Origin: Eutreptiella sp. 'Long Island Sound 2002' | Lineage: Eukaryota; Euglenozoa; Euglenophyceae; Eutreptiales; Eutreptiaceae | Length of the DNA stretch: 64,000 nucleotides | NCBI GenBank assembly: GCA_964036045.1 | Contig: OZ038388.1 | Location: 5,928,058-5,992,057, forward strand | Direction of reading: 5' to 3' | Program-made: the position numbers and the translations under genes | Notes under the pieces: model-generated | Database searches by the model: none | Told to the model about the DNA's origin: nothing | Seen by the model: the letters and a program-made list of their open reading frames with translations, nothing else | Part shown: positions 1 through 64,000 of the stretch, in pieces | Layout of the letters: each line of letters begins with the position of its first letter | How positions within the stretch are numbered: position 1 is the stretch's first letter

Positions 1-900
1 TAGGTGTGGCTGTGCTGGACAAACATTGCACGCCGGCACTTGTGCACGTAATGAGTGGCATATTTGATGAAATGGAGTGCAACGCCCAATGTTGTGGAAA
101 CTTGGTCGTCAGAGTCACCACGGCTCCAGCGGAGTTGCAGGGGAGGCACAGGGGGCGGGCTGGACCGCCCTCCCACTGTGGGTCCCAAAAGGAGGGGGGC
201 TTAGCCGCGTCCAGAGACCACACCCGGCCTGACCGCTGCCGCAGCCTAGTACCCACCGTTTCCCTTCGTTTGGCCGTTTTGAATGTGTACCAGGGCTTTT
301 TTGGGCCAAAAATAGCTGTTTTTGGCCCTAAGGTGCAGTTTTTGAAACTGAGGTCCGCTACCCACGAAGCCCGTTGCCGGTCGCCACCGTCGAGTTTCTC
401 GCTCAAACTTTGTGTGATTGTACTTCACACCCATAGGTATCATCCACCAAAATTTCAACCAAATCTCAAGCACCATGACGTAAGTCTGATTTTTCCCCAT
501 TTCGCGCGTGCTGCTGCTTGCTTGCTGCTTGCTGCTGCTTGCTGCTGCTAAACCTGGTAGGTCCACCCTAGACAGTAAAAAGGGTTATAAAACCAAGACT
601 GGTTCCGCCAGCTCGGTGACCCTAATCCTAATCCTAACTCTACCCCTAACCCTAGCCCTGCCCCTAGCCCTAGCTGTCACCCTGCGCTCGGGTTACAGTG
701 AGTGTTGGGGTCCAAAATGGAGAGTAATGATGCGGCAAAAGCAGCCATGAACGAAATTTGGGGGATCTTGTTGAGCCCAATCAACACGGCTAGCATGGCC
801 AAACAAGGTGGCTGCAAAGGTTAGGGTTAGGTTTATGGTGATGGTATGGTTAGATGGAGGGCAAGGGGAGGTAGGGGGAGCCTCCCCCCCCCCCCCCCCA
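1..900. other. Unassigned sequence with telomere-like and CTG-rich tracts
   Basis: I recognise no gene here. ORFs in this stretch are not supported by any motif. A TGC/TTGC microsatellite lies at about 508-551. Degenerate telomere-like CCCTAA variants (CCTAATCCTAA, CCCCTAACCCTAG) run from about 621 to 690, with a short GGTTAGGGTTAGG at 821-833. The telomere-like tract is too irregular and too short to be a telomere end. Confidence 0.5.
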
Positions 901-902
901 CC

Positions 903-1005
903 CCACCTCAGCAAGCAAAACACTGAACAATGTGGTTATGACCATGCGCCTGTGACACGGGGGCGTATGCGAGCCCAGTTTCCGATACCTCATGGCCCCA
1001 CCCCA
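903..1005 (+). repeat. REP dispersed repeat, 5'-truncated copy
   Basis: This copy starts after a poly-C run and holds only the 3' half of REP: the AAAACACTGAACAATGTGG block, the CCATGCGCCTGTGACACGGG block and the GCCCAGTTTCCG end. All seven REP copies in the window lie on the + strand. Confidence 0.75.
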
Positions 1006-1307
1006 CCTCACGTGTTGAACAGCCGAAGCAAGACCGGGGCGGCGAGAGTGCGGCCCATGTGCAGATGACGAAGGCAAGTAGGCATGAATGTGTGGACGGC
1101 ATGCGCATGCATGGTGGGGAGCGGCAGTGGTATGCGCCACACGCAAAACAGCAATGATTTGTTGAGTTGCCTGACAGACGGAGCACATGCTGAAATGCTG
1201 AGACGCCTCTGCGCCAACCAAGGCGCCATTGCGCCCCTGAGGATTGAGTATGACGCGTCCTCACGAGCCACAGATCAAGTACATGACAAGGTCACGACCT
1301 GCAGGGC

Positions 1308-1545
1308 AAGGGTTAGAGACTAACCGGCACTGTGGGTGGGTGGTGGGTGCGAGCTGACCTTAATGTCCAGAGGACCAGTGCCAATGCACAGCCAGCAGCC
1401 ACCTGGTGTGGTACAGAACTGGTCTACGCTGCAGTGCAGCAAGCAAAACACTGAACAATGTGGTTATGACCATGCGCCTGTGACGCGGGGGCGTATGCGA
1501 GCCCAGTTTCCGTTGCCTCATGGCCCCCACCCCACCCCACCCCAC
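1308..1545 (+). repeat. REP dispersed repeat
   Basis: This copy begins near GGGTTAGAGACTAACCGGCA and continues through the GTACAGAACTGGTCT block to the TTGCCTCATGGCCC end. It lacks the GA-rich head of the fullest copies (2686-3010 and 43195-43505). It has no pol III A or B box, so it is not an obvious tRNA-type SINE. Confidence 0.8.
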
Positions 1546-1554
1546 CACCCCAAA

Positions 1555-2610
1555 TCACCCCACCTGGACCCCCGGCTAGCGCGCAACGGCCACAACCGGG
1601 GCGTGTTGCCTGCCTAGTTTCCTCCCTCCCGCCCCGGCTAACGCAGAACGGCCACAGCCGGGGCGTGCAAGTCTCTTGTCCGCCCTTGGACCCGCCCCGG
1701 CTCACGCAGACCGGCCGCAGCCGGGGCGTCCAAACTGCCAGGTAGCTTCTCCCCCGCCGTGGCTAGCACGCAACGGCCATAGCTGGGTCGTGCTGACTGC
1801 CTGATGTCCACCCTCCCGCCCCGGCTAACGCAGAACGGCCACAGCCGGGGCTTGCATGTCCCTTGTCCGCCCTCCCACCTGCCCCGGCTCACGCAAACCG
1901 GCTACAGCCGGGGCGTCCAAACTGCCAGGTAGCTTCTCCCCCGCCACGGCTAGGGCAGAACGGCCACAGCCGGGGCGTGCTGACTACCCGCCGTGCTCCC
2001 TCGCGCCCCGGCTAACGCAGTACGGTCACAGCCGGGGCGTGCATGTCCCCGTCCGCTCTCCCTCCCGCCCCGGCTAACGCAGACCGGCTACAACCAAGGC
2101 GTCCCTGCAGCCAGGTAGCTTCTCCGCCTGCCGCCTGCCTAGTGTGTTCCCTCCCGCCCCGGCTAACGTAGAACGGCCACAGCCGGGGCGGGCATGTCCC
2201 TTGTCCGCCCTCCCACCCGCCCCGGCTCTCGCAGACCGGCTACAGCCAGGGCGTCCAACCTCCTAGGTGGCTTCTCCCTCGCCCCGGCTAGCGCAGAACG
2301 GCCACAGCCGGGGCGTGCTGACTGCCTGGTGTCCTCCCTCCCGCCCCGGCTAACGCAGAACGGCCACAGCCGGGGCGTGCATGTCCCTGTCCGCTCCCCC
2401 TCCCGCCCAGGCTAATGCAGACCGGCTACAACCGGGGCGTCTTTGTTGCGAGGTAGCTTCTCCCCCGCCCCGGCTAGCGCAGAAGAGCCACAGCCGGGGC
2501 GTGCTGCCCGCCTTGTGTCCTCCCTCCCGCCACGGCTAACGTAGTATGGCCACAGCCGGGGCGTGCATGTCCTTGTCCAAGCTCCCCCCTGCCCCGGCTC
2601 ACGCACGCCT
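1555..2610 (+). repeat. Hairpin-forming GC-rich minisatellite, about 16 units
   Basis: Units of roughly 55-85 bp carry a core like GCCCCGGCTAACGCAGAACG followed by GCCACAGCCGGGGC. The outer GCCCCGGCT and AGCCGGGGC are reverse complements, so each unit can fold into a hairpin. About 16 units are visible, diverged from each other, with spacers such as TGCATGTCCCTTGTCCGCC. The 3' end of REP runs directly into the same motif (catGGCCCGGCTCACGCAGA), so the array probably grew from a REP tail. Confidence 0.85.
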
Positions 2611-2665
2611 GTGACACACTGGCGTATGCGAACCCAGTATCCGTTGCCTCATGGCCCGGCTCACG
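2598..2665 (+). repeat. REP dispersed repeat, short 3' fragment
   Basis: This fragment contains CGCCTGTGACACACTGGCG and the TATCCGTTGCCTCATGGCCC end. It sits at the distal edge of the minisatellite, which again links REP with the minisatellite core. Confidence 0.65.
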
Positions 2666-2685
2666 CACATAAAGAGAGAGAGGGC

Positions 2686-2726
2686 GAGACACACACACAG
2701 AGAGAGAGGCCCACCGAGCAAAAGGC

Positions 2727-2762
<36 letters not shown>

Positions 2763-3010
2763 CCCGCAGAGCGAGAGTTAGAGACTAACCGGCACTATGG
2801 GAGGGTGGTGGGTGCGAGCTGCCCTAGATGTACTGGTAGCCAAAGCACAATCAACAACCACATGGAGTGGTACTGAACTGGTCTGTGCTGCAGTGCAGCA
2901 AGGCAAAACATTGAACTGAGTGGTGATCACCATGCGCCTGTGACACGGGGGCGTATGCGAGCCCAGTATCCGTTGCCTCATGGCCCGGCTCACGCAGACC
3001 GGCTACAGTC
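2686..3010 (+). repeat. REP dispersed repeat, near full length with GA-rich head
   Basis: An ACACAGAGAGAG head, a (GA)n stretch and CCCGCAGAGCGAG lead into the core AACCGGCAC, GGTGGGTGCGAGCTG and the GGTACTGAACTGGTC block. It ends at TTGCCTCATGGCCCGGCTCACG and passes into minisatellite-like sequence. The same head-core-tail order recurs at 43195-43505. These two copies define the element at about 310-325 bp. Confidence 0.8.
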
Positions 3011-3119
3011 TGGGTGTCCTCCCCATGACCCATGGCGGGGAGAACGGTTTCTCGGGAGTGTTAGGGTGCAGGGCAGGGTGCCCGGCACGGGACTTTACGC
3101 CACAGGCACCATGGCATAA

Positions 3120-3433
3120 TTCCGCGCCCTATCCCTTGTGGAGCAGAGGCTCCACCTTGAGGCCCACCCTCAGCAGTTGGGCCGCGCGGATCGTGTCGCC
3201 CTCATGGAGGGAACCCTCCTGGCCACGGTGCAGCACTGGCCCATGGCAACCGAGGTCGCGGGCATGCTCTTCACAGACGCGATCGCCCGCACGCTGGGCA
3301 TGCAGCTCTCCATCCTCACGGGCAAGGTGATCAGGGCCGAGCGTGCACTGCTGGCAGCGCGGGTGGCCCGAGGTTTTGTGGATGCCTGTGTGCCCGACGT
3401 GGTGGATGGGTACCGCCAAGAGCTCCTCGGCAG
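3120..3433 (+). pseudogene. LINE C ORF1, exon-like part 1
   Basis: An open frame follows a stop at 3117 and encodes an alanine/leucine-rich helical segment (for example AHPQQLGRADRVALMEGTLL). The frame reads GGC AG at 3429-3433 and then meets GTGA. If 3434-4124 is removed, the codon is completed by G4125 and reading continues as Arg-Gly-Gly-Asp. I assign it to the N-terminal part of the GC-rich LINE C ORF1 because the same frame continues to 4799 and then, across the LINE A insertion, at 19352. No known domain is recognised. The upstream boundary of LINE C is not visible. Confidence 0.5.
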
Positions 3434-4124
3434 GTGAAAAATTCATTTGCGTGGATGGGAGGTCACTCGAGCCCCCCAAAATAGTGAGGGGGGGTGGTGG
3501 GGAAAAGGGGCTCCCATGACTATGCAATGCTAAGCAGGGGGAAGTTAGTTGTAGGGTTACCCTTAACTATCACTGTATCCTACCCCATTCTGCCCTTGCT
3601 TCGCTTTTACAGAATGCAACCCCCCCCCACCCCCTCCCTTCCAACCAAGTGTGGTTTGGAGAATGAAGATGCAATCAACCCTGTTCATTTGTGAGTGCCC
3701 CTTTTTTTAAGGTCCCTCCTTTAATGGGGGGACCCACTTTGTTAGATTCGAACTCCAACAGTGAGTCTGAGATGTCAGGATAATACCATAAGGAAAGAAA
3801 TGGTGCCAAGGGGAGGCCAGGGTGGGGCGCTAAAAACTTGTGGCTAGAAAGGACTGAGGGCCATGTGCTCTTCAACAAAAATACCACCACCATTGGCACC
3901 AGTGTTAAGTGTTGTGCATGGACTACAAAAAACCGTTGGTCATGAATGTGCATCACACCACCCTGTTAAACGTGTTGGCACGGACAACGGTCTTGTTGGG
4001 GGCTTCTACCCCCTAGGAAACAGGCTACGTCACGGGAGCCCCTTTTGGGGGGAGGGGTGCTTGGGAAAAGGGGCTTGAGGGACCCCCTCCCCCGGCAAAT
4101 AAAATTTTCCAAAGCCCTCCCCAG
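3434..4124 (+). mobile_element. Intron-like inverted-repeat element (introner/MITE candidate)
   Basis: This 691-bp block starts GTGAAAAATT and ends CCCTCCCCAG. Its ends carry long imperfect inverted repeats. The left arm, about 3434-3520, includes AATTCATTTGCG, GGTCACTCGAGCCCC and AAAAGGGGCTCCCATGAC. The right arm, about 4030-4110, includes GTCACGGGAGCCCCTTTT, GGGGCTTGAGGGACC and CAAATAAAATTTTCC. Removal from G3434 to G4124 joins GGCAG to GGGCGG and keeps the LINE C frame. The same bases read equally well as a GT-AG intron or as an insertion with a short CAG/CAGG duplication. Euglenid introns whose ends pair are known, and MITE origins for them have been proposed. Splicing here is inference. 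The inside holds no convincing ORF. Confidence 0.6.
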
Positions 4125-4799
4125 GGGCGGCGACCATGAGCTCCAATTCGCAGGGTCGGTCCCGGGCCACATCCGGTGGGGTACCTCGCAACAGCGGTGC
4201 AAAGACAAGCTGAACCGCGACCCCTACCACCTCCGTCGCCTCCTCAACCAGTCTGACATACCCGCGGGCCCCCCGGTGGCCCTGCACTAGCTATGGCTCT
4301 GGATCACCCTGACGGCCGCATGGGCCGCCCGGAGCTCCCAGGAGCCGGTCTGGGCCGCGGTTCCTGATGCCAACGGATACCCCGCCGACTGCCCCGTAGC
4401 CCCGCCGCACCTGATGTGCGCGATCTCTGGCTCCCTCCGCCTAGTGAAGGCCAGCCCGGCGCTCCCCGAGCCGGCCCAGCCGGGTGCGCTCCCGGAAGCG
4501 CAGCGCCGCCCCAGCAGCCAAGGGTGGCTGCGGGGCCCCCTCGGGCGCCCCAGGAGGCCCAAGCAGACGCGCCGGCCCCGGGCCCCCAGGCGGCAGTCAA
4601 CCCGCCGCACGACCAAGGCCCGCTGCTGGGCCCCTCACCGGGGGGACGGTTGTTCACCCCAGTCCGTGATGCCATGGCTATCGCGGAAGGCATACGCCGC
4701 CTACCCGACCCACCATCCGCGGGGGCTGCACACGGCCAAGGCCCGGCACCGCCCCTCCCCCACGTACCGATGCACTGCCCCCAGGTGCTGCCCATCGGG
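4125..4799 (+). pseudogene. LINE C ORF1, exon-like part 2
   Basis: Reading continues from 4126 as GGDHELQFAGSVPGHIRWG and runs to an in-frame TAG at 4288-4290. The same frame stays open beyond it (for example SSQEPVWAAVPDANGYPADC). A proline/alanine-rich segment follows in another frame (4416-4799), ending VPMHCPQVLPIG exactly at the LINE A insertion. That last frame resumes as AALAPAAPYANRP at 19352. The stop and the frame change mark a decayed copy. Confidence 0.5.
4790..4799. repeat. Target-site duplication of LINE A, left copy
   Basis: GCCCATCGGG lies directly before the spliced-leader sequence and recurs at 19342-19351. Confidence 0.85.
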
Positions 4800-4825
4800 A
4801 CTTTCTGAGTGTCTATTTTTTTTCG
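4800..4825 (+). other. Euglenid spliced-leader exon at the 5' end of LINE A
   Basis: The sequence reads ACTTTCTGAGTGTCTA, then T8, then CG. This matches the 26-nt Euglena gracilis spliced leader as I recall it, with no difference. It is followed by ACAGCATTTATG rather than a GT that would begin the SL RNA intron, so it is not an SL RNA gene. Its first base directly follows the target-site duplication. The simplest reading is that a trans-spliced LINE mRNA was reverse-transcribed to its very 5' end and integrated. Confidence 0.9.
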
Positions 4826-4834
4826 ACAGCATTT

Positions 4835-6213
4835 ATGCCATGTACCTGCGCCTCCCGGGCAGGCTCGCGCCGTGAGACCCGGCTCCACAACCTCTGCAGT
4901 TGCGCAGGGAGTTCAAGTACACCAGCTGCTACTCAATACCCATTGAATCAACTGCTGAAACAACCGAAGCAATTAAGTGACAACACCACGAACATTTCGG
5001 TCATGACCTCACTCATAGAATCCAACATGCTGCAGACACAGTGCGTCTGCATCGCCACTGACATATCGGCCGCACCACAGTTTGGAACCTACTCGCAACA
5101 ACCCTTGACAGGGCCCGCAAGACATTCCATGGGCGCCGTCATCCAACAGTGCACCCGCATCGCACCCCGTCACCTACATCATCATGAACACAAGCAACCC
5201 AGACGCAACACAACGCATAAGTCGGTCATATTATCATCCGGTGAGACCAACATGCTGCAGACACACTCCGCACGTGCCATTGCCACCACCTCGCGCCAAG
5301 ACGATTTAAGGCAACAGATTGGGGGACCGATTAGCCTCGTTCTTCATCAGAGCTTCGGATGCCTTGTCCTCTGTTCACTAAAACCTCATGGCTCAGGCCA
5401 GAGCACTACATGTGGTATCCTGCCCCTGTACCCCACGGCCCAACTCATGTGGAGAGACCCCCCCTCCACGCCTTTGCGATTGGCGGTCACCGTTACTAGT
5501 ACGTACCAAGAACAAGCCGTGATGAACTTTACCACTTCGAGGCAGTATACGGAGCAGGGGACCAATACCTCGCCAACAAAGTGCTCCCCGAATGGGACAC
5601 CGTTACCCGCAACGCGAGACGAGATAGGGAAGCGGAGCATTTCAAGAGGCAATATGGAGTGGGACCTGAAAATGCCGGCTACGGGGGCGACTCCACCACG
5701 AGCATACACGCCGTGGCACAAATTCCACTCAGCAGTAGAAGAACCTCAGCAGATCCCCAAACATCAACAGAAACTACAGATCCCGAGCAGTCCAGGAGAG
5801 CAATCACAAGAACATGTTGGCAACCGGACGACGTCGAGCAGATCACATTGAATCAACAGACACAATGGGCCACAACAAGGCGATGGGCATCCAATGACAA
5901 CTTTACGAGCACTCTAGCAAGTCCGGCACCAAATAACTCCAGGGAGCCGGCGGAGCCCCCTTTGGAGCCCTTTTCCGTGCGTATGCCCGTTCATGAAACA
6001 CCCCCTCAACTCAGGACAGAACAAAGAGAACCAGCAGCAGTTGCATTCACCGAATCAATGGTTTTGGATTCTTTTGATGACTCGAGCGCAAAACATCGAA
6101 GAGAGGATTGCCCCACCCCTATAGAGAGGGACCCAGGCCTTGAACCTGGCCCTCACCTGCGCCTTGTCCCAGTTCATGTTCACCTGGTCTTCAAACAACC
6201 AAGGATTTTCTAA
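4835..6213 (+). pseudogene. LINE A 5' ORF (gag-like, unrecognised)
   Basis: Coding character is visible in two frames. The first frame (4835-5851) opens just after the spliced leader with MPCTCASRAG. The second (about 5338-6213) includes EHYMWYPAPVPHGPTHVERP and YHFEAVYGAGDQYLANKVLP, interrupted by TAG near 5497. The protein is rich in Gln, Thr, Ser and Pro. I see no zinc knuckle, RRM or other known ORF1 domain. Its position between the SL and the 2A-like segment suggests a 5' ORF of the LINE. The true start is uncertain; the first ATG after the leader at 4835 is the natural candidate. Confidence 0.45.
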
Positions 6214-6327
6214 CCACTATCTCGCAGTAGGGAATGCCCTATCGCTAATGTGCGCATTGACCCGTGGCATGAGGAGTGGGAGGTGGACATCCCTGAATCG
6301 CATATCAAGGAAACCCCCCCCCCCCCC

Positions 6328-6420
6328 ACCAATGCAAAACACTGAACAATGTGGTTATGACCATGCGCCTGTGACACGGGGGCGTATGCGACCCCAGTTT
6401 CCGTTGCCTCATGGCCCACC
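6328..6420 (+). repeat. REP dispersed repeat, 5'-truncated, inside LINE A
   Basis: After a C-run at about 6317-6327 the copy begins near AATGCAAAACACTGAACAA and ends TTGCCTCATGGCCC. It has the same poly-C-then-truncation form as the copies at 903 and 20347. Confidence 0.75.
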
Positions 6421-6704
6421 AATGCTCACCCCATTGACTCGTGGCAAGAAGAACTGATGGTGGACGTTTCTGGGTATCAAGCATGGTGAGCAGACCAGCA
6501 CGTTACGCAGGAGACTGAAAGATAGGTGGCAGGGCCTGTCCCGCCAAATTATACGCAGCGCACTTGAGGCCCACCCCAAACAATAGGAGCATATCCTGGG
6601 TCCTACCGGGTGCTCGCACATGCAATCACCAATCAAGACAAGCCACACCGAGTGGGGAGAGAAACCACACCAGCCCTTTTTGCTCATCCCAATGTGTTGG
6701 ATAT

Positions 6705-6820
6705 TATTTTTGATCCCCCACCCCGACCAGACCTCTCAAACTAGGTCAAATTGTCACAAAACTATTTTTGATCCCCCACCCCGACCAGACCTCTCAAACT
6801 AGGTCAAATTGTCACAAAAC
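6705..6820. repeat. 58-bp perfect tandem duplication
   Basis: Two identical 58-bp units (6705-6762 and 6763-6820), each beginning TATTTTTGATCCCCCACCCC and ending TTGTCACAAAAC, lie just upstream of the 2A-like ORF. Their identity points to a recent duplication. Confidence 0.9.
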
Positions 6821-6860
6821 TACAAGCTCCAAGGGTGAGTCCCTGGGTGCAGCAGTCAAC

Positions 6861-7455
6861 ATGTTCAAGCCGACACGGACGCACTGGGTTCCTGATCTAA
6901 TATCGTGCGGAGATGTCGAACCGAACCCGGGGCGAGAGCAAACAAATCCAGCAAGGGAGCAAAATCCGGCCGTGGCAGCTCTCGAACGCACCAACGAGAA
7001 GCGTAAGGAAGCGTGGAAACAGTACACGCAAATAAGAGACAAAGTAAAAGACAAAAAACGGCCTAGGGATGATGCACATGACAAGGCCCTGACGGCTGTC
7101 AAAGACGTCTTTGCTGTAAGCAACAGCCTATCAGCATCCGCTAATTGACAAACCGAAGGAACAGATCACGGAAATCAATAAGCAACTCCTGCAAGTGGAC
7201 GAACAGCAAGACTAAGCCCAAGATGCTGACTTACCCCAACTACGGGACCAGGAACATTTCGTGTTTGAACATATGGGCACTTGCCTCGACCAGGTCCCAC
7301 ATCTGGTAGTGCATGGCGCCAGCCCTGAAGCAGCGGGAACAATAGAGAATCAAGGAAACACCATCCAGCAACAACAACAATCGCTCCAGAACCAAAAGAA
7401 CCTGCTGGGACCGAAACCTACATCCCAATTCTACAATGTCAACTCCCCAACCTAG
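6861..7455 (+). pseudogene. LINE A coiled-coil ORF with N-terminal 2A-like motif
   Basis: From ATG 6861 the product starts MFKPTRTHWVPD and continues LISCGDVEPNPG at residues 13-24 (codons 6897-6932). This is the 2A ribosome-skipping signature D-V/I-E-x-N-P-G, but the usual following proline is Arg (CGA at 6933). A Lys/Glu-rich stretch follows (RTNEKRKEAWKQYTQIRDKV) that looks like a coiled coil. The frame stops at 7146-7148; another frame continues as PKEQITEINKQLLQVDEQQD (then TAA) and a Gln-rich end to 7455. N-terminal 2A motifs are known in kinetoplastid L1Tc/ingi LINEs, which is relevant to a euglenozoan. Skipping activity here is doubtful because of the P-to-R change. Confidence 0.6.
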
Positions 7456-7464
7456 CCCCCGTGC

Positions 7465-8851
7465 GTGTACCTGCATGGGGCTTTGCAGGGCCCATGCGCT
7501 GCCACAGTGGGCCCATGTCGTGTGTTGTTGTGTGTGTGTCCGGTGTTCAGTTGGATGTCAAGGGACGTCGTCGCAGCCATCCAGCCTCCCCCGCCCCCCC
7601 CCCCCCCCTGGCCCCCCAGTGCACGCCACGATCCGAACCCCAGACTCAAGCGGCGAAGTGACTCCCCACCCACGCCCTCTACATGCAACCTCTTGTCAGC
7701 TTCTGCGCAAGAGAGTGTAGCGGCAATTGTCAGAGCACGACCCGAACAGTCCCAAAGAGCTGTTGTGGACGTGGTTTCACCACTATGCGATTCTGAGCCA
7801 AAGGAACTAATGTTGAGATGCCATTGGGAACGTTTCCCAACAACTCTCCAAAGTCACACACTCATGCGTATGGAAGGTGTGTCGAAGTCATGGAAAGGGA
7901 TTGGAGACATCCAGCCTGACCAATTGTCCTCCATGTTTCCAGTGGACGACCTCGCATCCTATTTGTAACAGGTGAATGTGATCTCCCTGACCTGATGAAC
8001 GCACCTATCAAGTGTACATTTATTCCAATGTTCTGCCCAGCTAGGCTGGACATCCTTGTACAAGTCACAGTGCAGACAAAATTCCACCCATGGGCCAACA
8101 AGCTCAGTGAATCCACGAAGTGGATTCCCCATGCATTCATTCGTTTCAACAGACCCTTGAAAAATACCACGGGCCATGAACTTTGGTTTTTCGTCATTCA
8201 ATCCTTAGCCTCGGGGATAGCCAACAAGCTAGAGCTGGAGTTCTTCAGTGTGTGGCTCCTCTCAGAAGGGGCCACACTAGCCCGAAAACCCTTCAAGGCT
8301 CAGCGCCCAGACCCCGATATGCGAGTTATACAAGTTGATGAAAAAGACATGCCACATGCTATGCCAAAACCGGGTCTCCAAGGAGCCCAGCGTTACTTTC
8401 ACCCTTGCAGGCTCCGGAGGAAACCGATGGACAAACAACCCCCCCCCCCCTCAACAAAAAAGTCTTTTATGCACCATTGACCGGTGCGCGCCTACAACAA
8501 TTTTTGGGTGTACATGGGGGAACCGACCATTTCTCCCTCATGACTCTTGACGAATATCGCAGCAGAGGCCTGCAGAAATCTGCGCTGGTGTGCCACGTCT
8601 TTTACAAGAAAAACATGAAAGACAAACATGCCCGTACTCTTTGGTACACACTGTACCAGGCCTTGCTACACGCCTTGGCGGAACCATCCCGTTGGAGCCT
8701 ATCGGTCAGAGGTTATAATAAAATGCGCCTCGCTTTCCACGAGGAAAATGACGCGGCAGAATTTTTCAAGGAGGCCGCGGTGGAGCTGCGCTCCACAGAT
8801 TTGCTTTTAAAGGATGAATGCCTCAGTTCCAACCCATGCATGAGAGCCTAG
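7465..8851 (+). pseudogene. LINE A ORF1, C-terminal segments
   Basis: Three overlapping open segments in different frames (7465-7968, 7995-8480, 8405-8851) form one broken coding region. They include a poly-Pro stretch, PRLDILVQVTVQTKFHPWAN, and a final part LVCHVFYKKNMKDKHARTLW. The layout and general character resemble the ORF1 region of LINE B at 30405-32073, but similarity is weak by eye. Frame changes coincide with C-runs at about 7588-7608 and 8440-8449, consistent with homopolymer slippage, in the genome or in the assembly. No enzymatic motif is seen. Confidence 0.45.
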
Positions 8852-9216
8852 AAATGATAAAGCCGCCAGATTGCATGGAGGCGCTCACCGCCTTGTGATC
8901 CATTTCCCCCGGTGCATCGTAGAGTACCATTGTTTCCTCCTTGTCGCTTTCAGAATAAGTGCTGCCTGACTCACAATCGGAGGACGGATCTTTTATCCAC
9001 TGCTTGGTGCGCACCACATGGCGCATCCTGGAGACTTATTGGCACGGGCCTCTTGGGCCGATCTGGATGTATCCTACATGATGCACAACAAGACATAACG
9101 ATGACACTCATATCGCTCTGAGAATACCAATTATCCCTTGACAAGCCCTCTGTCGCAGGAAAGGGAAAGGGCAGGGGGGCGTATGCCAGAGCAGCAGCAT
9201 CTTCTTTGCTTGGGAA
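8852..9216. other. LINE A segment between ORF1 and endonuclease, no gene seen
   Basis: This stretch separates the last ORF1 stop from the start of endonuclease homology. I see no ORF with support and no repeat. Confidence 0.5.
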
Positions 9217-9788
9217 ATGATGCCCCCAACAAAAACGCACCATCCACGCAATAACCCAGGACAGGCAGAGCTACAAGCGCCGACGAGGCCTGTCTGGAGG
9301 TGTGTAGCAGGTCCACCGCAGCTTAAATGCATGACCATTGATCCCAATGGCACCTGGACAAAAATTACCAAAGGCAAACATCGTATACCCAAAGCCACTG
9401 CGCTTCGGCTTTGTGCACAAGGGGAATCCCTTGATTTCATTGGGATCCAGGAGCCCCACTTATACACCGCGGAGAACAATCGTCTGTCCAGTCCATTTTT
9501 GATCCAAGTTTCTACCATTTTGTTTGCTATCCGACAGAGATAGGACGTGGCGGCGCAGCTATTGCGGTCCACTACAGGTGGACCGGGAAACATTCATTTA
9601 ACGTTGATGATCGTATTCTCATTGCAATTGTTCCTAATGCAGAGGGGCGGTCCCTCACCCTTGTCAGCGCACATTTTGATCATCACCCACAGGAACACAA
9701 GGACCAATGGGTGGAGTTACACATAGCTTTGCAAACGTGTCAAGCGGACGGCATTTGTCTTCTTGCTCATCATAACTCCCCTAGAGAC
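9217..9788 (+). pseudogene. LINE A AP-type endonuclease, N-terminal part
   Basis: The APE-type endonuclease is recognised from SLDFIGIQEPHL (catalytic Glu in IQE), then, after a frame change near 9520, GRGGAAIAVHYRW, SAHFDHHPQEHKDQWVEL and ICLLAHHNSPR. In canonical LINE endonucleases the last motif is (G/A)D-x-N; here the acid position is His (AHHNS). The reading is cut at 9781-9788 by the TIR transposon and resumes at about 12137. In the intact element the enzyme would nick target DNA for reverse transcription. Confidence 0.7.
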
Positions 9789-10147
9789 CCAAATTAAAAC
9801 CAATATTTTTAATTTTTCGCCAAAAATTAATTGATTAAACCAAAGTATGCACTTTTTGTGGGGGGTTAGGGGCGTCGCTTGGGAAAAATTTCACCCCTAC
9901 AGTGTGTGAACCATTTTACGCCTTGGTTTGGGGGCGGGTGTCACCCGTCTTGATGTGTAAAAATATTAAAATGGCTCTTGGCTTTAAGTTTTGAGATTAT
10001 TTTTTGGTGTAAAATTTGTAAATTTTAGATATTATGCGTTGCCGCGATTAAAATTTAAACCAACAATATTTAAACAAAGTTTCCAAAAATGAAACCTCCC
10101 TACGCAAGCACAAAAACACATAAAATATACCCTTTAGCCTTTGCGGC

Positions 10148-10650
10148 TCATGTGCTTGGCCATTCGGCCATTGTTGCCGTCTTAAAGCTCCCAAGAGCCC
10201 GTTTCCGGGTCCCATAGTGCCGGCGTAGCTTGGGTATCGCTTGGGGGCTTAGATGGGTTAGTGGGGGTATTTGGGTCGGGTTGAGGGTTTTCTTGGGGGT
10301 TAGTCGGGGGGTTAGCCGGCTTTGTTGGGGGGGGGGGGGGGGGGGGTTGGTGGTGGGCGTCTTGCCCTTGCGCACCTTTTGGAGGTGCGCCCCCGCGGCT
10401 TTGGCCGTGCCGAAGATGAGGTGGCGCTCCACCTCTTAGAGCTTGGGTTTGTTTGGGTATCTCACTCAAACAACCCCGCTCCCGCGGGTGTGGACACCGG
10501 TGATGGTGTCCACCTCTACCCCGACCCCGTATGGGACGTGGGCGGGGGTTCCCACGAGGGGATCGGGGGGTCCCTGCTCCCCTTCCTAATTCTTCGCCGC
10601 CCCCGCTTCTTTCCCACCCCCTTCCGCCTTCTCTCCCGCCCCAACACCGG
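10148..10650 (-). pseudogene. TIR transposon copy 1, C-terminal Pro-rich exon with Tudor-like remnant
   Basis: In one minus-strand frame a remnant of the SH3/Tudor-like segment seen in copy 2 is visible (HVPYGVGVEVDTITGVHTRG, then VRYPNKPKL and EVERHLIFGTAKAAGAH), broken by two in-frame stops. In another frame a Pro-rich stretch ends ALWDPETGSWEL, matching the copy 2 terminus KMWDPTTGSHEV. Long C/G runs (for example 10326-10346) separate the frames. Confidence 0.5.
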
Positions 10651-10947
10651 TCAACCACGATGTGGGGTTTTGCTATGCACCCCCCCATTATCGAAGTTCC
10701 GACCTGTTACCTGATATTGCTGACGGGCCGCCGCCTCGTTGTCCAAAGTCCGGCGCACGTCCCTCCGCAACCACGCCGCCGCCGCCTTGTCCCACACCCC
10801 CATATTGTAAATAGACCCCACTTGGGGTGATGTGGAGACCCCGATGAGGCGGCGAATAAACGGCCGGTCACCCCCAAGGACAAGCGCAGCAGGCACCCAA
10901 GTGGATGCCCAACAGAAACTTTTGCAGTCGTGAATGGTCTGCAACAC
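10651..10947 (-). pseudogene. TIR transposon copy 1, putative transposase exon 2
   Basis: The product includes VLQTIHDCKSFCWASTWVP, GGDRPFIRRLIGVST and VGSIYNMGVWDKAAAAW, closely matching copy 2. Homology fades after the QQYQ region, where CAG/GTAACAGG could be a donor site, so the true 3' end of the exon may be near 10720. Confidence 0.55.
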
Positions 10948-11108
10948 CTACAAAAGAGTGTGTGCATTGATATCCGGGCATCACTTTTTTGTTTAAATTT
11001 TAGCATCAAATTTCCTTCGGCTTAAATTTTAAACAATTTTTGCTTTTAAACGAGGAACTTTGAAACGAAGCGAGCCCGAATTCAATGCAACACCAAAGCG
11101 CCAAGTAC
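10948..11108 (-). other. GT-AG intron of TIR transposon copy 1
   Basis: This 161-bp AT-rich interval begins GTACTTGG and ends TTTTGTAG on the minus strand. Its position matches the first intron of copy 2, and the flanking codons join as ...NPQ/VLQTIHDC, parallel to NLK/GLQSIQDC. Confidence 0.65.
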
Positions 11109-11921
11109 CTGAGGGTTCTCGGCCCAAATAGTGGCCAAAGCGGCCATGTCTTTGTCCCCGCGCACGGCCATCCGGATGACCCACAAGTAGGCGGGTGTGT
11201 GGCCCCGTTTGCCGTGGTTGAGGAGCCCAATAGACAATTGGGTCCAACTCCCACCGGCACACGGGTAGGCATCCCCGCGCACAGTAAACGTGAGGGGCCG
11301 GTTCCAATCAATGACGTCCACTAGCGGTGGACGCGATTGAATGTAGGGGGCCCATGAGTGCACGGGCCAACTGCGGCCAGTAGCGGGTGGGTCGTCCACG
11401 TTCACTGGGGGCCGCAACTCTAGCGGCTCAGCCATATCCTTCCATGTGTCCAAGAAGGCTTGCGGCGTTGGGATGGGGCGGGGGAAAGTGTGGCCCGTAG
11501 CGGCCGTATAGTCAATCCCTCGCCGGGTCATGAACTCGGAGAGGTGGCGGAACCCCGTCTTTGTGACATTGAGGTCCATGAGGAGCTCAATAAAATCGGG
11601 CGCGGGAAAAAGGAAGGAGGCGTATTGTTTCACCGCCTCCACTTGCTTATTACGAACAAGGGAGGGGTAGCCAACGTCCGTGGCCTCGGACCATCGGGCC
11701 CGGGCCAAGGGAGACGAAGCCACCCACTCACCAAGGAGTTGGGAGACCAAAGGGTCCCGCAAACTCTTGGCTCCACTCAAACGCACAAGCATCATGCGAA
11801 GCGCGAGAATAGTGTCTCGAGGGAAAGGCATAACAAGTGCTACACAAGAGAAAAGGGGGTATGGAGTGGGGTTGGCGGTGGGCACAAAGAAGAGGACTAA
11901 GGGTTGGACACCCTTAGGCAA
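11109..11921 (-). pseudogene. TIR transposon copy 1, putative transposase exon 1
   Basis: The minus-strand ORF is collinear with copy 2: shared blocks LVRLSGAKSLRDPLVSQLLG, TFPRPIPTP and CAGGSWTQLSIGLLNHG. The GD in VRGDAYPCAGG and in GGDRPF (exon 2) are candidate acidic catalytic positions of a DDE-type transposase; this is inference. Homology between the two copies begins at CACTTGTTATGCC, just after TTGTGTAG, so a further 5' exon is possible and the start is uncertain. The exon ends CCTCAG followed by GTACTT on the minus strand. Confidence 0.6.
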
Positions 11922-12136
11922 TCGAACACCCCTACAAGCCGATTGGGCAACATTCTACCACATTAAACGGCCTCAAGACCCTAGCATACACATGCAATTA
12001 ACGGCACAAATACTTTAAAATCTGAAAAAAACTAGGTATTCTTGTTTTACACGTTCAAATTGATTATTTTAACATTTAACACCTTTCAAAAATTGAAATT
12101 GAAAATTTGGCATATTGGATTTAACGTAGGTCTCTA

Positions 12137-12565
12137 GGGTCCCTGGCGCTCCCTGCACAGGATGCGGCGCGTCCCCCTGCAAAGGAGTCCCTGCAGACCA
12201 GGGAAGGCAGAGAAACAGAACTGGCCATGCTTGCTCGCTTGCAACTTTACGATGCATGGGAAGAGGTACCGTACGACTCAGAGACACAGGAAGTACCCCC
12301 TGGGTACACGTACGGGTACAACCTACATAACAGGCCCCAACCAAACGGACCGCGCAGGTTGGATAAGGTACACATTTTGGCAAGGCTCAAGGATGCCATG
12401 GCTACGGCGTACACACCCTTCGTGGCACAGTCAGACCACAAAGCAGTGGTGGCCGACCTGGCCCCACCGGTCTTTGTACAGCGCGCCCCCGCTAGAAATG
12501 CCCCTTGGGCTTCGTCAGTCCTTAGTTCCTTTGAATACTATCACACAGAAATTGAGTGGCATTGA
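12137..12565 (+). pseudogene. LINE A AP-type endonuclease, C-terminal part
   Basis: After the transposon the endonuclease continues: REGRETELAMLARLQLYDAW, RRLDKVHILARL (the R-x-D/I-D-x-I/V segment) and AQSDHKAVVADL, the SDH motif with catalytic His that closes APE-type domains. LINE B carries the same order (RRIDRIHATSELL, NPDHKAVLAA). A stop follows at 12563-12565. Confidence 0.7.
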
Positions 12566-12746
12566 TGCATCTCCCAAATCCCCACTGGAGGATTGGGCAG
12601 AAGCGGAAAGAATCATACAACAGACAGCAACACAGCACCACAGGGAAACTACGGTAAGGCCACCCACTACCACTTTGGCAATCTTACTCTCCTCCGCGAG
12701 GGACCAAGTCTGCCAGTAGGGATGGCATTACTTCTGCTCCCGGGGA

Positions 12747-13712
12747 ATGGCACCGACTACACAAACACAGGCCTATGCGCAGTTGGTACAACGTTATGAA
12801 AGAGAACAGCAAGATAGGATGGGTTTGCATCAGTTAGGTGAACTTAAAGGGCTGCTCGCAGGTGCTGACATCAATGACGAGTCACACAAACAGTGCCGCA
12901 AGCAAGTCGAAAGACTTGCTCAACCTAAAGAAAGCCAAGCGGGTGGCCTGGATCAAAAACAAATATGGCTCTTCCGTTACCGACCCAGTAGGAGTAGCCA
13001 AAGCCCTTAGCGACTATTGGAGTGGCATCTCCAAGGAGGGGGCGGAACCCCGTCCCCCGTCTCAATGTGCCGAATACGTGCAATCCCTCCCGATCCCGAC
13101 ATCGCTGAAGAGACTAGCCCCCGCACTTTCCAACCTATTGTCCCTGGAACTGGTGCAGGAGGCGCCCAAGAGGCAAGTCTCACGAGCCTCTCCAGGCATT
13201 GATGGATTTGCCTTAAGCATACACCAAGAATTTCATGAATTTGTCTTTGTACGTATGCTAGAAATCCTGCAGCATGCACAGGAAGATGGGAATTTCCCGG
13301 AAGCATGGAACAAGGGCTTGATAGGGTGCATCCCAAAAACAGCAGGGGCTTGCACATTTGAGAAATTGCGTCCCATTGCACTCCAGCATATAAAAAAGAA
13401 GTGGTCCATGACTGCCCTTGTCATCAAGGTAGAAGACATCTTGCGCGAGATCACTCCCCCCCCTCCCAACAAGTGGGATGCATTAAACACAGACAAATGC
13501 AGCATCACGTTTGGGGAGTCAGAGGAGAATGGCACACAACGAAGTCCATGATGCTTCTTACCATTGACTACCGCAACGCGTTCTCCACGCTCTCGCATGA
13601 TTTTATCAGAGCAGGTCTCACATTCTTTTCTGTCCCGCCAACTTTTGTGAACCTAGTCATCTCTTCACTTCGATCACAATACCACTTCCTGGTGGCCAGT
13701 GCGGCCATTAGG
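12747..13712 (+). pseudogene. LINE A reverse transcriptase, N-terminal part
   Basis: A linker with LNLKKAKRVAWIKNKYGSS leads to RT fingers: SRASPGIDGFALSIHQEF, PEAWNKGLIGCIPKTAGACT and RPIALQHIKKKW. A frame change near 13500 leads to MLLTIDYRNAFSTLSHDF, the RT motif A with its catalytic Asp. The frame then reads QYHFLVASAAIR and is cut at 13712 by a MITE. Removing the MITE joins it to EVIFYQEAGIGQGDPFSP. Confidence 0.75.
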
Positions 13713-14119
13713 CGGCCCGAAAATTGCTTTGCGGGGGGGGGGATGGCATGGGCGCCTGGCGAAGGAGGGGGGGGCGGGGGTTCCCGAAATGGGCTTCCGT
13801 GCCGGGCTCTTTGTTTTGTGTAAGGACGGTTGTTGCCACCAAAGGCGCCGGAACACAAATTTTGGCCTGGAAAATTTTTTTGACTCAAAAAATTTCCCCC
13901 ACATATGTGTAGTCAAAATGATCAGCGTGACGTGGGGATCATTTTGAGCCATGTATGTTGGGGTCGGACCCCCCCCCCCCCCCCGGCACGGCAGGCTGGG
14001 CAGCCCACGCCCCCCTCCCGGCACGGCGACCAAGGAGGGGGAGGGGGGGGTTGGGCAAATGGGCTTCCGTGCCATCCCCCCCCCCCCCCCCCGCAAAGCA
14101 AATTTCTTCCCGCCTTAGG
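13713..14119. mobile_element. MITE with poly-G terminal inverted repeats (inserted in LINE A RT)
   Basis: TTAGG at 13708-13712 is duplicated at 14115-14119. The ends are inverted repeats built on AATTGCTTTGCG, then a G-run, then ATGGCA (left, about 13722-13747) and TGCCAT, then a C-run, then CGCAAAGCAAATT (right, about 14070-14103). There is no coding capacity. Removal of 13713-14119 restores the RT reading frame, which fixes the borders. Confidence 0.8.
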
Positions 14120-14845
14120 GAGGTAATTTTCTATCAGGAAGCAGGCATTGGTCAGGGTGACCCGTTTTCACCCTAGCTCTTCTCCTTTTGCGCAGCAATC
14201 ATCATTTACCCACTTCGGCAACTGCGTGTGAAAATGGGCATGTACCTCTATGTAGATGATATCCTCATCACGTTGGGTCCAAAGACCACCAAGCAGGAGC
14301 TAAAACACGTGTTTGATGAGCTCGAGCGTTTTTCAGCTTTCAGTGGCCTACGAAAAAACGTAGGCAAGTCAGCGTATGTCACAAAGGGTACCTTACAGCC
14401 GGAGGCTTTGCAGTTCATGCAAGAATCGGGCCTACAACACGAAACAAAGGTCCGCTACCTTGGAGTGCAAATGGGGCACATGTGCGTGAAAGAAGCCTTT
14501 GTAGGTCCCCTGCGAGAAGCATACTGCAGAGCGCGAATTGCAGCCACCATCGCGCTATCCATACCGGAGACAACCACACTCTTGAAAACGTGGATCCTCC
14601 CCACGTTATTGCTGACGGCCAAGGCTTACGTTGCCGATCGGTCTGTAGTCTCAGCCCTACACACTTTGTACAACATTCTCTTCCGTTTTGATAGTTGGGG
14701 AATCACAACCCATCAACTTTCCCAGCACAGGGACAAAGGAGGGTACTCGGTACCCTTGCCCCAAACGTGCTGCGCTGCCCAAGGGGGGACAGCTGCAGTG
14801 GCAGCACTGACCTGTCCCACAATTATGCCGATGTATGTAATGTAG
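14120..14845 (+). pseudogene. LINE A reverse transcriptase, C-terminal part
   Basis: RT motif B is read as EAGIGQGDPFSP and is followed by an in-frame TAG at about 14174. From 14228 the frame contains MGMYLYVDDILITLG, with the YVDD catalytic box, then FSAFSGLRKNVGKSAYV and VRYLGVQMG, the usual thumb-side motifs. LINE B has the equivalent MMYADDLIIFLD and VQYLGVRLG. The segment ends at TAG 14843. Confidence 0.8.
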
Positions 14846-15738
14846 GCTTTCGTTAAATTTTGCACTCATTACGGAATCACCACCAACCAGAAGGGTGCTT
14901 GCGCTGACAAATTGGGGCCCGTCCCCATGAAAGGAGCGGGTTACCTCTCACAGAGTTATACGGCGTATTCCTTGCACGCAAGGGCACCAAAATCAAGATG
15001 TCCCTTCCGTGCAAAGATCTGCCGCTGTGGCACTCCACAATCTTCTTTAACAAGCATCATAATACGTATTTTGCCCCCCAGCTCATCAGACAGGGAGTGC
15101 TGACGGTGGTGCATCTGTTTGACAGCAACTTCGACTTACAGCCACGCATGCACAAATTCATCTCACGCTGGTGGCTTCCCAGCAGGCATCAAGGCAGTAT
15201 CAGGCATTGCCTATAAATGATTGGTCTCCACCGGCTGTATGGCTAGGCTGTTGGGCAAAGTCCCCCTGTCTGGCTTACATCGCGCCTTCAAAGAAGATAC
15301 ACCACCGTGCAAAGTCCGAAGGTTGGACGGCCTTCTGGCCTGCCAACCTTCCCCCCGAGCTTAAAAGACGTTGCATATCAGTGCGTGTGGCACAAACTAA
15401 CAGTGCGGCACCGCCTAGAACCTTGGCTAAAAACCTCTCCCTGCCCCATGTGTGGAGCGCGGGAGACTGTGTTCCACGCCCTGCACAACTGTGCATTCTA
15501 TGCCCGCACGCACAGACTCATGGTGGAGTGCTTTGGGGAATGGAGAATGAATGGTAAAACAGGACGGTGGATGCACGTCCCACTGGCACACACATTCAAC
15601 ACCACACCAGGGCTCATCCTCTGAACAACAAACCCACATTTGAACATTATGTCCATCGGTGGCCCCAAGAGCTGAAAACGTTACTGAAAGCCACTGAAAG
15701 GTTACCGTGGGGACGTCCAAATTTACTTCAACTCGCTC
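14846..15738 (+). pseudogene. LINE A region between RT and RNase H, with Cys/His cluster
   Basis: Fragments in several frames include DLPLWHSTIFFNKHHNTYF, parallel to the LINE B segment PPWHSVYFRNEYNCSYYNM. They also include CVWHKLTVRHRLEPWLKTSP followed by CPMCGARETVFHALHNCAF, a Cys-x2-Cys...His...Cys pattern typical of the zinc-binding segment of LINE ORF2 proteins. LINE B has KCPICSQNESIKHDMVECSMF at the same place. Frameshifts break the segment. Confidence 0.65.
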
Positions 15739-16081
15739 ATGCACTTCATACAGGAGGGTACTATTAAGGCAGTGCACATCAATTGGCACACCTGTCGAGT
15801 GCATCACGCACCATTAACCCTGCACAACAATCCAAAACAGCAACAACGCTATGAACGCAAAGCGACAGTGGCACAACAGGTCATTGCCATCCAACAAGTT
15901 TACCTTGCTGAGGGATGGCACATTTTTCATTTTGATGGCTCAGCCAAATACTACCCCAAGGCCCGTTGGGTGGGCGGTTTTGGCAGTAGCCACCAGCGGC
16001 ACTGGGAGTTCTCCTCCCACTGGACACGCTTGAAAAGCAAACCAACAACAACACATGTCGCACAATTGCACATCACGGAAT
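15739..16081 (+). pseudogene. LINE A RNase H, N-terminal part
   Basis: The RNase H start is GWHIFHFDGSAKYYPKARWV, with the first catalytic Asp in FDGS, followed by THVAQLHITE. The reading is cut at GGAAT (16077-16081) by a 1.4-kb insertion. The same frame resumes at 17457 as ELKAAISAIVKVSQKT. Confidence 0.7.
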
Positions 16082-17460
16082 CATTTTTTCCTAGGAGTTT
16101 TTAGATCCAGTGCCTGGCATGTTGTTTCCGAAATCCTCAGGCCAATCGGGCGCATTGTTGGGAACATCGCGGCCGAGTGGTCCGGCCGATCTCCCTTCAG
16201 CCTGGGCTCCCCGAAGTGTGCCTGCCGAAACTGGTCGGGAAAACGCTCCCGATGTTTGGGAGCAACACTCCCGATGATTGCCTCCGTTTTGGGAAGCATT
16301 GCCTCTGAACATCGCTTCCGATGTTCGGAGGCACTGCTTCCGATGGTTGGTTGTCCTCATACAGAGCACTGCTTCTAGAAGGCTGTGGGTAATGGCATGG
16401 ACCAACCAGGACGTCTTCATCCCAAAAACCGTGCCCTAATCCCATGGGTTGTGACAGAAAGTTGTGAACCGACTCATGACACTGCGACCCAGATCGGTGC
16501 CCGCGAAATAGGTGAATTCGTACTTGGAGGATACCATCACCACAGAAAATGAAGATACTTTTTTCCGACCGGCATGCCCCGTCTTTAGAAAGCAATTGTG
16601 TCACCACTCATGCTCATGCACCAGGGTTTCTATCTCCTCCTTGGGTGCATATTGAAAACGTAGTGAAGCCCCTGTTGTCGTCGATGTTGATGCAACATCT
16701 AGCTCAGCACCCATAAGGCATTTGTTGAGTCAGGGGGACTTCTTCCCTACTGACGCTGAAGCGGCTTTGAAAAAGGAGACCAAGCCATAACAAATTCGTG
16801 TTGTTGCGTATGTCTGTGTTTGTGTATGCAAGGTGGGGAGGACTAACTCGGCTGGGCGGGAAGGCGGCCGTGGTGGAAGGGGGGCGGGGCGGAGGGGGGG
16901 AACCCGGCGCTCCGTGACTCGGGTCCAGCATTGGGACCCTGTTATTGGCCTCAGCTGGCCATGGTAGCCGGGGCAGCTTCTCCTTGAGGAGTGGGAAGCA
17001 TTGTATATTAGTGAACTTTATATATGGGTGATGGTGGTGGTGCTGGTGCTTGGAGGGGTGCTGAATTTGGCTTTTTTTTGTGACATTTAAGGTGTTTGGT
17101 GGGGGGGGGGGGGGTCATTGTATGATCGTCCCTAGGTATGGTGCACACCTCACACCGGGCGTGCGCACCCAAAATCGGCTCCAAAAACGCTTCCGGTGTC
17201 GGAAGCAAGGCTTCGGATGAATGGTTGCAAATTGCTGACCAAAGTTGGGTGCAGTGCCCCCACCGATCGGTCGGGGAAAACGCTTCCGATGTCGGTAGCA
17301 ACGCTCCCGATGGGCGGAGGATGATTGGCCCCGTTGCTGACAATGTTGCCAGCAAAATTGGAAGAATGACTGTCACCAAGGGTTGGCATGGTGCCAAGTA
17401 TATCGGTGTCAAAAAGAAAAAATTCGGTACTGTGCGTTTGAGCGGCACGTGGGGCGGAAT
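16082..17460. mobile_element. 1379-bp insertion in LINE A RNase H, type unknown
   Basis: GGAAT at 16077-16081 is repeated at 17456-17460. Deleting 16082-17460 joins ...LHITE to LKAAISAIV in frame. Near both ends are related direct repeats: TCGGGAAAACGCTCCCGATG and AACACTCCCGATG around 16236-16280, and TCGGGGAAAACGCTTCCGAT and AACGCTCCCGATG around 17270-17315. No clear terminal inverted repeat and no convincing ORF are seen. It could be a non-autonomous element with subterminal repeats. Confidence 0.55.
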
Positions 17461-18240
17461 TGAAAGCGGCAATCTCGGCAATTGTGAAAGTCTCTCAAAA
17501 GACAGTCATTTTCGGGGACTCTACCTATGTGCTGGATGGCGTGGCCGGCATCGCCTATACGTGGCGGCGACCGCAATGGTGCCTGCCCACAGGTCCCGTT
17601 CCCCACTCTGACCTGTCGGAAGCCCTTGACATGGCGCAGGACGTAATTCAGTGGGTGTGGTACCCATCGCACCAGGGCATACCAGGCAATGAAAGGGCGG
17701 ATGCCCTAGCCGAGAAGGGGAGGCAAGACCACCCTCTCCTAAGGTATGCTTCCCGAGAGAAACAGGAGATTTCTCACACACCCAGCCCGGCCGCCCCAGT
17801 CAAGGGGCGTTCGCAATATTTGTTTGACTGCGATTCTGATATGGAAACAGCCGTGGCCATGACACTTTTCAACACACCTTCCCACGCCAGCTCAGGCGAC
17901 CAGGAAACGGATGATTTTCCAACACCACACTGTGTGGTGAGTTCGCTGTTGGGTTCACCCCATCCCTATGAGACCCCCTCCTCCCCTGGCGGTTTGGAGG
18001 GTGTTGGGAATGGAACCGATGTCTGACACATGCCTTCCCTTTGAGGATAAAGAGGCCTTGTCGCCGACGTCCCAACCAATCTACTTGCGAGCATCAGCCC
18101 TACCAGATCCTGAGCCCCAAGATTCGGTAAAACGATGCCTCTTTGTCAACTCAGATGAGTGCAGCACTGATGCCAGTGATACCTGTAAAGCTAGGAAGCC
18201 GACAGCTAAGCTGAAGACTCGACGGTTTTCGCCATAATTC
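17456..18240 (+). pseudogene. LINE A RNase H, C-terminal part and following region
   Basis: The frame continues LKAAISAIVKVSQKTVIFGD with STYVLDG (catalytic Asp), then VWYPSHQGIPGNERADALAE, the classic closing motif of RNase H with His and Asp. After the domain comes a Ser/Pro/Asp-rich stretch to TGA at 18024. A second open segment (17968-18237) overlaps in another frame and has no recognisable motif. Retrotransposon RNase H removes template RNA after first-strand synthesis. Confidence 0.75.
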
Positions 18241-18985
18241 CCGGCTAGGCCCCCACCACACCTTGTGAGACGCAATGCGGTCCCATGCGGTCCCTCTTGT
18301 TCCACTGCACTTAGACAGTTGCAAACACATTGGCCTGTGTCCTGTCACGAGAGCACACCCCAGCGTCATGACGCGGGGAGGACGGCATGCAAAGCGTGGT
18401 AGCGGAGAGCAGCCCGACGGCAGAGACCGCCCACACCGCCTACGCCACAAGAAATACGCCAGCGATTCAAAGTACAAGCACTCAGATCAGTGAAGGAGAT
18501 GGAGGATGAGGCCATGGGGCTTCTCAACTGCACCCATGACGCCATCCGGTAGCGTCAAAACCAACAAGTGCGGATCAGGCTACAGATCCAGGGACCGTCC
18601 CACATGATGGTAGAAGTCGTAACAACACGTGGCCCACCAAAACCAATGTCGCATCAGGAGCTGTTTTCGTTGATGGTCGCCATGTACTAGATGCTTAAAC
18701 AGCGTGTTTGTGAAAATATGCGCTTAGTGGGACCTGGAAAAGAGAAGACCAGATGCACACCTTCAATTGGGAGGCCATGTTGATGGTACCCACTGTGGCA
18801 GGGCGCCGGCCAATGCGCACATCACCGGGCAGATCCGGGGATTATTATCACCTCTAGTTTGCGGGGATGCCTGAAGTGCTGAGACACTTTCAACAAACAT
18901 TATTCTATGCAAGTGACCCCATCTCGGGGGATGCGACACGTTTTCTTTATACGTTGTTAGTGACACTTTCTTCAGTGAGGCAGTA
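18241..18985 (+). pseudogene. LINE A C-terminal domain, decayed
   Basis: The last part matches the end of LINE B. FNWEAMLMVPTVAGRRP parallels FQWEAILHCPTVEGHRA, and FQQTLFYASDPISGDATRFL parallels FQKTLFRQADPVSGDALRFL. Several stops interrupt it. The shared domain ends near 18985. Its role is unknown. Confidence 0.65.
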
Positions 18986-19341
18986 CTAGTGGAAAGCAGC
19001 CACGTGTCTTGTCATGGGCGCAGCCCAGGGTGTCTTGTCGCCCAGGGCAGATATACCTGTTTTGTCAGGGAGATGAGAGCATAATGAGGGAATAAGCAGT
19101 TTAGGGCCTGCCTTCACGGACCCTATCTGTTGTTTTACCTTTTAAGCTTAGCAAGCGTACGGGGGGATCAATAGGCGGAGGCAGCACGACGGAACAGATC
19201 GTAGGCAGAGCAGGCCACCACAGAGCCAGCACTTATGCACATCTGACTGTACATACTGAACTCCAAGAACCTCCTGAACTCTGAAGTGGCTACGATCCCA
19301 CCTTTGAGGGGCCGAGGGGAGCGTTTGAAAACCTCGAATGA
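18986..19341 (+). other. LINE A 3' untranslated region
   Basis: This is sequence between the conserved C-terminal domain and the right target duplication. No ORF, poly-A or simple-repeat tail is evident; the last bases before the duplication are TTTGAAAACCTCGAATGA. Confidence 0.6.
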
Positions 19342-19351
19342 GCCCATCGGG
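19342..19351. repeat. Target-site duplication of LINE A, right copy
   Basis: GCCCATCGGG is identical to 4790-4799. The LINE C frame ...QVLPIG/AALAPAAPYANRP is continuous when one copy and the element are removed. Confidence 0.85.
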
Positions 19352-20346
19352 GCAGCGCTAGCGCCAGCGGCTCCCTATGCCAACCGCCCTTGTCGCACTA
19401 CTTTGCGGCGGCGCACCCGCCAGCCTCCCAGTATTCCCCCCACCCCGAACACGTTAGCCCGGTCCCCCTACGAGGGCCACGCCGTGGTCCACCGTGGTCT
19501 GCAGTGGGCGGCCGAAGCGTCCAGGCTGATAGCGCGCGCCTGCCTATCCACAGCCAAGGACGACCTTTGCTCCCGCATGGCCGCCGTCTCACCCGCCCTC
19601 GGCATCGTGTCGGCCCTCCGCGCCCTCCGCTCAAACGGGCGACCAAGTCGCGAACGTCCTCATAGCCAACACTGCGCGCTAGGGGGCGGAGGGCCCGGTG
19701 GTGGCGGCGGCGCTAGCCGACTGGGTCGCGTACCTAGAGGCTGGCGAATTTTCCACCCTGGCGGATGAGACTCGTCAGCGGTGCGCCGAGCGGCTATGGC
19801 CGTCTGTGGCGGCCCTTCCGGACACCACGCCCTTAGCCGCGGTAGCCACCGCCATCGCGTGCACGGCCGATGTCCCGCCCGACATCTGTGCGGCCATGCT
19901 GCAGACCATAGACCGGGGCACCTTCTGGACAGCCCTAGTCGGCGGGGTAGCGACCGCCGCCCGCCTGGAGGACCTCCAGGCGATCGAGACGGCAGTCAAG
20001 GCCTAGGGGGCCATGTCATCGCTGCCCGCCTGGGCCCGGGCGGCCACCTAGCACATGCCAGGTGCAGTGGCTCCCCCTCCCGCGGCCCCTCGCCCAGCCC
20101 GGGCGCCGGAGGCCTCAGCGCGGATATTGGGTGCGGCAACCATGCCAGCGGCACCCCAGCCGGCGAACCCTCCAACCGCCCAATACCCGCCCGGCCATAT
20201 CCCCGACCTAGCGTCGTTCCCTATGCTATGACCTCCGGCCCCATGGACCATACCGCCTATCCCGGCCCAGACCCCACAGCCGGCCCAGTGGGTGCACCCG
20301 CCCCAGTCCCCAGTCGCGACCGCCCCCTTGCAGGCGGCATACGCCC
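19352..20346 (+). pseudogene. LINE C ORF1, middle part
   Basis: The ORF resumes after LINE A with AALAPAAPYANRP. Helical alanine-rich segments follow (RLIARACLSTAKDDLCSRMA; WVAYLEAGEFSTLADETRQR; ADVPPDICAAMLQTIDRGTF), then a Pro/Ala-rich linker up to a C-run at about 20345. Stops and frame changes occur (for example TAG at 20004). GC content and composition match 3120-4799. A gag-like role is inferred only from position and composition. Confidence 0.5.
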
Positions 20347-20510
20347 CCCCCCCCCCCCCCAAAGTACAATCAGCAACCACCTGGTGTGGTACAGAACTGG
20401 TTTGCGCTGCAGTGCAGCAAGAAACACACTGAACAATGTGGTTATGACCATGCGCCTGTGACACGGGGGCGTATGCGAGCCCAGTTTCCGATGCCTCATG
20501 CCCCCTCCCC
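20347..20510 (+). repeat. REP dispersed repeat inside LINE C ORF1
   Basis: After a C-run comes AAAGTACAATCAGCAACCAC, the GTGGTACAGAACTGG block and the rest of the REP core, ending near GATGCCTCATG. It separates two LINE C coding segments. Confidence 0.8.
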
Positions 20511-22060
20511 CCCAAGAGGCACGGATGGGCTCCCCCGCCTCCCGCGAATTGATCATTGAGGTCCCCGGTCTCAGTCCGGAGACCACGACGACCGCTGTGG
20601 TCAGGGATGCCCTGAGGGCCCACTTGGGGGTCCACCAAGTTCGTCCCGCACAGCCTCCAGCGCGGGTATGAGTACATCCCCTGCTTAGAGACAGTGTGGC
20701 GTGTGCGTGCGCGGGGGACCAAACCCGCACCCCGATGCCGGTGATGATAGCAGCACGGTATGTGTCCGCAACGCTGCGGTCACACCGTGCCGATGGCACC
20801 CTCTTCTCCTCACTGCCCGAGCAGGGCCAGCCCCCCAAAAAGAAAGCGACAGTGCAGCCAACTCCGCCGCAGGCCCAGATCGGGCGGCAGCCGCCGGCCC
20901 TAGCGGCCATGTCGCCTCCACCTCCGGCTTTCCCACCGCCACCGACCCTCCCGCCCCAGGGCTCCCCCCAAGCCTCGCCCTAGCCCCCAGCTCAGCAGCC
21001 GGCCCCGCACCAGACCATGCTCCTAACGGCGCCGGCGCTTTGGCCTCCCCAAGGAGCTGCGACCCACGCGCCCGGGGCGCCGCGAGGCCGAGCGGGGGGG
21101 TACCGACAGCCCCTCCACCTCCCCCACAGGGTCCGCTGCCTGGGCTCGCTCATGGCTCTGATGGTGGCCCTGCTGCCCCACCCCGCCCCATCTCAGGTAC
21201 GCGCTCTGGCCAGCGTCATCAGCAACCTCTTCCGGGATGCCCTCCCCGCACCCGCTAGTCCCCGACAAAACGGGTCGGGCCCGGCGGGGCTGGACCCGTC
21301 TACCTCCGCTGTGTCGCGTGGTACCGGCGCCCGGCAGCGGGCGAGCCCGCGGGCTGCCCCGCTTGTGGCCCCCGAGAGGCAATGCACCTCCCCGCAGCAC
21401 GGGACCAAAGGTGCGCGTGCTACCGAGCGTTTAGCGACCTCTCCCTGTCCCGCATGCCAACCGTTGGAGTCCTCGGCCTCAGCCCCCCTGTCCTCCATGC
21501 CCTGCTCAGCATCCTTGAGCCCTGGGTGCAAATGCTAGGCCGCTCCACGTACAGGCTCGGTACCAGCATCCCTTCCTTTCCCCTCGCCGTCGCCCGCGTG
21601 GTCCTCTGCGCCTGGCACCGCCGACTCAGGCTCCCTGCTCCACAGCCCAGTGGGGTGGCGCTATGACGCCGGAGACCACGGCCGCGTGAACTCCGGAGGC
21701 GAGCCCCCGGCCCTCCCACAGCCCTCGTATGCTGTGGGGCTTCGGTGTTCCAGCTGCAGGAAACTCCGCGCGGGCGGGGTGAGCGAAGCCTCCGCCCCGC
21801 CCCCACGGGCCTGCAGCCCCCTAGGGGCTTGGAGCGAGGGTTCTTCTGTATACGCGTCGACTCCACCACGCCAGCAACTGTGGAGCTGCCGTCGCGAGCC
21901 GTCGTAGAGCTCGGGGATATGGCCCAGCCCGGGGTCCCGGTGGGCCGACTGCAAGGCACCAGGTGCGAGCCGCCACACCCGGTCCCCGGCCCACTCGAGG
22001 ACTATGCCTCGTACGCGCTTCGCCTGCCGCTGACCCCACGGAGCACATGTAGGGCAGCCC
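20511..22060 (+). pseudogene. LINE C ORF1, RRM-like segment and Pro-rich region
   Basis: Just after REP the text SRELIIEVPGLSPETTTTAV and RDALRAHLGVHQVRPA has the beta-alpha-beta rhythm of an RRM-type domain, as found in many LINE ORF1 proteins; this is a weak assignment by eye. Extended Pro/Ala/Ser-rich segments follow in several frames, with a possible CPAC at about 21449. High GC keeps all frames open, so ORF length is not evidence here. Confidence 0.35.
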
Positions 22061-22975
22061 CCCCGACATGGGCAGACTGCGCGTCGTCATGGCCAATTGC
22101 GGCGGCCTAGGGTTGGACTCGCCAACCTCGCCCGTGCGGAGCCCGACGTCGCCCACCTGCCGGAGGCGAACATGATATTTGCCGCCGCGTGGCTGGCCGG
22201 CCCGCCGTACTGCGTGTGCGTGGGGCCCCTCTTCCCGTGGGGCTGGTCACCCTGTTGCACGCCCGCTAGCGGAACGGGTCCCAAGTCCGCGAGCAGGCCC
22301 AAGAGCACAGCCTGTGCGTGTGTTTGGAGCTAGGCAAGGGTGCAGTGCTGGCAGCCGTCAACATGCACCTACCGCCAACCCGGCTTGCAGTTTGACGCCG
22401 GGCCGTCATTGGCGACTCCTCCGCCTTTCCGCGCACGGCGGGGGCCGGTGTCAAGTTTGTGACCGGGGAGCTTAACAAGGCCCAGGGCCCGCGCGGGGGA
22501 GGGTGGCTCTCCAAGGCCCTGGACCCGAAAGGCCCACTGGCCTTGTTCCAAGCCCCGTACCGGCCGGGCCCGACGACCGGACGAATGTGTTCTCGCAGCT
22601 GGGGCGCCCCTCGCAGCGCGAGCTCAATTGGGTGCTCGTGGGCCCAAAGACCACGTGTGTCGGGGCCGAAAAGGTCCTGCTACCCAGACTCAGCACCCAC
22701 CTGATGGTGCAGTGCGACCTGGGGTTCGCGGAGCGCGTCTTCGCAGCGGCGGACCCCTCCTGCAGCCCCTTTCGCCGGTCCCAGCTGAGGCCAGAGCAGC
22801 AAGCGCCCGCGGCGGCAGCGGCCTCGCTAGCCTTGTGGTGGTCAACACATGCCCGCTTGACCCCAGATGGGGTGGTCCAAGCGGGGTGGACCGCCTTGGA
22901 GGGCGTGGTGCCCTCCCAGAAGTACTCATGCGCCCCCCAGGCCGTGACGTCCTGCGGGCGACCTAGGAACTAAAT
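22061..22975 (+). pseudogene. LINE C AP-type endonuclease remnant
   Basis: VVMANCGGL, RVGLANLARAEPDVAHLPEA (start of an APE domain, LPE in place of IQE), VCLELGKGAVLAAVNMHLPP and AVIGDSSAF (GD-x-x position), and later RPSQRELNWVLVGPKTTCV are in the order expected for an APE-type LINE endonuclease. Frames change several times. It is a decayed copy and the assignment is tentative. Confidence 0.4.
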
Positions 22976-23343
22976 GGAGGCGTCAGATCGGGGACAATAG
23001 GCACGGTCCAGGCCTCGTAGCGGGATGCCAAGACGCGGCGTACGGAGCTCTCCCGCGCGTGGAGAAGGCCAAACTGGCAAGCGTGGCCCTGATATCCTAG
23101 ACGGACCCCCGCAACCGGCAGTTCCGGTGGCCGGGGCAACGCCGCGCGCATTCGCGAGATGAAGTCCGGATCGTCTGTGGGGTCGCCCGGATGCACGGGG
23201 GCCCGGAGGCGCGAGAGGTCCAGGGGGAGGCCCCCGTGTTCGTAGTGCAGCTCCTGTGCTTGGCGGAGTAGCTCCTCCTGGAAGGCCTCCGGCGTGCCCG
23301 GGAAGCTGACGCCGTCGGGGATGACCTCGGTGAAGAGGTACAA
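22963..23343 (-). other. Minus-strand open segment between LINE C endonuclease and RT
   Basis: On the minus strand a continuous reading has protein-like texture: VSFPGTPEAFQEELLRQAQE, LHYEHGGLPLDLSRLRAPVH and DPDFISRMRAALPRPPELPV. The plus strand here carries no LINE C motif, although RT motifs A and B and a YxDD box would be expected. An inverted fragment replacing the RT core is possible. I recognise no family. Confidence 0.3.
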
Positions 23344-24422
23344 CTTGGGCGGCCGGAGGCGCAGTGCTTGCCGGCTTCATGCTCACCGGAGTACCCCTGG
23401 TGATCGGCGAGCACCCGGGCCCGCAGATAGCCAAAGCGGAGGCGAGCCTCGCGAAGATCGAGCGCGCACCTTACCGCCCGTTCCCGGCGTATGTGCTGGT
23501 CCTTCGTATTGTCCTCGCGTACGTGGTCTCAGCCTTGGACTATGTCTACAAGGCCATGCCACCGTGCCCGACGCGCCTTCGCAGCACGCAGAGCGCGGTG
23601 GACAAGGTGCCGACTGCTGCAGGTGCCGCGGAACGTGCCCACGGCCCTTCTGTGGATGCCCGTTGCAGGCGGGGGCTTCGGCTTCCCCCGCCTGTACAGA
23701 CGGATGCGCCCCCGGCATGTCAGGGGTTTCTCACGGCCATGGATTCGCGTAGCGTATTCGTTCGCGAGAACGCCCGCGCCCTCCGCCACCCAGACAACTG
23801 GAAGGGCCTGGATAGCCCGGACCATGACCGCCTGCTGCACACCATGGCGCACCTTGAGGTGCACGTCTTCCCGGCTACAACGGTGCAGCCAGCGGCCGTG
23901 CTCACCTGGGTGTACCGACCGTTCGAGTCCGGAGGGTTCCTCCTGGCCGCACATGGGGCGATGGAGGTCACGCTTGACGGCGACACCCTGGGCTGGGGCG
24001 CGCTTGTAGCGGATGCCGCGCGGGTCCTTGCAACCATCGCTTCAGGGGTCCTCACGCGGGCCGCCAGCCCCTGCCCTGGGGAGTGGGCGGGCAAACTGGA
24101 AGCGTGGCGCCTCGCTAAGACGCTGGTTGTCGTCCCCGCGGCGGTCCAGTACCTAGGGGGCGACTGCACCTCTGCCACCCTTTGCGGTGACGGGGGCGTC
24201 CCCTCCTAGTCTCCCCAGGTGGATAGAGTACGGGTCGCCTTCGCCGAGGCCCTAGGGTGCGGCCAGCCCGACCTGTACGTGCCGGCGCAACACAACACCT
24301 AGTGGTCCGGCCTCCTGTCCGACCTCCAAGCACGCGCCCACGACCTGGCAGCGGTAGGCCCCGGCATGGCGCGCGAGGGCACGTACCCGCTCCCAAGCAC
24401 ACTGGATGGGATGGCCCCCCCG
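23344..24422 (+). pseudogene. LINE C RT thumb and RNase H
   Basis: Text typical of the RT region after the catalytic box is visible: LTGVPLVIGEHPGPQIAKAE, AYVVSALDYVYKAMPP and, in another frame, RRLLQVPRNVPTALLWMPVA. An RNase H-like domain follows: VTLDGDTLGWGALV (first Asp), CPGEWAGKLEAWRLA (Glu), LGGDCTSATLCGD (Asp) and DLYVPAQHN. In-frame TAG codons lie at 24207-24209 and 24300. The region is cut at 24423-24431 by TIR transposon copy 2. Confidence 0.5.
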
Positions 24423-24696
24423 GTGACCTAGATGAAAGTCAATATGTTAATTTTTAATTTTTAACATACGAAGGCGTTAATATATTGATCTCGCAAATAT
24501 TAAGAGGTTAAAGTCAAATTTTTGCGATCGGGCCATTTGTACTCATTTTTTTACGCACATATGCGGACCTATAAGGGGTGTTACGTGGTATATTGTGGCA
24601 CAACGGTATAGTAGAGAGGTTCCAATGTTGTGTAGGCGGGCGTCTTGGACACCCCCCCTCCGGTTGCCCGCATCCCCCCCCCCCCTCCACACCACC

Positions 24697-25443
24697 ATGT
24701 TCCCTTGTATAGCCCTTGTTATGCCTTTCTCTCGGGACACGCTTACCGAGCTCAACATGACGCTCGTGCGTTTGAGTGGGGCCAAGAGTTTGCGGGACCC
24801 TTTGGTCTCCCAACTCCTTGGTGAGTGGGTGGCCTCACCCCCTTTGGCCCGGGCCCGATGGTCCGAGGCCATGGAGGTTGGGTACCCCTCCCTTATTCGT
24901 ATTAAGCAAGTGAAGGCGGTGAAGCAATATGCCTCCCACCTTTTCCCGGCCCCGGACCTCATCGGCCTCCTCATGGACTTGAATATCCCCAAACTTGGCT
25001 TCCGGCACGTGTCGGAGTACATGAGCCGCCGGGGGTCGGCCTACTCGGCCGCCACGGGCCTCCCATTCCCCCGCCCCATCCCCACGCGGGATACGTTCAC
25101 GGACACGTGGAAGGAGTTGGTCACCCCCCTTGACCTACAACCACCCGTGTCCGTCCACGATCCCCCCGCGAGTGGGCGCTCTTGGCCGCTACCCTCATGG
25201 GCCCGGTACGTCCAATCACGCCCATCGCTAGTGGAGACCATCGATTGGACAAGGCCCCTCACCTTCATTGTGCGTGGGGACGCGCACCCGTGCGCCGGTG
25301 GTAGTTGGACCCAACTCTCCATTGGGCTCCTCAACCACGGCGCACGGGGCCGCACACCCGCGTACTTGTGGGTGATAGGGATGGCGGTATGCGCGGACAA
25401 GGACATGGCGGCACTTGCAACGATATGGGCCGACAACTTGAAG
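24697..25443 (+). CDS. Putative transposase of TIR transposon copy 2, exon 1
   Basis: The exon encodes FPCIALVMPFSRDTLTELNM, LVRLSGAKSLRDPLVSQLLG, WARYVQSRPSLVETIDWTRP, LTFIVRGDAHPCAGGSWTQL and MAALATIWADNLK, uninterrupted. Copy 1 shares this along its whole length, so it is real coding sequence. GD in VRGDAHP, with GGDQPF in exon 2, are candidate catalytic acidic residues of a DDE transposase; I cannot place the superfamily. ATG 24697 is the first ATG in this frame near the start of homology, but homology to copy 1 begins just after TTGTATAG (about 24712), which could be a splice acceptor, so another upstream exon may exist. The exon ends AAG before GTTTGTGG. Confidence 0.6.
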
Positions 25444-25617
25444 GTTTGTGGCCCATTCGTTGTTTGTTAATTTTTGCGTTTTTTGCCCTAATTTCTCCAG
25501 ATTAATATTAAGTTAATCTTTCAGTCGGCGTTAATATTAACCGAAAACAAGATATTAATCTCGTTATTAATTAATTACTTAAATTGATGTAAATATTAAT
25601 CCATGTCCTTTTTGTAG
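25444..25617 (+). other. GT-AG intron 1 of transposon copy 2
   Basis: A 174-bp AT-rich interval begins GTTTGTGG and ends CTTTTTGTAG. It is full of TTAATATTAA-like motifs and sits at the same codon boundary as the intron in copy 1. Both sides are in phase 0. Confidence 0.75.
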
Positions 25618-25872
25618 GGATTGCAGTCCATACAAGACTGCGAGAAGTTTCATTGGGTGTCGTGCTGGGTGCCAAGCAGGTTGGTCATCGGGGGAGACCA
25701 ACCGTTCGTGCGGCGCCTTATCGGTGTGTCCACCTTGCCCTTGGTGGGCTCAATTTACAATATGGGGGTGTGGGACAAGGTTGCGGCGGCATGGGTCAAC
25801 GTGGCGACCCGGCGCACCTTGGACCGTGAGGAGGCGGCAGTGCAGGCGGGCGGAGTGAACGGGAGTTTTGAG
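25618..25872 (+). CDS. Putative transposase of TIR transposon copy 2, exon 2
   Basis: The 85-codon exon reads GLQSIQDCEKFHWVSCWVPS, LVIGGDQPFVRRLIGVSTLP and VGSIYNMGVWDKVAAAW, nearly matching copy 1. It ends GGGAGTTTTGAG before GTTTGTAG. The GGDQPFVRRLIG block recalls the G-D-(H/Q)-(K/P)-x-(L/V) segment near the end of several eukaryotic DDE transposases, but this is only a pattern resemblance. Confidence 0.65.
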
Positions 25873-26053
25873 GTTTGTAGTTTGCCTGCCTGCATTAATT
25901 TTTAGGACGCCACATTAAATTTCTCGAGATTAATATTTAATTTTTGCGCCGCCGGTCGAAATATTAAAAGTCAAGAGTTAATATTAAAGTCGAAAAATTA
26001 AAAATGTCGCCGAAAAAATTAATTTTTTTATATATGTTTTATTTTTTTTCCAG
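25873..26053 (+). other. GT-AG intron 2 of transposon copy 2
   Basis: A 181-bp AT-rich interval begins GTTTGTAG and ends ATTTTTTTTCCAG, with a long pyrimidine tract. The next exon starts GTGATTGACGTCGTGGTC. Confidence 0.7.
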
Positions 26054-27050
26054 GTGATTGACGTCGTGGTCAACGCGACGAATGCCAGGCCCATCCGGGT
26101 GGCCTAGCAACGACGCCGAAGGATCCCAGGAAGTACCCCTGGGGTCCCTCCACCACATCGTGGCCCAAGACCCAACCTTGGGCCTTGCTCTCTTGCGAGG
26201 TCTCCACGATTGGGAGACTTCGCGCGCGGTGAGCGGCGTATGGGTGGCGCCGCGCCACTTCCGGCCCACGGAGTGGGCCCGGATGCAGGAGGTGGGGTAC
26301 GCGGGTGGGGGGGGGGGAGGATGAGGAGATGTGGGGGAGCATGGGTGGGGGCGGGGTGAGCGAGGGGGAGGAGGGGGGGGGGCGTCCACCACCACCGCCC
26401 CAAACCCCCCCCCCCCCAACCGCGAAGCCCAACCCCCCCAACCAGCCCCCAAGAAACGAAAGTTTTCTTTCCAGTCGTCCAACGAAAGCGACGACGGGGC
26501 GATCCCCCGGCCCAAAAGGCCCAAACCCCCCCCCCCACCACCACCACCGCACGGCCTACGAAGGCCGTCCCCGCCCCCAAACCCACCAACCCCCCCAAGA
26601 CCGCCACCACAACCCCCCCCCACCACCACCACCCAGACCGACACCCCCAAGGGTGCTGAGAAGAAGGACGACTGTCTGGAGGATCCGATCGTCGGGACGG
26701 TCGTCCACGTACCCTACCCCAAAGGGGTAGAGAGGGGCACCGTCCGTGGTATCCACGGGCGGAAGTACGGTGCCGTTTGGGTGGAATACCCGGGCGGCAC
26801 CACCCTCTATGAGGTGAACCGCTCCCTCCTCTTCCCCACCCCCGAGGAGGCCGAGCGGCACCGGGAAGAGGCCCGGGCGGAGGGCCAAAAGAAGACCAAA
26901 CCCCCCAGCCCCACAAACGAAATGTCTAACCCCCCAAACGCAAACCCTACCACCGAACCCACTAACCCAACTAACCCCACTAACCCCACTAACCCCCAAT
27001 CCGGACCCGCAAAGATGTGGGACCCCACTACGGGGTCCCACGAGGTATGA
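26054..27050 (+). pseudogene. TIR transposon copy 2, C-terminal exon with NLS and Tudor-like domain
   Basis: The exon opens VIDVVVNATNARPIRVA and meets TAG at 26105; another frame continues LHHIVAQDPTLGLALLRGLH and WVAPRHFRPTEWARMQEVGY. After G/C runs (frame again uncertain) comes a Pro-rich region with PAPKKRKFSFQSS, a likely nuclear localisation signal. Next is PIVGTVVHVPYPKGVERGTV, RGIHGRKYGAVWVEYPGG and TTLYEVNRSLLF, which has the look of a small SH3-barrel (Tudor/agenet-like) domain. The end is Asn-Pro-Thr repeats and KMWDPTTGSHEV. Copy 1 retains remnants of both the barrel and the terminus. Confidence 0.5.
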
Positions 27051-27444
27051 GGGCCCGGATAGGGACCCAAGGGGCCACAATGGCCATGGACAAGAAACAT
27101 AAACACGCACATAATGCATTCCATGTTGCGTTGTGCCATTGTTATTATTTGTCAGATTAATATTAATGCCGGCGACCCTTTAATTTTTAACTTTTCAAAT
27201 ATTAATGGAAAAATTAAAAACAAAAATTAAAACCAAGAGCCATTTTAACATTTTGAAACAACCACATGGGTAGGACCCCCCCACCAACCCCTGGGGGAAA
27301 ATGACACCCAAGCCCGTAAGGCAACCCGTGGGGGTCATAATTTTCATGGCAAACCCCCTAACCCCCCCTAAAAAAATGGAAACTTGAGATTAACGTGTTA
27401 ATTTTTGGCCAAATATTAAACATAATGACTTTAATCTAGGTCAC
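27051..27444. other. 3' flank of transposon copy 2
   Basis: Sequence after the stop is AT-rich with TTAATATTAA-like words and holds the right inverted repeat. A block with TTTTAACATTTTG and CCCCCTAAAAAAATGG resembles the outer part of copy 1 (9840-10020) in composition. No ORF. Confidence 0.6.
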
Positions 27445-30366
27445 TAGGGCCAGTTGTTCTCGTCGCGCAGCCTGGTGGCGGCGTTCCCACGGGAGATGCA
27501 CCCCCTCTTCACCCAGCTGGAGGCCCCATCTGTAACCTTAGTCTGGGGCCCACCAGGGGACGACGAGGCTCTGGAGGCCTTGGCGCAGCTCGCAGCTGAC
27601 GGGGAGGTGCCCACGGAGGGCCTCAGGTATGGCGTCTGGGTGCGCACGGCGTCCTCGACCCACACCTCGGCGCAGGCGGATTTCCTGGATTTCTTCTAAG
27701 CGTACTGCTCACAGCCCTGCAAAGGGTGGGGGGATCACATGGTCCGCTTTTGCCGTGTGGTGCTCACAGCGGCCTTGACCAGTTTCAAGGCCATGTACGC
27801 CCTGCTGCGGTCCCGGGGTTATGCTGTATGCTGCCGCGACTCCTTGGGGTCCACGGTCTACCACAAGGTGGGCCGCACCTCGCATTGGAAGCTAGTGCGA
27901 GACGAGGACGTGGCGGTGTAGTCCGAGAGCGCCGCCTGGGACGTGGCCGTCACGTGGCCCGGGCTCATACGGGCCAGGACCCCGCAGCCCTGGCCTAGCG
28001 GACCGGGTGGTGCTTCCACCGCCCACCCGGTGGGCGCGCTTGATGCGCGCCGGTAGGACCGGGTGGCCCGCGGGCCTGTCGATGACACGGGAACCCTGCT
28101 ACGCTACGCCATGGGCGAATCCGCGTGCGCGGTGGCAGGGCCGCGCCCTGAGCTGGTGGGCCACGCCGACCCCGTGTCGGTGTTGGACCTAGCTAAACGT
28201 GGGGCTCGCCCGGACATGGTCCTCACTGTCGGCATCCCGCCGTCCCTGTAGGGTGCCATCCCGGAGGTGGTCATGGCCCCAGCCGCAACCATATGGGCGC
28301 TGTTCCCGGGCTTTACCCTCCAGCTGCTCGGGGACGGACCCCTGCTGGCGTTCCAGGCGGGCACGGCGCCACCCGGGGTCCTCGCGGCCCCGCACCCCCT
28401 AGTCCCAACGTGGCATCGGGGGGGGGGGGGGGTCGGCTGAGCCCGCGGCCGGGCACCCCCCTCTCCCAGGGCTGGGATCCCCAATGTTTCGCACAGCCCC
28501 GGGGCGACCCAGCCGCCAGGACCCGTAGGATAGCGCCACTCCAGGGGGCCATGACCTCGCCCCCCTGGGCTGAAGCGTGCTCCCGCACACCGCCCTCCTC
28601 TCTCCCGTGACCGGCATGCCGCGCCTCGACCCGCAGAGCAGGCACCTCAGTGGGCATGACCTCACCCCCTGTAGCCGGCAGGGCGCCCAGCGTATAAGGG
28701 CGCCGAGCGTGCACCACTGCTTGGCCCTCCGTGACCACCCCGACGCACTCGGTTGGCTCAGTCTAAGCGGGCAGACGAGCGCGTTGTCAGCCCCGCCGCG
28801 GGCCGGCGGTGGCGCCCCCGCGAGTACATTAAATGGAGCTTCTGCATCGCAGCGAATCACCTGTCCTGTGCCCGCTCTGCCTGCCCGCGTCACATGCCAC
28901 CGCCCGTGCCATTGAGGAACGAGCACCGGGAGGTCACGGCGACCCGTAGGGGCGGGGGGCGCACGGGGGGACGGTTCGGGTACAGGCAGGGGTCCGGGAG
29001 CGGTGCCAGTGCTGCATGGCCAGCAGCCAGGTTAGCGGGGCGGGGAGACACCTGCTCCTGAACCCCCTCCCTCCCTCCACAAGGACTCCCCTCCCCCAAT
29101 TTTTGGCGAGCGCCGTCGCTGGCCCAGCCCAACGCCGCTCTCCACGAGCCCAGGGGCACGGCCACCCCGGAGAGATGTTCGGGCATGGCGCGACCTCAGT
29201 CGTGGACCCGGTCATGCGTGCGCGGCATCCCCACCCCCTGCCGGTAGGCCCGGCGACGCCCTCTCGCTCCGCGCAGTGGGTACAACTAAGCACAATGCCG
29301 CGGCACCACGTTGCGTACCCTCCGTACCGTGCCCTCCCGCCGCCGCCCCCGTACCGGATGGGCCGTCACAGGCTGCAGCCGGTTTCCCGCAGCTGCTTGA
29401 ACACCTGGGAGCAGCGGACACGCCGCTGGATGGCGCGGAGCAACTCGGCGCCGGCCCTCCGCCTGTGGCTTGCCCATGTGAGCCACGCGCAACCCCCCGC
29501 GCCACCCGCGCACACAAAGGTCCCTCGCGAGCGTTGCTTGTGCGCGGCACGCCCCCTAGGAGCAGCCTCCCAGCCTCCTCAGCCCGGAGGACATCCTCAT
29601 GGGGTGCTTCCTCAGCTGGACGGCCACGGGCGCGGACGCTGGATGGGGGCTGTCACCCCCCAGCGCGTTCCCCAGGGCGTGGCGGTATCATGGCCCGCGC
29701 TCCATGAGGCCCTCATGAGGCCCTCAACTGGTGCTATGGCGCGGCAGCCCCGCTCTGGCGGTTGCCCCGCCTCCACTGGAGGGATGGCGCGCAGCCCTCT
29801 CTGGTGGCCCCCCTGCTGGCACCCCTTTGGGACTTGGGTCCCCTCCCTGTCCGCCGCGGCGGAGCCGCCATCCCAGAGGCCTCGACCAGCGCCCCCCCAG
29901 GGCCGGGTGCTCTTGATCGACGGGTGGAACAACGAGGCCGAGTGCTGCGGGGGCCATTGGGTGGGTGTCACCCACGGCGGCACCATCAGGTGCCTCTCCC
30001 GGGGCGACAAGTCCCTCGCCGTGCCCCCGGACCTACATGCGGCCAGCGGCGCGGTGCTGGCCTCGATCCCACGGGTGTATGCTGTGTGGTATGCGGTGTT
30101 GCCCGCCCCAGGGTCTCACCAACCGCCCCCGCAACACGAGTAGCTCCGCGCAGGCGACGACGCCACTCGTGGCTCGCAACCCGCGCGCTCATGCGGGCGT
30201 GGCGGCAGCGCCGTAGGGTGCAGGTCGCTTTTCACGCGCCCCGACCGAGGTGTGCGGGCACGGGGCGGCCGTCCGCTGAGGCTACCGTGACCCCCCCCGC
30301 CCTGCCCCGCCCTTCCCCCGCCTAACCCCTGGCACGGCGACAGGCCTGCCCCCCCCCCCCCGGCCC
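27445..30366 (+). pseudogene. LINE C C-terminal region, decayed
   Basis: GC-rich coding-like fragments in changing frames: VAAFPREMHPLFTQLEAPSV; VVLTAALTSFKAMYALLRSR with YHKVGRTSHWKLVRDEDVAV; ADPVSVLDLAKRGARPDMVL; and, near the end, RVLLIDGWNNEAECCGGHWV followed by VAVPPDL-like text and ASIPRVYAVWYAVLPAP. The GGHWVGV segment with a nearby Asp-Gly faintly recalls a cysteine-peptidase histidine box, but I would not name a family. High GC inflates ORF lengths. The region ends where spliced-leader sequence of LINE B begins. Confidence 0.35.
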
Positions 30367-30390
30367 CCTTTCTGGGTGTCTATTTTTTTG
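30367..30390 (+). other. Decayed spliced-leader exon at the 5' end of LINE B
   Basis: CTTTCTGGGTGTCTATTTTT with two more T and G matches the Euglena spliced leader except for the first base, one A-to-G change and a shortened T/C end. It lies about 15 bases before the first LINE B coding frame and directly after a C-rich LINE C stretch, the same arrangement as at 4800. Confidence 0.75.
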
Positions 30391-30404
30391 GTGTCTTTTT
30401 GTCA

Positions 30405-32073
30405 ATGCTTGCCCAGGCCACTGGGCCTTGACAAACTGCCGCCGACGCCACCACACTGTCCCCTGGCGGCATCAGTGTCCGGGACACCCAAGCCCGCCTG
30501 GCCACAGGAGGTCATAGTTCTTGCCGACGCCGGACAATTGACATGTCTAGCAGCCATCGATGACGCCGACTACATCATCTCGGACGAAGTGGTGCTGGAG
30601 AGTGGAGTTACAGAGGCTGCCTCCGTGTTATTCGACCTCTTCAAGGACTGCGACTCGTCCGAAAAACTAGCTGCCGCTCTTTACGGCAGTCGCCCCAACG
30701 TTGTGCTCGTTGGCGAAATGACAGAATATTACAAAATTCAAGGTGCCATCAAGAGGCTGCCTACCGATGTGCCTATGCTGGGACGCTTTGTCGCCATCCT
30801 GCTTGAGCCTGTCAGCGATGAAGATGACAAACCATCGTTTCTCAATCGCGCACTCGCCCTCAACTCCAACCTACCGTTCGGGTGTGAAAAGCTTCAAACG
30901 CCGGACAGGTCTCTCATGCACATACGCACACATGATCGATTTGATGACTGGATAGCAAGCAGCACAAGGGACTCCAGGAGTATGTCGCCGCCCCCGACCT
31001 ACAAGCTTCTGCGACTTATGACACCTGGAGCTGAAGTCGATAAAGTGGTGTTCCATGAACCAGACGTACGGGACAACCAGTACGCCATCCAGGTCCACAG
31101 TGACCTAATCAATGGTCTACTAGGAGCTATTGGCTTGAACTCGGATGAGGTCCATCTCCTTCCAGGAACAGACCCACGGAACTCAAAGTTGTTCTTCACG
31201 GAGCTGAACGAGGAACAAGTGAACGCCGTGGGCTCGCAGTTTGGATCCAAGGCAAGGTTTCAGACGCAACCAATGTAATGGTATCGAGGGGCCAATTTGA
31301 CGAACATGTTTGCTGTCTATGAGGTCTAGATAAAGAAGACGCACAAGGAAACATGGTCACCTATGCTATACGCTTCAGTTCTCGCAATGTTCTGGACGGT
31401 CCCTGGCGTCTTGCAGCCGCAGTCACCGGTGAAAATCCATGTGTTGGGCCCAAGTAAACTTCTACTGGGCCTCACAGACACTGGGCACTCGCTGCCGACC
31501 ACCGGATATAACGAACTGGTGGCAGCCATTGGAGCCGTTTTCAAAGACCTCAAGACAGGGCAGTTCCTCGACCGAGACATCATCTCCAAGCCTGCTATCC
31601 CATCGACGTGGAAGAAGGAGCTGGTGGGCACAATATACATCTTGGATATGGCGCCTTGATGGTACCTCTCGGATCTGAAGAAAGCTCTTGCCCCCTCGGT
31701 GCACTGCCGATACATCGCGGACCGCGTCATGTGGAGCGTTGGAGAAATGCGCACAGCCACGTGGCGACTAACCGGGGAAAGTGTGTCGCAACTGGTTGCA
31801 AAGGTCGGTCTACTTGTCCCATTCTGGAATGCCCCCCATGTTTGTGATCTCAGAAGCGGACTACGAAGTGCGGAAAAAACGCATCACAGACCGAAGAATA
31901 CAGATGATGCCAAAACACGCAAACAAGGCCTAATCATGGCGGGTGAAATTGCCAAGGCAATGGAATTGGACGACCAAGTCGACAGGGTCATTAGCTGTCT
32001 CAAAAGAAAACGCGACTTGAGGGAGGATCAGGCTTCGTCGACCAATGGATTGGCGATGGTGCAGAAACCATGA
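30405..32073 (+). pseudogene. LINE B ORF1
   Basis: The first frame runs to TAA at 31278 and includes VIVLADAGQLTCLAAIDDAD-like text, AASVLFDLFKDCDSSEKLAA and ELNEEQVNAVGSQFGSKARF. A second stretch in the same phase (31363-32073, with TGA at 31657) includes VKIHVLGPSKLLLGLTDTGH, SVSQLVAKVGLLVPFWNAPH and DQVDRVISCLKRKRDLREDQ. No RRM, zinc knuckle or 2A motif is seen. The final TGA (32071-32073) overlaps the ATG of the endonuclease ORF (32070), giving ATGATG, which suggests coupled translation of the downstream ORF. Confidence 0.55.
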
Positions 32074-33113
32074 TGTCTGCATCAAGTATCACTCTGAGTA
32101 GCACGCTCAGAGTTTCATTTCCAAATGTCAATGGATTTCAAACAAAGGTAACCCCGAGAAAGCGAAAGCAGACTCGGATAGTGGCCTCGGGGTCACTACT
32201 TCGGTCCCTCGAGGTGGATTTCTTCGCCATCCAAGAGCCCTAGGTTGTCACAGCGGAGGATCGCAAGGCACGCGCTCGGTGCCTGTCGAAGTACGGGTAC
32301 GGCCTGGACGGGCCACTCCATGAAGAAGGACGGGGTGGAGTAGCACCGGCGTGGAAGACATCCAAGTGGACCTTACAGGCTATGCAGTTCGTGTCCCCCA
32401 GGGCACTGAAAGGGTCATTGTCGAGTGGTCCTCTGGAGATCACTCTAATGGTGGTGCACTTCCACCACAAGCACTCACGGCGACAAGCGCAATGGAAAAA
32501 AATCCCCAAAGAGTTGCATGGACCAAACCTAATCTTATGTGCTCATCACAATAGTTTGATAGTCAAACACCGGGACGCCTTTGCGCCCCCTGAGTTCGAA
32601 CATGACAGGTCTTAACGTGCCAGAGAACAAGAGGTCGCAGCCCTGGCGAAAGCGGGCCTGCATGATGTTTGGGTGGACATCCATTGCCCAACTCCGAAGG
32701 ATATCAAGGACAAAGAGTCATCGTGTCCAACGGGCTTCACATACGGCAGCCCTCGGGAAGGAGAGCGACTCGATCCACAGAGACTACGCCGCATCGACCG
32801 CATCCATGCGACGTCGGAATTGTTGAGCTTGGCGACGAGTGTGTATCCCATGTTTGCTGCCAACCCAGACCACAAAGCGGTTCTGGCTGCCGTCACGCCC
32901 CCCTCTTTTGAAACAGAGGGAAGGACCTCAGGATTTTACTGCCCGGAGGCTATCCTCCAACACCCAGAGGCAATGGAAGAACTAGAGACCTCCCTCAAAT
33001 CCATTACCTCGATGGGAGACCAATGGTGGGAAGATGCGCTGGGCTGCATCCACAAAAAGGCGGTCAATTATCAAAGGGAACGCGAAAAAAAGAAGCAGTC
33101 AGTCGAACTCTAG
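32070..33113 (+). pseudogene. LINE B AP-type endonuclease
   Basis: In one frame: LRVSFPNVNGFQTKV (start), VDFFAIQEP (Glu), EEGRGGVAPAW, VVHFHHKHSRRQAQWKKI, LILCAHHNSLIVKHRD, RRIDRIHATSELLS and NPDHKAVLAAVTPP. These are the APE-type motifs in order. As in LINE A, the position of the usual Asp in the D-x-N motif is His (AHHNS). Two in-frame stops (about 32242 and 32613) break it. Start ATG 32070 overlaps the ORF1 stop. Confidence 0.75.
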
Positions 33114-33355
33114 GCGTTGCGACTCCTACGTGTCTCCACAAAAGAATTAGTCACGCCGGCGGTGTATCAATTCCTTTCATCGCTGGGAATAGCAGCAACC
33201 GAAGCAGCACAACTTACACCCTCTTGGTTGGGGTATATGAAAAGGCACAACGTGACACAACGGGCATGGGGACGCTCTCCAAACTCAAAGGGATAATCGC
33301 GTCCAGGGAAACTTCAGGGGACTTGGGAACTAGAACAAATGAACTATACTAGCTG

Positions 33356-35033
33356 ATGAGGGAACTGCAGGAAGGAAAGAAACTTCAACAGCTGGTGTCT
33401 CGGACACGCACCGCAGTACGCGGGGCAAAAGCAGTGGCCCAAAAGCTTGTGGAAGACTGGGACCGAGTATCCACTCCAACGGAGCCAACGGAGGAAGACT
33501 GTGTGGCCTACCTTAAGGCGTTAGGAGTGGAACAGCGGCTGCGCAAGGGAGGTCGAGTGCTGTTCAAGCAACTTTCCCCTGAAATAGTACATGAGGGTCT
33601 CAAGCGATTGAGCAGCAACAGTGCGCCAGGGTTGGACGGTTTCTCAGCAAAGTTCTTCAAAAGATTCTTAGAGGTCTTTGAACCCCGAATGCATGAGTCG
33701 CTGAAACGGGCTCTAGACACGGGTACCATGCCGGAGAAATGGATGTCAGGAGTGGTGACCATCATTCCCAAGACGAAGGCAATGCAAACTCTAGACTCGC
33801 TCCGGCCCGTCGCATTGCAAACAACACGTCAAAACTGGCTCACCAACATCTTTCCAATTCAATTGGAGGATGTGTTGCTGCACTGCATTCCGGCACAACA
33901 AACGGGCTTCCTTCGTCACAGAACCATCCTCCAACATGTTTATGGTTCGAGGGCTCTCTGGGATGGCTTGCACGAAGGAGCGGCACTGTCAGTGGACTTC
34001 AAAAATGCGTTCCCCACGATGTCACACGAGATGGTGGCGGCAGCACTGGGTCTAATCTGCATACCGTTCTTGTACATCCGGCTAATATTGCATTTGCTGC
34101 GTGCACCATATCTGTACTTCGTGGGCAAAGGATACATCCCGGGGGTCTACCACTACTTGCGTGCGGGTACGCGCCAAGGGGACCCACTCTCCCCGGCTTT
34201 TCTCCCTGGTGGCGCCCTTTGTTATCTTCCCACTACAAGACCTCGACCCAGGACTCACTGTCATGATGTATGCGGATGACCTCATCATCTTTCTAGATGG
34301 ACGGGCCAACCCACAGTTGTTGGGGAGAATATGGAAAGTGGTGTCCTGCTTTGGACAATTTTCGGGTTTGAACTTAAACTTTAGCAAAAGGGCCGCGATA
34401 TTTCGCAGCTGTGGAGGACAAGCATGGGCAAAGTGTTTTGGTGATATTGGAGTGGACGTCAAAAATTTCGTTCAGTATCTTGGGGTACGCTTGGGGAATA
34501 TACGGCACCACCAAGATGACCAGGCATGGCGGCTGACAATAGAACAGGCCTTTGCACCAGCACTTCAAGAAGCCTTTCGGCGCGCACGGGTGGTGTCCAC
34601 GCTGCTTTTGTCCATGGATGAGCGCGCCTTCATGTTGACATCATGGATTTTACCGGTGGTGGCATGGGTATCCAAGGCATACCACGCCCCAATCCCGGTG
34701 ATCAGGCAGCTGAAGTTAGTCTACCACGTGACCATGGGTACCAACATTTGGGGAGTCACTCTGCCAATCCTCTCGCGGCCACGGTTGCAAGGGGGAGTGG
34801 CCCTGCCGGAGCCAAGATTATTTCCGATGCACCAAGCAGCAGCTCCGTTCGTCAGCCTCGTGACAGAACCCCACAAATATCCCAACAAGTCAGTTGAGAC
34901 CTTCTATGCGTGGGCAACATCAATTGGGTTTACACAATACAAAGACAACCTCCCATACATCCAGCTGGGCATGGTTCGAACAGCGGGACTAACATTCCTG
35001 GGATGGTCAGCAAAGGCACACTCATATATCTAG
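33356..35033 (+). pseudogene. LINE B reverse transcriptase
   Basis: RT motifs in order: SNSAPGLDGFSAKFFKRFLE, MPEKWMSGVVTIIPKTKAM, LRPVALQTTRQNWLTN, AALSVDFKNAFPTMSHEM (catalytic Asp), LRAGTRQGDPLSP, then after a frame change near 34200 LTVMMYADDLIIFLDG (YADD), FSGLNLNFSKRAAIF and VQYLGVRLGNIRHH. Motif B to YADD spacing is about 30 codons, normal for LINE RTs. A single frameshift is the main damage in this segment, making it the best preserved RT of LINEs A to C. Confidence 0.85.
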
Positions 35034-35396
35034 CGGGTGGCCGCGCAAGTGGCCCCCCCAAAAGACGGGGACCAATTACCGCCATGGCACTCAGTCTATT
35101 TCCGGAATGAGTACAATTGTTCCTACTACAACATGAAGATGTTCCGAAGGGGTGTACTGACGTGGGGTCACTTCCAATCTCTTGAAGATGTGAGGCTAAT
35201 GAATGCACTGCCTCGAACCTAAAAGGGGGTATACAACCATGGCGGACGGCTCCTAAGCGAAATCTCGTCGAAAGAGGGGTTTGATACCCCCACGGTCCAT
35301 GTTCAAAATTGGACCAGGGCGTGGTTGCTACAATTCTATGCGTCACAACCAGGGGTACGCGATCCACAATCACCCGAGGTGTGGGAACAATGGGCA
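35034..35396 (+). pseudogene. LINE B linker after RT, left of the VIPER-like insertion
   Basis: Readable pieces are PPWHSVYFRNEYNCSYYNM, RRGVLTWGHFQSLEDVRLMN and, before the insertion, TVHVQNWTRAWLLQFYASQP and SPEVWEQWAN. The last frame meets the element at AAC (35397-35399) and resumes in frame at 40614 as AHPPPRLKYFAQRVLWHKL. Confidence 0.7.
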
Positions 35397-35544
35397 AACC
35401 CCTGTGCGCTGTATTGAAGTTCTGATGGAGGCTGTCGGTTGCAGGGACAGCAGCATTAACTGTCTTGACCATAGTTATGAACTGCAGGTAGCTCCCTTTG
35501 CACTGTGCAGTGTGTTTTTCATTTTTACATGAGCAGACAGGCCC
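35397..35544 (+). repeat. A1 repeat of VIPER-like element
   Basis: It starts AACCCCTGTGCGCTGTATTG and ends GAGCAGACAGGCCC. It matches A2 at 40285-40432 with a few substitutions. Confidence 0.92.
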
Positions 35545-37166
35545 AGTCGGAGGCACCCCGCGACTATGGGTGCCTTTCTCATGCCGTGGGGGCGTCAGCA
35601 GCTCGCCAACGTGGAGAAGTGGTCAGGGACGACAACAACCAGACCAGCCGACTGGGATACCAGGGCGCGGAGGAAGCCGGGATGCCCCACAGTGGATCTC
35701 GTGATGACAATGGTGAGGTGTTTGTGGGCCGTGCGGATGTTGAAGAGCTCGTCGAATGATGGCAAGACCAAGAAGAGGGTTGGGACTCGGACGCGGTTCT
35801 CGATGAGTGGGACAGTGTGAGGACGGGTGACGGCTTCACTGAGGTGCACGCGACGGTGTTCTTCCAAGAAAGTGCGGACGATCGGCCACTGGACCCGGAA
35901 GGGCAATTATTGGTAAGGGATCGCCACGTTCTGCTGCGGGACCGAGGGGCTGTACACCGGGTACCGGTGCACATGGACAGGGACTACAGGCAGTTTGCAG
36001 CATGGTGTCCTGATCAGCTTGAGAACGTCATCTTCATTGCGGGGGCTACAGTGTTGCTGAACAACGTGAGCCTGCGAGACCTTGGTGTCGTGCCTGGTAT
36101 GCTGCTGGAGATGAGAGCCCGACTGACGGGGGGGGCTGGGGACTCGCATCCGATGGCGGCGCTGGCCATCTTCCGTGTGCAGAAGTACGAAACCTGGAGG
36201 GAGTACCTGGCGGGCTCCCCGATGACGGCAGGAGCGCTGACACGCGCCATAGAAAAGATGATAGGCTGGTTTGCAGGAGACTTGCCCTCTTTGTTGAGGA
36301 ACGTCAACGTCACGTGCCCAGGACTGGAGCCGGAGCATATGTGGACGTTGCTGGGATGCTTTGAGACGTATGCGGGCGCCCTGTTGGATTTCTCCGTGAT
36401 GCGGTACGTGCGGGTTCGCCGTGAAGAGTACCATGATGCAGAGGACTGGGATGCGTTGCAGGAGGCCCGCAAAGAATATGACGAGGTCGAGCATCACGTC
36501 CGGTTATAGGGAGCGAACAGAAAAGAACAAGATGGGCTTGAGCTTGACCGTAGCGACGAAGAGGAAGAAGAGAGCCCGTGCGAGGTCCTAAGCCTGGAGA
36601 ACGCGCGGAAAATCAGGAAGCGGCCGGGTGCACCCAAATGGACAGTAAGGCTCAGCAAGGCCCTTCGAGACTACCTACAGCAGCCAGAGAGAGCGGAAGA
36701 GCATAGCCTAGCGAATGCCATATGGGAAGTTATGCGGAAGATGGATCGCCAAGGGAGTGCCTACTTGAAGGAGGAATGGAAGAAAAAGCACAAGAAAGAA
36801 AAGAAGAGGCGACGCAAGGAGCGGAAGAAGGCGAAGAAGGCGGGCCACAAAAGCAAGAAAGGCAAAGGACGCAAGTCAAGAGATACCGAGTCCTCCAGCG
36901 GCAGCTCCAGCGATTCCAGCACCAGCTCGGACGGTTCGTCATCCTCCCAGTCCAGTGGCAGAAGTGGACGCCAGAAGGCCACGCAACCGGCGAGCGCCGG
37001 CCGCAAAGGAAAGATGGAGATCCGGGTCGTGGACGGGCGGCGGGAGTTTTGGTCTAAGAAAAGCCAGCGGTGGATCGACTGTACCAACCCGCCAGAGGAG
37101 CCATGCCCTAAGTGTGGTCAACGGCACTGGTACCACGAGGCAGAGGCCTTTGGCTGTGGGGCCTGA
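35505..37166 (+). pseudogene. Gag-like ORF of VIPER-like element
   Basis: One reading frame runs through the whole interval, broken only by TGA at 35757-35759 and TAG at 36507-36509. The middle (35817-36509) encodes a globular domain (HRVPVHMDRDYRQFAAWCPD; FRVQKYETWREYLAGSPMTA; EHMWTLLGCFETYAGALLDF). The C-terminal part is strongly basic (KKHKKEKKRRRKERKKAKKA), then Ser-rich (SSSGSSSDSSTSSDGSSSSQ), then CPKCGQRHWYHEAEAFGC, a Cys/His cluster resembling the zinc-binding end of Gag proteins. Nucleic-acid binding and packaging of element RNA are inferred. The natural start is uncertain. Confidence 0.65.
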
Positions 37167-38195
37167 CTACGAGAGCACGGGGGGGGCGCGTTGGATGAGG
37201 TGGACAGGGGGGGTCGGGCACTCCGCGAGGCCATACAGCAGTGCCTGGATGCCATACAGTCAGAGCCTGCACACTCCTGGCTGTTAGCGGCGGCACATGC
37301 CCTGGAAGAGAGCACCAGGAAGGGATACGCAGCAGCCCTTCGACGGCTGCGGAAGCGCAGTCGGGAACAGTTTGGGGCGAGCCCACGCCAGGTTGTGGAG
37401 TTGGAGATCAAGGAAATGGTGGCAAGTGAGAATGCGGAGGGGAACCTCAAAAAGTTACTGTCCGCCTGCAGGCAGTTGGACACGTTACGGCTTCATCCCA
37501 GGATTGTGGAAGCCGGGGACTGGCAGGTGGTCAAGTGGTTGGCAAAGAGGCGGGTACGTGGCGAGTCAGCCCTGGTACGCTGGGCGCCGATGGAATTGTT
37601 CGTCTGGCTGGCGGAGCAGATTGTGGACGTGGAAAGCGCCGAAATCCTGGCGCTGGCCTGCATCAGCGTGGCGTGCCTGCTGCGGGTGGGAGAAGCGGCC
37701 ACAATGCGCACCAGTACACGTGGAGACGTCCGTTTCAACGGCGAAAAAGGGCGGCCAGGCATCTGGGATGTGCAGGTCGGACCATGGACAAGGTGGTGGG
37801 TACTGTTCTTCTGGGAAATCCGACGACTCAAACACGGGCGTGCCGACTTGCCCTTTTCCTTCCAGAGCGCGGCGGAGTTACAGGCGGGATGGAAAAAGAT
37901 CGTTGGAGGCTCGGACTTCGAAGGGTACAGGTGGCATGCACTGCGTAGGTGTGGAGCGGCGGTCCTGTGGTTCTGGGGCGCCCGCATCAAGACGGTCATG
38001 CTCGCGGAATGGTGGGTCACTCCCAGTGTCGCCAAGGATTACTGCCACCCGACGCACGCGTGGTCCTGCGAAAGACGGATGCACCTCCCGGTTCCGGTGG
38101 ACTGGGTGGGGGGGGGGGGGGACAGGCGGAGCGTTCCAGTACAGGTCAGAAGAACGACCTGTGGACGGTCTGTGGGCAAGATGGGTCCGAGCTGA
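37167..38195 (+). CDS. Tyrosine recombinase (YR) of VIPER-like element
   Basis: The frame is the same as Gag, directly after its TGA (37164-37166), and is open for over 330 codons. Counting from 37191: N-terminal core-binding-like ALEESTRKGYAAALRRLRKR (38-57), then the catalytic domain with Arg165 in LACLLRVGEAATM-type text, His249-x-x-Arg252 in YRWHALRRCGAAVLWFWGAR, and Tyr284 in SVAKDYCHP. This R...HxxR...Y series is the tyrosine recombinase signature of DIRS-order retroelements, which integrate a circular DNA by recombination. A poly-G run follows Tyr284 at about 38107-38120. No ATG is obvious at the start, so readthrough or reinitiation from Gag is possible. Confidence 0.8.
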   Translation, partial: LREHGGGALDEVDRGGRALREAIQQCLDAIQSEPAHSWLLAAAHALEESTRKGYAAALRRLRKRSREQFGASPRQVVELEIKEMVASENAEGNLKKLLSACRQLDTLRLHPRIVEAGDWQVVKWLAKRRVRGESALVRWAPMELFVWLAEQIVDVESAEILALACISVACLLRVGEAATMRTSTRGDVRFNGEKGRPGIWDVQVGPWTRWWVLFFWEIRRLKHGRADLPFSFQSAAELQAGWKKIVGGSDFEGYRWHALRRCGAAVLWFWGARIKTVMLAEWWVTPSVAKDYCHPTHAWSCERRMHLPVPVDWVGGGGDRRSVPVQVRRTTCGRSVGKMGPS

Positions 38196-38339
38196 TCTGC
38201 GAGACGCTGCACCTCAGCGATGCCCTGGGGCTCAGGCGAGTGCGGTCGGCACAAAGAGACGGAAGAGAAGCAAATCCCTGGAGCCCACGCGTGCCGCACG
38301 CACAGAGTACGACGGCGAGTCCAGCAGTGAAGGAGAATA

Positions 38340-39235
38340 CCGGTTCATGGAGTGTGACCGGTGACGTGTTGGGTGGCTTCGGCGGGCAGGTGGAGAGGCT
38401 GATGCGACTGCCGGATGTCCCGCGTAAGCTGGAAGGCCTTGTGGCGGGAGGGCTGATGGCACTGGGAAGGCTGGCGGCTACTATTGACCCGCGCAGGGGG
38501 TTGGCAAGACTGACGCAGGCCCTGGAGACCATCTCGGAGGAAGGCCTCAGTCAGGCGTCGGAAGAGGCGTACTATGATGATGACGAGCTGGAGCCGGTGA
38601 GCCTACAGCTTGCCAGGCGGGGGATTGGAGAAGTGGGCAAGGTTAGAATGGCCGATACCATATGGCGGCGTTGCGTACCGAAAGACCTGCTACGTACGTA
38701 CCAGGCATGGGATCGGAAATATGCCAGTGGTATACCAATGGTGGACAGCCCAACCGTGGGTGACATGCTCAGCGCTATTCGCGACGCGGGACCTTTGAAG
38801 AAATGCAGCGAGGCCCGGGGTATCAGCAAAGCAAGGGTCATTCCTAAGAACCCTAGGAACTCGCAGAAGTGTGCGCTCATTTTTGCATGTGTTGGTCTGA
38901 ACGACGCAGACTGGCGTAAACCGCCCAAATTCCGTTTGCCCCACATAGAGCAGGTGACTCGCCTCATGGCGGAGGCAGGTCATAAGGCTTTTTTGGGGAA
39001 AATAGATCTCAGCAATTGTTTTTGGTCTATTCGCATGCTGTACAAGTGGTGTAAGGTTTTTCCGTGTGAACACACCCCAGGGATGTTTCCGCTGGCCGAC
39101 TCTGCCCTTCGGGTGGAAGTACTCGCCTGTACTTTGCCAGAGACTTGTGTCCGCGCTAGTCAGGAGGGCCCTACGGGACTTGCGGGCGCGGGGGGTCACT
39201 TACCTGGACGATGTTCTTGTGTCTGCTGTGGGTAG
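38340..39235 (+). pseudogene. Reverse transcriptase of VIPER-like element, N-terminal part
   Basis: In a frame different from YR: VRMADTIWRRCVPKDLLRTY, AWDRKYASGIPMVDSPTVGD, KARVIPKNPRNSQKCALIFA, FRLPHIEQVTRLMAEAGHKA and FLGKIDLSNCFWSIRML, the DIRS-type RT motif A (K-x-D-L-x-N-x-F-W). A -1 frame change near 39070-39080 breaks the ORF: text after KWCKVFPCEH continues in the frame of the next feature. The frame overlaps YR upstream, so the ORF may begin inside the YR gene. Confidence 0.75.
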
Positions 39236-40164
39236 GTGCCGTTTGCGCGTTGCTGCGCGCCGCGTGAGCCGAGTCTTGGGCAGGGCGGGGTTCCTGATTA
39301 GCCCCAAGAGTGTAATTGAGCCTGTCCGGACCTTGGATTTTATTGGGAAGCAATTTTCCGCCGCTGCTATGACTGTGGAGAATAAGCCAGGGATTATTGG
39401 TGGCATTGTGGCTCTCTGGCTTTTGGGCATTGTCCAGAACAGGCTGAGCGCGCGGATGGCTGCGCGGCTGTTAGGCAAACTTGAGTGGGCTGTGAGGCCC
39501 AATGCTCGACTGGCCCCTTTTGTTGCAGGGGGTCACTGTTGGAAGTTGAGCGATTTTTGTGATTTTCCTAGGGGCATGCATAGGGCACTGATGATTGCCA
39601 TTGCCTTTGCCCTGACCCCGCAGTGCTTTGCCCCTTGGCCCTGGTTGCCTTAGATTCCAGCGGCACAGTGTGTCTTTTTCACTGACGCCGCCAAGCGAAG
39701 TAAGACGGGCAGGTGCATGATTGGGATTGTCAGGGAGGGCCGGCGATGGCTCAGCCGTAAAGCGCCTAAGTGGATCGGTTCTCTACAGCAGGCATAACTG
39801 TATGCAGCAGTTTATGCACTGCGCTTGGGTTGCTATATGCGCTTGCCTTATGTTGCAATTGCCACTGACAGCGACGTTGGTAGGGCACAGATTTTAGGCA
39901 TGCACGGGGGTATTTTTTTTGCGTAGCCAGCAGCGACTTCTTCGGCAGTTGTTCTGGCTCAGGAGCTGGAATGATCGCCCTATGGGTGTTTTCAGGGTAA
40001 GCACGGATTTGAATCCTGCCGACCCGCCAAGTAGGCTAGGATCCTTTCGCACGCACAGTGATGTTACTGACAGTGTTGAGCGCCGGCAGGCAGCTTGGAA
40101 AGGTGAGCCGAATCGTTTTACTTGTCTTGAATTTCTTCCGAGGTTTGCTTGGCGTTTGCGTTGA
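39066..40164 (+). pseudogene. RT C-terminal part and RNase H of VIPER-like element
   Basis: RT continues with RWPTLPFGWKYSPVLCQRLV, RARGVTYLDDVLVSAV (YLDD box) and LDFIGKQFSA. TAG at 39651 is followed in frame by CVFFTDAAKRSKTGRCMIGI (RNase H first Asp), KWIGSLQQA then TAA where the usual Glu-Leu-Tyr-Ala would be, and VAIATDSDVGRAQI (Asp). After a T-run near 39910 another frame reads FRVSTDLNPADPPSRLG, the NPAD-x-x-SR motif that closes RNase H in DIRS-order elements. The reading ends at 40164, 24 bp before B1. Confidence 0.75.
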
Positions 40165-40187
40165 TCCTCGCATTCGCTCGTATAAGG

Positions 40188-40287
40188 GTTGGCAGCTTGG
40201 TCTGCATGTGGAATGCAATGCCTGTTCGTCCTGTGCTTGCTTTTGTTGGTGCATTTGTCTGCCCTGCGAACGACAGCCGGTTTGAAC
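40188..40287 (+). repeat. B1 repeat of VIPER-like element
   Basis: It starts GTTGGCAGCTTGGTCTGC and ends CAGCCGGTTTGAAC. It differs from B2 (40514-40613) at about one base and directly abuts A2, with AAC shared. Confidence 0.92.
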
Positions 40288-40432
40288 CCCTGTACGCTGT
40301 ATTGAAGTTCTGATGGAGGCTGTCGGTTGCAGGAACAGCAGCATTAACTGTCTTGACCATAGTTATGAACTGCAGGTTGCTCCCTTTGCACTGTGCAGTC
40401 TGTTTTTCATTTTTACATGAGCAGACAGGCCC
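40285..40432 (+). repeat. A2 repeat of VIPER-like element
   Basis: 148 bp, matching A1. The B1-A2 junction corresponds to the join expected in a circular intermediate. Confidence 0.92.
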
Positions 40433-40513
40433 GCCCACCCACCCGGAGATTTTGTCTTTTCCGTGCGTACACTGGCACGGAGCGTCGCACCTAGGCAGTC
40501 TGGGATACTTGAC

Positions 40514-40613
40514 GTTGGCAGCTTGGTCTGCATGTGGAATGCAATGCCTGTTCGTCCTGTGCTTGCTTTTGTTGCTGCATTTGTCTGCCCTGCGAACGAC
40601 AGCCGGTTTGAAC
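40514..40613 (+). repeat. B2 repeat of VIPER-like element
   Basis: 100 bp, ending GCCGGTTTGAAC at 40613, after which the LINE B frame resumes. Confidence 0.92.
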
Positions 40614-40970
40614 GCACATCCACCGCCAAGGTTGAAGTACTTCGCACAAAGAGTGTTGTGGCACAAACTTACGGTACATGAAAGGGTCTACAAGAGGTCG
40701 AGCACGGACAAGTGCCCGATATGCTCGCAAAACGAATCAATCAAGCACGATATGGTGGAATGCTCCATGTTCAAAGCGGTGGCGGCGGTCATACAACACT
40801 ATTTTGGCACAGTGGCAACCGGGGATGGGGAATTCCCTCCCCGGGATATGATGGTCCGACCATCAAGAGTGGTTGATAAGCACGGACCAAGGCTGGGCAA
40901 TGTGGTCGGCAAGAAGTGCCCATTGGCGATGCCGATGTGAGGTTAAGGCAGGAGCGTCACTAGTGTTCAC
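40614..40970 (+). pseudogene. LINE B Cys/His segment, right of the VIPER-like insertion
   Basis: AHPPPRLKYFAQRVLWHKLT leads to KCPICSQNESIKHDMVECSM, a Cys-x2-Cys...His...Cys zinc-binding pattern equivalent to CPMCGARETVFHALHNC in LINE A. A stop lies near 40938. Confidence 0.75.
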
Positions 40971-41235
40971 ATCATATCTGACGACGTGGCTCCGAGAGCT
41001 ATGTGAATGGATTGGATACTACTCAGGAGAATGCAGGGATCAGTGGAGAGGTTTCAAGCAATCGCTGGAGCAACTTCGGGACACAGGAGTGCAGCCACGA
41101 CAACGGGACGTACGCATACACAAGGGGTTAAGTGCGTGGCGCCAAACACGTACGGAGTGTTTCACACAAGATCGGAGCGGCAACACGCGCAACTGGCAAG
41201 GGGAAGCAGAACCACACCCGAAGCGCCCGAGGTAG

Positions 41236-41969
41236 GCAGGCCAGGGAGTGCTGCAAGGTGTGCAAGACCTGATTGCAGAGTTGGTAGCGAAAGGGTACAT
41301 AATTGTATACACAGACGGGTCCTCAAAAAGATTCAGCCACAGAGACATGTGCAAGGCAAGTGGCGTCGGTGTATTCGCAACAAAAGATGAACAAGGACCA
41401 GAAGTGCGTTCCCGCGGCTACGTACCGACGCGTCACAGGCAAACAAACAACGGTGCGGAGCTATGGGCAGCACTGGAAGCTCTACAGGGGTTTTGGGTGC
41501 CGAAACTGGCAATCATCACCAACTCATAGTATCTGCAACTAGGAGCGACCGGCAGAGCACAGCACTGGAAGTCAAAAGGGTGGACGACAACATCCGGCAA
41601 GCTGCAAGTCCACGTGCCCGTCTGGGAAATGCTGCTCCAGGAAATGGCAAAGCCAGGCAAAGAAGTCAGGTGGGAACACGTCCCAGCACATGTCAACATG
41701 CAAGGGAATGAGATGGCGAATGGACTAGCGATGGAAGGCATGTGCTCAAGTCCACTGTGGTCCCAACAAGTCCCACAGCAATCGTCATCCGGATCGGCCC
41801 CCACGGTGGGGTTGAGAGGAGGGTGTGGATCAGAGTCAGAGGACACCAAAGCGCCGTGGTCATCCTTGGGTATGGTACCCGTGGACAGTGATGAAATGAC
41901 AAGGAGAAGCGTCCGGGGAACCTGCACCACACGGAACAGAATCATGCAATTCATGCAGTTCAGGCAGTG
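41236..41969 (+). pseudogene. LINE B RNase H
   Basis: GYIIVYTDGSSKRFSHRDMC (first Asp), TRHRQTNNGAELWAALEALQ (Glu), KLAIITNS followed by TAG where the third Asp (IITDS) is expected Asn, then a change of frame to EVRWEHVPAHVNMQGNEMAN, the closing His motif. The N for D change and the stop suggest loss of activity. Confidence 0.8.
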
Positions 41970-42995
41970 AGGAAACAGGGGTAGGGTGCACACAAATGGG
42001 AGGTTGGGGGGAAGAGATGTCTCAACAAACGGAGTCCGAATCACAGTCTTTCAGCACGGATGTGAGTGACACAAGGCGGCAACATAAGAGACGAAAGTTC
42101 AAGAAAAGCGGAAACCCGGGACAAGGCCGCTAACTTCTGCGCTCATGATGCCCGCATCTGGACTGCGGTATCTGTACAGGTATCATACCTGCAAATGCCT
42201 GAACGCCCGAAATCTGCATCTTGACGTAGAGGAAACCGTTGACGTGAGCTCCGCGTTGTGTTGCGAAGCACGGCAGCAAAGAAGCCAAGCAACGGCAACA
42301 GCTGTGTACAGACACAAACTCTGCGTCCTGTCGCGGAGGAGCTCTCTAGCGTGATGCCACCAAGAAAGCTATGCGAGAGGCGGGGGCCACATCAGTATCG
42401 ACATGGTCCATATACATAAGTCAATCCGGCCTCCCAGAAAATCAAGCCCTAGCAAGAACGCCAGCGTTTCAAGGTACAAGCACTGAGCCAGCTATACGCC
42501 TCAGCGGAAGAAGGATTGAGAGCTGTCAATGTGGAGCTAAACACTATGGCCTGGGCCCGTAATCAACAAATGTGGCTTCGACTGGATCAACCTCACAACA
42601 CAAGGATGCACTGTGAAATTGTGGACAATGATGGAGAACCATTGCTAATGAACAATCAAGAACTCTACTCGGTGATGGTCCAAATCAACTGGACCCTAAA
42701 GACTCAGGCTCTGACAAACATGCAGATTCCGTGGCGACCCAAGAGTGCTGGCAAGTGGCATCCGTTCCAATGGGAGGCAATCCTCCACTGCCCAACGGTA
42801 GAGGGCCACAGAGCAGTGCCTTCCTCTGTGAGCAGAAATGGAGACTGCCTGCATGTGTGGCCGACGGGCCGAGCTGATCTCATAAGGCTGTTTCAAAAAA
42901 CGCTCTTCAGGCAAGCAGATCCGGTATCAGGGGACGCTTTACGGTTCCTCTACACGTTGCTGAGCACGCCGCCATGCGAACGGCGATATGCCTGA
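41970..42995 (+). pseudogene. LINE B C-terminal domain
   Basis: From 42516 a clean frame reads VNVELNTMAWARNQQMWLRL, DNDGEPLLMNNQELYSVMVQ, WHPFQWEAILHCPTVEGHRA and FRQADPVSGDALRFLYTLLS, ending TGA 42993. LINE A ends with the same domain (18.7-18.98 kb). The Q/E-rich helical start suggests a coiled coil. Function unknown; a C-terminal domain after RNase H may bind template RNA, but this is only inference. Confidence 0.6.
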
Positions 42996-42999
42996 AAGG

Positions 43000-43194
43000 A
43001 GCCAGCAAGCAGGGAGGGGGTAAGACGAGGCAGAGACTCTGGGGAGAGAGGGACAGAGAGAATGGTTGGGGAGGGTGAAAAGGAAGTAACACCCCGTGGG
43101 GAGGGTGAGAAGGAAGAGAAAACCTCGTGGGAGGGTGAGGAGGGCGAGACACCGAGAGAGAGAGAGGGCAAGACATAGAGAGAGAGAGAGTGGG
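43000..43194. repeat. GA-rich low-complexity region downstream of LINE B
   Basis: G/A-rich text with GGGGAGGGTGA-type and (GA)n words. It has no coding support and passes into the head of a REP copy. Confidence 0.6.
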
Positions 43195-43505
43195 CAAGAC
43201 GCACACAGAGAGAGAGAGAAGCCCACAGAGCGAAAGGCGAGAGGGAGAGAGAGAGAGAGAGAGAGAGACCCGCAGAGCGAGGGTTAGGGAATTAACCGGC
43301 ATTGTGGGAGGGTGGTGGGTGCGAGCTGACCCAGATGTACAGATGGCCAAGGCCAAAGCACAATCAAAAGCCACCTCGAGTGGTACAGAACTGGTCTGCG
43401 CTGAAGTGCAGCAAGGCAAAACACTGAACTGTGTGGTGATGACCATGCGCTTATGACACGGTGGCGTATGCGAACCCAGTATCCGTTGCCTCATGGCCCG
43501 GCCCG
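43195..43505 (+). repeat. REP dispersed repeat, near full length
   Basis: GCACACAGAGAGAG head, (GA)n, CCCGCAGAGCGAGGGTTAGG, core and TTGCCTCATGGCCCGG end, matching 2686-3010 throughout. Confidence 0.85.
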
Positions 43506-45030
43506 CGGGCGTGGCTGGGAGCGCATAGCATGTATGGCCGGCCGATATGCAGAGTCGTCGGGACAGCCATCGAGCGCCCCCCAGGCGGCCCAGATCGGCC
43601 CTCAAATCAAATCAAATCAAATCCCACCTAGAACTCCCCCCCCCCCCCCAACCGACCCTCCCAACCCTCCCCCCCCATCCCGACCGGTCTTAGCCCCGGC
43701 TAAGGTGCGGTTAGAGGGTCGCCAGGGATAAGATAAACCAGGTGCAAAGCCCCCAAACGACAGGGCCTGGGTGTTCTTCCTTTTGGGGAGGGCATGGTAA
43801 CGGTGCCGGGTGTAAGTGCCCCCGCACAAAACACCCCCCCCCCCAGCCCACCCCCCCCAACTCCCTACCCCGCACAACTCCCACCCCACCCCCCACCGGA
43901 CCCCCCCCTGAAGAGGCTTCGCGGGAGGGGGCGGTAGCCCCTAGGGCGTCAGCTGGGCGACACTGGCGGCACCGGCTCATGTGCGGCCGCCTGCACAGGG
44001 GGAGGGAGGTGGGGCGGCATTGGCAGCAATTCACTCATAGAGCCTCCTACCGGGATTCCGTGGACCAACCCCACACCCTAGCCTAATAAGCGCCCGACTC
44101 TGGAACCCGGCGGTAGCTTGGGAATGAGCAGCCACCCCCCCCCCCCCCCCCCCGCCTGTGGCAGCTGGCACATGGGTGCTGCCACGGAAAACTGGGTCAC
44201 TGGGTCGAGGGCAAAGCCTCTGGAACTGGGTCCTGGGCGAGTGCAGTGCCCGGGTCACACACTGGCCTGGGGGCAGGTGACACCACGTCTCCAAGTAGGG
44301 AGCAGGGAGCAGGGAGCGGGGAGGGAGGGACGACATGTGACAGATGATGCCCGGCAGAACCCTCCATGACCCGTGAGGGGCGAGGGTCAGTGGCGAAGTC
44401 ACCAGCGGTGGGTCCTGCAGCCGGCACCCGGCGCGGGTCACACACAGCCCTGAGCGAGCCCCCCACGGGAGGATGTCATGAACTACTTGTGGGTAGTGCC
44501 CTACGCCGGGCGGAACCCTCCAACATTGGGTTGCTGGCAAGACTTGAGGGTGCACCTAATGAGGAGGCCGCGTGGGGTGCGGCGCCCCACACGGTGGCCT
44601 GCTTAGGGCCAACAAAAGGGGTTCATGAAAAATCGAATGTCAAAATACTTTCACTTGCCACCACGGGGGGGACGTCTCCTTGCTTTTATACGCAACCCCC
44701 CACAAAGAAGAGGGCGGAAGCCCCCCCCCCCCCCGGGGGGGGGTTCACGGGGGGGGGGGGGTATGGTATAGAATGGTATGCCCTGGGGTCTCAGGGCGGC
44801 GCATCGCCGGCCCCTCACATTCCCCGTTCGGGGCCCGGGGTCAGGGCAGCAGCCGGCATCGACATGGGGCCGGTTGGTGCACCCAAGGGGGGGGGGGGGG
44901 TTGGCAGCTCTGTCCACCACCCCTTGCCCATCCATCCCCCTTCCTTTGGTGCTCCCGTGCCTTGCGCCGCTTAACCGCGGGCACCGCGGCTGTTCTCGCC
45001 AGGCGCCGTGTCGAGGACCGCGCAGGTGTG
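43506..45030. other. GC-rich unassigned region with homopolymer runs
   Basis: A (CAAAT)4-like tract lies at about 43601-43621. C-runs occur near 43637, 43836 and 44135, and paired C/G runs at about 44727-44761. Many frames are open because of composition. I recognise no gene. Texture resembles LINE C (Pro/Ala/Gly-rich readings), so old LINE C material is possible but unproven. Confidence 0.4.
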
Positions 45031-45430
45031 TTTGGCTGATCATTTGGTGACAATACGGGTACTTGAGCACCCATGGGGACCCACGTAGTGTTTGCTAGGC
45101 CCATGTAGCCCGTGCCATGGGCCCCCCGAAAGCCCCAAAATTGTTGTTGCATAGGCTGTTCAGTGACACTTGAAACAATTTCCCATTTCGATATTTTCCG
45201 AAGCCCTTCTGTTGCCCCTAGGATGGATTTGGGTGATCATTTGGTGACAATACGGGTACTTGAGCGCCCATGGGGACCCCTAGTGGCCGGTGGGCCCATC
45301 TAGCCCGAGCCATGGGCCCCCCAAAAGCTTCAAAATTGCTGTTCGTAGGTGGTTCAATGGCATTTGATGGGTGCACAAACTGCTTGAGCAAAAATGGATG
45401 ATTTTGCAATTTTTTTTGATATTGTGCCAC
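45031..45430. repeat. Tandem duplication, about 198-bp unit
   Basis: TGATCATTTGGTGACAATAC, then GGGTACTTGAGC(A/G)CCCATG, occurs at about 45036 and 45233. The copies also share GCCATGGGCCCCCC and CAAAATTG blocks. Confidence 0.75.
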
Positions 45431-45639
45431 TCACAATGATGAAATATGCGATGTAAAGCATGTTTTAGACCCTCTTTGTGTGTTTTTCACCCTATTTGAA
45501 TTTCGGGGGGGGGGGGGGGGGGGGGGGGGGCTCCCAAGGGGCTTGGGGCACAACCTGCTCATGTGGCTTTCCAGCCTCGGCAGATCAAAAATGGATGTTT
45601 CCGAAACCAATTTTTTTGATATTTTGACCATCCAAAATG

Positions 45640-46990
45640 ATGAAATCACCTCGCAGAGGTTGTTAGATCAAAGCCAGGCAGGCATATATAGGGGAACCCC
45701 CCCCCCCCCAATTTTGGGCCTTTTTGGGCCTATTCGCGTACCGTACCCCAAGGCGTTGAATTGGTAGTTTAACCCCTTGTAAAATCATTATTTTGTCCAA
45801 TAAACACATCCCCCAATGAGTTTTTAGTCCGGACCCCCCACCTCCCCGACCTCCCCCACTTGAAACCCACTTTTTGGAGCTTTTGAGGGAGGGCGGGCCG
45901 GGGGGGGGGGGGGTTCAAAAAATGATCCCCCCTTTTTTGGGGTCGAAAATCATGAAACTTTTGGTTTTTTTATTTTGATCGGAAAAGCTTTTTCCGGGTT
46001 CCGACTCCATGGGGTTTGTATGGGGCAGAGTGCGGCAAGCGCTGATGCAGTTCATGCACTTTTCAGCCGTTTTTGCTATGTTGGCGGTTTTGGCGACCTC
46101 GGTGCCCCCTTGGGACCCACTCCATGGGGTGTGAGTGGGGATGTTGTGACAGTATCTGCCTACTAGGATACAAAAGGACGTTTACACAGTCTGTAGCCTT
46201 GCCGAGGGCCGATCAAAACCCGTGCCAAAGACGCCAAATGACTTTTTCCACCAATAATGGCCTGTGAATGAGCCCGTGCACAACCTGCTGATGCAGTTTT
46301 TTTGCCCTAGACAACTCAAAAACCGAACTTTTCGAAATCACCTCGCAGAGGTTGTTAGATCAAAGCCACGCAGGCGTATATAGGGGAAAACGCCACATAC
46401 CCCCCCATTTTGGCCATTTTGTGGCTATTCGCGTACCCTACCCCAAGGGGTTGAATTGTGTGTTTAACCCCTTGTAAAATCATTATTTTGTCCAATAATC
46501 GCATCCCCCAATGAGTTTTTGGTCCGGACCCCCCCAGACCCCCCCCACTTGAAACCCACTTTTTTCAGGTTTTGAGGGAGGGGGGGGGGGGAGGGGGGGG
46601 GGTCAAAAAATGACCCCCCCCTTTTTTGGGTCGAAAATCATGAATCTTTTGGTTTTTTTCGATTTTGAGCCGAAAAAGTTTTTCCGGGTCCCGACTCTAT
46701 GGGGTTTGTATGGGGCGGAGTGGGACGAGCGCTTATGCAGTTTATGCACTTTTCAGCCATTTTTGCTATGTTCGTCGACCTCGGTGACCCCGTGGTACCT
46801 ACTCTGAGGGGTGCAAGTGGGGATGTTGTGACAGTATATGCCTACTAGGATACGGAAGGACGTTTTTTGCAGTCTCTAGCCTTGCCTGGGGCCGTCCACA
46901 ACCCGTGCCAAAGACGCGAAATGACTGTTTCCACCGATAATGGCCTAGTGAATGGGCCAGTACACAACCTGCTTATGCAGTTTTTCAACC
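45640..46990. repeat. Tandem duplication, about 694-bp unit
   Basis: Both units begin GAAATCACCTCGCAGAGGTT (about 45643 and 46337). They share TTAGATCAAAGCCA, AACCCCTTGTAAAATCATTA, TTTGTCCAATAA, GGGGTTTGTATGGGGC and a terminal ACACAACCTGCT block. No coding evidence. The terminal block links this duplication to the next array. Confidence 0.8.
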
Positions 46991-48440
46991 TGGGCAGCTC
47001 AAAAATCGAAGTTTTCGAGACTTGTTTTTTTGATGTTGTGACCACCTAAAATGACCATCCAAGATATGTAAAGCATGTTTTAGGCTTTATTTGCGTGTTT
47101 TTCATCCTATTGGGGTATTAGGTCTGGGGGGGGGTCTCCCAAGGGATTGGTACACAACCTGCTTCTGCAGTTTTTCACCCTGGGCAACTCAAAAATCGAA
47201 GTTTTCAAAACTGGTTTTTATGATATTGTGATCACCTAAAATGACCATCCAAGGTATGTAAAGCAAGTTTTAGGCTGCATTTGCGTGTTTTTCATTCTAT
47301 TTGGGTATTAGGTCCCGGGGGGGGGGGGGGGGGTCTCCCCAGGGATTGGTACACAACCTGCTAGTGCAGTTTTTCAACCTGGCCAGCTCAAAAATCGAAG
47401 TTTTTGAAACTTGTTTTTTTGATATTGTCACCACTTAAAATGACCATCCAAGGTATGTAAAGCATGTTTTAGGCCGTATTTACATGTTTTTCACCCTATT
47501 TGGGTATTAGGTCCGGGGGGGGGGGTCCCAAGGGATTGGTACACAACCTGCTTATGCAGTTTTTCACCCTGGGCAGCTCAAAAATCGAAGTTTTCGAAAC
47601 TGGTTTTTATGATATTGTGATCACCCAAAATGACCATCCAAGGTATGTAAAGCATGTTTTAGGCCGTATTTACGTGTATTTCACCCTATTTGGGTATTAG
47701 GTCCCGGGGGGGGGGGGGGTGTCTCCCAAGGGATTGGTACACAACCTGCTTATGCAGCTTTTCACCGTGGCCAGCTCAAAAATCGAAGTTTTTGAAACTT
47801 GTTTTTGTGATGTTGTGATCACCTAAAATGACCATCCAAGGTATGTAAAGCATGTTTTAGGCCGTATTTACATGTTTTTCACCCTTTTGGGTATTGGCCG
47901 CAACGGGGGGGGGGGGGGGTCTCCCAAGGGATTGGTACACAACCTGCTAGTGCAGTTTTTCACCTCGGGCAGCTCAAAAATCGAAGTTTTCAAAACTTGT
48001 TTTTTTGATATTGTCACCACTTAAAATGATCATCCAAGGTATGTAAAGCATTTTTTTAGGCGTATTTATGTATTTTTTTACCCTATTTAGGGTGTGTGTG
48101 GCTTGGGGTAGATTCTCTGCGAGTTGGACTTGCCGAAGGCAATAGAATTTTTTTCTTGATTCCATGATCACCTAAAATGATCATCCATGGTATGTAAAGC
48201 ATGTTTTAAGTTGCATTTATTCATTTTTCACCCTATTTGGGTATTTGGCGTGGGGGGGGGGGTCCCAAGGGGTTGGTACACAACCCGCTAATGCAGTTTT
48301 TCACCGAGGACAACTCAAACATCGAAGCTTTCGAAAATTTTTTTTTGATGCCTTGATCATCTAAAATGACCATGCCACGCACGTAAAGCATGTCTTAGGC
48401 CGTATTTATGGGAATGCCGTGCACACGGTGCGAAGTTTTG
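46990..48440. repeat. Tandem array of 190-200-bp units, about eight copies
   Basis: GTATGTAAAGCATGTTTTAG-type words recur at about 47066, 47256, 47455, 47645, 47843, 48041, 48192 and 48382. Each unit has CACCCTATTTGGGTATTAGG, a G-run of variable length, CCCAAGGGATTGGTACACAA, CCTGCT(T/A)(A/G)TGCAG and CTCAAAAATCGAAGTTTT. One unit is shortened (about 151 bp) and carries a variant segment. A related orphan unit is at 49195-49500. Confidence 0.85.
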
Positions 48441-48790
48441 GGTGTCGGCAAATACTCGAAACCTAGTTTCGGCCCCTTTTCACAAGTCTTTTGTTCCGTA
48501 CCAGGGTTTTTTTTAGCTTCCTAAGCATTTAGGATGTGGCATATTTGAATTGTAAAGCATTTTTGCCCATTTTCAACCATTTCCCCCTATTTCCTCCCCC
48601 GCATGGGCGTTAGCGCACTTGAGTTGGGGTTAGGGACTCACAGTCCACACTTCGGTGTGGCCCCTCGAGTTGGTGTTATGATGTCCATGGCTTCTATCGT
48701 GCAAGGGTGGAGCACCTCTTTGCACGGTTGTAGCAATGGAGGATTGTCCGCAATGTCTGGACAGGCTCTACAACGGAGCAGCACGGCCAT

Positions 48791-49060
48791 GTGCGTATTT
48801 TACTCCACCTTACTCGGTTTTGCATTCGCACACAGATTAGGTATCAACCCTATGGACCTTGGCCTCATGTGCCAGAGTCTGTATGGGCAAAGGAGGAGGC
48901 AACCATTGCAGAGGAGGAAAATGATGACGGTGTTTGTTGCCAATTGTGTGGCCACCGTCCTGGTGATATATCCGAATGTGGCACTTGCCACTTGAACATG
49001 TGTCTATCTTGCATGCCCTTGCATAGTTGTATTTTACAAGGCTGCTTTGCTTGTTCATAA
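48791..49060 (+). CDS. Small cysteine-rich (zinc-cluster-like) ORF, possibly partial
   Basis: The C-terminal half reads EEENDDGVCCQLCGHRPGDI, SECGTCHLNMCLSCMPLHSC and LQGCFACS: Cys-x2-Cys, Cys-x2-Cys and Cys-x2-Cys pairs spaced like a PHD/RING-type zinc-binding module, with an acidic stretch before. It lies inside a segment (about 48.43-49.2 kb) that interrupts the 190-bp array. CATTCGCACACAG at about 48822-48834 could be a splice acceptor, so this may be the last exon of a gene or retrocopy. No close family recognised, and no homology test was possible. Confidence 0.35.
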   Translation: MRILLHLTRFCIRTQIRYQPYGPWPHVPESVWAKEEATIAEEENDDGVCCQLCGHRPGDISECGTCHLNMCLSCMPLHSCILQGCFACS

Positions 49061-49194
49061 CGACAGTTGATTACCAAGTTGAAGGCAGTTTCCTTGTTCT
49101 CATGTGGGCTTTGCTGCTTCGCTGTGCTACGTGGCAGATGAGAGGTATTCGTGGGTGAGTATCCCAGCCTCTGTGTGCGCAATATGCACGCAGT

Positions 49195-49560
49195 GCGAAT
49201 GCAGTGCAAGAACTTCCCCTATGTGTTTTTCACCGTATTGGGTATTGGGTGCGCGGGGGGGGGGGGGGGGGCTCCCAAGGGATTGGTACACAACTTGCCG
49301 ATGCCGTTTTTCACCCCGGGCAGCTCAAAAATCGAAGTTTCCGAAAACTTTTTTTTTTGATACCGTGATCACCTAAGATGACCAACCAAGATCTGTAAAG
49401 CATGTTTTAGCCCATAATTATGTAGTTTTTACCCTATCTTGGGTGTGTGTTGCTTGGGGTAGGTGGTCTGCGAGGTGGACTTGCCGAAGGCAATAAAATA
49501 TCCTATGTAAAGCATTTTTTCGCCCCCTTTGTGTGTTCTTCACCCTTTTTGGATGTTTTG
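49195..49560. repeat. Orphan units of the 190-bp repeat
   Basis: A unit with a long G-run (about 49255-49270), CCCAAGGGATTGGTACACAA and GTAAAGCATGTTTTAG is followed by a variant containing GCTTGGGGTAG and GGACTTGCCGAAGGCAATA, which also occurs near 48110-48145. Confidence 0.75.
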
Positions 49561-49570
49561 AGGGGGGGGG

Positions 49571-49822
49571 GGGGGTTAGTTATAGACTCTAGGTATGTAA
49601 AGGACGGGTTTGGATCGGTTCGAAAGTGGAAAGCAAATGGGTGGCGATTGGCGTCGGAAGCCCAAGTTGCCCACAGGGAACTGTGGGAAGATGTGCTTAC
49701 AATCCTACATAGGCTCGGTGATCGATTTCAGATTCTTGGGTGTCCGTCCCACGAGGGAGTCCCGGGAAATGAAAGAGCTAACAACCTCGCTAACACTGGC
49801 ACGAACATGGCACATGCTTAGC
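49571..49822 (+). pseudogene. LINE RNase H fragment (LINE E)
   Basis: SVRKWKANGWRLASEAQVAH, WEDVLTILHRLGDRFQILGC and PSHEGVPGNERANNLANTGT show the closing motif of retrotransposon RNase H (SH-x-G-x-x-GNE-x-A). Upstream the fragment is cut at a G-run beside the repeat units. It is not collinear enough with LINE A or B to call it the same family. Confidence 0.7.
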
Positions 49823-49945
49823 TCCACCAACCCTCTCCAAGTACGTCCCGAGCCTTGAACGCTTTGTAGACTTTCAGTCTCCTAGTCCGTGTGACTCTGT
49901 GTTGTTTTCCATTTCTGGATCTAAGTGCCGTAGGCTGGAGGTCCG

Positions 49946-50302
49946 ATGCCTCGACCAAAGGGCGTCAAGAAGTTAGAGCATGTGGCAAGTGGCGCACTGT
50001 TGGATGAAGAGAGGTTGGCGTTCTCAGAACTAGTGGATTTCATAGTAGATCTAGTTCCTCTCCAGCTGTGGGTTGGATGGACTGAGAACTATCTCTGCAT
50101 TTGCATTCTGCAGCTTGAGGGAGACTTACGTCTCTCACGCCTTGTGGCATCCGCATTCCGAGTGGTTGCGCTTCACTTTTCGGACGTTGTAGTAAATGTA
50201 GGCAGTAAAACAGGAACGCATGTGTGCTATGCCATCGGGACTGGGACGATCCCAACTCGATCTGGCGTCAAGATCATCAAGGCAAGTGTAACGAGGGACT
50301 AA
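49946..50302 (+). pseudogene. Unassigned ORF downstream of LINE E RNase H
   Basis: It reads MPRPKGVKKLEHVASGALLD, LVDFIVDLVPLQLWVGWTEN and VVVNVGSKTGTHVCYAIGTG. It may be LINE-derived because it lies between the RNase H fragment and a zinc-finger-like remnant. No motif is recognised; a small host ORF cannot be excluded. Confidence 0.25.
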
Positions 50303-50459
50303 CAAACGGGCAGCTTCCGGATGTGGTTCCAGGGGTGGGCGCCGGCAATGCACACGGTGCGAACGGCGTTTGTGGGGGACCCTCCGTCCTCGGGCAAAGT
50401 GTTGTGGCACCTCCACCGAGATGCACGGTTCAGTCTATGAGGTGAGCGAGTGCGAGTCA

Positions 50460-50640
50460 CTCAGAGGGGCGCAGTACCCTTGGCGCAATGAGCCACTCGA
50501 GGTTCAATGACTGCTGTTTGCACCGCGAGTCACTAGAACACTTGGTGCACAGTTGCCATTCAAATGGGATGCCCCGGACTCAACCCTCCCCCGCCCCCCT
50601 ACCCTCTCTCCCGTTGCCTACTCTGGGTACGGCATGATGG
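50460..50640 (+). pseudogene. LINE C-terminal zinc-finger-like remnant
   Basis: One frame contains SHSRFNDCCLHRESLEHLVH followed by SCHSNGMP: the Cys...Glu-Ser-x-x-His-x-x-x-x-Cys pattern found after RNase H in several LINE clades. It supports LINE E continuing to about 50.65 kb. Confidence 0.5.
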
Positions 50641-51640
50641 AAATAGAACATGTCCTCAAAACTGCTCCTACCAAGGTTGTATTCGTCCTTCCCCGACTAC
50701 TTGAGTTCATGTTTAAGTCGCTGTTTGGTGTGATCTTTGGTGCTGGACCGCAAGACATGGCTACTATGGGAAATGCTTTTCCTTGAATACGATGTTGAGT
50801 TGTTTGTGTCCAATCTGGAATTGGCCCCATCATTTGGAGTACCGCTGGTGGACTACGCATGATGGAAGTGCAGGCGTGCATTTGTCCGAATTGGCCCTGG
50901 ACGGTTCCTTGCTGTCACACGTTTGGTTTTGGCATACGCCAGAGTTGCCTTTGTGCTCTCCCTTTTCCTGCGGGCTTGGCTTGTATGACGTGTTTTACCA
51001 GTGCCTTGATACGAGTATGGGACGCTAGTCCGGTGCCCACTAAGCCCGGTGCGAGACACTGATTTGCCATGGTGTGTAGCCGCCAGTTTTTTTGCGTGGA
51101 GTGGCCATGGTGCAACCGCTTGAGCTCGACCCCTGTCTGAGGTGCTATCGTCCGCCGTCTATTATGTCTCGCTGTTTCTTATATTATCGATGGCTGACTC
51201 GCCTTGTTCAGTGTGTAGGTTGACGGGTTCTAGGTGGTGATATTGCCGACCGAGGTAGGTGGGGAGTTTGGCCTTCGGCAATCCAGGTTCCTCCTCAATA
51301 GGGAGGTTTATCTTATGCAAGTACTCATCGCTCAGTCAGGTGTCCATGAAGTAACTTTATGCAGTGTTCATATACTCAATGATTGTTCATATTTGATGCA
51401 CTCAAATGGAACCTTCAGAGTCGTTCTGGGTGGCGGCCAATGATAGCTCTCTGTCTCTCATTCAGTCAGTGGCGTTGGGCGCACGGATCTCCGGATTGCC
51501 TTGGTTTTGTAGCTAGAAGGAATTGTGCCGGTGCCGTGCATGTGCGCTCACCGCCCACTGCATCCTGTCTCTCTAGGATTACACGTGCACACCCGCCTCT
51601 CGCCCCGCTACGGGGTGTGTGTGCCCATGTGCCCGTCTAG
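50641..51640. other. Unassigned region
   Basis: Several short open frames, none with recognisable motifs, and no repeat noted. Confidence 0.4.
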
Positions 51641-51649
51641 GCTCGTTGT

Positions 51650-53000
51650 CCGATGCCGTCTTTGCCTCTCTATACATTGGTGTTTGCAAGAGCTCATCCT
51701 TCGACTCGTGTGCGCGCGTGCCAACCCCAACCGGGCAACCCTAACCGGGCAACCCTCCTGGCCGTGGATTGCTGCCTCCTCGTGCAGTCTAATGGCGAGT
51801 GTCCCTGTCCTATGTTCCCGGGCAAGGGCGTACCTCTGTTTTGGTGCGTCATATATGAATTCATATGGTCCCGCGGGCGTGCGTGTGGCCCGGGCGCGAA
51901 GCCCTGCAGCGGTGTGCGTGAAGCCCGCCCCGCTTATGTTGTGAAGAACTGTAGCGCTGAGCCTTGTTTACGTTTGTACGTGCCTGCTAGCCGGGTGTGC
52001 ACCGTGGCCATTCATTGATTTTGTGTTTGCGCACATTCGTGCTTGACTTCGCATGCGTACCTGACGCATGTGCAGCCCGGTGTGCGCATGCCGCCTAGTG
52101 GAAGGCTAGGTGGGCGGGGCTAGCGCCCCTCATGAGTGCCTGCAAAAAGTTGCTGCAGATCATGGCGATGTGCTCGTTGGGCGTAAAGCCCTCCATACTC
52201 ACCTTGCGTGTGGGACTCTGCTGGTTGGCTTTACTTGTCTGGGGTGTTCACGTTGTCTTTGCCCGCCTGCATCCTCTGCGCGTCGCTGTCGCGCAGCCTG
52301 GTTGTGGGTTTGCTGTCATATGTGCTCAGGTGCGGTGATAGTGGGTGTGGCCCCTCCATTGCCCTTGGGTTGTGAGACTATGCCGCTGTCCGAGGGGGAG
52401 GGTGGCCTATACCAACTTAGCGATTTGTAGAATGCTGCCTCTCTGTGCATTGGTGTTTGCGAGTGCTCTTCCTTGGGCTCATATGCGCGCGTGCCAACTG
52501 GGGGCCCTCATGGCTGTGGATTGCTGCCTCCTTGCGTGGTCTAAGGGCGAGCGTCCCTGTCTTGTGTTCCCAGAAATGTATGGCGTAGGGCGTGGTGCCG
52601 TGATGGTGTGATATGTATGAAGTTACATGGGCCCGCGGGTGTGCGCATGGCCCGGGCCTGAAGCCCTGCAGCTTTGGGTGTGAAGCCCACCCTGTTCACG
52701 TTGTGCTGGACTGTGCCGCTGAGCCTTGTTTACTTGCCCGTTGGCCGGGTGTTCAGCGTGGCCGTTCATTCATGTTGTATTTGCACACCTTCGCGCTTGA
52801 CTTCGCGTCCACACCTGACACACGTGTAGCCCGGTGTGCGCGTGCGTCTGGTGGAGGGAGGGGGGGGGGGGCTAGCACCCCTCAGGGGTGCCTACAAAAA
52901 GTTGTTGCGGCCCATGGCGCTCCCGGATGTGCGCGTTGGGCGGAAAGACCTCCGTACTCACCTTGTGTGTGGCACGGTGCCACTGTGATGGAGGGTGGTC
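51650..53000. repeat. Diverged direct duplication, about 785-bp period
   Basis: Unit 1 (from about 51660) and unit 2 (from about 52440) share GCATTGGTGTTTGC, GCGCGCGTGCCAACC, GTGGATTGCTGCCTCCT, GCGAGYGTCCCTGTC, TGGCCCGGGC, AGCCTTGTTTAC and later CACCCCTCAKGRGTGCCT. Readings in corresponding frames differ and carry stops, so coding is unlikely. Confidence 0.7.
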
Positions 53001-53199
53001 GGCTTTGGCAGGCTGGTTTACATTGGGGGGGCATGGGATTTATTTATTTATTTAGAGAAATTGGTTTGCGGCTGTTCTGTATTGTGCCATTGTGTTCCAG
53101 GGCGAAGACACGGAACAGGGAACCAGTACATGCAAAACCTAGGTGAGCAACAAGGTAGATATTGCTTCCCATGTACCTGTGGAGCGAGGCCGGTGGTGG

Positions 53200-53575
53200 T
53201 TCACCCGAGTGCCGCAGGGCTCTCTCCCAGGTCGCTGGGATTTTTCATCCCTCTCAGCTTTGGGGACCCCAACATGACAGGGCTGATGCAGCTCATTTGA
53301 CCCCTTCAGGCTATGGGGACCCGGAGGCAGCAGGGGTTGTGTGGCCTTGTTGATTTCTCCGTGCTCTGGGCACCCCAAGATGGCAGAGGTCGTGCACCCC
53401 CCTTTTTATTCCTCCCCACTATGATGACCCTGCAAAGGCACGGGTTATGTAGCCAATCTAGATTCCTCCCCGCTTTGGTTACCTGAGCTAATGGTGGTTA
53501 TGTAGCTCATTCTGCTTCCTCCCCGCTGTGGGGACCCCGAGACCAAAGCAGTTATGTAGCTCACTTTCTGAGCTT
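53200..53575. repeat. Short degenerate repeats upstream of the hnRNP Q-like gene
   Basis: About five units of 60-75 bp with the pattern CCTCCCCGCTKTGG, then GGACCCCRAG, then GGTTATGTAGC. Related units occur at 59620-59660 and 60365-60620, which suggests a dispersed family. Confidence 0.6.
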
Positions 53576-53590
53576 CAATTTTTTTTTCAG
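53563..53590 (+). promoter_or_regulatory. Spliced-leader-like sequence or trans-splice acceptor before the hnRNP Q-like gene
   Basis: ACTTTCTGAGCTTCAA followed by T9 and CAG lies 18 bases before ATG 53608. The first ten bases equal the spliced leader, and the A-T-run-C end also agrees; three internal bases differ. Two readings are possible: a relic leader marking a retrocopied mRNA, or an ordinary pyrimidine tract plus CAG used as the acceptor for trans-splicing. The neighbouring repeat word GTAGCTCATTCTGCTTCC partly resembles it, so chance is not excluded. Confidence 0.45.
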
Positions 53591-53607
53591 ACTCTGATTC
53601 AGCCACG

Positions 53608-54825
53608 ATGTCCACACCTAACCTTCAAGAAGGCGGATGCTATGGACCACCACTGCTGCAAAAGCTCACCATGGTACAGCAAAAACTCGAGGAATTGTTT
53701 GCAGAGGGCAAATTGGTGCCGGGTGAGTTGGATGCAATCTGCATTCAGGACTTGGAGACTCTTTCCCAACAGCAGGCCTGTATGGCTCTGGATTTCTTGG
53801 TGAATGCTACCAAGTCCACTATCCACAACAAGTCAGCTTTTCTGAAGGGTATCATTGCGAAAAGCCGGGCCAAAGAGTCGCAAATGAAAAAGTTTCAATA
53901 CAGCAGTGGTGGCCTTTCCCCGATTCATCCAATTGTCCAAGCGAAGCTCGATACCATCTTTTCTACTGGCTTGGCAAAGCGGGAGGAGATTGATGCCTCG
54001 ATCATTGACTCGTTGGCTCAGTTTGATGTTTTGGTCGCTTGTCAGATTGTGGATATTTTTGCACAGAAGGATCTCTCAAAGATTCAGAGCAAATCCGGAT
54101 TCTTGGCAGGAATTATGAAGCGTTTCCGTGAGCGAGGAGCCGGGTATTCTCCCCACCTCCATAATCAGAGTGCGATGTATTTTGCAGGCATGGGGATGCC
54201 TTCATATGGACACATGCCGTACGGAGGTGGAAAGGGTATGGGCATGCCCATGTACCCCACACTCTCCCCAACCCCTCGGGCATATTCCAAGGAGTTGACG
54301 CCCGTTGTGCAAGAGAGGTTGAACCTGTTCTATTCCACGGGTTTGATGAAGCCTACAGACCTGGATCCTGCCATCCTGGAGTCGCTGGCGCAGTTCCCCC
54401 CCGAGAATGGGCTGGCCATTCTGGAGAAGCTGCAGGACGCAGATCTGGCGAACATTCGGAACAAGAACGGATTCCTTGCAGGCATCATGAAACGCTTCCG
54501 TGGGGGAACTCGCTGCGTGAATCCTGAAGACAACCTCCAAGCCCAGGCTTTGCTTCCCGCATCTGTACAAGTGGCACTGGAGGATTTGTATGGCACTGGA
54601 CTGGTGCAGAGGACAGAGCTTGACGGCAAGGTTATTGCACAGCTGTCGGATTTGGATGAAGAAGCTGCTCTGGATGCCGTGGCTCGGTTCCGGACCAGCC
54701 GCCTTTCACATGTCACAAACCGATCAGGCTTTCTGGTGGGAATCATACACAAAGTAAAAAGTGAGAGGGCAGCAGCCCAAAGGCCTGCCTCAGCAGGTTC
54801 AGCAGAGGGAAGGACCTCTGTGTGA
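53608..54825 (+). CDS. Protein with four hnRNP Q/R acidic-type (NURR) domains
   Basis: A 405-residue single-exon ORF. Four helical repeats match the hnRNP Q/R acidic domain, whose hallmark is a helix ending N-K-S-x-F-L-x-G-(I/V)-(I/M)-x-x-x-R. They are residues 20-88 (TIHNKSAFLKGIIAKSR), 107-176 (IQSKSGFLAGIMKRFRERG), 231-300 (IRNKNGFLAGIMKRFRGG) and 317-387 (VTNRSGFLVGIIHKVKSE). Each opens with (V)Q-x-(K/R)-L-x-x-(L/I)-(F/Y)-x-x-G. A Gly/Met/Tyr-rich linker (about 180-228) separates repeats 2 and 3. Metazoan hnRNP Q/R has one such domain followed by RRMs; no RRM is present. Protein or RNA binding is likely; the exact role is unknown. Start: first ATG after a pyrimidine-AG tract. It has no stops or frameshifts, unlike everything around it. 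Confidence 0.85.
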   Translation: MSTPNLQEGGCYGPPLLQKLTMVQQKLEELFAEGKLVPGELDAICIQDLETLSQQQACMALDFLVNATKSTIHNKSAFLKGIIAKSRAKESQMKKFQYSSGGLSPIHPIVQAKLDTIFSTGLAKREEIDASIIDSLAQFDVLVACQIVDIFAQKDLSKIQSKSGFLAGIMKRFRERGAGYSPHLHNQSAMYFAGMGMPSYGHMPYGGGKGMGMPMYPTLSPTPRAYSKELTPVVQERLNLFYSTGLMKPTDLDPAILESLAQFPPENGLAILEKLQDADLANIRNKNGFLAGIMKRFRGGTRCVNPEDNLQAQALLPASVQVALEDLYGTGLVQRTELDGKVIAQLSDLDEEAALDAVARFRTSRLSHVTNRSGFLVGIIHKVKSERAAAQRPASAGSAEGRTSV

Positions 54826-55909
54826 AGTTGATTGGACATTGCTTGTACCTCACTGTGTGTAGCGCGCCAGGCATAGCCTCAATGCCTGGGATGTGGTAAT
54901 CATGATCTTTCTGAAATGCATGCAACGAGCCATCCCACGTGTCACACAGGGGTACAGATGCTCGCGGATGCATTCAGTCAATTTCTTATTCTATTGTTAT
55001 TATATTCTTATTGTTGTTGTAATTATCATTAAAGTTGTGTTGATGACTTCCAGCTTGCTACCCTTGCTTTCGGCATGAGCTGGAGCTTCATGCATTGTGT
55101 GGTATGATGTGAAGGGCACCATTTAAGACCAATGGCGTCAATTTCAAGCTGCCCGAGGATGCCTATCTTGTGCAGCTTTTCACAACCACCATGACTTTAC
55201 TTGAGGCAAGTCAATTGCTTTGTGCCCGGGATGCACTGGGCTGGCCCACTGCAGAGATAAACAAAATGTTATACTGATCCGTTTTGGGGATCAAAGATTG
55301 AACCGTCATGGCAAACGTGCATTTGAGGAGCCTGTTTGTAGCGGTCACTGTATTGCTCATGTGTATTTAAGGGTCGCTCTGGCAAGGGCAGCAGTACCGG
55401 CGTTCAGGTAACCTTTGTGCCAAATGCGGACGTAAGGGGGGTGCTCATGGTGTTAGTCTTGGTCCAGCACATGACCAGTGTCATGACCTGCCTGCTTGCT
55501 GCAGCTACCACAACTGTCTCCAACTGTCGGCAGTAAGGGACTCTCTTGGCTGCACCTTGCCTCATGCCTGCCCACGAGTCCAACCACTGCTGCATTACAG
55601 CTACCGTGCAGAAATCAATAGAAGGGGCCCTTTGCTGTTATGGCCTTTTTATTTGACCAGTTCAGGTGTCGATCCGCTGTGCAGAACGCATACAGTGCAG
55701 GTCTGCCGAGTCTCATGCCCCCAAGACCCCTCCCACTTTCTTATCCGCCAAGACCCTTGCAGCTCTGTTGGCACAGGATGCGCCCTGCCACCCAACCCAT
55801 CAGGCGAGCACAGGCGGGAAGTGAGCGCCCCCAAGCCCAAAGCCTATGCTCCTTAATAAGCCTTCCTTCCTGCATGCTAAGTTATGTGAAGGCTCCATTT
55901 CAGTACTTT
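54826..55909. other. 3' flank of the hnRNP Q-like gene, no further gene seen
   Basis: An AT-rich stretch at about 54980-55060 (TTATTATATTCTTATTG, ATTATCATTAAAG) may be the 3' UTR and polyadenylation region. The rest has short unsupported frames only. Confidence 0.45.
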
Positions 55910-58416
55910 GTCATGAATGATACGTTTCAAGCGCCAGGCTGTGCAAATGTTGTTCCGGTGTAAAAGAGTCAGCAGGGTGTTGTCACGTGTTCTTAACACA
56001 ACAGAAGTGCGTCTTGAACGTTTTTTGTTGTGAGACTGTGACCTTCAGGTCTTTGAACACCCCCACGTACACGTTGTGGGTTGTTTGAGTCACACGTTGA
56101 GTTTCTGCACACATGCGCGCCTCTTGAGTCTCCAAACAGCACTACTTCACGAATCGTTTGGTCACTTGTTGGTGTCTCTTGTGTATCTTTCTTGTTTCTC
56201 TTGGAGGCCCCACGCACACATGCGCAACTCTTGGTGTATCACCACAGTGGTACTCACCAGGTGTACACTGCAGGTGTACATGCACCTGCAGGAAATCGTA
56301 TTGTTGCATGAATAGCTCAAACCAAACGCCAGAGGAGGGATGTGGCAGTTGTCCACTGCATAAGTTGTTTTCAGACTCAGTTAATCCTCACTATGTGTCA
56401 GATCCGCTGTCATGAATGATACGTTTCAAGCGCCAGGCTGTGCAAATGTTGTTCTGGTGTAAAAGAGTCAGCAGGGTGTTGTCATGTGTTCTTAACACAA
56501 CAGAAGTGCGTCTTGAACGTTTTTTGTTGCGAGACTGTGACCTTCAGGTCTTTGAACACCCCCACGTACACGTTGTGGGTTGTTTGAGTCACACGTTGAG
56601 TTTCTGCACACATGCGCGCCTCTTGAGTCTCCAAACAGCACTACTTCACGAATCCTTTGGTCACTTGTTGGTGTCTCTTGTGTATCTTTCTTGTTTCTCT
56701 TGGAGGCCCCACGCACACATGCGCAACTCTTGGTGTATCACCACAGTGGTACTCACCAATGCCTTCTTCAAGCTCTTGTACATGCACCTGCAGGAAATCG
56801 TATTGTTGCATGAATAGCTCAAACTAAATGCCAGAGGAGGGATGTGGCAGTTGTCCACTGCATAAGTTGTTTTCAGACTCAGTTAATCCTCACTATGTGT
56901 CAGATCCGCTGTCATGAATGATACGTTTCAAGCGCCAGGCTGTGCAAATGTTGTTCTGGTGTAAAAGAGTCACCGGCGTGTTGTCACGTGTTCTTAACAC
57001 AACAGAAGTGCGTCTTGAACGTTTTTTGTTGCGAGACTGCGACCTTCAGGTCTTTGAACACCCCCACGTACACGTTGTGGGTTGTTTGAGTCACACGTTG
57101 AGTTTCTGCACACATGCGCGCCTCTTGAGTCTCCAAACAGCACTACTTCACGAATCCTTTGGTCACTTGTTGGTGTCTCTTGTGTATCTTTCTTGTTTCT
57201 CTTGGAGGCCCCACGCACACATGCGCAACTCTTGGTGTATCACCACAGTGGTACTCACCAATGCCTTCTTCAAGCTCTTGTACATGCACCTGCAGGAAAT
57301 CGTATTGTTGCATGAATAGCTCAAACCAAACGCCAGAGGAGGGATGTGGCAGTTGTCCACTGCATAAGTTGTTTTCAGACTCAGTTAATCCTCACTATGT
57401 GTCAGATCCGCTGTCATGAATGATACGTTTCAAGCGCCAGGCTGTGCAAATGTTGTTCTGGTGTAAAAGAGTCAGCAGGGTGTTGTCACGTGTTCTTAAC
57501 ACAACAGAAGTGCGTCTTGAACGTTTTTTGTTGCGAGACTGTGACCTTCAGGTCTTTGAACACCCCCACGTACACGTTGTGGGTTGTTTGAGTCACACGT
57601 TGAGTTTCTGCACACATGCGCGCCTCTTGAGTCTCCAAACAGCACTACTTCACGAATCGTTTGGTCACTTGTTGGTGTCTCTTGTGTATCTTTCTTGTTT
57701 CTCTTGGAGGCCCCACGCACACATGCGCAACTCTTGGTGTATCACCACAGTGGTACTCACCAATGCCTTCTTCAAGCTCTTGTACATGCACCTGCAGGAA
57801 ATCGTATTGTTGCATGAATAGCTCAAACCAAACGCCAGAGGAGGGATGTGGCAGTTGTCCACTGCATAAGTTGTTTTCAGACTCAGTTAATCCTCACTAT
57901 GTGTCAGATCCGCTGTCATGAATGATACGTTTCAAGCGCCAGGCTGTGCAAATGTTGTTCTGGTGTAAAAGAGTCAGCAGGGTGTTGTCACGTGTTCTTA
58001 ACACAACAGAAGTGCGTCTTGAACGTTTTTTGTTGCGAGACTGTGACCTTCAGGTCTTTGAACACCCCCACGTACACGTTGTGGGTTGTTTGAGTCACAC
58101 GTTGAGTTTCTGCACACATGCGCGCCTCTTGAGTCTCCAAACAGCACTACTTCACGAATCGTTTGGTCACTTGTTGGTGTCTCTTGTGTATCTTTCTTGT
58201 TTCTCTTGGAGGCCCCACGCACACATGCGCAACTCTTGGTGTATCACCACAGTGGTACTCACCAATGCCTTCTTCAAGCTCTTGTACATGCACCTGCAGG
58301 AAATCGTATTGTTGCATGAATAGCTCAAACCAAACGCCAGAGGAGGGATGTGGCAGTTGTCCACTGCATAAGTTGTTTTCAGACTCAGTTAATCCTCACT
58401 ATGTGTCAGATCCGCT
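55910..58416. repeat. Tandem array of five 502-bp units
   Basis: Units start GTCATGAATGATACGTTTCA at 55910, 56409, 56911, 57413 and 57915; lengths are 499, 502, 502, 502 and 502. Units 2-5 differ at only a few bases. Unit 1 has a different block (CAGGTGTACACTGCAGGTG in place of CAATGCCTTCTTCAAGCTC) and point changes. Open frames on both strands recur simply because the unit recurs; they show no motif. No 5S rRNA or spliced-leader RNA sequence is present in the unit. Confidence 0.95.
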
Positions 58417-60200
58417 ACACAACCATTGTGGCATCATCGTAGCACTGGACAGCTCTGAACCTTGATTCCCGGAGGTTATCTCGAGTACTCTATGCTAGCT
58501 CATCTCAGTCGGGACCAAAAAAAGAAAAAACTCAATGCCGGAGGAGGGATGTCTTATCTTGTGAGAAGCATGGGGCGGCGGAACCGCGGAGGCGCCGAAG
58601 GCCCTGAAGGCGCCTCTCCGGGGCTGGTTGGCACCAAACCGCCAACATCACCTGCCCAGGCAGGCTTGACATGAGAGTGGAAGAGCCAGCTGACTGTGCA
58701 GGAAGGTTAACGCAGAGGCGCCGCAATCTTTACACATGGTTTTGTTTCTACGACACAAAGACCCCCTTTCCAGCCAGGAGTGGCCTGTGGGGCGGGCACA
58801 CAATGCGTCACACCCACAGCCTTATACCTCCTGTCTGCGAGGACGGTGGGTAGGTATCAGGGGACGATAATGTACTGTCTCAGACCATGCGCCGAACAAT
58901 CTGGAACACTTGTCGAAGGTTTTGGACAGACCCAAAAAAAATGTTGCTTGAATAATTTTGGAGCCACCGCCAGTCATCTGTATTTGGAGCCCCCATGATG
59001 CACACATGCTGTTTCCTCAAGCTCTTGGTTTGCAGGAAAACTGCTGCACACATTGTCCCCATGCGTCCATCTGGAGACTGGGGCACAGCGGCCCTGCAAC
59101 AGGCAGGTATGTAAGGCCAGGAGCCAAAGTCATCTCTTTTCAGAACCCTGGAGCTTCTAACCATGGTGAGGGCCCAGGTGGAGCAATCTCGATCTGTGGC
59201 CTTACGGTAACCAGCCGGATAAGACTTGAGGCCCCACTGATCCATATTGGTTTCCCTCTGTAAAATAGTGGGTGCCGACCGATGGTTAGTGCACTGAACA
59301 CCAATGCGAGTTCTGGGAACCTCAAAGCAAGGGCACCATCACACCACTTGCACGTGAGCGCAATGGTCATGGGCAACCCCCTGACTGTGTGAGTTTCTGA
59401 TGCAAGGTCTAGGGGGCTCACTTAGCGTAGTGCGTGCACAGTGCAACTATTTGGGCGTTTGGCCGTACTAGAGACCCATATTTTGAGATATTAGGGGCAT
59501 CATTGTTGCCCCCAGCGTCAGTTTTGATGCTTCGTCCACATTGGGGATATGGCATTTTTGGATTTTCACCCAGTTTCACACCTTTTTGCTCATCTCCACC
59601 ACATCCACTCTTTTCTTGGTTGCGTTCTCCCCACCATGGGGACCCCGAGAAGGCAGGGGTGATGTACATGGTTCTAGAGGGCACGTATTGGTCACTTGTT
59701 TGCACGCATGTGGCATTGGGGCATAATAACGAACATATGAAAGGGATCCGGTGCTGAGTTGCATGATTACGTGCGTGTACTCTTGCATTTGCAGTAATGA
59801 CACGCATGGATGTGACAATGTCACGGTGCTTTAATTCAGCAGCTGCGTCATGTTGTGCACACAAGTTGCTCATTCTGATTTTGTACTTACTGGACAATTG
59901 AACAGAAAGAAGGATATGTGTTGTTGTGGGTGGATACCCGGGGTGGCGACCACGGGGGGGCCGCCGGGACCGGACCCTTTACGCCGACTCCCCCCCCCCC
60001 CCTCCCTGCCGGGTTTTGGCCCGGAAGTGCCGGACCATGGGCGCCGAAGGCGCCCTAAGGAAATTTTGCTTGACTTAGTAGAGGGTGAAAAATTGGGTTT
60101 TTGCCCCATGTGTCTATACTCAAAATACTCAGTTTTTTTAGGAGAACCCAATAGTGGATGAAAACCAAATTGGACCAAATATCCATACCACTCCTGTGCA
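58417..60200. other. Unassigned region
   Basis: Short unsupported frames. GGCGCCGAAGG words occur near 58590 and 60040 in small GC-rich patches, a C-run lies near 59990-60002, and one unit related to the 53.2-kb repeats (GGGGACCCCGAGAAGGCAGG, TGATGTA) near 59637-59665. Confidence 0.4.
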
Positions 60201-60204
60201 GGGG

Positions 60205-60350
60205 TATGTCAGAGATGGGCCCTACCCTAGTGGTAAAGCAGTGCCCTGCAACTTGAAATCACCTCGATTTCTGGGTTCAAACCCCAGTGGTGTCAATCTG
60301 CAGGACCATAGGCAGGTCCAGGGATACCATGGGAAAGTTTTTTTTTGTTT
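60205..60350 (+). repeat. tRNA-derived SINE-like unit
   Basis: A-box-like CCTAGTGGTAAAGCAGTG (about 60224-60243) and B-box GGGTTCAAACCCC (about 60273-60285) with a perfect T-arm (CTGGG, TTCAAAC, CCCAG) are followed by a long T-run (about 60341-60349) that would terminate RNA polymerase III. The acceptor ends do not pair (GTGTC side finds no partner), so it is not a functional tRNA. Confidence 0.6.
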
Positions 60351-60364
60351 TGACTTTATCCTCT

Positions 60365-60620
60365 TTGTTTGGGACCCCCGAGAATGCACGATTTCTGCCC
60401 ACCTGTGGGCCTCCCAAAAGGCAGGGTTTAGGCATCCAATTCTCATTTTGTCCCCGTTGGTGATGTAGCATTATCACCCACTTGTGGGCCCCACCTATTC
60501 TGATTTTGTCCCCCTCTCTTTGGGGATCCCCGAGAATGCAGGGGTGATGTAGCATTTCCGCCCACTTGTGGGCCTCCCAAAAGGCAGGGTTTAGGCAACC
60601 AATTCTTATTTCGGAACGGG
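60365..60620. repeat. Direct repeats of the CCCCGAGAATGCA family
   Basis: Two blocks (about 60370-60455 and 60520-60615) share CCCCGAGAATGCA, GCCCAC(C/T)TGTGGGCCTCCC and AAAAGGCAGGGTTTAGGCA. They are separated by a diverged third unit with CCCACTTGTGGGCC. GCCCACTTGTGGGC is itself near-palindromic. Confidence 0.75.
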
Positions 60621-61150
60621 TTTCGGAACATACATCAACTCTGCCCTAAAAACAAGCATGGTTTGGCGTGGGTGGGGCGCCACTAGCAATAGTGGCCGGG
60701 AATGGACTCGGGGGTGCTATGCCCTTAAACAAAAGTACTACCTACCATGCCCCCCCCCCCCCCCACCTTGTTTCAAAAAATTTTCTCCAACATACATGCT
60801 TCGAAGTGATTACCGCGTTGAGGCGGTCATCTTATGCCATGTTTGTCAGGCTATGAAGCCCCCCCCCCCCTTCTTGGCAGCCCCCCCCCCCCCCCCCAGA
60901 CCCACCCCCCCCCCCTGAAAATGGTCCGAGAGTGGGAGGGAGTCGGCGTATGGCCCGTCGCTACGGCCCCCCCGTGGTGGCGACCATTGCCGTTCATGGC
61001 TTTCTGCACTTTGCATGATGTCTTATGTGAAGGGAAGGTAGTTTGCATTCGTCTTCAGCTAGGGTACAGGCCCCCTATAAATTCCACCAAGCATATATGT
61101 CGACATGGCCTTTTTCCGTCGGCGCAATTGATTATGTGGGTCTTATTTTT
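60621..61150. other. Unassigned region before LINE D
   Basis: Contains C-runs near 60755, 60862 and 60880-60918. No endonuclease motif of LINE D is found here, although one would be expected upstream of its RT, so LINE D is probably 5'-truncated or interrupted. Confidence 0.45.
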
Positions 61151-63471
61151 GACGCGTCTTGCCAACCGAAAGATGTCCCGTGCCTGGACACAAGCCGGTC
61201 ACCTTCACCTTCAATTTCAAGCAGTCTGCCCAGCGGGTTCTGAAGTTTGTGCGGTTACCACCCATGATACCAGCCCACGTGCAGAAACGCAAGCGGGACC
61301 AAATAGTGAAAGACGTCACCGAACCATACGTGGCGATATGGGAGAAAGTCCTAGACAATGAGGCGTCCACGGCAGATCAACTGTGGGACCTCTGGACATG
61401 GCTGGCTGAAGAAACCATGCTGGTCCTGACCATGGCACCGCCGCCAGCGGTCAGGACAGGAATATGCCAACTACCACTGGCTCCCCAAGAGTTGCCGAGA
61501 GGACGGGGAACCAAGAAGATGCTCAAGACGGTGGAGCTCACGCCGAAGCGCATGACGTCGTCAGGACTCCCGTGCACTGCACCAACTAAGGAGATGTCCG
61601 CCCTGCTGAGCGCCCTAGTGCCAGTGATGAAGTGGGCGGCAAGCAGGGAACAAGCCGTAGTCCCTGTTATGGGCCCCGTACCGCGAGAGGTCCTCAACAA
61701 TTGGAAGGCGATACGCAGGAGAGCCCACCGCATTCTTCAGCTCATCTCCAAAGGGCAATGTGTAGCAGAGCACCAAGAACTACTGCGCACGGTGATGGAG
61801 GCTCCAGAAAGTGCACCCATGACCATCACCGACTTGGTCCGGCTCAGTGATAAGATTAAAATGCTGAGTAGGCGGCAACTGGCTCAAGAAGAGAAGAAGA
61901 GGCACCAAGATTGGAGAGAATGGATTGAGGAGACCTGGACCACATCACCTGGGAAGGTGTACCAATGGATCAAAGAGGACAAGTACACGCCCACGGTCCT
62001 GATCCAGAAAGAGGACGGCACCTTGACTGGGAATGTGCCCGAAATGGACCTCGTGATACACCAGAAATGGGACCCGATAATGAGGCAGCACGCGGATCCG
62101 ACGCTGCCGGAGCCGGAAACTGAACCCTTCTGGCGCAAGTTCGGCAAATATGTGGAGCATCACCAGATGGAATGTGAGCCCATCACCGCGGAGCGCCTCT
62201 GCCGTCAGTTCAAGGACATGAAACGCGGCCGGGCCACAGGTCTAGACGGATGGACTGTTGTAGACATGCGGAACATGCCATGGCCGCTACTGCACATGCT
62301 GGCTCAGCTGTTAAACTGGGTCGAATCCCATGGCGTATGGCCTGAGCAACTTGCCACAGGGTACATTCCGCTGATCCCCAAAGGCGAGGGCAGTGAGCCG
62401 CTACAGCTCAGGCCGCTGTCGGTGCTGTCTGCGATTTATGGCGCCTGGTCCGGTATCCGACTCCGTGACTGCCTCATCTGGCAGGAGAAGTGGGTGCACC
62501 GAAATGCATTTGCCTTCAGGCCGCAGAAGAGCGCCCTGGACGCAGCAACTCTGCTGGCCGCCCTCATTGAGCAAGCAAACCTACTGAAGCAGGCATTATC
62601 TGGCGCTGGCACTGACTATGTGAAGTGTTTTGATTTGATACCACAACAAACCTCCTTCCGGATGGCACGAGAGTTCGGCCTGGACCCCAAACCGCAGGCG
62701 GCATTGGAGGCCATGTATCAACAACTACACAGGGCGTTCAAAATAAACGGGGCGCTGGGCTCCTTTTTTCACGCCACGAACGGCGTACTGCAAGGGTGCG
62801 CCATGAGCGTACTCATGATCAACATGCTCACCACAGTCTGGATGCGTGCCGTGGACGAGCTGGAAGGTGCTATCTCAGTGACGGTACACAGCCTGCCGCC
62901 CATACCGCCCAAGCTGGAAGAGCCCAAGGAGCTGAGATACAAACGCAAACCCTCCCCGTCCACCGCGGTGTCCCGCCTTCGGCCACCACCGGCCCCGAGC
63001 AGGTGCGTTATGAAGACCTTCGGCTCGGGGATTGACCAGTTTGAATATTGGGAACACTCCAACCCCTGCACATGTGGCCATGGACCTCCACCTCCGCCTC
63101 AGCAATCGCAGCCGCCACACCCCTCCTCCGAACCTGAGCCCGAACGCGATGGGCTGGTGGAAGACGAAATGGCAGCATCGGGGGAGTCCCCGCCCCACAG
63201 CCCAGTGAAGCTCAGGGGTGCTCAACCCCAGCCACAAGAGGCGGGCACGATCCAGGTCGGGTCCATGGGCTACGCAGATGACACGTATCCGCTGCGATCT
63301 GAGGGCCCATACATGGCGCCGGTGATGCAGCTCACTCACAGCTCACTGGCTGGCTCTCACCCTGCAAAAAGTGAACCCCAAGAAGTCACTGTCCATACAA
63401 GTACGACAATCCAAGGAAATTGCCCGCAAACACACGGTACTCCAAGGGATCTCACTCCCCCTCCAAGCTGA
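61151..63471 (+). pseudogene. LINE D reverse transcriptase with long insert before YADD
   Basis: An open frame of about 770 codons follows a TGA at 61150. Linker: VLKFVRLPPMIPAHVQKRKR, LLSALVPVMKWAASREQ, SRRQLAQEEKKRHQDWREWI. RT: FKDMKRGRATGLDGWTVVDM, LPLIPKG-type text (GYIPLIPKGEGSEPLQLRPL), ALSGAGTDYVKCFDLIPQQT (motif A, catalytic Asp in CFD), NGVLQGCAMSVLMINMLTTV (motif B) and IQVGSMGYADDTYPL (YADD at 63271). Between motif B and YADD lie about 160 codons, against about 30 in LINEs A and B. The extra part is Pro-rich and includes NPCTCGHGPPPPPQQSQPP. The frame leaves the RT reading near 63340. Confidence 0.8.
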
Positions 63472-64000
63472 ATTCCGCTCGCTGGGGGTGGGTATTCGTA
63501 CCAGCCTGACCAGGGGGACTGGCCCGCTCCTGAAAAAGAGGACATCCAAGGGGATACACCTGCTGTCCAGAGTGAGGGGTGCACTAGGGGGCTTCAGCCG
63601 GCGAACGCACATCATTGCCACTCTGGTACAAGCCGCAGCCCTATGGGGGACCCCGGGGGCGGAGGTATCCCGGAGGGATTTACAGAGTCTGGAGACGGCA
63701 GTGCTCCACAGTTTGTGGGGCACCTCGAGGCCAGGTAGGGCGAAGGAGATCATCTTCGTGCTGCTAGTACGGGGACACCGGGTGTCTCCTCACATGAAAA
63801 CCACGTATGACAGGGTATGTTGGCTCCTCGCGGTGGCGCGCACGCCAGGCACCCTTCAGGTTGTGGTGCAGTCGTGCATTGAAGCTCGGCAAGCACAGGT
63901 ACGACCCACTACATCAGGACCGGTTCAACGAGCCCTCCTGGAGTTGGAGAGCCTTGGCTGGAGGCAGGCGGATCATTGGTGGGTCTGGAATGTGCCCGGG
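63340..64000 (+). pseudogene. LINE D RT thumb and downstream region, open to the window end
   Basis: In the +1 frame reading continues HWLALTLQKVNPKKSLSIQV, EFRSLGVGIRTSLTRGTGPL, KGIHLLSRVRGALGGFSRRT and TYDRVCWLLAVARTPGTLQV, without a stop to 64000. A local duplication of CAGCTCACT at about 63328-63348 lies at the frame change and may have caused it. LINE D is therefore cut by the window edge. Confidence 0.75.

Follow-up and report, generated by a model that had tools for sequence, protein, structure and literature searches.

LINE-type elements tied to the spliced leader (SL) are represented in kinetoplastids by SLACS, CZAR and CRE, which use SL RNA genes as their target, and in flatworms the TRIM elements, which are of LTR type, carry SL RNA genes and thus also unite a mobile element and SL sequence in one unit. 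In the euglenid DNA described here (a window of 64 kb, to which all window-wide counts refer) two LINEs were found which, unlike TRIM, end in the spliced leader exon itself. Insertion into an SL RNA gene, typical of SLACS and CRE, was not observed for them: the SL is part of the element, inside the target duplications, while targets and flanks differ. Dinoflagellate retrogenes carry relicts of the leader DinoSL, and the retrotransposon behind them is called unknown in excerpts of the papers describing them (PMC6050394, PMC12014239). There, as here, the 5′ end of a retrocopy is a DNA copy of a spliced leader; according to the same excerpts, however, host genes were copied and the relicts are often truncated or tandem, whereas here the copied RNA is that of the LINE itself and the SL forms the boundary of whole families. 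Trypanosomatid L1Tc/ingi elements are likewise LINEs of Euglenozoa with a common short 5′ sequence, but in the excerpt of PMC8190864 this sequence, Pr77, is a 77-nt promoter and the transcripts are unspliced, whereas the euglenid LINEs share the SL. Pr77 or an HDV-like ribozyme would be expected at the 5′ end of an L1Tc/ingi element; Rfam at gathering score gave no match in the window, only sub-threshold ones being present at both LINE 5′ ends, and no report of SL-headed LINEs was found among the matches listed from the open-licence PMC literature. We consider it probable (about 0.82) that full-length copies of both LINE families begin with the host trans-spliced leader, derived from an SL-headed RNA that was reverse transcribed to its capped end.

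The first element, LINE A, and the sequences that bound or interrupt it comprise the following features:

4790–4799, + strand: left target duplication of LINE A, GCCCATCGGG (exact word search)
4800–4825, + strand: perfect 26-nt SL, the 5′ terminus of LINE A (match to the printed SL)
4800–19341, + strand: LINE A carrying later inserts (split RNase H, split RT frame)
5500–6213, + strand: open frame of LINE A, conserved in another LINE A copy, P0166 (63% over 183 aa)
6325–6335, + strand: 11-bp duplication CCCACCAATGC to the left of a LINE B fragment that lies within LINE A
6336–6414, + strand: 79-nt 5′-truncated LINE B copy inside LINE A, which places the 3′ end of LINE B at CTCATGG
6415–6425, + strand: right 11-bp duplication CCCACCAATGC of the same fragment
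12838–13548, + strand: LINE A reverse transcriptase (RT), first part (LINE-1 ORF2p, E 2.1e-7 by sequence; about 31% identity to the LINE B RT)
14177–14842, + strand: LINE A RT, second part (RVT_1, E 1.4e-6, 28.6 bits, just missing the Pfam cut-off of 29.6)
17442–18023, + strand: LINE A RNase H (RNase_H, E 1.1e-15, exceeding the cut-off)
19342–19351, + strand: right target duplication of LINE A (exact word search)

On the + strand of the window GCCCATCGGG has exact copies only at the two places listed (the minus strand contains one, at 17306), and ACTTTCTGAGTGTCTATTTTTTTTCG, which begins at 4800, the first base past the 10-bp duplication, is identical in 26 of 26 positions to the SL of E. gracilis as printed in an excerpt of PMC6242988. 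Both the 10-base duplication and the perfect 26-nt leader directly behind its left copy, reported in the preliminary description, were thus confirmed. With up to three mismatches allowed, 4800–4825 was the sole SL match in the 64 kb, and none of 100 shuffled sequences contained one. Taken by itself the duplication is moderate evidence, as such recurrence happens by chance in 3–5% of cases: in 20000 trials with random 10-mers of the window, the word reappeared 5–20 kb downstream 628 times, and in 20000 with 10-mers from 4300–4790 it did so 1019 times. What strengthens it is that G+C content shifts at both breaks, from 0.75 and 0.70 in the 500 outer bases to 0.54 and 0.50 within the insert. The earlier assumption that LINE A had entered a host element, “LINE C”, was not upheld. 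Removal of the insert does produce a single open frame of 282 codons, which is weak evidence since the DNA is very rich in G+C, and this joined frame has neither a Pfam match nor, according to tblastn, a relative elsewhere in the window. Behind the LINE A leader the sequence continues with ACAG, not GT. SL RNA introns start with GT (the GT/AG rule, as given in an excerpt of PMC10679874), so that ACAG at this place points to a spliced exon and not to part of an SL RNA gene.

The second element, LINE B, is organized as follows:

30359–30366, + strand: left-hand copy of the LINE B duplication CCCGGCCC, located at the right margin of a C-run
30367–30390, + strand: worn SL with which LINE B begins at its 5′ end (22 of 26 bases, hand count)
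30367–43496, + strand: LINE B, interrupted at about 35397–40613 by another retroelement
30505–31278, + strand: LINE B ORF1 (60 relatives among the matches listed from public proteins, the window’s own counted in)
33353–35033, + strand: LINE B RT in two overlapping frames (RVT_1, E 7e-6 and 9.4e-7, both slightly below the cut-off)
41530–41970, + strand: C-terminal part of the LINE B RNase H (RNase_H, E 1.3e-8, exceeding the cut-off)
43497–43504, + strand: right duplication CCCGGCCC of LINE B

Its leader differs from the SL by two substitutions and a two-base deletion; the 22-nt core has one mismatch, and a match with three mismatches or fewer was reached in 0 of 100 shuffles. The 8 bp of CCCGGCCC stand directly outside both ends of LINE B (equal 8-mers appeared in 6 of 100000 random left/right pairs), and the 3′ end was fixed independently of them by the truncated copy; it is common to the shorter, 5′-truncated copies of the window, one of which has an 11-bp duplication. 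Behind the leader LINE B reads CG-GTGTC, that is, its first bases are GT, like those of an SL RNA intron (PMC10679874, excerpt), which is what might be expected if its 5′ end were an unspliced SL RNA fused to the LINE, for instance by template switching. We regard such a fusion as improbable, because LINE A reads on with ACAG and chance alone puts GT behind roughly one site in 16.

RT identity between LINE A and LINE B is about 30–34%, and the filtered self-BLAST of the window listed no match between their 5′ regions; judged from these comparisons, they are best read as members of two deeply diverged LINE families of one euglenid genome. As to their class, the RTs match LINE-1 ORF2p, with the window fragments just under the Pfam cut-off and relatives above it (P0005, a relative of the LINE B RT, exceeds it and matches LINE-1 ORF2p with E 3.1e-14). 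Target duplications of 10, 8 and 11 bp are in keeping with LINEs, and the two ends of LINE A, like those of LINE B, had no listed repeat in common that could represent long terminal repeats. Searches with LINE A and LINE B gave no library match to an endonuclease domain; certain motifs picked out by eye are presumably AP-endonuclease-like.

Public proteins contain 21 further LINE B insertions (P0102, P0103 and P0163–P0181, the window copy excluded). Their SL bases were deduced, since these relatives are known as proteins only. In each, a flank is followed by SL-encoded residues and then by the LINE B leader; the SL is kept from base 3 or earlier in 17 of them, while its first residue or two are missing or changed in the other four (P0172, P0174, P0175 and P0177). 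Fourteen insertions have the frame FLSVYFF, and in 12 of these the preceding residue (H, N or D) fits the first two bases of the SL. The flanks are mutually unrelated at E 1e-3 with the exception of P0167 and P0171; among them are a RING-finger protein, an RT, a LINE B ORF1 and a copy of LINE A. Another shared upstream sequence was found in 0 of 21. The query that yielded P0103 and P0163–P0181 (with P0180 and P0181 as weak matches, E 5.3 and 7.3) contained the SL residues plus part of the LINE leader. This latter part alone should recover SL-less copies, so that the search also tested the refuting case of the preliminary description, full-length copies that begin elsewhere and have no leader. 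For LINE A a second copy, the protein P0162, fits the SL at the same junction with one extra T, followed by the LINE A leader. With another shared upstream sequence in 0 of 21 copies, though the start of the SL is lost or altered in four, these data support the initial suggestion that the leader serves as the mobile 5′ terminus; two families, with two copies in the window, one more of LINE A and 21 more of LINE B, also argue for the proposed copying of a LINE RNA, presumably trans-spliced, to its 5′ end.

The possibility that these LINEs insert beside an SL, as SLACS-type elements do in SL RNA genes, is very improbable, even though SL-gene-specific LINEs exist in kinetoplastids. In both window copies the SL lies inside the duplications, which refutes this explanation unless both duplications arose by chance, and in 21 LINE B copies it is held between differing flanks and the element. 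Hardly credible, too, is that the SL matches are fortuitous or belong to a dispersed sequence unrelated to LINEs: shuffling gave no matches, both clear SLs of the window open LINEs, and the 21 LINE B relatives carry the SL at the same place. Such an origin could be favored by a third site, which precedes a non-LINE gene:

53563–53586: third SL-like site, immediately preceding an intact frame of 417 codons (53572–54825) that contains hnRNP_Q_AcD repeats

Its 3 mismatches in 22 bases were reached by no shuffle of 100. We did not count this site as an SL copy and take it to be probably a coincidence, because the stretch CTCACTTTCTGAGCTTC in it is similar to CTCATTCTGCTTC, the unit immediately upstream (by eye and in one alignment), the T-run followed by CAG has the look of a normal acceptor, and behind the hnRNP_Q_AcD gene no shared word of more than 8 bases was found.

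What was observed is that both families have the SL at the junction, that duplications bound the window copies, that further LINE B copies lie in unrelated flanks, and that RT and RNase H are present; an account uniting these observations would be as follows. LINE pre-mRNA would receive the SL by spliceosomal trans-splicing, and the SL would then sit at the capped 5′ end of the LINE RNA that becomes DNA; reverse transcription would proceed to this end, and integration would presumably be target-primed. Copying that reached the capped 5′ end would leave the SL directly against the target duplication. All this suggests that both LINE families jump from SL-tagged messages and have adopted the host tag as their own front end.

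As to how the SL persists, there is a tentative case, somewhat short of even odds, that promoter and outron, the latter with AG at its end, are retained by a small number of parent loci, so that every jump includes fresh trans-splicing and the SL-headed offspring are dead ends. The SL matches that of the host in both families though the remainder diverged (behind the SL, P0162 and the window LINE A frame are just 54% identical), and neither junction, CG-ACAG in LINE A or CG-GTGTC in LINE B, has AG, so that under the usual rule SL-headed copies could not be spliced again there. However, outron-like sequence was found upstream in 0 of 21 LINE B copies, though parents may be few, and the SL is no better conserved than the leader: in the 13 of these copies that were compared, 7 of 104 SL residues differ (at least four of the seven in the T-run) against 7 of 221 leader residues. 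Alternatively, though this seems rather unlikely, each family acquired the SL a single time and now encodes it in DNA as its 5′ end, the RNA starting at the first base of the SL with trans-splicing unneeded. The same lack of an outron-bearing parent among the 21 LINE B copies and of AG at the junction would agree with such a capture, as would the internal 5′ promoter and unspliced RNA of trypanosomatid LINEs (PMC8190864, excerpt), but for the euglenid elements this promoter is only hypothetical, and selection would have had to preserve the exact SL in each of two families as the remaining sequence diverged. It is similarly doubtful that LINEs with the SL as an inherited, DNA-encoded part have RNA that already bears the leader, mimics trans-spliced mRNA, and is moved or translated without trans-splicing.

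If the copying of SL-headed RNA to its capped end is true, trans-splicing marks mobile LINE RNA and gives insertions a fixed, readable 5′ end, and full-length insertions in such genomes could be found and dated by the SL. SL-tagged retroposition would then be widened from dinoflagellate genes to retrotransposons themselves and to another eukaryote lineage. It also raises the question of how an element survives if it moves in the form of SL-headed copies, which parent loci with outrons, present or absent, would answer.

In non-euglenid collections the full SL had 0 matches (IMG/VR), as had its 24-nt core (GTDB genomes), and the LINE B RT had no relative in IMG/VR; three exact IMG/VR matches of the 18-nt SL core diverge from the SL within a few bases and look like chance. 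It may be speculated that GTGTCTTTTTGTC of LINE B is a worn second SL. Within LINE A the RNase H is interrupted by other sequence, the RT frame is broken near 13709–14123, and a minus-strand element is located near 9800–12100.

The spliced leader (SL) stands at the element end in two families of LINEs, which are accompanied by duplications and truncated copies. For the first, LINE A (4800–19341, + strand), the preliminary description of a LINE at 4790–19351 opening exactly with the Euglena SL was borne out: both the SL and the 10-bp target duplication (4790–4799 and 19342–19351) were found there. The SL agrees in 26 of 26 bases with that of E. gracilis in PMC6242988, which gives the same SL for E. 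longa. Since ACAG comes directly after it, it represents a spliced exon and no SL RNA gene. Sharp changes in G+C were registered at both copies of the duplication, which taken alone would recur by chance in 3–5% of cases. Deletion of LINE A does rejoin an open frame, of 282 codons, but this supposed host “LINE C” has no recognised relative. Reverse transcriptase (RT) pieces of LINE A match LINE-1 ORF2p (E 2.1e-7), with RVT_1 just below the Pfam cut-off, and RNase H is also present within the insert. A LINE A frame at 6714–7148 contains GDVEPNPGR, near the 2A peptide motif but ending in R, and ahead of it lies a perfect 58-bp tandem duplication (6705–6822). Two oppositely oriented copies of one element (10727–11871 and 24680–25838; 74% identical, frame of about 300 codons) were also observed, one of them within LINE A; 24481–25467 had no match in Pfam.

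The second, diverged LINE B (30367–43496, + strand) opens at 30367 with a worn SL, where 22 of 26 bases agree by hand count, C replaces the first A, and the 22-nt core has one mismatch; 0 of 100 shuffles contained a match. The 3′ end, CTCATGG, is defined by a 79-nt truncated copy that sits within LINE A between 11-bp duplications of its own. With this end, CCCGGCCC lies immediately outside LINE B on both sides, and its left copy starts at the right-hand margin of a run of Cs. RT pieces of the two LINEs are about 30–34% identical, their 5′ regions gave no match in the filtered self-BLAST of the window, and domain libraries recognised no endonuclease domain in either. Among the matches listed, and with the window's own counted, the LINE B ORF1 search gave 60 proteins, and 85 of 100 in the RT search were 51–97% identical on ENA contigs. 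Within LINE B lies an RT-bearing element (35397–40613), in which Pfam found RVT_1 but no recombinase, and which shares its split-direct-repeat anatomy with DIRS-like elements.

Split direct repeats of the element within LINE B
35397–35544 and 40285–40432, repeat 1, 97%
40188–40287 and 40514–40613, repeat 2, 99%

Relatives are known from proteins alone. A query that combined, for each family, the frames of SL and leader returned 22 proteins with E up to 10: P0161 (the window's LINE A frame), P0162 (a second LINE A copy) and 20 of LINE B (P0103, P0163–P0181). P0102 and P0103 came from the ORF1 search, both with SL-encoded residues, and adding P0102, whose flank differs from that of P0168 though their contigs are equally long, brings the LINE B insertions outside the window to 21. 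All 21 pass from a flank frame through SL-encoded residues into the LINE B leader, including the weak matches P0180 (E 5.3) and P0181 (E 7.3), which nonetheless show LSECLFFF, encoded by the alternative SL frame, followed by the leader as expected. The SL is kept from base 3 or earlier in 17, while in P0172, P0174, P0175 and P0177 its first one or two residues are missing or altered; FLSVYFF is the frame in 14 copies, and the residue preceding it fits SL bases 1–2 in 12 of these. At E 1e-3, only the flanks of P0167 and P0171 are related to each other; the flanks include a RING-finger protein, an RT, a LINE A copy and a LINE B ORF1. The check proposed earlier, for copies starting elsewhere without SL, gave 0 of 21 LINE B copies with another common upstream sequence; the query contained SL residues, and its leader part alone should still detect SL-less copies. 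For P0162, which opens at a start codon within the SL, no flank is visible; the residues correspond to the SL plus one extra T, then the LINE A leader, with 54% identity to the window's frame over 194 columns.

LINEs integrate by target-primed reverse transcription. The capped end of the mobile RNA would have been the SL, and reverse transcription would have reached that end. A new SL may be spliced onto LINE RNA at each jump (probability about 0.45); in its favour, both families match the host SL while their remaining sequence diverged. Against this, no outron-bearing parent was met, and the junctions CG-ACAG (LINE A) and CG-GTGTC (LINE B) are without AG, so that by the usual rule SL-headed copies are not re-spliceable at the same place. 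Moreover, in 13 of the 21 LINE B copies the SL is no better conserved than the leader, since 7/104 positions differ among SL residues, at least 4 of them within the T-run, against 7/221 in the leader. Alternatively, each family may have captured the SL once and pass it on as a DNA-encoded end, which is somewhat less probable. For LINE B only, GT right after the SL would agree with a fused, unspliced SL RNA, which we consider improbable; E. gracilis SL RNAs and outrons retain GT and AG ends, according to PMC10679874. Among known systems, dinoflagellate retrogenes bearing SL relicts come closest (PMC6050394, PMC12014239), while trypanosomatid LINEs differ in having Pr77 and unspliced transcripts (PMC8190864). 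No report of SL-headed LINEs appeared among the open-licence papers listed.

Of the 231 residues directly upstream of the SL in the 21 LINE B copies, 87 are proline, versus 312 of 3212 farther upstream, and PPP lies no more than 14 residues before the SL in 13. This excess would be expected if LINE B preferred C-runs as targets, and the window duplications point the same way; it may also come from the bias that G+C-rich DNA gives to open frames.

At 53563–54825, an SL-like stretch and a T-run with CAG at its end are followed immediately by an intact frame of 417 codons that contains four hnRNP_Q_AcD stretches (E 1.5e-70); this frame is probably an ordinary gene with its own trans-splice acceptor, possibly a retrogene. 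A further RT-bearing element (61153–64000; RVT_1 E 3.9e-10), with no SL near its start, has a 772-codon frame near the window end, followed by a second running past it. Five near-identical copies spaced by about 502 bp form a tandem array at 55909–58213.
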